From Bacillota bacterium (GTDB lineage: Bacteria; Bacillota; Bacilli; Alicyclobacillales; SLC66), in NCBI GenBank assembly GCA_021821025.1, contig JAKACY010000004.1, positions 1 to 34,046 of the forward strand: a stretch of 34,046 nt of DNA. The letters run 5' to 3'. A program made the translations under genes and the position numbers. Of this stretch, positions 1 to 34,046 are shown one piece after another. The notes under the pieces are model-generated. The model did no database searches. It had not been told where the DNA came from and saw only the letters and a list, made by a program, of their open reading frames with translations. Positions within the stretch are counted from its first letter, which is position 1. Each line of letters opens with the position of its first letter.

Positions 1-474
1 CACATGATGCTCCTTCGCATATCGCTTCATGGCATACGGAAGGTCCTCGGAAGCCCCCGCAGAATCAACTCCGCTAACCCTTCCGCCGCTGCCGATCATG
101 AGCCCGATTTCGCCCGCATTGCCTCTTATCACGGTCAAATGCAGCCGTGAAGCGACATCAGCCGCCGTCTGCGTGCGGTATGGCGTTGCACCCACACCCA
201 CAGGGTCGAACACAATTGGCACACCAGCCTCGTTGGCGCTCTTTCCGGCGACAAGCATCGCAGACACGAGCGAGGGGTTCAGCGTGCCCATATTTAACGC
301 GAGCGCGCCTGAAATCTGCGCCATATCGCTGACTTCTTCATGTGCATAGGCCATGACGGGCGATGCTCCGATGGCTAGCACTGCATTGGCCACGATGTTG
401 TTCACCACTAGGTTTGTCATATTGTGCACAAGTGGCCGGGACCTCCGAACTTGATTTAGCAACTGACCAATCAT
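1..474 (-). CDS. thiM: Hydroxyethylthiazole kinase, 3' end cut by window edge
   Basis: This gene is absent from the ORF track because it runs off the left edge. I translated it from the minus strand. It begins MIGQLLNQVRRSRPLVHNMT and continues through NNIVANAVLAIGASPVMA, GVPIVFDPVGVGAT and RGNAGEIG, the standard ThiM fold and nucleotide-binding signatures. ThiM phosphorylates 4-methyl-5-hydroxyethylthiazole in the cytoplasm to salvage the thiazole half of thiamine. About 158 residues are visible of a family length near 270. The ATG lies inside the ATGA that also holds the TGA of thiD, so the two genes are translationally coupled in one operon under the TPP riboswitch. The + strand ORFs in the track here are shadows. 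Confidence 0.93.
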   Translation of the reverse strand, partial: MIGQLLNQVRRSRPLVHNMTNLVVNNIVANAVLAIGASPVMAYAHEEVSDMAQISGALALNMGTLNPSLVSAMLVAGKSANEAGVPIVFDPVGVGATPYRTQTAADVASRLHLTVIRGNAGEIGLMIGSGGRVSGVDSAGASEDLPYAMKRYAKEHHV

Positions 475-1400
475 ATGATGCTGTCCTCCCATGGAATCCA
501 TTTTCCATTCGATAGCAAATAAGAACCCTGTTTCATATCTGCCTGGGCCAATGTGATTTTCGCGCTATGATCCGTCGGTCCATGACCTGCGCCTATATCC
601 CAAGTTGCCGCCTGAACGAGTGCTTCATGGACGAAAGCCTTCGCTGTTGCGATCGCTTGTAGCGGCGAGGCTCCACGAGCGAGCATGGACGTGATGGCAG
701 ATGAAAAGGTGCAGCCGGTTCCATGGCTCTTCACGGTCGCAATTCGGGGCGTCGCGAGCGCGGTGAATCCCGATTCTTTATCGAAAACGACATCGATCGC
801 CCACTTCGCCATGCCTTGCGTGATGCCGTTCTCTGCGTCTTGTTGCATCATATGTCCGCCTTTGATCACGACGATCTGTGGGCCCATGGCGGCGATGTCC
901 ACAGCCGCGCGCTTACAGCTGGTAAATGAGTCCAGTGTGTACCCACAAAGCTCCTCGGCTTCAGGAATATTCGGCGTGACGATGGCGGCAAGGGGCAATA
1001 AATCATCTCTCATGGCCGCGATAGCATGCCTTTTGAGCAAGGATGCCCCTCCCTTTGCGACCATCACAGGGTCGACGACGAGATAGGGTGGTCTTACTTC
1101 AGCCAGAAATGCTGCAACTTCATGGATTATCTCTGCTGAGGACAACATTCCTGTCTTGATGGCATCAGCGCCGATGTCTTGCATCACGGACTGCAATTCT
1201 TGTCTCACAAAGGCTGGGTCGAGTTCGGCGATACCTTGCACACCGAGGGTATTTTGCGCTGTGACCGCCGTGATCACGGATGTCCCGTACACCTGAAACT
1301 GGTGCATGGTTTTGAGATCAGCCTGAACACCTGCACCACCCCCGGAATCCGACCCTGCGATCGTTAAGGCTCTTACCACATGCCCGGCATCAATATACAT
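471..1400 (-). CDS. thiD: Hydroxymethylpyrimidine/phosphomethylpyrimidine kinase
   Basis: ThiD phosphorylates HMP and HMP-P to HMP-PP for thiamine synthesis. The protein has the ribokinase-fold signature AGSDSGGGAGVQADLKT near residues 16-32, the VDPVMVAKGG segment in the middle, and the anion-hole/catalytic motif VKSHGTGCTFSSA near residues 223-235. At 309 residues it is about 40 longer than usual. The extra length is a C-terminal tail (from about KITLAQADMKQG on) that I cannot assign. The ATG overlaps the end of tenA by 11 bases, and the TGA overlaps the ATG of thiM, so the three genes form one cotranscribed unit. Identification is secure. Confidence 0.95.
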   Translation of the reverse strand: MYIDAGHVVRALTIAGSDSGGGAGVQADLKTMHQFQVYGTSVITAVTAQNTLGVQGIAELDPAFVRQELQSVMQDIGADAIKTGMLSSAEIIHEVAAFLAEVRPPYLVVDPVMVAKGGASLLKRHAIAAMRDDLLPLAAIVTPNIPEAEELCGYTLDSFTSCKRAAVDIAAMGPQIVVIKGGHMMQQDAENGITQGMAKWAIDVVFDKESGFTALATPRIATVKSHGTGCTFSSAITSMLARGASPLQAIATAKAFVHEALVQAATWDIGAGHGPTDHSAKITLAQADMKQGSYLLSNGKWIPWEDSII

Positions 1401-2085
1401 AAGCTGACTCCACTGGCACCGGCCAATGTTCTAACGTATAAGCCATCTCAAAGAACTTGTACTCCATTTGGCAACTGGTGAGAAAGGCATTTTGCATGCT
1501 GCGAAGTTCATCCGCACTCGCATTCTTAGCAATCTGATCGAGAGCGTCAATCAGTTCTTTTAGACCGACAGCCATCCTGTCATCAGCGTAAAAGGAAATC
1601 CAGTCATAAAAGAGATGATTAGAAGTTGGTTGAAGCGTTTTTTGCATGGTTTTTGCGATGTCAACATAGATCCAATGACAGGGGAGAAGGACCGCGATGA
1701 TGTCTCCGAGTTGACCCATTTGAGCTGTGCTCAGCATATGAGTAGCATAATGTTGGGCAGTTGGGGCCATTTGCCGACTATCATGCAGCATATCGTAATC
1801 CACGCCTGCTACTTTGCAAAAGTTCAGGTGCGCCGTGATCTCACCGTTTAGCACCAGGTCAATTCTGCGGTGGAAAAGTTGCATAAAGGATTGATCAGGC
1901 GATTTGGCGATGGCTAGTCCATACACTTTAGCGTAAGTGCTGAGATACTGAATATCTTGTCGTACATAGTGTATAAGGGCGCTTGGTTCAACGGACTGCT
2001 TCGCGATGCCATCTATAAAAGGGTGAGCGAGAACAGCTTTGAAGATAGAATCCGCCTGCTCACGTAAACGAGAGGAAAAAGTCAA
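1390..2085 (-). CDS. tenA: Aminopyrimidine aminohydrolase / thiaminase II
   Basis: TenA hydrolyses aminomethyl-pyrimidine breakdown products of thiamine to HMP, feeding ThiD. Family features are HPFIDGIA near the N terminus, YVRQDIQYLSTYAKVY, the active-site Cys segment LLPCHWIYVDIA and the C-terminal EYKFFEMAY acidic site. The track starts at 2151 (253 aa), but its first 22 codons lie in the riboswitch leader. I prefer the TTG at 2085, eight bases after a perfect AAGGAGG, which gives 231 residues, the normal TenA size. That SD sits in a perfect hairpin (see separate entry). First gene of the thi operon. The function is well supported; the TTG start is inferred. Confidence 0.93.
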   Translation of the reverse strand: MTFSSRLREQADSIFKAVLAHPFIDGIAKQSVEPSALIHYVRQDIQYLSTYAKVYGLAIAKSPDQSFMQLFHRRIDLVLNGEITAHLNFCKVAGVDYDMLHDSRQMAPTAQHYATHMLSTAQMGQLGDIIAVLLPCHWIYVDIAKTMQKTLQPTSNHLFYDWISFYADDRMAVGLKELIDALDQIAKNASADELRSMQNAFLTSCQMEYKFFEMAYTLEHWPVPVESAYVY

Positions 2086-2091
2086 AATATA

Positions 2092-2110
2092 GGCCTCCTT
2101 GTTAGAGGCC
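2092..2110 (-). promoter_or_regulatory. SD-sequestering hairpin of the thi leader
   Basis: On the minus strand GGCCTC and GAGGCC form a perfect 6-bp stem around a 7-base loop, and the tenA ribosome site AAGGAGG overlaps the loop and 3' arm. It is the likely expression platform of the upstream TPP riboswitch, acting on translation. Upstream, GCCCTTTCC (2124-2132) can pair with GGAAAG-U-GGC at the 3' edge of the aptamer, which would compete with aptamer helix P1. That switching scheme is inferred from base pairing only. Confidence 0.6.
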
Positions 2111-2157
2111 GCCAGGGGAAAAGGGAAAGGGCGTGACTGAAGTATAATCAAAAAATC

Positions 2158-2250
2158 ATGCCACTTTCCTACGCTGGTATTATCCAGATCAGGTGCTAAG
2201 GGTTCAAGGACGAAGTCCTGTGTCTCAGCAAAGTGCTCCCCTAGTGGCTC
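2158..2250 (-). promoter_or_regulatory. TPP riboswitch (THI element)
   Basis: The minus strand carries the conserved THI-box blocks in order: CTAGGGGAGC, GCTGAGA, ACCCTT, ACCTGATCTGGATAATACC and AGCGTAGGAAAGTGG. GCCACT (2243-2248) and AGTGGC (2160-2165) close helix P1. The variable arm is a short GGACTTCGTCC hairpin. Its position just upstream of tenA-thiD-thiM matches its known role of turning off thiamine genes when TPP is abundant. The downstream SD hairpin suggests translational control. Confidence 0.96.
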
Positions 2251-2264
2251 TCTCTTATAGATTT

Positions 2265-2293
2265 ACTATAGCACGCTGCTCGTGCGGCAGCAA
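2265..2293 (-). promoter_or_regulatory. SigA-type promoter of the thi operon
   Basis: On the minus strand TTGCTG (-35) and TATAGT (-10) are separated by exactly 17 bases. The predicted start falls a few bases before the TPP aptamer, as expected for a riboswitch-led transcript. The spacer contains the inverted repeat GCACG/CGTGC, whose meaning is unknown. Confidence 0.75.
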
Positions 2294-2306
2294 TGTAAGC
2301 TCTAGC

Positions 2307-2525
2307 CTAGCTGCGCATGGACTGCGCTTTGTTGCGGCGATAGGCGATTTTGGCTGAAGCAAGAATGTTGCCCGTCATCCAGATGCCAAGGAGCAGCGTG
2401 GGGATACCGGTGATCAGGCCCACCCAGTGTTGTTTTGTGATCGCATCATAGACCAGACCTGTGCCGTAGATGCCCAGTCCTAATGATAACAACCAAACGA
2501 TCCACAGGCGAATACCTTTGAACAT
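2307..2525 (-). CDS. Small two-TM membrane protein of the cytochrome b locus
   Basis: This 72-residue protein has two hydrophobic segments (about residues 5-28 and 35-57) joined by a short polar loop (YDAITKQHWVG). It ends in a basic tail (AYRRNKAQSMRS) expected on the cytoplasmic side. A perfect AAGGAGGTCG ribosome site precedes the ATG by a normal distance. It is the last gene of the minus-strand cytochrome b cluster, about 35 bases after the preceding gene, so cotranscription is likely. I do not recognise a family. An accessory or assembly subunit of the membrane complex is a guess from context. Confidence is high that it is a real gene, low for function. Confidence 0.75.
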   Translation of the reverse strand: MFKGIRLWIVWLLSLGLGIYGTGLVYDAITKQHWVGLITGIPTLLLGIWMTGNILASAKIAYRRNKAQSMRS

Positions 2526-2559
2526 GTCACTTCGACCTCCTTACAGAATCCGCTTGATG

Positions 2560-3666
2560 CTATGCGTGCAGCGGTGAGCGTACAGAAGCAGCCGGTTCTT
2601 TTTGTTGATAGCAGTTTGGTGTGACGTTCTTGCTTGCTACAGGCGTCCTCGTATCTTTAAACTCTTTTTCGCATGATGCGCGCAAGGCACACGTTTCACA
2701 TAAGCGATTTTTCTCCAGTCGGTTATACCAATCCCGCCAGATGATACGGTGAACTGGCAGTGCGCGTGGCAGTTTATTCAACCCTGGGATAAATGGAACC
2801 AGGATGAGGAGGAAGAATAAAAGACCTACAGTATAAGCTGCTGCTTGGTCGCCAGCCGATGAGGTGTTCCAAGGCGGAATCTGGTAAAAGAAGGTGTACG
2901 GTGTCAGCCACCATGGACCTGGAAACGCCGACTCATCGTGGTTGATGCCCCATTGTTCGCCAGACATGTCGAGTTGATTTGCAATCTTATGCAGCGCCTG
3001 GCCCTGTAAAAATAACAGGTCGTTTTGTACGTTGTAACGGTACACGCCATTGTTGGTCTCATGGTTCAACGCGCCAGACAACAGGCCAGAGCGTGCCAAC
3101 TGCAGTTCATACTGCATCATGGTTGCTACTGGACCGTACTGGCCGGGCGCTACCATCACATTGCCGTTTGCGACAGTCGCGTGATTCAGCGCATTTTGCA
3201 AGTTTTGATCCCAAGACTGCTGCTGCGTATAGCTCGCTGTAGCGTAAGTATGGATCGCCTGCGACAATGCCTGGTTGCCGCTAGCCTGCGCGAGCATTGT
3301 GAGCGGCCCGATGACGTCGTCTTGCGCGGTATTTACAGGGTACGGTATGCCCCACCAAGTTTGCGGAGAGAAGCCGTACAATGATTGAATACTACCGGCG
3401 TTGCCATGCCAACCGTTGTTATATGGGGGCCCGTAAGATGCAATCGATCCAGATCCATTCAGATCACCAAGCGCTGTTTGTTCGATGACAACAGGCATTG
3501 TTTTCGATACCGCCTCGTTCGTCACGGCGGGACGGTATGGTGCACCCCAAATGCCAGCCACGACTAGGACTAAAACGGCCACGATAACGAGGCTGATCGT
3601 CCCTTCCTTTAACAGATCGAACTCTTTGGTAGGGAAGCGGAGTGAATCCCTTGTGAATCTTTTCAT
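2560..3666 (-). CDS. Membrane protein with large exported domain and C-terminal Cys cluster, cytochrome b partner
   Basis: About 368 residues. A TM helix near residues 25-43 (ISLVIVAVLVLVVAGIWGAPY) is followed by a roughly 230-residue Gln/Asn/Tyr-rich region expected outside the membrane. A second TM helix lies near 277-297 (VGLLFFLLILVPFIPGL), then a cytoplasmic tail containing CETCALRASC plus a distal Cys in TPNCYQQ. It lacks the PEWY motif and three-helix layout of subunit IV (PetD), so it is not a normal b6f or bc1 C-terminal half. The TGA of the cytochrome b gene overlaps this ATG by one base (TGATG), so the products are probably made together and act as one complex. The track uses TTG at 3669; ATG at 3666 is preferred. 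The C-X2-C-X6-C spacing could bind a metal or Fe-S cluster (inference). Confidence 0.75.
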   Translation of the reverse strand: MKRFTRDSLRFPTKEFDLLKEGTISLVIVAVLVLVVAGIWGAPYRPAVTNEAVSKTMPVVIEQTALGDLNGSGSIASYGPPYNNGWHGNAGSIQSLYGFSPQTWWGIPYPVNTAQDDVIGPLTMLAQASGNQALSQAIHTYATASYTQQQSWDQNLQNALNHATVANGNVMVAPGQYGPVATMMQYELQLARSGLLSGALNHETNNGVYRYNVQNDLLFLQGQALHKIANQLDMSGEQWGINHDESAFPGPWWLTPYTFFYQIPPWNTSSAGDQAAAYTVGLLFFLLILVPFIPGLNKLPRALPVHRIIWRDWYNRLEKNRLCETCALRASCEKEFKDTRTPVASKNVTPNCYQQKEPAASVRSPLHA

Positions 3667-4277
3667 CAACGACCACCGCCTTTTTTCATCTTAGCTGGAT
3701 ACGGTGGAACAACGCCCATTCGGCGAACCGCCACGAGGTGCCATGCGACCAGCAGGATCAAAATGGCGGGTAAAACGGCGATGTGTAAGCCGTAGATTTG
3801 GCCGTTATTGAGCGCGTTAAAAAATCCGTCAAGGCCAGCGCCGTTAAATGCGTCTTTGCTTTGAACCTGATTCCACTGCGAAAAGAAATCGCCGCGAGAT
3901 AGATACCCAGTGAAAGCAGTCACGACAGATACGCCAAATGATAACGCGCCTAAAACCCATGTAAAACTTCTGCCTTCGCGCCATGAACCCATGAAAAATT
4001 GTCCAACCAAGTGCATAGTCATGAAGAAGAAAAATGCCTGTACGCTCCAAAAGTGAACACTGCGAAAGTAGTCGCCCATCACGGATGACTGATACCAGAG
4101 AGGTCCTTTGGATGCCATGATAATTCCAGAAACGATAACGATGACCAAGCTACTCAGTGTGAGTACTCCGAAGCTATATACGAGCGATGAAACATAAATA
4201 GGTTGCTCTGATGGGAGAAGCTTTTCCCACGCAAGCTGCTCAGATACTTTGGTCCGAACTTGCGTTGTCCAGTTCAT
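3666..4277 (-). CDS. Cytochrome b6-like di-heme membrane protein
   Basis: This 203-residue, four-helix protein matches the N-terminal half of cytochrome b. Helix B holds two His 14 residues apart (VHFWSVQAFFFFMTMH) and helix D two His 15 apart (LHIAVLPAILILLVAWH), the pattern expected for two b hemes as in cytochrome b6. The position that carries the heme-c-binding Cys in b6 (FYC in the family) reads VYS here, so a third covalent heme is unlikely. No Rieske protein, cytochrome c or PetD gene is nearby. It probably takes electrons from menaquinol. The start overlaps the upstream miniprotein stop by ATGA, and its stop overlaps the next ATG. Confidence 0.88.
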   Translation of the reverse strand: MNWTTQVRTKVSEQLAWEKLLPSEQPIYVSSLVYSFGVLTLSSLVIVIVSGIIMASKGPLWYQSSVMGDYFRSVHFWSVQAFFFFMTMHLVGQFFMGSWREGRSFTWVLGALSFGVSVVTAFTGYLSRGDFFSQWNQVQSKDAFNGAGLDGFFNALNNGQIYGLHIAVLPAILILLVAWHLVAVRRMGVVPPYPAKMKKGGGR

Positions 4278-4390
4278 TTATGGTTTTTCTCCTTTCCATG
4301 TGGATACTTTGCAACAGCGAATATGGCAAAAACAATCAGCCATAAGAAGCCGGCATAATAATTGGGCCAGGCGTTCGCCAGATCGACCAT
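4274..4390 (-). CDS. 38-residue single-TM miniprotein, not in ORF track
   Basis: Below the track cut-off. The minus strand reads MVDLANAWPNYYAGFLWLIV, then a hydrophobic stretch ending VAKYPHGKEKNHK. It has one TM helix (about residues 13-27), an aromatic N-terminal face and a basic C-terminal tail. A strong AAGGAG site lies eight bases before the ATG. The TGA overlaps the ATG of the cytochrome b6-like gene (ATGA), the typical sign of translational coupling. Small single-helix subunits are common in cytochrome b complexes (the Pet small subunits), so it may be a subunit of this one. That role is inference; the coding call rests on the SD, the overlap and the TM pattern. Confidence 0.75.
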   Translation of the reverse strand: MVDLANAWPNYYAGFLWLIVFAIFAVAKYPHGKEKNHK

Positions 4391-4470
4391 TTGCTTATCT
4401 CCTTTCTGGCTTGATGCGCGATATTATCGGTGGATCTACTATCCAAATTAATACAAATAGCTGTCACCAC

Positions 4471-4486
4471 TGTGATATTGGTCACG
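4471..4486. promoter_or_regulatory. CRP/FNR-family-like operator
   Basis: TGTGATATTGGTCACG fits the TGTGA-N6-TCAC(A) consensus of CRP/FNR regulators. It lies about 90 bases before the first gene of the cytochrome b locus. If TAATAT at 4421-4426 is the -10, the site centre is near -62, a known activator position. The protein that binds is not in the window. Confidence 0.4.
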
Positions 4487-4594
4487 CAAGGCCATGTATG
4501 TTTAATTAACATTCAATGAATTAATTACGACATTACGAACAGGTCCGTTACATCGGTAATTAATCTGCGTTATTACAATACTTCATGAACGGCT

Positions 4595-4610
4595 TGTGTA
4601 ACATGGCACA
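4595..4610. promoter_or_regulatory. Second weaker CRP/FNR-like palindrome
   Basis: TGTGTAACATGGCACA keeps the outer TGTG-N8-CACA of the same consensus, with a wider inverted repeat TTGTG/CACAA. Its centre is 124 bases from the first site. It may be a weaker or upstream site, or chance. Confidence 0.25.
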
Positions 4611-4824
4611 AACGGATCGGTGTGCTAGTCGTATATGACCATCTTGAAGCGGCGTTATGAGATAAATAGGTTGGTATACAATCGGTTGTCTTGGAAAAAG
4701 AACCAGATCACGCGGCTCATTTTGTGATCGACGACCGGGATATGTGGTGATTGGAGAGCGGATTAACATAGGTGGTCACTATACAATCCATTTCATGAGT
4801 AGAATTTTGGCAGTGGTTTCATAC

Positions 4825-4854
4825 TTGCTTACGAAAACGTTTTGGTAGTATACT
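4825..4854 (+). promoter_or_regulatory. lacI promoter with internal LacI-type operator
   Basis: TTGCTT (-35) and TATACT (-10) are 18 bases apart. The palindrome AAAACGTTTT (4834-4843, within CGAAAACGTTTTGG) fills the spacer. An operator at this place blocks RNA polymerase, so the LacI protein probably represses its own gene. The centre AACGTT matches the better palindrome before the glycosidase gene. Confidence 0.65.
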
Positions 4855-4891
4855 CGCGTCATAAGGAAATCGTATTCAATGGGGTGATCGT

Positions 4892-5896
4892 GTGCCGGTT
4901 ACGATTCGTGACGTAGCTAGGGCGGCGGGCGTCTCCATCACGACAGTATCAAGAGCATTGAATGGGTACGAAGATGTAGGGGCTGACACAAGGCGCAAAG
5001 TGGAGCGGGTTGCTGCAGAGCTGAAGTATCGGCCAAGCGCCATCGCTCGAAGTCTCGTCATGAACCGAACTAAAACCATCGGACTGTTGGTGTCAGAGTT
5101 AACGAAGGAGCACTCGGGACACCACTTTATGTTTGGTGTTCTATATGGCATTCATGATCGACTTGCAGAGTTAGGGTATGATCTTGTTTTGGTCAGCACT
5201 ACGACTGCTAGGCAACGCCTTGTGAGCTATCTTACGTTCTGCACAGAGCGGCGTCTTGATGGCGTCATCGTGATGGGAATCCGCATGGATGATCCATATA
5301 TCCAAGAGGTGTTGGACTCTGGGTTTCCTAGTGTCGTAATCGACGTCCCTTTGCTTAGTGAACGCTGTGGATACGTCATGACTGACAATGTATTTGGTGC
5401 TAAGTTGGCCGTGAGACACCTATTTGCAAAGGGTCATCGCGTAATCGGTTTTGTGAACGGCCACGTGCAGGCTGCAGTAAGTCGTGAGCGAAGATGCGGG
5501 TATGAGGAGGCCATGGCAGAATGCGGGCTAGTGGGCGATCCTGATTGGCAATTTGTGAGCGATTTTACGGAGCGCGGCGGCATGGAGGGTTGCAAGACTC
5601 TGCTGGAGAAAAATCCTGATATGACCGCTATCTTCTTCGCCAGTGATCTGATGGCTATGGGGGGACTACGGCACGCCCAAGCGGTCGGGCTAAAGGTGCC
5701 GTCAGATCTATCCGTGGTAGGATTTGATGACATCGAACTGTCCCAATATGTGACTCCTTCGCTATCGACGATACATCAAAAGCGCTACGAGATGGGTACG
5801 GTAGCGGCAGACATGCTGGTTGGTATGCTAGATCAAGGCAAAGCGCCGGAAGGGCGCCTGCTCTCACCGCAGTTGTTCGAGCGCCAAAGCACGTGA
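4892..5896 (+). CDS. LacI-family transcriptional regulator
   Basis: 334 residues. The N-terminal helix-turn-helix and hinge read TIRDVARAAGVSITTVSRAL and KYRPSAIARSL, the LacI/GalR signature. Next comes a periplasmic-binding-like effector domain (TKTIGLLVSEL, DGVIVMGI, GYVMTDN, FFASDLMAMGGL, VPSDLSVVGFDDIELS and TPSLSTIHQ). Start is GTG after GGGGTGA. The gene leads a plus-strand carbohydrate locus, and related AACGTT-centred palindromes lie in its own promoter and before the next gene. It therefore probably senses the imported sugar or its product and represses the locus. The effector cannot be told from sequence. Confidence 0.92.
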   Translation: MPVTIRDVARAAGVSITTVSRALNGYEDVGADTRRKVERVAAELKYRPSAIARSLVMNRTKTIGLLVSELTKEHSGHHFMFGVLYGIHDRLAELGYDLVLVSTTTARQRLVSYLTFCTERRLDGVIVMGIRMDDPYIQEVLDSGFPSVVIDVPLLSERCGYVMTDNVFGAKLAVRHLFAKGHRVIGFVNGHVQAAVSRERRCGYEEAMAECGLVGDPDWQFVSDFTERGGMEGCKTLLEKNPDMTAIFFASDLMAMGGLRHAQAVGLKVPSDLSVVGFDDIELSQYVTPSLSTIHQKRYEMGTVAADMLVGMLDQGKAPEGRLLSPQLFERQST

Positions 5897-6060
5897 TTTA
5901 TATTGAGTGATTATTTTATACAAACATAGTTCGACTTTTGGAGCTACCTGCGCAGATATCGATGCACTTTGCGGTATCAAGCCGGGACGACTATAGGATT
6001 GCGACATGGTCGAGGTACTGTATGAACGACCCGAGATATTTGCATACATTCTTGTGGGTA

Positions 6061-6076
6061 TCCGAAACGTTTCGGA
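6061..6076. promoter_or_regulatory. 16-bp perfect LacI-type operator
   Basis: TCCGAAACGTTTCGGA is a perfect palindrome 32 bases before the preferred glycosidase start. It has the central CG pair and size typical of LacI/GalR operators and shares its core with the site in the lacI promoter. A possible promoter upstream is TTGCGA-N16-TATGAA (about 5999-6026), which would place the operator downstream of the start as a roadblock. The promoter part is weak. Confidence 0.7.
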
Positions 6077-6108
6077 AAGCCGAATAGGATATGGGAGAGG
6101 GAGACAAT

Positions 6109-8265
6109 ATGAGTGCATTTCACGTGATAAAGGAAAACGATTTATTTTTGCTGACCCAGCCTGACGGCGATATTGCGCAGCCGTCAGAAAACGCGTTTGG
6201 TTATGGCTTGTTTACTCGTGACACGCGCATGCTGTCAAAATTGTCACTGCAAGTTAATCCGGATGTATTTGTACTACTCAGTGCAGATGTATCTCGTAAC
6301 TTTGAGGCAGAGTACCAGTACACCAATAAAGAACGGTGGCACGGTAGTGAGTTGATCATCCCTCGCGAGTGCATCTTGATGACGCGCAAACAATTGGTGA
6401 ATGGGCATGGCTACTATGAGCAGTTAATCTTCAAAAACTATAGCTCACAATCGATAGAATTAGAAGTCTGCTATACTGCTGCAGCTGATTTTATGGACAT
6501 GTTTGAGGTGCGTGGCTATCAGAAGGGTCAACTTGTTGGAAAGACCACATCAAAGGTCATGCCTTCAGGTGTTCGATTCACTCATGTCGCTTGTGATGGT
6601 CTATGTGATGTGACTGATATTCATGCTGCGTCAAGTACAGGTGCTGTGAACGTTGCGATGGAAGGTGACGATGTTGTCCTGAAAATAGAAGTCACTGTGC
6701 CTGCACGCGACACTCAACAGATGATGTTGGTCACCACCGTGCACGCAGGGATGGCAGAGGACCATATCCCGTCTTTTCACGACTACAGCCAAAACGTTTT
6801 TGCTCAGTTTTCTAATGCGCATGAAGGCGTTTCGAAGCATTATGCAGAGTTTCTGTCGTCTGCGCCGAATGTCTCGGGCGATGCCTCCTTTAAGTCTTGG
6901 TATGAACGCGGTTTGCTGGATTTGCGGATGCTCATGACTGATTTTGGTACTGGCTCTTTTCCAGTCGCAGGCGTACCTTGGTATGCTGTACCATTTGGAC
7001 GGGATAGTATCATCGCTTCCTTGCAAATGTTGATTGCAAATCCGGATATTACGCGAGGGACACTACTTACTCTGGCAGCGCATCAAGGCGAGCGGGTGGA
7101 TCCGGCGCGAGATGAACAGCCAGGGAAAATCATGCATGAGTTGCGCGCAGGCGAGCTTACTAGGACTGGTGAGGTGCCGTTCGGCCCTTACTATGGAACG
7201 ATTGATGCCACACCGCTCTTTTTGAATCTGGCTTCAGAGTACTTTGCGTGGACCAACGACTTGCACACGATCAAAGAAATCCTCCCGAATATTATTCGGG
7301 CGTTTGATTGGATCGAGCAGTTTGGAGATCGGGATGGCGATGGGTTTGTTGAATACTATCAAGAAGCCAGTAAAGGTATTGCGAATCAAGGCTGGAAGGA
7401 TTCCGGTGATTCGGTAGTACACAAAGATGGTCGATTAGCTGTGGCTCCAATCGCGCTTTGTGAAGTTCAGGGATACGTTTATCGTGCCTATACGAAGTGG
7501 GCAAGCATCTTTGCGCTGCTAGGTGATCAGGCCCAGGTAGATCGTCTGCAGGCTAAGGCTTCTCATCTGCAACAGGTATTTATTAAGTCGTTTTGGATTG
7601 AAGAAGACGATGCCATCGCTTTAGCGTTGGATGCTGAAAAGTCGACGGTTGGTAGTGTGAGTTCCAACATGGGGCAGGTGCTGTGGAGCGGGATTTTGCC
7701 TCACTCGATCGCTGATCGAGTGATCGACCGATTGCTTCGGAATGATATGTTTAATGGTTGGGGCATTCGCACGCTCTCTAGTCAAGAGCTTGCGTACAAC
7801 CCACTGAGCTACCATAACGGTTCTGTATGGCCGCATGACACGTCCATGGTTTTAGCTGGAATGCAGCATTACGGTCGAACAGATGCCGTTTCGAAAGTGG
7901 CGGGAGGCTTGTTAAAGGCAGCAAAGAAATTCGAGTTGTTGCGATTGCCTGAGCTGTTTTCGGGGTATGGGTCGGACGAGGTGGAATCACCCATACCTTA
8001 TCCTGTTTCGTGTTCTCCACAAGCCTGGGCTGCGGCAACGCCAGTTTTTGCACTTCAAGCGATACTTGGATTAGATCCTGAAGTAGCAAAAGGGCAACTA
8101 AGTCTGAACCCAGTCTTACCAAATGGAGTGGATCAACTGGTAGTCGAAGGGATCCGGATGGGCGGCGGGGAACTTTCAGTGTTTCTTATGCGGGACGGGG
8201 ATCGTACAGCCTGCTCCATAAGGAGAAACAGCACGGGAATGGACATCATCTTTAAGACGATTTGA
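6109..8265 (+). CDS. Cytosolic glycogen-debranching-type glycoside hydrolase (amylo-alpha-1,6-glucosidase-like)
   Basis: About 718 residues with no signal peptide, so cytosolic. The N-terminal half (about 1-290) is beta-rich, resembling the GDE_N_bis domain (GLFTRDTRMLSKL near the start). The second half is an (alpha/alpha)6 glycosidase barrel with VPWYAVPFGRDSIIASLQ, GPYYGTIDATPLF, NQGWKDSGDSVVH, SNMGQVLWSGI and SVWPHDTSMV, seen in amylo-alpha-1,6-glucosidase-like and related GH enzymes. The track starts at 6091; ATG 6109 is better because GGGAG lies just before it. The operator upstream and the sugar ABC genes downstream suggest that it cleaves an imported oligosaccharide or glucoside rather than glycogen. 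The exact substrate and EC class are uncertain. Confidence 0.8.
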   Translation: MSAFHVIKENDLFLLTQPDGDIAQPSENAFGYGLFTRDTRMLSKLSLQVNPDVFVLLSADVSRNFEAEYQYTNKERWHGSELIIPRECILMTRKQLVNGHGYYEQLIFKNYSSQSIELEVCYTAAADFMDMFEVRGYQKGQLVGKTTSKVMPSGVRFTHVACDGLCDVTDIHAASSTGAVNVAMEGDDVVLKIEVTVPARDTQQMMLVTTVHAGMAEDHIPSFHDYSQNVFAQFSNAHEGVSKHYAEFLSSAPNVSGDASFKSWYERGLLDLRMLMTDFGTGSFPVAGVPWYAVPFGRDSIIASLQMLIANPDITRGTLLTLAAHQGERVDPARDEQPGKIMHELRAGELTRTGEVPFGPYYGTIDATPLFLNLASEYFAWTNDLHTIKEILPNIIRAFDWIEQFGDRDGDGFVEYYQEASKGIANQGWKDSGDSVVHKDGRLAVAPIALCEVQGYVYRAYTKWASIFALLGDQAQVDRLQAKASHLQQVFIKSFWIEEDDAIALALDAEKSTVGSVSSNMGQVLWSGILPHSIADRVIDRLLRNDMFNGWGIRTLSSQELAYNPLSYHNGSVWPHDTSMVLAGMQHYGRTDAVSKVAGGLLKAAKKFELLRLPELFSGYGSDEVESPIPYPVSCSPQAWAAATPVFALQAILGLDPEVAKGQLSLNPVLPNGVDQLVVEGIRMGGGELSVFLMRDGDRTACSIRRNSTGMDIIFKTI

Positions 8266-8278
8266 GTCAAGTGACTTC

Positions 8279-8298
8279 AAGGAGGTGATGCAGCCGCA
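8279..8298. other. Orphan anti-16S (extended Shine-Dalgarno) element
   Basis: AAGGAGGTGATGCAGCCGCA is complementary to the 3' end of bacterial 16S rRNA over 20 bases with one mismatch. No start codon stands at normal spacing after it. The ATG inside (8288) is only two bases from AGGAGG and opens a 21-codon frame to 8353. The binding-protein start is about 75 bases further on. It could be a ribosome standby site, a leader peptide signal, a tiny rRNA-like relic on the minus strand, or chance extension of an SD. Confidence 0.4.
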
Positions 8299-8372
8299 CG
8301 ATCCATTGAAAATCGTAGCAGATATACAGTTAAGATATATCAATCATTATTGATTACAGGGGGAATTATGCC

Positions 8373-9638
8373 GTGAAAAAATCACAAAAATGGATGGCTC
8401 TAACTGCCACCTTTGCTTTGGGTACCACGATATTAGCTGGGTGCAGCACGACGCCGACTTCAGCGGCGGCTCCGGTGCGTAAGGCAAGCGCACCGATTCA
8501 CCTGACCGTGGGCATGTGGTCTTCCAGCCCAGCAGAGCACTCACTCGTAGAAAGTCAAGTAAAGCTGTTCGAGAAACAAAACCCAAACATTAAAGTCAGT
8601 GTTCGCGTCATTAACGGGAACTATCTACAAGTGCTCCAACCGATGCTGGCATCGCACACAGCGCCAGATATTTTCTATCTTGACTCGTCAGTTGCGCCGC
8701 AACTTGAAGCATCGGGCGCTTTGATGAACCTGGATCAATACATCAAGCGGGATCATGTAAACCTGTCTGATTTTAATCCACATTTATTGTCCGCCTTTAA
8801 ATGGAAAGGCAGTTACTATGGAGTGCCGAAAGACTTTAACTCCTTGGCACTGGAATACAACAAGTCCTTGATGGCTAAAGCGGGTATTAAGACGCCTCCG
8901 GCCACATGGCAACAACTTCAGCAAGACGCGGTGAAATTGAAAGCGAAACACATCGCACCTTTGTCCATGCCGGTCGATGTGGCTAGGTATTACCCATTTG
9001 TTCTCGACTTTGGTGGCAATTATTTTAACCCAAATACCAACCAAGCGACATTTCCTAACCCCAAAAACCGTGCTGGATTAGGGTACTTTATGAATATGGT
9101 CGAAAATGGAAGCATTGTTCAACCCAACGCTCTAAACGGCGCTTCTTGGGCTGGGCAGGCCTTCGCGGAAAATAAGGTGGCGATGGTAGCTGAGGGAGCT
9201 TGGCTCTTGCCCTTCATGCAACAAACTGCGCCTAAACTTCAATATGGAATTTCACGCTTCCCATCTTATAACGGTAAGAGCTATAACATGCTTTACACCG
9301 TGAGCTACTCGATGGCTGCAGCGACTAAATATCCTGCGCAAGCTGCTAAATTACTGTTCTTTATGACAGGCCCAGCAGCTGAGAAATTGACTGCACAATC
9401 TGGTCTTGCTATTCCCTCCCGGAGCAGCGAACAGAAATACTTTTTGAAGCAAAATCCGAGCTACGCAGCTTTTGTAGCAGGTGGCAAGGATGCCGTTCCA
9501 TACCAATTTGGTACGTTGGGGCAAAACTTTGTTGATGCCATCAACAATGCCACGCTGGCTGGCATTTTGAAAAAGCAATCACCAAGCGTTGTACTCAGCT
9601 CTGCAACAAAAACGTTGAGCTCGCAGAGCAACTATTAA
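8373..9638 (+). CDS. ABC sugar-binding lipoprotein
   Basis: 421 residues. A lipoprotein signal peptide ends in the lipobox LAGC with lipidated Cys at residue 24. The rest matches family-1 extracellular solute-binding proteins (MalE/UgpB type): HLTVGMWSSSPAEHSLVESQ, LFEKQNPNIKVSV, APDIFYLDSS, WAGQAFAENKVAMVAEGAWLLP and a C-terminal AAKLLFFMTG segment. The start is GTG after an AGGGGGA site. It captures a sugar outside the membrane and delivers it to the two permeases downstream. The gap to the permeases carries a hairpin that may keep this gene more highly expressed. The ligand is not determinable. Confidence 0.92.
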   Translation: MKKSQKWMALTATFALGTTILAGCSTTPTSAAAPVRKASAPIHLTVGMWSSSPAEHSLVESQVKLFEKQNPNIKVSVRVINGNYLQVLQPMLASHTAPDIFYLDSSVAPQLEASGALMNLDQYIKRDHVNLSDFNPHLLSAFKWKGSYYGVPKDFNSLALEYNKSLMAKAGIKTPPATWQQLQQDAVKLKAKHIAPLSMPVDVARYYPFVLDFGGNYFNPNTNQATFPNPKNRAGLGYFMNMVENGSIVQPNALNGASWAGQAFAENKVAMVAEGAWLLPFMQQTAPKLQYGISRFPSYNGKSYNMLYTVSYSMAAATKYPAQAAKLLFFMTGPAAEKLTAQSGLAIPSRSSEQKYFLKQNPSYAAFVAGGKDAVPYQFGTLGQNFVDAINNATLAGILKKQSPSVVLSSATKTLSSQSNY

Positions 9639-9687
9639 ACTCTTCGGCAGCGTTATATCGTCGACTTGTATACGATCACATGAAGGT

Positions 9688-9722
9688 TATCCGGAGAATT
9701 CCTCACACGAGTTCTCCGGATA
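9688..9722 (+). terminator. Intercistronic hairpin between binding protein and permease genes
   Basis: TATCCGGAGAA and TTCTCCGGATA form a perfect 11-bp stem with a 13-base loop. No T-run follows, so full termination is unlikely. Such hairpins after binding-protein genes commonly protect the upstream mRNA or partly terminate, giving excess binding protein over permease. Confidence 0.7.
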
Positions 9723-9756
9723 TCAGATTGTTTCAATGAAAGCGAGGAACCGTAAG

Positions 9757-10680
9757 ATGGACAATACAGTCAGTTCTACGACTGATCGGAGAAAACCGGG
9801 TCGCATAAGTAGGAGTGCGGTGGACCAAGCGCTGGCCGGTTACCTTTTTGTACTGCCTGCATTCGTGTCGTTGGTCGTCTTTTTGTTAGGACCGATTGTA
9901 TATTCCTTTTACATCAGCTTTTTTCACTTCTCATTTTTGGATCCACAGAATGCGAGCTTTGCCGGGTTCGATAATTATCTCCATCTGTTCGTAGATCCCG
10001 TGTTCCTTCAGGCGCTTGGCAATACGTTCATTTATACCATCGGCGTTGTTCCGATTCAAACGGCTGTCGCGTTACTTTTAGCGGTAATTGTTAACCGTAT
10101 TAGAGGGAAAACCTTCTTTCGTATCGCATACTATCTTCCGACTGTTACTTCCACTGTTGCCGTTGCGGTAATGTTCATCTTTATATTCAACCCAAATGGG
10201 TTATTAAACTCGTTTCTGTCGCTTTTCGGAATTCAAGGTCCAAACTATTTTAATGATCCCACACTCGCTTTGCCTGCGGTCATGTCTGTGGCTATCTGGT
10301 CATCAGTCGGTCAGTTTATGATATTTTATCTTGCTGGCTTACAGGATATTTCTGACGAAGTTTATGAAGCGGCTGCGATCGATGGAGCGTCTGGATTTCG
10401 GCTGTTATGGAGTATCACGATGCCGCTGCTTCGCAGAACAACATTTCTGGTTGTCGTGATGGGGATGATCGGGGCGTTTCAGGTATTTGATACAGTGTAC
10501 GTTATCTCAAACGGAAACGGCGGGCCGATCGGATCCACCATGACGGTAGTTCTAGACCTTTTCAATAAAGCATTTAAGGATATGCAAATGGGATATGCAT
10601 CGGCGATGGCGTTTGTGCTATTCGCCATCATCCTCATCTTTACACTCTTGCAAAATTGGCTCCTTGGACGAGAAGATTAA
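9757..10680 (+). CDS. Sugar ABC permease, MalF type
   Basis: About 307 residues, six TM helices. The binding-protein-dependent transport motif (EAA loop) reads EAAAIDGASGFRLLWSITMP near the C-terminal third and contacts the ATPase. The first ATG (9736) has no SD. ATG 9757 follows GAGG by nine bases and is preferred, leaving a short hydrophilic tail before TM1. Together with the next gene it makes the membrane channel for the sugar held by the lipoprotein upstream. No ATP-binding subunit is encoded in the window. Confidence 0.92.
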   Translation: MDNTVSSTTDRRKPGRISRSAVDQALAGYLFVLPAFVSLVVFLLGPIVYSFYISFFHFSFLDPQNASFAGFDNYLHLFVDPVFLQALGNTFIYTIGVVPIQTAVALLLAVIVNRIRGKTFFRIAYYLPTVTSTVAVAVMFIFIFNPNGLLNSFLSLFGIQGPNYFNDPTLALPAVMSVAIWSSVGQFMIFYLAGLQDISDEVYEAAAIDGASGFRLLWSITMPLLRRTTFLVVVMGMIGAFQVFDTVYVISNGNGGPIGSTMTVVLDLFNKAFKDMQMGYASAMAFVLFAIILIFTLLQNWLLGRED

Positions 10681-10695
10681 GAGGAGGTGGTTCTT

Positions 10696-11523
10696 TTGGA
10701 AACGAAACGTTCGGCATTTAAGGCGTCAAAATTCATGCTGTATTTCATTGCAATACTGTACGCCTGTATAACCTTGGTACCATTTTTCTGGTCCATCTAT
10801 ACTTCACTTAAGCCGACATCGGAAGTGTTTAACACATTTGCACCACTAAAGGATCTGAATTTTTCTAGTTACGCCTATATCCTGACGCAGTTTCCGTTTG
10901 GACATTGGCTCTTGAACAGCGCTCTCGTAGCCGTGATTGTTACCATTGGTAATCTGATCGTGAATACGCTAGCCGGGTATGCATTTGCGCGGCTAAAATT
11001 CCCTTTGCGCGGTTTTCTATTTTACGTTTTCTTGGCTATCATGATGGTTCCCGGACAGGTCCTGCTCGTCCCGATCTACATGATGCTTGCGAATATGGGG
11101 TGGATTGATACTTATCAAGGGTTGACCATACCGTTTTTGATGAGTCCTGTCATGATCTTCCTGGCTCGTCAATTTTTCTTGGGAGTCCCTAAAGAACTTG
11201 AAGAGGCAGGGAAAATCGACGGACTCACTCATTGGGGTATATTTTTTAAAATCTTTCTGCCGCTGTCCATGCCCATGATGTCTGCTCAGATCATCCTGAC
11301 ATTTCAAGGGAATTGGAATTCGTTTATGTGGCCTGTACTGTTGGAAACGTCGCAAAAAATGTACACGTTGCCTGTTGGCCTAAATTCTTTTTATGGGGAG
11401 TATAACGCATACTGGAACAGCGTATTGGCGGGAACTATCCTTTTGTCGTTGCCGATGATTATCGTGTTTTTGATATTTCAAAAGCAGTTTGTCCGAGGTG
11501 TGGCGACCACGGGAATCAAATAG
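10696..11523 (+). CDS. Sugar ABC permease, MalG type
   Basis: About 275 residues with six TM helices. The EAA loop is EEAGKIDGLTHWGIFFKIFLP, and the GYAFARLKFPLRG segment before the TM core is typical of MalG-type permeases (CUT1). The track begins at GTG 10687, which lies inside the SD GAGGAGGTGG; TTG 10696 has proper spacing and is preferred. It starts 15 bases after the MalF-type gene and pairs with it. This ends the carbohydrate operon. An ATPase shared with other CUT1 transporters (MsmX-like) is presumably encoded elsewhere. Confidence 0.92.
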   Translation: METKRSAFKASKFMLYFIAILYACITLVPFFWSIYTSLKPTSEVFNTFAPLKDLNFSSYAYILTQFPFGHWLLNSALVAVIVTIGNLIVNTLAGYAFARLKFPLRGFLFYVFLAIMMVPGQVLLVPIYMMLANMGWIDTYQGLTIPFLMSPVMIFLARQFFLGVPKELEEAGKIDGLTHWGIFFKIFLPLSMPMMSAQIILTFQGNWNSFMWPVLLETSQKMYTLPVGLNSFYGEYNAYWNSVLAGTILLSLPMIIVFLIFQKQFVRGVATTGIK

Positions 11524-11552
11524 CCGTTTTGAGCTGGTGACTTGCCCAAAGC

Positions 11553-11581
11553 TTGACACCTTGTTACTCGCCTTGTAACAT
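11553..11581 (+). promoter_or_regulatory. Promoter of the fluoride-response operon
   Basis: A perfect TTGACA (-35) and TAACAT (-10) are separated by 17 bases. Transcription would begin around 11588, just before the fluoride aptamer. Confidence 0.8.
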
Positions 11582-11600
11582 CGATTACATCTAAAACTGT

Positions 11601-11649
11601 TTGGTGATGGAGCTCACCAAAACCGCCTGTACAGGCTGATGGCTCCTAC
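11601..11649 (+). promoter_or_regulatory. Fluoride riboswitch (crcB motif) aptamer
   Basis: The segment contains GGTGATGGAGCTCACC, AAACCGCC, the GGCTGATGG join and the terminal CTCCTAC, which are the conserved blocks of the crcB motif. It stands directly upstream of two crcB fluoride channel genes. The last bases of the aptamer (GGCTCCTACGG) are also the 5' arm of the terminator stem, so fluoride binding would prevent termination. Confidence 0.93.
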
Positions 11650-11690
11650 GGTGTGGCTTATATGCCTGCCCGTAGGAGCCATTGTTATAT
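11641..11690 (+). terminator. Riboswitch-controlled terminator
   Basis: GGCTCCTACGG (11641-11651) and CCGTAGGAGCC (11670-11680) form a perfect 11-bp stem with an 18-base loop, followed by the modest T-rich tract ATTGTTATAT. The 5' arm overlaps the fluoride aptamer, giving a transcriptional switch that is off without fluoride. Confidence 0.8.
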
Positions 11691-11706
11691 ACAAGGAGTG
11701 ATTGCC

Positions 11707-12102
11707 GTGATCGTAGTATCTATTATCATCGGCGGCATGATTGGGGGAGCCATGCGCTTTGTGCTTGAGACGGTTATTCCCACGCCGCTGTCGTTACCTT
11801 TGGGGACATTGCTGATCAATTTAAGCGGAGCATTTTGCCTCGGATTGTTTTATGCGCTTGCAGACAAAAAGGGATATAAACCTTATATTCGAGCGGGCAT
11901 TGGAACGGGTATTATCGGATCTTATACAACCTTTTCCACGATGAGTCTAGAGATGACGGAACTTGCGAAACGGGCTTTTGCGCTGGCTGCGTTATACGGG
12001 GTCATCAGCGTCGTCTGCGGCGTTTTGCTCGTCGCAGCGGGTGAGCGTGTGGTGGAAGCTATTTTTAAACATCCGTTAGACGAAGAGAAGGTGCCAGTAT
12101 GA
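11707..12102 (+). CDS. crcB: Fluoride ion channel CrcB/Fluc, first copy
   Basis: 131 residues with four TM helices. Signatures are the N-terminal GGMIGGAMRF, LPLGTLLINLSGAFCLG (pore Asn) and GIIGSYTTFSTMSLE (the TTFST phenylalanine/polar track). The protein exports fluoride passively across the membrane as a dual-topology dimer. The track start at 11653 lies in the riboswitch terminator; GTG 11707 after AAGGAG is right. Its stop overlaps the ATG of the second crcB. Two unequal crcB genes in tandem usually encode fixed-topology partners of a heterodimer. Confidence 0.95.
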   Translation: MIVVSIIIGGMIGGAMRFVLETVIPTPLSLPLGTLLINLSGAFCLGLFYALADKKGYKPYIRAGIGTGIIGSYTTFSTMSLEMTELAKRAFALAALYGVISVVCGVLLVAAGERVVEAIFKHPLDEEKVPV

Positions 12103-12467
12103 TGATGGCTTTAAATACATTCTTGGTTAGCCTCGGCGCTGCAACGGGGTCTGTCTCAAGATATGGTGTAGGAAAGTTGTTTGAGAGGGTGACGAAGAGT
12201 CGTTTTCCTTGGGGCACCTGGGTGATCAATCTTACAGGGACCCTGCTGATCGGAATCTTCTTTCGGGACTTGGAGAGTGTTCGCCAAGATCGTGAATGGT
12301 GGATGCTTTTGGGCACAGGGTTTTGCGGCGGTTATACGACGTTTTCCACCATGTCTGTCGAGGCTAGGAGGCTGTTTAGAAGCGGATCTTGGCTCATTGC
12401 GGTGCTATACTTGGTCAGTTCGCTAGGACTGGGAATTTTGATCGCTTACTTGACGCAGTGGATCTAG
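12099..12467 (+). CDS. crcB: Fluoride ion channel CrcB/Fluc, second copy
   Basis: 122 residues with four TM helices: SLGAATGSVSRYGVG, FPWGTWVINLTGTLLIG and GFCGGYTTFSTMSVEA correspond block by block to the first copy. The ATG overlaps the preceding stop (ATGA), so the two are coupled, consistent with a 1:1 heterodimer. The charged loop FFRDLESVRQDREWW follows the pore helix. Under the fluoride riboswitch. No clear terminator follows. Confidence 0.95.
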   Translation: MMMALNTFLVSLGAATGSVSRYGVGKLFERVTKSRFPWGTWVINLTGTLLIGIFFRDLESVRQDREWWMLLGTGFCGGYTTFSTMSVEARRLFRSGSWLIAVLYLVSSLGLGILIAYLTQWI

Positions 12468-12572
12468 TCAGCATCGTGATCTGGACATTTCCATTTTTCA
12501 AGCTCATTTTTAACTAATTTCAAGCCTTTCTACAGGTTTCATGGTTAGAGTTGGGACATGGAGGTGGTTTAC

Positions 12573-12881
12573 ATGTGGTCCATGAAGAGAACTGTCACCT
12601 TGACTCTTGTGGCGGTTGTGGGGTCCGCCATCGCAATACAAGTCACCTCAAACGCCCCTGGATACACGTTGCCATCTGTCGGGGCTTTGCAAGTGCAGCA
12701 CGTAAAGGCAGCAGCGGATCAAAAACGTCTGCAAGTGGCGCAACAACATAAACAGGCAACGCAATTGACGATGGCAATTGGAAAGATACAGCAGCAGATA
12801 TCTGAGTTAAAGAGTAACTATACAACTCATCTCAATCAGTTGGCTCGGCAAGGTGTGATCCAACTGTCCCCTAATAATTAA
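12573..12881 (+). CDS. Small membrane-anchored coiled-coil protein
   Basis: 102 residues from the ATG at 12573, which follows GGAGGTGG; the track start at 12558 would put that SD inside the gene. An N-terminal hydrophobic helix (about TVTLTLVAVVGSAIAIQV) can be a signal anchor. Residues about 40-90 are Gln/Lys/Ala-rich with heptad-like spacing (DQKRLQVAQQHKQATQL, IGKIQQQISELKSNY), suggesting a coiled coil outside the membrane. I do not recognise a family. It is first of four closely packed genes ending in a ferric-reductase-like protein and apbE, so a structural role for that system is inferred. Confidence 0.7.
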   Translation: MWSMKRTVTLTLVAVVGSAIAIQVTSNAPGYTLPSVGALQVQHVKAAADQKRLQVAQQHKQATQLTMAIGKIQQQISELKSNYTTHLNQLARQGVIQLSPNN

Positions 12882-12899
12882 ATGAAAGGACATCACTAA

Positions 12900-13346
12900 A
12901 TGACGGTTGCTAATCCATCGGATAAAGCCGCCAGAGAGCGGACAATCAGCCAAATTCTGCAGGCCTGTACAGTGATCCTTGTCACCAGCGTTTTTTCCCT
13001 GAATTTTATCGCCGAGGGCAACCGCACCGTACAATCACTGAATCAAAGCGGTCCGTACCAGGATCAGTTGCGTCACATGATCGCAGCATCCTCTGCGTTG
13101 GCGCATGATTTAGAGTCGACCAAACAGGAGGTTCAAACGCTAGGTACACAATACGGTAATCTCTATCAAACAGAGATTCAGGATCTGTCTGTGGTGAATC
13201 AGGTAAACTCTCAGCTTTTAGCCAGTGGGCTCACACCAGTTAAAATCCCTGGGAAACCTCCTGTCGTGAAAGGATTCGCCAATCCATCATTATTGGCGAC
13301 GAGCACGACTCCACCGCCTGTACAGGCAATTACCAGCGCATCTTAA
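12900..13346 (+). CDS. Small single-TM protein with external coiled coil and Pro-rich tail
   Basis: 148 residues. A basic cytoplasmic N terminus is followed by one TM helix near residues 19-40 (ILQACTVILVTSVFSLNFIA). A helical region follows, about 55-110 (HDLESTKQEVQTLGTQYGNL), and a Pro/Thr/Ser-rich end (KIPGKPPVVKG, TTPPPVQAITSAS). An AAAGGA site precedes the ATG. It begins 18 bases after the previous gene and has a similar architecture, so the two may be partners. No FMN-binding-domain motif is evident, so it is not an obvious ApbE substrate. Family unknown. Confidence 0.7.
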   Translation: MTVANPSDKAARERTISQILQACTVILVTSVFSLNFIAEGNRTVQSLNQSGPYQDQLRHMIAASSALAHDLESTKQEVQTLGTQYGNLYQTEIQDLSVVNQVNSQLLASGLTPVKIPGKPPVVKGFANPSLLATSTTPPPVQAITSAS

Positions 13347-13360
13347 AGGAGGATAGGCCA

Positions 13361-14032
13361 TTGGCTAGGAATCGTACGAAGACGAAGTCAACGTGGGTCG
13401 CGCTCATGATTGCGGCCGCGGCGATTGCGACGATCGTAGATGTTGTACTCTCGAATCAGATTCATATGAGTCCGACAATGGCAAGAATGGCGCCGTGGTT
13501 GTTGGCGCGGGCGGGAGGTATCACCGCGTACCTGCTGTTGACTGCGTTAGTCGTTGTGGGGATGGTTCTGTCGAGTGTTCCAAACAGAGAAAATTGGCGT
13601 ATGTCAAAAGTGCTACTTCCATTTCACCGATTTTTAAGCTTATTTTTGCTCGCGTTCTTGGCACTGCATGTGGCAGCGATCTGTCTCGATTCCTACGCTA
13701 AGGTGGGTGTCATGGGCGCGTTTGTTCCCCTTATGTCCAGCTACCGGACGATACCGGTCGCACTCGGAACTCTGTCTTTCTATGCGCTTTTGTTGTTAGC
13801 TGTCACAGCACGCTTTACGCGCCTCTTGCCAACAGGGAGGTGGCTCACGATTCATCGCTTCGCTCTCATCACATTCACCCTGTCGTTTTTGCACGGCGTG
13901 TTGACTGGTACGGATTCACCGCTTTTGACCACAATGTATGACGGTTCGGTGATTACTGTCCTTCTGACGTTGTTTATTCGATATGCATTTTTGTCTCGTC
14001 GCAATTCGGATGTAGTAGAGAGGCAGGGGTGA
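13361..14032 (+). CDS. Ferric-reductase-like b-type cytochrome membrane protein
   Basis: 223 residues and about six TM helices. Four His stand as two pairs across the membrane: H89/H103 (HRFLSLFLLAFLALH) and H165/H178 (HRFALITFTLSFLH). This is the di-heme pattern of the ferric-reductase-like transmembrane domain (YedZ/MsrQ, PF01794 type). ARAGGITAYLLLTALVVVG is the typical preceding helix. The start is TTG after AAAGGAGGATA. The NAD(P)H/FAD-binding reductase half is missing, so it moves electrons across the membrane with other partners. Stop and apbE start are one base apart, linking it to extracytoplasmic flavin chemistry. Confidence 0.85.
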   Translation: MARNRTKTKSTWVALMIAAAAIATIVDVVLSNQIHMSPTMARMAPWLLARAGGITAYLLLTALVVVGMVLSSVPNRENWRMSKVLLPFHRFLSLFLLAFLALHVAAICLDSYAKVGVMGAFVPLMSSYRTIPVALGTLSFYALLLLAVTARFTRLLPTGRWLTIHRFALITFTLSFLHGVLTGTDSPLLTTMYDGSVITVLLTLFIRYAFLSRRNSDVVERQG

Positions 14033-14033
14033 C

Positions 14034-15011
14034 ATGATCCGCCAATTCAAAGCGATGGGGTCACAGTTTTTGTTGCGCTTGGATCCAAAGTCAGGCGATG
14101 TTCCTGCAGAACAAAACTTGAAAGCTATACTGAAGCGTTTGTCTGACGAGATTATGCGCCTTGAACTTGTGATGTCGCGTTTTCGTCCTGACAGTGAACT
14201 CATGCGGCTGAACCAGTCTCTTGGCGAATTTGTACGCATATCGGATGAGATGGCGTCCGTTTTGCGTATCGCGCAAAAATCTTATGTACTGACACATGGG
14301 GTGTTTGATCCACGAGTTCTGAGTTCTTTAGAGGATCTAGGATACGGAGGCGCACCCTTGCCATCTCATGAGTTTATAGAACAAAATAAAACGCGAGGGC
14401 GAGACGTGCGCAAGAGAACTGGAGCGCTTTTTACTTGGCGCGACAGTAACACCGTAAAGGTGAGTGAGTCGATCGATCTTGGCGGAATTGGGAAGGGCTA
14501 TACCGCAGACGCAGTGGCAGAGTGGATCGAACAATTTTGCCCAGATCAACTGTCGGGTTATATCGTTAACGCCGGAGGTGATATGGTTGTCAAGGGTGTT
14601 CAGCATTCTGGTGAACCGTGGTCTATCGGGATAGAGGACCCATTTAAGCCGGAACATTTGATCGCAGTCCTAAGTCCCGCACACAACCAGACAGCGGTAT
14701 GCACCAGCGCGGTGTGGAAACGCTCATGGGTAACTCAAGGCAGGCGAGTTCACCACCTCATCGATCCTAAGACGGGTACATCTGCGCATACCGGTATTGT
14801 TGCAGTGACTGTTTTAGCGGACAACGCGACGATTGCGGAAACGATTACAAAGTACATCCTGATAACAGGTGGAGTATCCGGAATTCAGGTACCCATCGAT
14901 CTATCGTACCTGATTATTTATGAGGACCAATCTGTTGCTATGTCTCCGTCGATGGTGAATCGTGTGACCTGGTTAGATAGAGAACAGCTTGCGCAAATTG
15001 AGATCCGTTGA
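14034..15011 (+). CDS. apbE: FAD:protein FMN transferase
   Basis: 325 residues. Family motifs are SRFRPDSELMRLN, VFDPRV, DLGGIGKGYTADAVAE, IVNAGGDMVVKG, HHLIDPKTG and the metal-site segment near ATIAETITK. ApbE cleaves FAD and attaches FMN to Thr/Ser of target proteins, normally outside the membrane. No clear Sec signal or lipobox is visible here, which is unusual for an exported ApbE; a cytoplasmic form is possible. It follows the ferric-reductase-like gene directly. No protein with the usual TGA[ST]x[ST] flavinylation motif is seen in the cluster, so the substrate is either elsewhere or atypical. Confidence 0.93.
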   Translation: MIRQFKAMGSQFLLRLDPKSGDVPAEQNLKAILKRLSDEIMRLELVMSRFRPDSELMRLNQSLGEFVRISDEMASVLRIAQKSYVLTHGVFDPRVLSSLEDLGYGGAPLPSHEFIEQNKTRGRDVRKRTGALFTWRDSNTVKVSESIDLGGIGKGYTADAVAEWIEQFCPDQLSGYIVNAGGDMVVKGVQHSGEPWSIGIEDPFKPEHLIAVLSPAHNQTAVCTSAVWKRSWVTQGRRVHHLIDPKTGTSAHTGIVAVTVLADNATIAETITKYILITGGVSGIQVPIDLSYLIIYEDQSVAMSPSMVNRVTWLDREQLAQIEIR

Positions 15012-15167
15012 ATCCTCATGCATATCTCTAAAATTTTCCTCCATTTTTAATACTTTTCCTCCCGTCCTCTGTTAGAATAGATTTCTGTGGCATGGATACC
15101 GAGTGAGTAAATCATGCCGTAGAATGACACACTAACATCGAGACTAAGAAGGAGGACATTGCCTTAT

Positions 15168-17078
15168 ATGCCTACTTTCGGGCAATGGATTCATCCCGTA
15201 CTGATCGTCTTATCGATCATCGCTATTTTTTTTGCTTTATTTAATTTTGGGAGCCTTAAAAAACTGCTGGTCGGTCACCCCATGCGATCGCGCGAGTTAC
15301 AATCCAGTCATACGAAGCTGTATTGGCTGATCGCTCTTCCTGTTCTCGCTGCTGATCTGTATTCATCAGTCGCTTATGGGCCCGAAGCGGGCATCACAGA
15401 GTTAGCACCTTTGGGGATTGATGCTAAATGGTTCATTTTGCCTATAACTGGTGCGACCGTGATCTTACTTGGCATGCTCATTACTTCCTATATCATGGGC
15501 GTCATAGCTTACCCAAATGGTGGGGGAGCCTATGCCATTGCAAAGGATAATTTTAAGCGCCCGATGATGTCTCTGATCGCTGCAAGTGCGTTGCTCGTTG
15601 ATTATATTCTTACAGTAGCTGTCTCTGTATCGTCTGGGATTCAAACTATGGGCTCTGCGTATCCTGCGCTTGTCCCACATGAAACGCTTTTGTCCATATT
15701 GTGCGTACTGATCATATTATTCGTGAATTTACGTGGTGTATCTGAATCTGCAAGTATATTTGCATGGCCTACGTTTTTCTTTATGGCATGTATGATTCTT
15801 CTGATCGCGACCGGCTTTGGAGACGAGGTGCGCCATGGTTTTGTACAACCGACCACCCCTCCTTTCGGCACTGTACCGCAGGCCTTAACAACGATGCTCT
15901 TGCTCAAAGCGTTTAGTTCGGCCTGCTCTGCCGTAACTGGGATTGAGACGATCTCGAACTCTGTTCCAATCTTTCGGGAGCCACAAAAACGTGGCGCGAT
16001 CAAAGCATATGTTGTGCTAGGTTTGATTACTGGAGTAACGCTCTTGGGATTTTCATACCACCTTTATGTCCAAGGTATATCTGTCAACCCCAATAACACA
16101 ATGTTGTCCCAATTGACCAGTTTGTACTTTGGGCATAGCATCGTATATCAAATCATCATGTGGTCTACTTTTCTCGTGTTGATACTGGCTGCCAATTCAA
16201 CCTTTACTGGATTTCCGCAGCTTGCAGCTCTGGTCGCAGCGGATAGTTTTCTGCCCCGGGCGCTGACATTCCGCGGCGATCGTCTCGGCTATTCCAACGG
16301 CATGATTGTGCTTGCGGCGTTGTCGACGCTACTCATCGAAGTGTTCAATGCCCAGACAAATGCCCTTATCCCTCTATATGCGATAGGCGTGTTTGTTGCG
16401 TTTACGGTTGCGCAAGTTGGGCTGACCAAAAGGTGGCTTCGCGTCAAAGGAAAGAATTGGACAGTCAAAGCAGCGATTAACTCATTTGGTGCCGTGGTTA
16501 CAGCTTTAGTGGCTGTTATTTTCGCCGTCACAAAATTCACGGGTGGAGCATGGATCGTGTTGATCGTATTGCCGCTGCTGATTCTCACTGCAGTTACGAT
16601 TCGCAAACACTATAATCAAATTGCCAACGAACTACGCATTGATCTGAGAACGATGCGCCCTGGTTCACACCGCGTGATCTCGATCGTGTTGATCTCCGGA
16701 ATAAACCGCGTCGTGCTAAACGCTATCTCGTTCGCGCAAAGTATTGATACAGACGCGATCGCGTTGTACATCGGGTTTAGCGATGAATCAATCGAACGTA
16801 TGGAGAAAAAATGGGAAGAGTGGGGTACACCCTGTCGCCTAGTAACCCTCAAGAGTGAATACCGCTCAGTACTTTACCCATTGGCGCGTTTTCTTCAGCG
16901 CCTTGAAACTTGGGAAGGCGGAAAGCCGGATCATATCCATGTGATGATCGCACAATTTATCCCTAAAAAGTGGTGGCATTATGCCTTGCACAATCAGACG
17001 TCTCTCCTGATCAGGGCGTGGCTCTTGCGCAACAAGGACGTGGCTATCACCACTCTGCCATATCATCTTCAGGATTGA
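15168..17078 (+). CDS. kimA: High-affinity potassium importer, KimA family
   Basis: About 636 residues: 12 TM helices (APC/KUP fold) then a cytoplasmic domain from about residue 480. Alignment from memory with Bacillus KimA is close throughout: SSVAYGPEAGI, YPNGGGAYAIAKDN, LLVDYILTVAVSVSSG, LRGVSESASI, LLLKAFSSACSAVTGIETISN and the C-terminal PKKWWHYALHNQTSLLIRAWLL / TTLPYH. It imports K+ with protons and is inhibited by c-di-AMP in Bacillus. The track TTG (15159) is too near AAGGAGG; ATG 15168 is chosen. It sits just upstream of the kdp operon. The ~90-base leader is too short for a ydaO c-di-AMP riboswitch. Confidence 0.93.
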   Translation: MPTFGQWIHPVLIVLSIIAIFFALFNFGSLKKLLVGHPMRSRELQSSHTKLYWLIALPVLAADLYSSVAYGPEAGITELAPLGIDAKWFILPITGATVILLGMLITSYIMGVIAYPNGGGAYAIAKDNFKRPMMSLIAASALLVDYILTVAVSVSSGIQTMGSAYPALVPHETLLSILCVLIILFVNLRGVSESASIFAWPTFFFMACMILLIATGFGDEVRHGFVQPTTPPFGTVPQALTTMLLLKAFSSACSAVTGIETISNSVPIFREPQKRGAIKAYVVLGLITGVTLLGFSYHLYVQGISVNPNNTMLSQLTSLYFGHSIVYQIIMWSTFLVLILAANSTFTGFPQLAALVAADSFLPRALTFRGDRLGYSNGMIVLAALSTLLIEVFNAQTNALIPLYAIGVFVAFTVAQVGLTKRWLRVKGKNWTVKAAINSFGAVVTALVAVIFAVTKFTGGAWIVLIVLPLLILTAVTIRKHYNQIANELRIDLRTMRPGSHRVISIVLISGINRVVLNAISFAQSIDTDAIALYIGFSDESIERMEKKWEEWGTPCRLVTLKSEYRSVLYPLARFLQRLETWEGGKPDHIHVMIAQFIPKKWWHYALHNQTSLLIRAWLLRNKDVAITTLPYHLQD

Positions 17079-17100
17079 TTAATATCATCAGCATAACATG

Positions 17101-17124
17101 GCGCTCCTGCTAGGGCGCTTTTTT
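17101..17124 (+). terminator. Intrinsic terminator after kimA
   Basis: GCGCTC and GGGCGC pair (one G-U) around the loop CTGCTA and are followed directly by six T residues, with another seven-T run a few bases on. This separates kimA from kdp transcription. Confidence 0.8.
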
Positions 17125-17137
17125 ATGCTTTTTTTAC
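17122..17137 (+). promoter_or_regulatory. KdpE-box-like operator
   Basis: TTTATGCTTTTTTTAC differs at one base from my recollection of the KdpE site of the E. coli kdpFABC promoter (TTTATACTTTTTTTAC). Its centre is about 64 bases before the predicted kdp start (from TATAAT 17182-17187), the same spacing as in E. coli. It overlaps the T-tract of the kimA terminator, so part of the match could be imposed by that. Encoded KdpE at 26726 is the likely binder. Confidence 0.55.
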
Positions 17138-17181
17138 GTTTAAGGGTTACTTCTTTACCCCATATTAACTCGTGGGGCTCT

Positions 17182-17187
17182 TATAAT
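17182..17187 (+). promoter_or_regulatory. -10 box of the kdp promoter
   Basis: A perfect TATAAT stands about 60 bases before the first small kdp gene. The -35 position (about 17159-17164) does not resemble TTGACA, as expected for an activator-dependent promoter. Confidence 0.6.
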
Positions 17188-17246
17188 CGACAGCATGTGA
17201 AAGATATTGCGCACAGAATGATCCCAAATTTTGAGGGGGGTAGGTC

Positions 17247-17330
17247 ATGGGAGATGTATATGCGATCGGCATGTTCGTGCTCGTGTTTGCGCTACTTTTC
17301 TGGTTGGTGCGATTATTTGACAAAGCGTAG
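17247..17330 (+). CDS. 27-residue membrane miniprotein heading the kdp operon
   Basis: Too short for the ORF track. It reads MGDVYAIGMFVLVFALLFWL then VRLFDKA: one TM helix and a short charged C terminus. A GGGGGGTAGG ribosome site precedes the ATG. It lies 13 bases before kdpF. I recall similar unannotated ~27-residue proteins ending in an R-[LF]-x-[DE]-[RK] pattern before kdpF in other Gram-positive kdp operons, but cannot verify that here. It could be an extra small subunit stabilising KdpA, like KdpF. The ORF 17098-17340 in the track is a different frame and spurious. Confidence 0.6.
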   Translation: MGDVYAIGMFVLVFALLFWLVRLFDKA

Positions 17331-17343
17331 GGGGATATAGCAC

Positions 17344-17421
17344 ATGGTGGTGTTGATTTTAATTTCTTTGGCATTGATGGTGTATCTAACATACGTCATT
17401 TTTAACCCAGAAAAATTTTAA
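17344..17421 (+). CDS. kdpF: KdpF, small subunit of the Kdp K+ pump
   Basis: Not in the ORF track. 25 residues: MVVLILISLALMVYLTYVIF followed by NPEKF. One TM helix ending in the N-x-E-x-F tail matches the KdpF family (E. coli ends NAEAF). GGGGATA precedes the ATG. KdpF stabilises the KdpABC complex in the membrane. It is located directly before kdpA, as in the usual kdpFABC order. Confidence 0.88.
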   Translation: MVVLILISLALMVYLTYVIFNPEKF

Positions 17422-17435
17422 GAGGAGTGAGTGCA

Positions 17436-19142
17436 TTGACTTTTTCTGGGGTCGTCGGAATCATAACTGTGGTTGCTTTGGTGCTAATCTTGAGCATCCC
17501 GCTTGGCGGCTATATCCATCGCGTCTTTACAGGAGAACGCAGTTGGTTTGAACCGATCTTCGCGCCATTTGAACGTCTATTGTACCGATTAATCGGCGTG
17601 AATCCGAAAGTAGAAATGGACTGGAAGGTCTATATCAAGTCCCTATTGATTCTGAACTTCGTCATGGCGCTGTTTGTTTACCTGGTTTTTCGCTTACAAG
17701 GCGTCTTGCCTCTTAACCCAGATGGAGTTCCAAGCATGAACTGGGCATTGGCCTTTAACACAGCGGCCAGCTTTGTCAGCAACACCAACTGGCAGAGCTA
17801 TGCAGGCGAATCATCCATGTCGTACCTTGGGCAGATGGTGGCGATCACCTATCTTCAGTTCACGACTGCGGCGACTGGCGTCGTGGCGGCGATTGCGTTT
17901 GTGCGAGGTGTCGTAGCCAATCGTTCAAGTTCACTTGGGAATTTTTGGATTGATTTAATCAAAGTGCATACGAGGCTGTTGTTGCCGCTAGCTGTTGTGC
18001 TCGCGATCGTATTTGTGGGACTCGGTGTACCAGAAACCCTGCAAGGTGCAGCGAGCGTACACACATTGCAGGGCGCTAGCCAAATCATTTCGAGAGGCCC
18101 CGTAGCTTCGTTAGAAGCGATCAAGCAGTTGGGGACAAATGGCGGAGGTTATTTTAATGCTAACTCCGCTCATCCGTTTGAAAACCCGAGTACCATCACG
18201 GATGTTCTACAGATTTTGGCGATGGCGCTCATCCCGACGGCCTTGATTGCGACGTTTGCTCGATTTATCAAAAACCGCAGGCAAGGTGTAGTGCTGTATG
18301 TCCTCCTTACTTCGACGCTGTTGATCGGTGCGTTTGTGGTGTATGCCAACGAGGCGATCGGCAACCCCATGTTGCATCATCTATTAGGGTTATCTGGGCC
18401 CAATATGGAAGGCAAGGAAGTCCGCTTCGGAGTCGGGCTATCTAGTTTATTTACGGCTGCAACGACGGCCTTCACCACAGGAGCCGTGAATAACATGCAC
18501 GACAGCTTGATGCCGATTTCTGGTTTGATTCCGCTGCTCTTTATGATGTTCAACACCGTTTTCGGGGGCATAGGTGCTGGCCTTCTCAACATCTTGATGT
18601 TTTTGGTCATCACCGTGTTTTTATCAGGGCTGATGGTTGGGAGAACGCCCGAGATATTTGGGAAAAAGATCGAGGCCAGAGAGATCAAACTGGCCACGGC
18701 GGCCATGCTCGTTCACCCATTTGTCATCCTGATCCCGACCGCGGTCGCGCTGGTTACGAAAGCTGGCACGTCGTCAATTCTCAATCCTGGCTTACATGGT
18801 CTCTCGGAGGTGTTGTACGCATTCACATCGGCGGCTGCTAATAACGGATCGGCATTTGCTGGCCTAAACGCCAATACGACATTTTACAATGTCTTGCTCG
18901 GGCTGGTTATCATGATAGGTCGGTACGTTTCGATTGTCGCCATGTTTGCGATGGCAGGATCTCTGGCTAAAAAAGCGGTGATTCCAGAAAGCGTTGGGAC
19001 ACTTCGCACAGATACGTATGCGTTTGGAGGTGTCTTCGTTGCGGTGGTTGTGATTGTGGGCGCGTTGACGTTTTTCCCTGCGCTGGCCATTGGGCCGATC
19101 GGTGAACACCTGCAGATGTGGGCAGGTCATCTCACTCGGTAG
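17436..19142 (+). CDS. kdpA: Potassium-transporting ATPase subunit A (K+ channel-like)
   Basis: About 568 residues, ten TM helices. The four filter-like repeats are visible: NTAASFVSNTNWQSYAGES, QLGTNGGGYFNANSAHPFEN, AFTTGAVNNMHDSLMPISG and FTSAAANNGSAFAGLNANT. The N-terminal IPLGGYIHRVFTGE is also conserved. KdpA selects and takes up K+ in the ATP-driven Kdp complex. The track uses GTG 17427, which is inside the SD AGAGGAG; TTG 17436 with eight-base spacing is more likely. Follows kdpF by 14 bases in one operon. Confidence 0.97.
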   Translation: MTFSGVVGIITVVALVLILSIPLGGYIHRVFTGERSWFEPIFAPFERLLYRLIGVNPKVEMDWKVYIKSLLILNFVMALFVYLVFRLQGVLPLNPDGVPSMNWALAFNTAASFVSNTNWQSYAGESSMSYLGQMVAITYLQFTTAATGVVAAIAFVRGVVANRSSSLGNFWIDLIKVHTRLLLPLAVVLAIVFVGLGVPETLQGAASVHTLQGASQIISRGPVASLEAIKQLGTNGGGYFNANSAHPFENPSTITDVLQILAMALIPTALIATFARFIKNRRQGVVLYVLLTSTLLIGAFVVYANEAIGNPMLHHLLGLSGPNMEGKEVRFGVGLSSLFTAATTAFTTGAVNNMHDSLMPISGLIPLLFMMFNTVFGGIGAGLLNILMFLVITVFLSGLMVGRTPEIFGKKIEAREIKLATAAMLVHPFVILIPTAVALVTKAGTSSILNPGLHGLSEVLYAFTSAAANNGSAFAGLNANTTFYNVLLGLVIMIGRYVSIVAMFAMAGSLAKKAVIPESVGTLRTDTYAFGGVFVAVVVIVGALTFFPALAIGPIGEHLQMWAGHLTR

Positions 19143-19177
19143 GACTTTGTTGCATGACATGAAAAGGGGAGTAAAAC

Positions 19178-21238
19178 GTGGCGAAAAGTTCTGTTACGAC
19201 CATGTCCGGCGCGATGGTCAGTCGTGCGATCGTGGATTCGTTTAAAAAATTAGACCCGAGAATCATGGTAAAAAGTCCAGTGATGTTCGTAGTCGAAGTC
19301 GGCTTCGTCATCACGCTATTACTCAGTTTTGATCCCAATCTGTTTGGCGGCAATTATGGGCCTCACTCTGGCGAGCGAGCATTTAACATCGTCGTTACGG
19401 TTATTCTGTTTATCACAGTTTTATTCGGAAATTTTGCCGAGGCGATCGCCGAGGGCAGAGGCAAGGCGCAGGCAGAATCGCTGCGAAAAGCTAAGACGGA
19501 CCTCTCGGCAAATCGTAAGAAGGCAGATGGGTCCTACGAGACTGTGGCCGCTACGACGCTGCGAAAAGACGATGTGGTTCGAGTTATCGCGGGAGAGATG
19601 ATTCCGGCTGATGGCGAGGTCATCCAGGGCCTCGGAAGTGTTGATGAATCAGCGATCACTGGTGAATCAGCGGCTGTTATTCGCGGCGCAGGCGGTGACT
19701 TCAGTTCTGTAACCGGAGGCACGAAGCTGTTATCCGATGAACTCATCATCAGGGTTACGGCGAATCCTGGGGAATCTTTTTTGGATAAGATGATCGGTCT
19801 CGTGGAAGGCGCAAGTCGCCAGAAGACGCCTAATGAGTTGGCCCTATCTGTGCTGTTGGCGGGACTTACGCTGATATTTTTAATCGTCGTCGATACGCTC
19901 GAGCCTATGGCCATCTATGTGCACGGAAAGATTGATGTCGCGACGCTCATCGCCCTTTTGGTGTGCCTGATCCCGACGACTATCGGCGCACTCTTATCGG
20001 CGATTGGCATCGCTGGGATGGATCGCGTGATCCGCTTTAACGTCATCGCCAAATCTGGTAAAGCCGTTGAGGCAGCTGGTGACGTCAATACCCTAATTCT
20101 TGACAAGACGGGGACGATTACGATCGGCAATCGCCTTGCCAGTGAGTTCGTTGCGGTGGGGAGACATACGGAGAAAGAGCTTATCGAGTTGGCCGTTCTA
20201 TCATCTTTGTTTGATGAAACCCCCGAAGGCAGATCGGTTGTAGATCTCGGGAAAGAAAAAGGCGTGTCGTTTGTTCGCGAAAAGTACCACGACGCTGAAA
20301 ATGTCGAATTTAGTGCAGACACGCGCATGAGCGGGCTGACTCTAGTCGATGGCACAATGGTTCGAAAAGGCGCGGTGGATGCGATTTCGCGCCACGTCAT
20401 AGAGCGCGGTGGATCCATTCCGGAAGATCTCAGAGAAAAGACAGACCGGATCGCGATGGAAGGTGGCACGCCACTAGCTGTCGTAAGGGAAAAAGAGATC
20501 TATGGTCTGATCTATTTGAAGGATATCGTGAAATCCGGCATGCGAGAGCGATTTGAAGAACTGCGGAAGATGGGGATCAAGACTGTGATGTGCACCGGCG
20601 ATAACCCCTTAACCGCTGCGACGATCGCCAAAGAAGCCGGTGTAGATGACTTTATCGCGGAAGCTAAACCTGAAGATAAGATGAGGCTCATCAAAGAAGA
20701 GCAGGCTTTGGGTAAACTTGTCGCGATGTCCGGTGACGGAACCAACGACGCGCCAGCGTTGGCGCAAGCAGACGTGGGGCTCGCGATGAACACAGGGACA
20801 CCGGCTGCAAAAGAGGCTGGCAATATGGTCGATCTTGATTCGGATCCCACGAAACTCATCGAAGTCGTATCGATCGGGAAGCAACTTCTGATCACGCGCG
20901 GTGCGATCACGACATTTTCGATTGCAAATGACGTGGCGAAGTACTTTGCGATCATCCCGGCAATCTTTCTCTACGTGCTACCGCAGCTTGGCGCGCTGAA
21001 TATCATGGCACTGACAAGCCAGCGGTCAGCGATCCTGTCGGCATTGATCTTTAACGCGGTCATCATCCCGCTGCTGATTCCGCTTGCGATGAAAGGCGTG
21101 AAGTACCGTCCCATGAGTGCAACCTCCATGCTCATGAGAAACATCTTGCTGTATGGGATCGGTGGAGTGATCGCTCCATTCGTGGGCATCAAGCTGATCG
21201 ACATCATCATCACATGGCTTGGTATGGCCAACATTTAG
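19178..21238 (+). CDS. kdpB: Potassium-transporting P-type ATPase subunit B
   Basis: 686 residues. P-type ATPase blocks are present in order: [14 protein letters not shown] (actuator TGES), [21 protein letters not shown] (TM4 region), [14 protein letters not shown] with phosphorylated Asp309, [10 protein letters not shown] (KdpB nucleotide-binding FSAxTRMSG), [13 protein letters not shown] and [22 protein letters not shown]. KdpB hydrolyses ATP to drive K+ from KdpA into the cell. GTG start after AAAAGGGGA. Full length and intact. Confidence 0.97.
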
Positions 21239-21251
21239 GAGGACTAGCAAT

Positions 21252-21818
21252 ATGATAAACGTGTGGCGATCACTTCGATTTCTCGTGGTGTCCGTGGTGC
21301 TGTTGGGGGTCATTTATCCCGTTGTGATAACAGGTATTGGGCAGCTTGTTTTCCCGTTTCAGGCAAATGGCAGTATGGTTTCTCTAAATGGGCGCATCGT
21401 GGGCTCTGAGCTTATTGCACAGGCTGTCACGAGTCCGGGTTTGTTTCATCCGAGGCCGTCAGCTGTCAATTATGCGGCGAATGGTTCTGGCGGTTCTAAC
21501 CTAGGGTCCACCAATCCTGCGCTTGTCAAAGAAGTGCAAGCAAACATCGCGAATGTAGAGAAGCATAACCCGGGTACGCTAGTATCCTCCATCCCGACTT
21601 CAATGGTCGAATCATCAGGGTCTGGCCTCGATCCGGATATATCCATTCGTGACGCCATGATCCAGATACCGCGAATTGCAGCGGCGACAGGTTTGAGTCA
21701 AAGCGCATTAAAAAACCTGGTTGCTCACTACGAGCAAGGCCCTTTTCTCGGTATCTGGGGGCACTCGATGGTTAATGTGATGCAGCTCAATTTGGCAATC
21801 AAACGAGAGGCACAATGA
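21252..21818 (+). CDS. kdpC: Potassium-transporting ATPase subunit C
   Basis: 188 residues. One N-terminal TM helix (RSLRFLVVSVVLLGVIYPVVITGIGQLVFP) is followed by an exported domain with LFHPRPSAVNY, SGSGLDPDISIRDAMIQIPRIA and the C-terminal VNVMQLNLAI, all KdpC signatures. KdpC stabilises KdpB-KdpA coupling and ATP use. The track start 21219 lies inside kdpB; ATG 21252 follows AGGAGGACT at the right distance. Twelve bases separate it from kdpB. Confidence 0.96.
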   Translation: MINVWRSLRFLVVSVVLLGVIYPVVITGIGQLVFPFQANGSMVSLNGRIVGSELIAQAVTSPGLFHPRPSAVNYAANGSGGSNLGSTNPALVKEVQANIANVEKHNPGTLVSSIPTSMVESSGSGLDPDISIRDAMIQIPRIAAATGLSQSALKNLVAHYEQGPFLGIWGHSMVNVMQLNLAIKREAQ

Positions 21819-21839
21819 TCATGGGAACGAGTGGGACTG

Positions 21840-22955
21840 ATGAATGAGATTCAAGGAGCACCAAGCAAAAAGGGCCAACCGGGTTGGTTGAAACTCTTTA
21901 TCGGTGCAGCGCCTGGTGTAGGTAAAACATATAAGATGCTGCGTGAAGCCCATTCGCTTTTGGAGCGAGGGGCTGATGTGGTCGTAGGATATGTGGATGT
22001 GCACGATAGACCGGAGACAGCAAGTTTACTAGCTGGTCTTGAGCTTATCGCGCGCAGACAAGTTGCTTTTCGGGGCCGTGAGTTTGAGGAAATCGATGTG
22101 GATATGATCATCGCACGCCACCCTCAGGTGGTCGTGATTGATGAGTTGGCTCATAGCAATGTACCCGGATCTAAACACGGCAAACGATACATGGATGTAG
22201 AATATTTGATCGATCATGGCATTGATGTGTTGACTGCCGTGAACATTCAGCATATGGAACATGTGAGTAAAGAGGCGGAGCAGATTACGGGTGTTACCGT
22301 TCGTGAGATTATTCCAAATGAGTTTGTGAAGCGGGCCAATGAGATTGAGGTTATTGATGTCACGCCAGAGACGTTGCGTCAGCGTCTGCGCGATGGCAGC
22401 ATCTATCCTATGGAAAAGGTTGAACAAGCGTTAGAACATTTTTTTCGCTCATCTAATCTTTCTGCACTGCGGGAGCTTGCTTTGCGAGAAGTCGCGGATT
22501 CTGTGGATGAACGACTGCAGCAAACATTTGATCGCAGTAAAATTCCTGGGCCAGTTGGTGTCAGAGAGACGATTTTAGTATGCGTGAGTTATACTGTGCG
22601 TGCAGAGCGATTAATTCAAACGGGAAGGCGCGTCGCAGATCGCATGAAGGCAGATCTGATCATATTGACGGTGATTCCCCATCATCAGGAGTCGTCCAAG
22701 AAATCCCATGATGAGTTGAGCCACTTAGGGCAGCTGGCTGAGCGTTACCAAGCAAGGTATATGACAGAGCAGTTGCAAGATAGAAAGTTAGGCGCTGTTA
22801 TTATGGATGTGGCTGAAGCCCTAAGCGCGACGCAGATCGTGATCGGGCAGCCGCATAGAAGTCATAAATTCATGTTTTGGAGGGACAGTCCCGTCCGCTA
22901 TCTCCTGCATCATATCAAATATGCCGATCTTAGAATTGTTGGGTGGAAGGAATGA
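21840..22955 (+). CDS. kdpD: Stand-alone KdpD input-domain protein 1 (no kinase)
   Basis: About 371 residues. The N-terminal KdpD domain has the Walker A segment FIGAAPGVGKTYKML, VVVGYVDVHDR, VVIDELAHSNVPGSKHGKRY (Walker B/DELAH) and GIDVLTAVNIQHMEHV. Then come DVTPETLRQRL, LEHFFRSSNLSALRELALREVAD and a C-terminal Usp-like domain (ILVCVSYTVRAERLIQ...VIGQPHRSHKFMFW). No TM, GAF or kinase region follows, and the protein ends naturally with an ATGA overlap to the next gene. Short KdpD proteins are known in cyanobacteria and Deinococcus, but here a full-length kinase is also present. It probably binds nucleotide and modulates KdpD3. Start uncertain (GTG 21831 or ATG 21840). Confidence 0.9.
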   Translation: MNEIQGAPSKKGQPGWLKLFIGAAPGVGKTYKMLREAHSLLERGADVVVGYVDVHDRPETASLLAGLELIARRQVAFRGREFEEIDVDMIIARHPQVVVIDELAHSNVPGSKHGKRYMDVEYLIDHGIDVLTAVNIQHMEHVSKEAEQITGVTVREIIPNEFVKRANEIEVIDVTPETLRQRLRDGSIYPMEKVEQALEHFFRSSNLSALRELALREVADSVDERLQQTFDRSKIPGPVGVRETILVCVSYTVRAERLIQTGRRVADRMKADLIILTVIPHHQESSKKSHDELSHLGQLAERYQARYMTEQLQDRKLGAVIMDVAEALSATQIVIGQPHRSHKFMFWRDSPVRYLLHHIKYADLRIVGWKE

Positions 22956-24067
22956 ATCATAATCAACCGGGTAAATTAACAATTTATGTCGGTGCAGCAC
23001 CGGGCGTCGGGAAAACTTACCGGATGTTGCGCGATGCGAACGATCTGCTAGAAAAAGGAATTGATGTGGTCGTCGGCCTTGTGGAGTTTCATGGGCGATT
23101 TGATACGGCGTTTCAAGTAGGTAGACTCGAAGTGATGCCTAAACGCCTCGTTTGTTATGAGGGCAAAACTTACGATGAGCTCGACGTTTCTGCAGTGATT
23201 GCTCGGCATCCTAAAATCGTCTTGATTGATGAATTGGCTCATACTAATGTACCGGGGTGCGAAAGAGAAAAGCGGTACCAGGATATTCAATTTATATTAC
23301 AGAACGGTATAGATGTATGTACGGCAGTTAATATTCAACATGTGGAAAGTCTGCGCGATAAGGTGGAACATATTACAGGCGTCAAGGTGCGCGAACGGGT
23401 GCCTGACGCATTTATAGAACTTGCCGATGAAATCAAATTGATTGACGTAACCCCTGAGACCCTTCAGCAGCGGCTGGAGGAGGGTAAAATCTACGCTGCG
23501 GATAAGGTTGCCTGGGCACTGGAACACTTCTTTCGGCTGGGCAATCTGACTGCTCTGAGGGAGATCGCATTACTCGAAGTGGCTGACGGTGTGGATCGCC
23601 AGCTAGATCAGGAGAGAAAGCAGGACCTAAGTCAAGGCGCATTAGAACCTGCCGAAGGTATATTGGTTTGCGTCAATTATCGGCCACATTCAGAAAAGCT
23701 GATCCGTCGTGGTTGGCGAATCGCGGATCGTCACCATGCCAAGCTTTATGTGCTCGTGGTGCTGCCCAGAGAGGACATGACGGTTGAGGAAATGCGCGAC
23801 CTCGAACGCGTTCGACAACTCAGTTTACAGTTTCAAGCGACATTTATAACGAGAAAGGTTGGCGGTCACAGCATCGGGGACGAAATTGTCACGGTGGCGC
23901 GAGAACTAGCCGTTTCGCAAATCGTGATCGGTCAATCTCCTGTTGGTAAAGGTAAAAAGCTAAAAAGATTTCGCACAAGTCCGCTGGATTATGTGCTGGC
24001 AAACGCGGAGTTCGTGGATCTTCACGTCGTCGCTTACGGTGGGCAGGAGACTATGAGCAGTGGGTGA
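22952..24067 (+). CDS. kdpD: Stand-alone KdpD input-domain protein 2 (no kinase)
   Basis: About 371 residues, a clear paralogue of the previous gene in length and order: IYVGAAPGVGKTYRML, VVVGLVEFHGR, VLIDELAHTNVPGCEREKRYQ, NGIDVCTAVNIQHVESL, DVTPETLQQRLEEGKIY, ALEHFFRLGNLTALREIALLEVAD, then a Usp-like domain ILVCVNYRPHSEKLIRRGW and VIGQSPVGKGKKL. It keeps the canonical Walker A and DELAHTN signatures. Its ATG (22952) overlaps the stop of copy 1 by ATGA, and its TGA overlaps the GTG of the full-length kinase gene by GTGA. The three are thus translationally coupled, as expected for subunits of one sensor. The track start at 22943 is three codons too early. Confidence 0.9.
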   Translation: MNHNQPGKLTIYVGAAPGVGKTYRMLRDANDLLEKGIDVVVGLVEFHGRFDTAFQVGRLEVMPKRLVCYEGKTYDELDVSAVIARHPKIVLIDELAHTNVPGCEREKRYQDIQFILQNGIDVCTAVNIQHVESLRDKVEHITGVKVRERVPDAFIELADEIKLIDVTPETLQQRLEEGKIYAADKVAWALEHFFRLGNLTALREIALLEVADGVDRQLDQERKQDLSQGALEPAEGILVCVNYRPHSEKLIRRGWRIADRHHAKLYVLVVLPREDMTVEEMRDLERVRQLSLQFQATFITRKVGGHSIGDEIVTVARELAVSQIVIGQSPVGKGKKLKRFRTSPLDYVLANAEFVDLHVVAYGGQETMSSG

Positions 24068-26733
24068 TTAGAGTGTCACAAGAAGAGGTTGGCATTCGCC
24101 GCGGACAATTGACGGTGTTCTTAGGATCGGCATCAGGTGTGGGTAAGACGCGCGCTATGATACTGGCGGCACGAGAAAAGCAGCGGCTGGGGCGGCGTGT
24201 CGTGCTGGGATGTTTAGAGCAAGATTATGTTCGAAGGTGGGGCGATGCAGCGGTTGATCTGCCGACGATCGCGCAAAAACGTCACTTTCATAATGGTCAC
24301 ATAGGGGTTGAGTTAGATGCCGAGGCGATCTTGCTCCATCGGCCCGACCTTGTTCTGGTGGATGGACTGGCAACTCCTAATCCCTTAGGGTCGCTGCATC
24401 CACGGCGGTACATGGATGTCGATGACCTCTTATCGGCCGGAATTGATGTATATACGACGCTCAATATCCACGAGGTGGAGAGTCTCAGAGATATCGTTGC
24501 ACAAGTGGCTGGCATACAGGTTGATCAGGCAGTTCCAGATTCATTCTTGGATCGCGGGGCTCACTTCCAACTGGTAGATCTCCCGACAGATGAACTGATT
24601 GAGTTCTGCCTGAAGAGAAACGATGTCGTTCAGACTGATGCGATGCGGCGCTTTTATCGGCCGGGCAATATCTCCGCGTTTCGAGAACTTGCAATGCGCT
24701 ACGTTGCGTCACATGTGGATCGGGATCTTGAGCACTACATGGCGTTTCAAGACATAAAGGGACCTTGGCCGGTCGCGGAAAAACTGATGGTATGCGTGAG
24801 TGCAAGTCCTTTCTCAGAGCGACTCATTCGCATTGGGCGCCAAATGGCCGCAAGTTTAAAATCAGATTGGATGGCTGTACATGTTGAAACGCCGCGTTCA
24901 TTTCGAGCAGAGCCAGGCCTTGCTGATACGTTAACGAGAAATTTAGCGCTCGCGGAAGAACTTGGGGCTGAAGTGGTTTCTATTTCTGGTCATGATGTCG
25001 CGAGGGAATTGTTAGACTTGGCTCAACATCGAAATGTTTTGCAGATTGTGATTGGAAAACCTAGCAGGATCCCGTTTTGGGATTGGCTGCGGCCTTCCGT
25101 GGTAAACCGAGTGGTGCAAGAGGCTGAAGGCATTAGCGTCCACCTGATTCCGGGGCGACCTGGTCGCGCTTTGAACGTCAAGCCACTGCGTCTGCAACCG
25201 CGATCTTCATCCTCGTCGTATACCATCGCGACACTTCTCGTGGCTATACTGACGCTCGCTTTACAGCTCTTAGCGATCAAAACAGGTTTGGTGAACATCG
25301 CGCTGGTATATCTGTTGCCGGTGTTGGTCTGCGCGGTCCGCTACGGGTTCGGTCCGGCGATTTACGCTTCAGTGATCGGCGTGTTATCGTTTGATTTTTT
25401 CTTCGTTCCACCTGTATTGAGTTTTTCGGTGTCAGACTTGCGATATTTAGTCTCGTTTGCCGTCTTTCTCGCTGTGGCTGTCCTGACTGCCAGTCTGTCC
25501 GCGAGGCTGCGGCTTCAGCTTTTTCGCAGCAACCAACGAGAGAGGAGCAACGCGGCTTTGTACGGTCTGAGCCGACAGATGACTGCGGCTTCGGATTTGG
25601 AATCCATTTACAATGGGCTGGTTCGACATGCGAACGATACGTTTTCGGTCCCAGTCGTGCTTTTTTTGCAAGATGAGTCGTCCACTCGGTTACGCTTGGC
25701 AAAACAGTCGGATCCTTCATCTGCATTTGGCAGTTCGGATGCTGACTTGGCATTGGCGACTTGGGCATTTACTCACGTAGAGACTGCTGGCAGAGGCACG
25801 CATACTTTACGTGAGTCAGCGGGCCTGTGCTTGCCGCTGAAGGCTGATCACGAGATACAGGGTATTTTGGCGATTTATTTCGATGATTCAGATTCTTCCT
25901 TGATGCCTGAACGGATCAGATTAGCTGAGGCGCTTGTCGATGTAGCTTCGATGGCCATCGTTCGCATCAAATTGGAAGAAGAAGCGAAAGTGGCGCACCT
26001 TACGGCTGAGTCTGAGCGCTTAAGAACGGCGCTGCTAGATTCGATTTCCCATGAACTGCGCACGCCGCTCACTGCTATCATCGGATCTGTAACAGGCATG
26101 ATTGAGTCTGGCGAGAAGTTTTCTTTAGGCGACCAGAGAGAGCTTTTGCTTACGATTCGTGACGGTGCGATGCGGATGAACCGTTTGGTGGTCAATTTGC
26201 TCGGAATGGTGAGGTTGGAAAGCGGGATGCTGCGACTGCGCAAAGAGTGGTGCGATATGGCAGACATCGTCGGTGTGGCCTTAAAGCAGGTAAAAGATGC
26301 ACTGCAAAACAGGAGGATTCAGGTCCAAATCGCAGAGGATTTGCCGATGATCCCAGCTGACGATGTCTTAGTTGAACAGGTCTTAGTAAATGTTCTCAGT
26401 AATGCAATCAAATATTCTGTTGACGGATCGCAGATTGGCCTGAATGTTTGTTATGCAGACCAGTCTATTTGCGTTTCGGTTAGTGACGCTGGGATCGGCA
26501 TCGCCGAGGATGAATTGCCGCACGTTTTCGATAAGTTTTATCGGGCCCGCAGAGCCAGGCGCGTACCAGGGACGGGGCTTGGTCTTGCGATTTGCAAGGG
26601 GATTGTCGAGGCGCATGGTGGAACGATTGCAATCAAGAATGCGCGACCGCAAGGCGTGGAGGTTACGATTCGCCTACCGGCTTGCACTAGGCATGACATT
26701 GTTATAGAAGAAGGAGACAGTGAAGATGTCTGA
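24064..26733 (+). CDS. kdpD: Full-length KdpD sensor histidine kinase with degenerate input domain
   Basis: 889 residues. The N-terminal KdpD domain (about 12-225) has a changed Walker A (FLGSASGVGKTRAM, Pro to Ser) and VLVDGLATPNPLGSLHPRRY where DELAHTN is expected. The Usp domain follows (LMVCVSASPFSERLIRIGR; SxS-X20-WMAVH resembles the c-di-AMP motif SxS-X20-FTAxY recalled from S. aureus KdpD). Four TM helices span about 383-480, then a GAF-like region, DHp SISHELRTPLTAIIGS with His663, and HATPase boxes NVLSNAIKYS, DAGIGIAEDELPHVFDKFYR and GTGLGLAICKGIVEAHGG. It senses K+ limitation or turgor and phosphorylates KdpE. Output is intact, whereas the ATP-sensing input is altered. Confidence 0.95.
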   Translation: MIRVSQEEVGIRRGQLTVFLGSASGVGKTRAMILAAREKQRLGRRVVLGCLEQDYVRRWGDAAVDLPTIAQKRHFHNGHIGVELDAEAILLHRPDLVLVDGLATPNPLGSLHPRRYMDVDDLLSAGIDVYTTLNIHEVESLRDIVAQVAGIQVDQAVPDSFLDRGAHFQLVDLPTDELIEFCLKRNDVVQTDAMRRFYRPGNISAFRELAMRYVASHVDRDLEHYMAFQDIKGPWPVAEKLMVCVSASPFSERLIRIGRQMAASLKSDWMAVHVETPRSFRAEPGLADTLTRNLALAEELGAEVVSISGHDVARELLDLAQHRNVLQIVIGKPSRIPFWDWLRPSVVNRVVQEAEGISVHLIPGRPGRALNVKPLRLQPRSSSSSYTIATLLVAILTLALQLLAIKTGLVNIALVYLLPVLVCAVRYGFGPAIYASVIGVLSFDFFFVPPVLSFSVSDLRYLVSFAVFLAVAVLTASLSARLRLQLFRSNQRERSNAALYGLSRQMTAASDLESIYNGLVRHANDTFSVPVVLFLQDESSTRLRLAKQSDPSSAFGSSDADLALATWAFTHVETAGRGTHTLRESAGLCLPLKADHEIQGILAIYFDDSDSSLMPERIRLAEALVDVASMAIVRIKLEEEAKVAHLTAESERLRTALLDSISHELRTPLTAIIGSVTGMIESGEKFSLGDQRELLLTIRDGAMRMNRLVVNLLGMVRLESGMLRLRKEWCDMADIVGVALKQVKDALQNRRIQVQIAEDLPMIPADDVLVEQVLVNVLSNAIKYSVDGSQIGLNVCYADQSICVSVSDAGIGIAEDELPHVFDKFYRARRARRVPGTGLGLAICKGIVEAHGGTIAIKNARPQGVEVTIRLPACTRHDIVIEEGDSEDV

Positions 26734-27421
26734 AGACGGGGCTATCATATTGGTCATCGATGATGAACCTCAGATGAGAAAACTGCTCAAAGTAACCTTG
26801 CAAGCGCACGGCTATCAGGTGGTGGAAGCTGCCACGGGTATGGATGGGTTACGTGAAGCCACGACGGCCCATCCCGATCTTATCGTACTCGACTTGGGAT
26901 TACCTGATATGGAGGGGATCGACTTATTAGCTCAGATTAGAGAGTGGTCACAGATCCCAGTGATCGTTGTCACCGCACGGGATCGCGAGGATGAGAAAAT
27001 TAGGGCGCTAGATGGTGGAGCAGACGACTATGTTACAAAACCCTTTGGCATGGGGGAATTGGTTGCTCGAATTAGGGTTGCACTGCGCCATGTTGCGAAT
27101 GTGGTGAATGAACCAGTGATGCGTGTTGGACACCTCGTGATCGATCTTGCACAGCGAGGGGTTGAAAAAGACGGGGAAAGAGTAAAGCTTACCAAGACCG
27201 AGTACGACCTACTAAAAGTGCTGGCGGTCAATGCGGGACGGATCATGACGCATCGACAACTTTTGCAGCAAGTGTGGGGCGGTCAAGCTTATGACACAGC
27301 CAGCCATTATTTAAGAATTTACATTGGACATTTGCGCAAAAAATTGGAGGATGACCCGACGCGGCCGCAGATGATCGTTACTGAGCCTGGTATTGGGTAC
27401 CGACTTGTGACTGATGAATAA
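26726..27421 (+). CDS. kdpE: KdpE response regulator (OmpR family)
   Basis: 231 residues. The receiver domain has acidic pair DD12-13, phospho-acceptor Asp56 in IVLDLGLPDMEG, VTARD and DDYVTKPF. The C-terminal winged helix contains LTKTEYDLLKVLAVNAGRIMTHRQLLQQVWG and HYLRIYIGHLRKKLEDDP, strongly KdpE-like. ATG 26726 follows AAGGAG by nine bases and overlaps the kinase gene by eight. It activates kdp transcription, probably through the TTTATGCTTTTTTTAC site upstream of the operon. This closes the Kdp locus; no strong terminator follows. Confidence 0.96.
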   Translation: MSEDGAIILVIDDEPQMRKLLKVTLQAHGYQVVEAATGMDGLREATTAHPDLIVLDLGLPDMEGIDLLAQIREWSQIPVIVVTARDREDEKIRALDGGADDYVTKPFGMGELVARIRVALRHVANVVNEPVMRVGHLVIDLAQRGVEKDGERVKLTKTEYDLLKVLAVNAGRIMTHRQLLQQVWGGQAYDTASHYLRIYIGHLRKKLEDDPTRPQMIVTEPGIGYRLVTDE

Positions 27422-27484
27422 CATGGGTGCTGATCAGAACGAAAACCCTTAGGGGCATGCGACTGTTTGTCGTGTTTGTATGTC

Positions 27485-27513
27485 TTGACACTTGGGGTGG
27501 GGGGGTATAGTAT
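27485..27513 (+). promoter_or_regulatory. csoR-copA promoter with G-rich operator
   Basis: TTGACA (-35) and TAGTAT (-10, 17-base spacing; TATAGT with 15 is the alternative) enclose GGGGTGGGGGGGTA. CsoR operators in Gram-positive bacteria are G/C tracts flanked by TA (half-site like GGGGTA), and one such half is seen. The matching C-rich half is not evident, so the operator call is tentative. Confidence 0.5.
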
Positions 27514-27539
27514 TTTGGTGGAAGGGTGGAGGTGGGTCG

Positions 27540-27812
27540 ATGCACGCTTACCAGGAGAAGAGCGCTGATATGCTCGCGCGCCTTAAAAAGATTGAGGGTC
27601 AAACGCGTGGGATTCAAAAGATGATCGAGCAGGATCGCTACTGTGTGGACATTCTCTCGCAGCTGTCCTCGATTAAGGCAGCACTGACTCAAGTTGAGTT
27701 GATGCTGTTGGAGAGCCACACGCGCGGTTGTGTTTCAGACGCGATTCGGCAGGACAACGGAGAAGAAAAAATCTTAGAACTGATGCAGGTTATTCGGGCT
27801 TATGTGAAGTGA
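27540..27812 (+). CDS. csoR: Copper-sensing repressor CsoR
   Basis: 90 residues from the ATG at 27540, preceded by GGAGGTGGG. The track start (27492) would run through the promoter. The all-helical CsoR/RcnR fold is clear: LKKIEGQTRGIQKMIEQDRYCVDIL and LLESHTRGC. The copper ligands Cys35, His60 and Cys64 are all present, which marks the copper-binding CsoR type. It represses the csoR-copA unit and releases DNA on binding Cu(I). Its promoter contains a G-rich CsoR-like sequence. Gap to copA is 27 bases. Confidence 0.95.
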   Translation: MHAYQEKSADMLARLKKIEGQTRGIQKMIEQDRYCVDILSQLSSIKAALTQVELMLLESHTRGCVSDAIRQDNGEEKILELMQVIRAYVK

Positions 27813-27839
27813 CACAGTGCTGGAAGTGGGGTGTCAGAA

Positions 27840-30239
27840 ATGGCTGAAGCGGCGATGCAAACGCAAGCTCAGACGTTAAAATTAAATATTTCGGGTATGA
27901 CATGTGCTGCGTGTTCAGCCCGAATCGAGAAGAATTTGAACAAAGTTCCAGGTGTGCTGGGCGCGAATGTAAACCTTGCATCCGAGCAGGCGTCGATTTT
28001 GTTTGACCCGGCACAGGTGGCTCCCGAGTTATTTATTGAAACAGTGCGTAAAACTGGCTATGACGTGGCAAGTCAAAAGTTGGAGCTCGATATCGGCGGG
28101 ATGACCTGCGCCGCTTGTTCTGCTCGCATAGAGAAAAACCTCGGCAAGGCGCACGGCGTGGTATCTGCGAATGTGAATTTGGCCAGTGAAAAAGCGGTGG
28201 TGGAGTTCTTTCCAGGCCTTACAACTGCGCGTGACCTGATCGATGTCGTGGCGAGAACTGGGTATACGGTATCAGAGACAAACCTAGCGCAGATCGGTGA
28301 GGAACGAGAAGATCTCGTCAACGCGTATTCGCGCATGAAGTTCATGTTTATCTTAGGTGTCATTCTGAATATCCCATTATTTATACAGATGGTTAGCCAG
28401 TTTACCCCATGGGCGTTTATGTTGCCGGTGTGGATACAGTGGACTTTGGCGACACCGGTGCAGTTTGTGGTGGGATGGAGATTTTACAAAGGCGCATACC
28501 ATGCGCTTCGAGGTAAAGCCCCCAACATGGATGTGTTGGTTGCGCTCGGCACTACCGTAGCGTACGTGTACAGCGTCGTGCTGACATTATTGGGACGTAC
28601 AGGAACGCTGTATTATGATACGTCAGCGCTCATCGTGACGCTGATCTTACTAGGTAAGATGCTTGAACAAAAGGCAAAACGGCAGACGTCGGATGCCATC
28701 AAGAGCCTGATGAAGCTGCAGGCAAAGACAGCCCGCGTGATGAGAGATGGGCTAGAGGTCGAAGTGCCACTTGAAAGTGTATTGGTTGGAGATGAAGTCA
28801 TCGTTCGCCCTGGCGACAAGGTGCCGGTAGATGGCGTGATCGTCACGGGACGGTCTTCGGTCGATGAATCAATGCTGACAGGCGAGAGCGTGCCGATTTT
28901 GAAGGAAGTCGGAGACCCTGTGATCGGGGCTACGATCAACAAAGAGGGCTCTTTTCGCTTGCGTGCGACCAAAGTTGGTAAGGACACAGCGCTGGCGCAA
29001 ATCGTACGCATGGTGGACGAGGCGCAAGGATCAAAAGCGCCGATCCAACGGCTCGCAGATCAGATTTCAGGGATCTTTGTGCCGATAGTGCTTGCGATCG
29101 CGCTGGTTACGTTCATCATCTGGTATTTTATCGGGGGAGTTACGCCAGCCTTGATTCATGCTGTTGCAGTGCTTGTGATCGCATGTCCATGTTCGCTTGG
29201 ACTAGCGACGCCAACGGCGATCATGGTCAGCACAGGAAAAGGCATCTTGATCAAAGGTGGCGAGTCGCTAGAACAGGCGCATAAGATCACCACGGTGGTT
29301 CTCGATAAGACGGGGACGATCACCAAAGGGCGACCAGAGGTGACAGATGTCGAGCGATTCTCGGATTTATCTGAAGAGCAGGTGATGTACTATGCCGCCA
29401 GTGCGGAAAATGGCTCGGAACATCCCTTGGGGCAGTCGATTGTCAGTTATGCGCAGTCGATAGGCGTAAGCTTCCCGGGGGCGTCACACTTTGAGGCGCT
29501 ACCTGGGTATGGCATCGAAGCGACTGTCGATGGACAGTCTGTGTTCGTTGGGAATCTTGCGATGATGGAGCGCCACAGTATCGAAGTGTCAACTCAAAGT
29601 ACAGTGCGGATGCACGCGCTTGAATCGCATGGAAAGACGGCCATGCTAGTCGCGGTGCATGGCCGATTAGCCGGGGTCGTCGCCGTGGCGGATACTGTGA
29701 AAGACACATCAGCTCGTGCGATTGCAAAGCTGCATGACATGGGTGTCGATGTATTTATGGTAACAGGTGACAATGAGCGGACAGCCCTCGCGATTGCACA
29801 TGAGGTTGGCTTAGATGATGCACACGTGATGGCTGGTGTATTGCCTGGGGATAAGGTTGTAAAGCTCGATTCGCTGAAAAAAGAGGGCAAAGTTGTGGCA
29901 ATGGTAGGCGACGGGATCAACGATGCGCCGGCGTTAGCCGCAGCAGATGTAGGGCTTGCCATGGGTACAGGAGCAGATGTGGCCATGGAGGCCGCGGATG
30001 TAACCCTGATGCGCGGAGACCTTGGCAGCATCGTGGAAGCGATCGCTTTGTCTCGCGCCACCATGAGGAAGATTAGGCAAAACCTGTTCTGGGCATTTGG
30101 GTACAATACTTTAGGTATTCCGATCGCGGCCATAGGAGCTATCACACCCGTGATCGCGGGAGGTGCAATGGCGCTCAGCTCGGTCAGCGTTGTTAGCAAC
30201 TCTTTGTTACTCAAGCGCTTTGGCAAGCACCACTTTTAA
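27840..30239 (+). CDS. copA: Copper-exporting P-type ATPase
   Basis: About 799 residues. Two N-terminal metal-binding domains each hold [15 protein letters not shown]. Next are ATPase blocks [12 protein letters not shown], the transport-site motif [15 protein letters not shown] (CPC near residue 452 of the track ORF), [15 protein letters not shown], the HP motif [18 protein letters not shown] and [21 protein letters not shown]. The C-terminal helices carry [10 protein letters not shown] and [15 protein letters not shown], as in Cu(I) ATPases. It pumps Cu(I) out of the cytoplasm. Cotranscribed with csoR. No copZ chaperone is in the window. GTG 27831 is an alternative start. Confidence 0.96.
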
Positions 30240-30264
30240 TATGTTTTAGAAGTGAGGGAGAACC

Positions 30265-30951
30265 TTGAACACTGCAGTGCTTGTTGTCGACGATGAGGTA
30301 TATATGCGCCAATTGGTACGGATCCACCTGACTGGAGCGGGACACCATGTGCTAGAGGCTGGCAGCGGGCGAGCAGCGCTTGATGTGTTGGAAAAAGAGA
30401 AGGTCAGCCTTGTGGTGCTTGATGTGATGATGCCCGATATGGATGGTTGGGAAACATGCTCGAAGATTCGCGAGTTCTTTCCCAACCTGCCCGTGCTTAT
30501 GTTGACGGCGAGAACCGTAGTGGAAGATAAAGTGGCGGGGCTAAACATGGGCGCGGATGATTACCTGACGAAACCCTTCGATGCAAGGGAATTAGTGGCT
30601 AGAGTGGGAGCTTTGTTGCGTCGCACTACTGGTGAAATTTCTGCGTTGGTGTTTTCTGATATCGGCCTGTCGATCGATGTGGATGGTAGAACGGTTGAAG
30701 TTCTGGGGCAATCTATTCCAAGTACGCCGAAAGAGTTTGATTTACTCTTACTGCTTGCCAAGAGACCTGGCAAAACGTTCACACGTGAAGAATTGCTAGA
30801 ACTTGTTTGGGGCTTCGATTATTTTGGTGATAATCGGACGGTGGATAGTCATATTAAAAATATTAGGGAAAAATTAAGAAATGCTGGACTTGATCATGAT
30901 CCAATCGTTACCGTTTGGGGTGTTGGCTACAAATTCATAACCCAGGCCTAA
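30265..30951 (+). CDS. OmpR-family response regulator
   Basis: 228 residues from a TTG start after GTGAGGGAG. The receiver domain has Asp9/Asp10, phospho-acceptor Asp53 in VVLDVMMPDMDGWE, MLTAR and DDYLTKPFDARELVARV. The winged helix has STPKEFDLLLLLAKRPGKTFTREELLELVWG, RTVDSHIKNIREKLR and VWGVGYKF. It lies 25 bases after copA and upstream of a kinase, with a small Cys/HTH gene between. The regulated stress cannot be named. Proximity to copA hints at envelope or metal stress, but that is only context. Confidence 0.93.
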   Translation: MNTAVLVVDDEVYMRQLVRIHLTGAGHHVLEAGSGRAALDVLEKEKVSLVVLDVMMPDMDGWETCSKIREFFPNLPVLMLTARTVVEDKVAGLNMGADDYLTKPFDARELVARVGALLRRTTGEISALVFSDIGLSIDVDGRTVEVLGQSIPSTPKEFDLLLLLAKRPGKTFTREELLELVWGFDYFGDNRTVDSHIKNIREKLRNAGLDHDPIVTVWGVGYKFITQA

Positions 30952-30963
30952 AAATCATCACTA

Positions 30964-30991
30964 TTGACTATAGCTTATAGTCTACTATACT
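30964..30991 (+). promoter_or_regulatory. Promoter with palindromic operator upstream of the small HTH gene
   Basis: TTGACT (-35) and TATACT (-10) are 16 bases apart. GACTATA-GCT-TATAGTC, a perfect 7/7 inverted repeat (30966-30982), begins within the -35 and fills the spacer. This is a tight operator position, so the gene behind it is probably controlled by a dimeric regulator, possibly itself. Confidence 0.65.
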
Positions 30992-31084
30992 GTTGCCGAG
31001 CCTACAAAAAGGGTAGAGAATCAGTAAAAGAGAGTGGGCCCGATCCTCAAAACGATCGGCGTTGACGGATTATAAGCGAAACAG

Positions 31085-31453
31085 GTGAGTGATGTGGCAA
31101 CTGAGAACAAGCGCCGCGAGCAGCAAGGGAAGGACGTTATCGGTGAATGGGTTTGGTGTTCTTTGCAAAAAAAACACATCAATATCGACGCATGCTTTTA
31201 TTGCCCATTTCTTGAGTCTATCGATCTCGATCATAGAAAACGCACATTGACCTGCCATTCAAACGGGCTCATTGCAGAAGAAGATCGTGAAGCGTATGCT
31301 TTCATTCGGATTTTAAACGTTGCGGAACTATATGGTAATGTAAACCAGGTATGCAGAGAGATGGGCATTACGCGCTATCAGTTTTATAAATATAAGAGGA
31401 TTTATGAGCGGCAAGGCCTCGCGGGACTAAAGGCGATTCAGAAGTTGTTCTGA
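31085..31453 (+). CDS. Small Cys-rich protein with C-terminal helix-turn-helix
   Basis: 122 residues (119 if GTG 31094, which follows AGGTGAG, is used). The N-terminal half has four Cys, C25-X11-C37-X2-C40-X16-C57 (WVWCSLQKKHI, DACFYCPFLES, LTCHS), likely a zinc-ribbon-type or other metal site. Residues about 75-115 (ILNVAELYGNVNQVCREMGITRYQFYKYKRIYERQGLAGL) form a helix-turn-helix like those in transposase-type and phage regulators. It lies between a response regulator and its probable kinase and has its own operator-bearing promoter. Family not recognised. A metal- or redox-responsive DNA-binding protein is the working idea (inference). Confidence 0.75.
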   Translation: MSDVATENKRREQQGKDVIGEWVWCSLQKKHINIDACFYCPFLESIDLDHRKRTLTCHSNGLIAEEDREAYAFIRILNVAELYGNVNQVCREMGITRYQFYKYKRIYERQGLAGLKAIQKLF

Positions 31454-31495
31454 GTATACGACTGCGCCGATCATCAGAATAGGGGACTGGCAGGC

Positions 31496-32560
31496 ATGAT
31501 CGATGCCATTCGCAACAGCATCGCGATCAAGATCGGGCTCGCGATCATAGGGCTCGTCGTAGTCGTGTTGCTCGCGTTTTACGTATCGCTGCACCAATTG
31601 ATCGATCAAGTGTTAATACTTCAACGAGCTGCGCATTCGACGATCGATCAGATCGAGATATGGCTAGTCGAAGCTGGTATTGGTGCGGTCTTGATGGCAG
31701 TCGGTCTAACCTTTTTCTTAACGAATCGATTGATTCAACCCCTGGCAAGAATTGAATCCGCTGCCAGAGAGATTGAGAAGGGTGATTATATGATCAAGGT
31801 TCCAGTCCAAAGTGCAGATGAAATCGGGCGTTTAGGCGTATCGATCAATGACCTGGCGGAGCACCTTCATCATCTCGATACGTCAAGAAAAGAGTTCCTC
31901 GCAGATGTAGCGCACGAATTGCGAACACCTCTTACTTATATTAAAGGCTATAGTGAAGTGGTCTTTCAGAAAATGGCCCAGTCGCCCGAAGAAGAGCATG
32001 AATATTTGCGCATCATTTATGAACAATCGACACATGTGGAACACTTGATCGATGATTTATTTTCTCTTGCGCAATTGGATGAAGGGGCATGGAAGATCAT
32101 AAAGGAGCCGACTGATCTATTCGAACTCGTGCAACGCGTGGTGGCGAACCTTAAACCTCGTGCGGTACAGGCACAGATCAGCCTGATGTTTTTTGGTGAA
32201 TCTTTTGGCCCAATCATGGCAGATGCAGCAAGGATTGAACAGGCAGTTGCCAACTTGATTGATAACGCATTGCGCTACACGTGCGCTGGTGGGCGCATAG
32301 ACGTGCTTCTGAGGTTAACTGGGTCTGACTTTGTGGAGATTGCAGTTAAGGATACGGGCAGCGGGATACCCGAGGAGGATTTGCCGTATATTTTCGATCG
32401 GCTATACCGTGTTGATAAGTCGCGCTCACGGCGCCAAGGCGGAACAGGCTTGGGGCTCGCGATCGTCAAACAAATCACACAGGCACATGGTGGCTTTGTG
32501 TCCGTACAAAGTAAGGCAGGAGAAGGTACGACGATGATCATTAGGTTGCCATTTTACTAA
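31496..32560 (+). CDS. Membrane sensor histidine kinase
   Basis: 354 residues. TM1 is about residues 9-29 and TM2 about 58-76, with only a ~28-residue external loop, so it likely senses the membrane or a partner rather than a ligand by its own domain. Then follow HAMP (NRLIQPLARIESAAREIEKGDY), DHp FLADVAHELRTPLTYIKGYSE with His140, and ATPase boxes NLIDNALRYT, DTGSGIPEEDLPYIFDRLYR and GGTGLGLAIVKQITQAHGG. All catalytic parts are intact. Partner is presumably the response regulator at 30265, although the small HTH gene intervenes. Confidence 0.93.
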   Translation: MIDAIRNSIAIKIGLAIIGLVVVVLLAFYVSLHQLIDQVLILQRAAHSTIDQIEIWLVEAGIGAVLMAVGLTFFLTNRLIQPLARIESAAREIEKGDYMIKVPVQSADEIGRLGVSINDLAEHLHHLDTSRKEFLADVAHELRTPLTYIKGYSEVVFQKMAQSPEEEHEYLRIIYEQSTHVEHLIDDLFSLAQLDEGAWKIIKEPTDLFELVQRVVANLKPRAVQAQISLMFFGESFGPIMADAARIEQAVANLIDNALRYTCAGGRIDVLLRLTGSDFVEIAVKDTGSGIPEEDLPYIFDRLYRVDKSRSRRQGGTGLGLAIVKQITQAHGGFVSVQSKAGEGTTMIIRLPFY

Positions 32561-32577
32561 AAGAGGTGGTGCATGTC

Positions 32578-34046
32578 ATGAAGTTTCAGGATTTTCTCTA
32601 TGAAAGACCGAATTTGTCGGAGTACGAAGTGAAATTTCGGTCGCTTTTAGCAGATGGGAAAAGTGCGGCGAATGTACACGAAATGAATAATGTGATGCAA
32701 AAAATTAACGAACTGCGGGATCATTTTGAATCCATGCAGCAACTCGTTGAAATCCGGCACACCATCGACACGACGGACCCTTTCTATAAAGCTGAGCAGG
32801 AATTTTTCGATGAGAGTCAGCCGATCTATCAAGGATTTGTAAGCGAGTACTATCAAGTGCTAGTTGATACAAAATTTCGTAGTGAATTGGAAGCCAAGTG
32901 GGGAACGCAGCTTATTCAAATCGCAGAGTTGCAACTGCAGACCTTTAAACCTGAAATTATAGAGGATCTGCAGCTTGAAAATCGTCTGGTCAGTTCTTAT
33001 GTGCAGCTGATCGCATCTGCGAACATTATGTTCGAAGGGCAAGAGAGAAACCTTTCTCAGTTAACTCCATTTCTGCAGTCCACGGACCGCGATGTGAGAA
33101 AACGGGCCAGCGCAGCAAAGTATCAGTTCATGCAGGAGCATGAGGATGAACTGGACGACATTTATGACCAATTGGTAACAATAAGGACGCAAATTGCAAG
33201 GAAGCTGGGGTACGAAAATTTTATCGGGCTTGCGTATGCGCGCATGTTGCGCACAGACTACAACGCGCAGATGGTGGCGGATTACCGGGAAGCTGTTCGC
33301 AAGTACATCGTGCCAGTCGCCTCATCCTTGCGAGAAAGGCAGCGCCGCAGGATCGGCGTAGATAATCTGATGTTCTATGATGAGAGTTTAGTGTTTCCGA
33401 CGGGAAACGCCAAACCGCAGGGTGACCCTGACTTTATCGTCAATAACGGCCGCAAAATGTATCACGAACTCTCATCTGATACCGACGAGTTTTTCAATTA
33501 CATGTTGGATCATGGGCTGATGGATCTTGTGAGTCATAAAGGGAAAGCTTCAGGCGGCTATTGTACATATATCAGTGAGTTTCGGGCGCCGTTTATATTC
33601 TCGAATTTTAATGGCACGTCTGGGGATATCGATGTGCTGACTCACGAAGCAGGGCACGCGTTTCAGGTGTTCATGAGTCGCGATTATGCGGTACCGGAGT
33701 ATCACTTCCCGACTTACGAAGCATGTGAGATCCACTCCATGAGCATGGAGTTTATCACATGGCCGTGGATGGAGTTGTTTTTCGGCGATGGTGTAGATAA
33801 ATACAAGTTTGCGCATTTGAGCGGCGCGGTCCTGTTTATCCCATACGGTGTGGCGGTCGACGAGTTTCAGCATGAGGTGTATGCTAACCCGAATGCAATG
33901 CCCGCAGAGCGTAAACAGATGTGGCACAACATCGAGAAAAAGTATTTGCCGCATCGCAACTATGAGGGGATCGATTATCTGTCGCGCGGTGGATTCTGGC
34001 ATCAGCAAGGCCATATCTTCAGCACACCATTTTACTACATCGACTA
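32578..34046 (+). CDS. pepF: Oligoendopeptidase F-type M3 metallopeptidase, 3' end cut
   Basis: Missing from the ORF track because it runs off the right edge; I translated about 489 residues. It starts MKFQDFLYERPNLSEYEVKF after AGAGGTGGT. The zinc-binding HExxH motif lies in DVLTHEAGHAFQVFM. The following EACEIHSMSMEFITWPWMELFF supplies the third ligand Glu region (E..H.MS.E) typical of M3 oligoendopeptidases. No signal peptide, so a cytosolic enzyme that trims short peptides. The family is about 560-600 residues, so roughly 75-100 are missing. It begins 17 bases after the kinase gene but is probably functionally unrelated. Confidence 0.93.
   Translation, partial: MKFQDFLYERPNLSEYEVKFRSLLADGKSAANVHEMNNVMQKINELRDHFESMQQLVEIRHTIDTTDPFYKAEQEFFDESQPIYQGFVSEYYQVLVDTKFRSELEAKWGTQLIQIAELQLQTFKPEIIEDLQLENRLVSSYVQLIASANIMFEGQERNLSQLTPFLQSTDRDVRKRASAAKYQFMQEHEDELDDIYDQLVTIRTQIARKLGYENFIGLAYARMLRTDYNAQMVADYREAVRKYIVPVASSLRERQRRRIGVDNLMFYDESLVFPTGNAKPQGDPDFIVNNGRKMYHELSSDTDEFFNYMLDHGLMDLVSHKGKASGGYCTYISEFRAPFIFSNFNGTSGDIDVLTHEAGHAFQVFMSRDYAVPEYHFPTYEACEIHSMSMEFITWPWMELFFGDGVDKYKFAHLSGAVLFIPYGVAVDEFQHEVYANPNAMPAERKQMWHNIEKKYLPHRNYEGIDYLSRGGFWHQQGHIFSTPFYYID

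Follow-up and report, generated by a model that had tools for sequence, protein, structure and literature searches.

A four-gene operon with a cytochrome b6-like subunit

The window, by which we mean the whole 34,046-nucleotide stretch of DNA analysed, carries a run of four genes on the minus strand reading from 4390 to 2307, and all four open reading frames (ORFs) were confirmed at this site. The features of the operon are as follows.

4391–4891, no strand: intergenic region between the operon and a divergent LacI-family gene (4892, plus strand), judged from the sequence to be the presumed promoter location
4274–4390, minus strand: 38-residue single-helix membrane peptide, gene 1 of the operon (ORF; homologues immediately upstream of b6 in clade A by phmmer)
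3666–4277, minus strand: cytochrome b6-like four-helix di-haem subunit of 203 residues (Pfam and PDB matches)
2560–3666, minus strand: P368, a putative remodelled subunit IV of 368 residues (HHalign, charge topology, AlphaFold2 of the insert)
2608–2700, minus strand: four-Cys motif CETCALRASCEKEF...NCY of P368, residues 323–353, in the predicted cytoplasmic tail (16/16 long forms)
2307–2525, minus strand: 72-residue protein with two predicted membrane helices, gene 4 of the operon (ORF; homologues immediately downstream of P368 in clades A and B)

An earlier reading of this DNA, made from the letters alone (the sequence-only reading), had placed a b6-like half with partners of 38, 368 and 72 residues here; the four ORFs are real and the first three overlap. 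The gene for the 38-residue peptide overlaps that for b6 at ATGA, and the ATG of P368 at 3666 shares one base with the b6 stop codon (TGATG), whereas the 72-residue gene follows P368 after a 34-nt gap. Shine-Dalgarno-like sequences (AGGAG, AAGGAG or AGGAGG) precede genes 1, 2 and 4. A promoter and terminator scan of the operon gave promoter-like matches no commoner than in shuffled sequences, that is, at chance level. The LacI-family gene points away from the operon, and TenA and ThiD genes lie downstream. No Pfam-A or NCBIfam model scores above its cut-off against the 38-residue peptide, P368 or the 72-residue protein.

Three other groups of plus-strand genes in the window are of separate interest. 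Two neighbouring crcB genes (PF02537) overlap at 11653–12467. At 12558–15011, two small proteins lacking Pfam matches, a ferric-reductase-like membrane protein (PF01794) and an ApbE flavin transferase are encoded in series, in what looks like a flavin-based membrane electron-transfer cluster. At 17427–27421, a kdpABC potassium pump is followed by two nearly equal 374-residue proteins with the KdpD sensor and Usp domains only, and then by a full-length KdpD (889 residues) and a KdpE-like response regulator, so that the sensor part is triplicated.

Distribution and gene neighbourhood

Searches for the module, that is, this operon and its relatives, covered genomes within the Bacillota. Among 61 related genomes, 29 have P368 homologues; among 399 spread across the Bacillota, 6 do, the window's own counted. 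Homologues also stand at 19 loci of named or metagenome-assembled genomes, and these carriers include Sulfoacidibacillus thermotolerans and Alicyclobacillus ferrooxydans, A. montanus, A. tolerans, A. hesperidum, A. mengziensis and Alicyclobacillus sp. ALC3. A plasmid search gave no match. The b6 gene lies immediately upstream of P368 nearly always, and the four-gene order is common to many Alicyclobacillaceae-related genomes; it is kept in dozens of loci, an arrangement far beyond chance.

The window's group, clade A, contains long forms of P368 with a Cys-containing tail and short forms that lack it. Clade B shares ~40% identity with the window's P368 and clade C ~23%, and clade D collects copies from more distant families that do not form one group in the tree. 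All module b6 proteins fall on one side of a branch with 100/99 support that separates them from QcrB and PetB, with long branches that make depth and root uncertain.

Some genomes have three to five copies of the module. In two different genomes a clade A long-form module and a clade B module lie tail to tail (L001, 4361–8845; L062, 7181–12622), and there may be a functional link between these paralogues. At another locus (L010, 5263–8635, and L086) the small peptide and b6 genes begin again just 3′ of the first module, where the contig runs out, corresponding to a tandem duplication.

The neighbourhood survey found no neighbour common to most module loci. Recurrent minority neighbours, not taken as functional evidence, are a type III SQR-like flavoprotein, Por/Kor oxidoreductase subunits, a protoporphyrinogen oxidase, a TIGR04053 radical SAM protein, a VIT-like transporter and two-component regulators. 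Some long-form modules (L073, L074, L075, L002 and L080) adjoin the SQR-like flavoprotein, and several of these are also beside Por/Kor ferredoxin oxidoreductase subunits, a CoA-disulfide reductase and the VIT-like transporter.

The cytochrome b6 half

The b6 half matches the Pfam Cytochrome_B/Cytochrom_B_N_2 families (PF13631, 1.6e-14; PF00033, 1.9e-9) and cytochrome b6 in the PDB (3e-7). The four haem His residues are invariant in 50/50 module b6 proteins and 23/23 canonical proteins, and the two helix-D His residues are spaced by 15 in both, as is typical of b6. The module thus keeps the sites for two b haems across the membrane. When loops were compared across the same 50 and 23 proteins, with a few values off by one residue, both p-side loops were found to be 11 residues shorter in the module (AB, 25 versus 36; CD, 42 versus 53), whereas the n-side BC loop is 34 residues in module and canonical b6 alike. 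The n-side Arg is retained in module b6, with Lys instead in clade C. In these aligned sequences the outer face of b6 is rebuilt and the inner face unchanged.

The sequence-only reading had noted that the Cys binding haem c_n is replaced by Ser, and the comparison bears this out: the position is Ser in the window and Ser or Thr in 24/24 close relatives, whereas it is Cys in 23/23 canonical proteins. The Cys is missing in all 45 proteins of clades A, B and D and present in 5/5 of clade C. The clade C b6 proteins (L048, L067, L068, L069, L143 and L144) combine the c_n Cys with short p-side loops and a P368-type partner, and this clade may be a preserved intermediate stage.

P368 as a probable remote subunit IV

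A Pfam scan of 49 P368 members returned no Cytochrom_B_C match, and sequence comparison with the PDB no match. In profile comparison with HHalign, the whole P368 profile matches subunit IV with 66–75% probability, and the ef-loop and helix F segment does so with 66–81%, varying with slice and template. The profile aligns to the membrane half of QcrC at PGPWWLTPYTFLYQIPPW / P-D-WYFLFLYQILKYFPG and then along helix F, with the whole profile reaching 74–75%. Helix E by itself gives a weak match (7% probability); when the insert is removed, P368 matches a mixed subunit IV profile across helix E and ef/helix F with 85.8% probability, a value that depends on where we chose to splice, and an E-value of 5.3e-6. 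As controls, 18 decoy families and reversed profiles reached at most 2.1% probability, and the P368 score was reached by no shuffled profile out of 300, with either slice tested; in half of these shuffles the local composition pattern had been preserved.

P368 has a basic N-terminus, a long exported part with 5 Lys or Arg in 228 residues, and a basic C-terminus, a charge distribution that agrees with subunit IV topology; it also shares PetD's topology and gene position. The Qo-site motif PEWY is lacking: P[DE]WY occurs in 0/55 homologues, with PGPWW, PGAVW or VGPWY there instead, and this loss is compatible with quinone chemistry at an altered Qo site. No helix G was recognised in P368. The profile matches support P368 as a putative remote subunit IV that keeps helix E and ef/helix F, with ~190 extra exported residues between them. 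The sequence-only reading had found no PetD and an orphan b half with unknown partners. There is no ordinary PetD, and the electron partner is not in the operon, in agreement with that reading; the HHalign match to PetD/subunit IV argues against the rest, since with a remodelled subunit IV next to it the b half is not an orphan.

The ~190-residue p-side insert separates helix E from the ef segment. Invariant positions in it are occupied by Pro, Gly, Trp, Tyr and Ala but never by Cys, His or Met, making a haem or metal in the insert unlikely. An AlphaFold2 model of the insert is mostly helical with fair confidence (pLDDT 79, pTM 0.79), and that of the whole chain is poor (pLDDT 67). Foldseek searches found nothing at E ≤ 0.001, either for the whole-chain model against the PDB or for the exported domain against the PDB and a viral library.

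All 16 long forms, the window included, have the pattern C-x2-C-[PA][LF]-x3-C-x2-EF-...-CY at the cytoplasmic end, whereas the other homologues have 0–1 Cys in the whole protein. Four-Cys patterns of this kind usually form a metal site, either Fe-S or Zn, and the tail may accordingly be regarded as a candidate Fe-S cluster or Zn site.

Small membrane proteins

A one-helix peptide of 28–80 residues (most 28–60), mostly with a ribosome binding site, is encoded ahead of b6 in the clade A, B and D loci checked, and none was found upstream of b6 in clade C. The 38-residue peptide resembles PetG/L/M/N-type small subunits in size only, and the analogy between the module's peptides and those of b6f extends no further. 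The 72-residue protein has a conserved W/G/YG/Y pattern. It was considered as a separate helix G and rejected, with no detectable similarity to subunit IV.

Rieske proteins, bc complexes and cytochromes c in carrier genomes

The operon encodes no Rieske protein or cytochrome c, and no PEWY motif, as the sequence-only reading had reported. That reading had also proposed a non-canonical complex with its partner outside the operon, and the wider genomes support this more strongly than the letters of the window alone could. Thirteen module genomes have no QcrA, no PF00032 protein and no cytochrome c of families PF00034 and PF13442, the c-type families covered, and a partner that is a non-QcrA-like Rieske protein or an unusual haem protein would escape these searches. 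Twelve of the 13 are at least 91% complete by listed values, and one (G054), taken as the Alicyclobacillus sp. ALC3 chromosome, is closed. The QcrA query was positive in 14/14 genomes with PF00032, so the absence of QcrA does not reflect poor sensitivity. Other PF00355 proteins are present in most of the 13, though one (G003, 97% complete) lacks the family altogether. Two findings had been named in advance as speaking against the proposal, namely that the partner is an ordinary subunit IV or that the transcript includes a Rieske/c1 pair; P368 is not ordinary, and the transcript contains no Rieske or c1 gene.

The window's own genome has a canonical QcrA (G000:C118) and QcrBC (G000:C212) on other contigs, and in this organism the module may interact with QcrA. 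Across the 61 related genomes, 12 have both the module and PF00032, 17 the module only, 14 Qcr only and 18 neither. Module presence is thus unassociated with PF00032 absence, and the idea that the module replaces bc1 was dropped. On a further contig of the window's genome (C91; L147, 652–3467) a Rieske protein is encoded beside a 701-residue molybdopterin oxidoreductase-like protein, possibly an arsenite oxidase.

Comparison with known systems

The closest comparison is with the Firmicutes b6f-type complexes (QcrABC, or PetB with PetD). Shared features are the split b6 with four helices, four His and the 15-residue helix-D spacing, together with, on the profile matches, a putative subunit IV that retains helix E and ef/helix F. 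Unlike these complexes, the module lacks a Rieske protein, cytochrome c or f and PEWY, and has lost the c_n Cys in clades A, B and D; its b6 p-side loops are shorter by 11 and 11 residues, and subunit IV carries the p-side insert of ~190 residues. It also has no visible helix G, a two-helix protein of 72 residues and, in long forms, the four-Cys tail.

The best NCBIfam relative of the b6 half is the ExtP b-type cytochrome of selenite and tellurite reduction operons (NF040969), at 70.8 bits, well short of the cut-off of 290 bits; no other genes of an ExtP-type operon were seen beside the module. The anammox b6-type complexes (Kuste4569–4574 and Kustd1480–1485; PMC12954380) share a b6 and subunit-IV-like core in which subunit IV is remodelled and the p-side partners are replaced. 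However, they retain Rieske proteins and possess multihaem cytochromes c, neither of which is in the module operon, and their subunit IV gains helices whereas the module's gains a p-side domain (PMC12954380).

A petB homologue in a Sulfobacillus operon lacking cytochrome c and iron-sulphur protein genes has been described as belonging to 'not canonical bc complexes', with 'some other function' suggested (Justice et al. 2014, PMC4378227, in the part of that paper concerned with petB), and S. thermotolerans Kr1, which lacks bc1, carries two cytochrome b genes that are orphans (PMC6803676). We infer that part of the clade D loci are of this Sulfobacillus type. The petB part of the Justice et al. 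account (PMC4378227) describes no remodelled subunit IV partner, conserved small genes, four-Cys tail or wider Alicyclobacillaceae-related distribution. Measured against that part (PMC4378227), what seems to be new is the remodelled form of subunit IV together with where it occurs; orphan petB was known before in Sulfobacillus.

Proposed function and alternatives

We are confident, on sequence grounds, that the module has the architecture of a derived b6/subunit IV core. Its probable task is to carry electrons between the quinone pool and a partner other than a bc-type Rieske protein or cytochrome c. Its mechanism can be proposed more tentatively, at somewhat short of even confidence, as a non-bifurcating wire linked to menaquinone. 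The P368 insert would cover or replace the docking face of the Rieske protein and cytochrome c1/f, so that there would be no bifurcation at the Qo site. The two b haems would then form a plain wire joining two sites, one for menaquinone on the n-side, close to haem bH, and a second, which could be a p-side quinone or a p-side donor or acceptor other than a c-type cytochrome (e.g. a blue copper protein). In the long form, the four-Cys tail may link this wire, at its n-side end, with a redox carrier or regulatory partner in the cytoplasm. The direction could be either quinol oxidation or uphill quinone reduction. Taken in full, with the electron wire included, a Rieske-independent membrane complex built from a b6 and subunit IV core is the best explanation of the operon, and we hold it to be evenly balanced between right and wrong.

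The module could alternatively serve as a p-side-to-quinone entry for uphill flow in iron-oxidising acidophilic Firmicutes, with electrons passing from a sulfocyanin-type blue copper protein or Fe(II) through the b haems to menaquinone. In Acidithiobacillus this uphill job is done by a bc1 complex running in reverse. Alicyclobacillus ferrooxydans, A. tolerans and Sulfoacidibacillus are among the carriers, consistent with such a role. However, A. hesperidum and other carriers are heterotrophs for which we know of no iron oxidation, and such carriers argue for a more general role; P368 also conserves no metal ligand through which electrons could enter on the p-side. Sulfobacillus, in the sections of the published accounts that treat its electron transport, has no bc1 but does have an orphan cytochrome b and sulfocyanin (PMC4378227, PMC6803676, PMC4062416), and the reverse bc1 route known elsewhere is missing from iron-oxidising Firmicutes (PMC4062416), which makes the module a candidate there. 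We regard entry from iron as unlikely.

Similarly improbable is a menaquinol dehydrogenase with an outward flow of electrons, which might end on an external acceptor such as Fe(III) during anaerobic respiration. Transmembrane b haems would fit an outward wire, the exported domain is conserved, and anaerobic Fe(III) reduction occurs in several carrier species or relatives (reviewed in PMC8790237). However, the exported domain has no conserved metal or haem ligand, no conserved reductase gene adjoins the module, and about half of the relatives searched lack it.

A quinol-oxidising bc-like enzyme whose Rieske protein and cytochrome c are encoded elsewhere (in the window's organism, the QcrA of the canonical complex) would agree with the intact di-haem core and with QcrA and QcrBC on other contigs of that genome. 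The 13 genomes without QcrA, PF00032 or PF00034/PF13442, together with the clean positive control, speak against this, as do the missing PEWY in 55/55 and the shortened p-side docking loops, and we regard it as quite unlikely. Least probable of all is that P368 is an unrelated exported-domain subunit whose likeness to helix F reflects convergent membrane-helix composition: the weak match of helix E alone and the Cytochrom_B_C result (0/49 members) favour it, but P368 has the topology and gene position of PetD, its ef/F match exceeds 300/300 shuffles and all 18 decoy families, and helix E is co-linear once the insert is out.

The Rieske-independent b6/subunit IV complex therefore remains our preferred reading. 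In its most specific and rather doubtful form, the module would be a distinct Rieske-free b6–subunit IV class passing electrons across the membrane between menaquinone and a p-side partner other than cytochrome c. Its long form would hold an Fe-S cluster on the n-side, and the class would fill a missing quinone step (e.g. uphill iron oxidation) in acidophilic Firmicutes that lack bc complexes. Rieske/cytochrome b complexes are generally held to require the Rieske protein. If the preferred reading is confirmed, the b6/subunit IV core would be usable as a separate electron-transfer device without one, and the module would provide a candidate, open to deletion and purification, for the bc1 gap in the electron transport chains of acidophilic iron- and sulphur-cycling Firmicutes.
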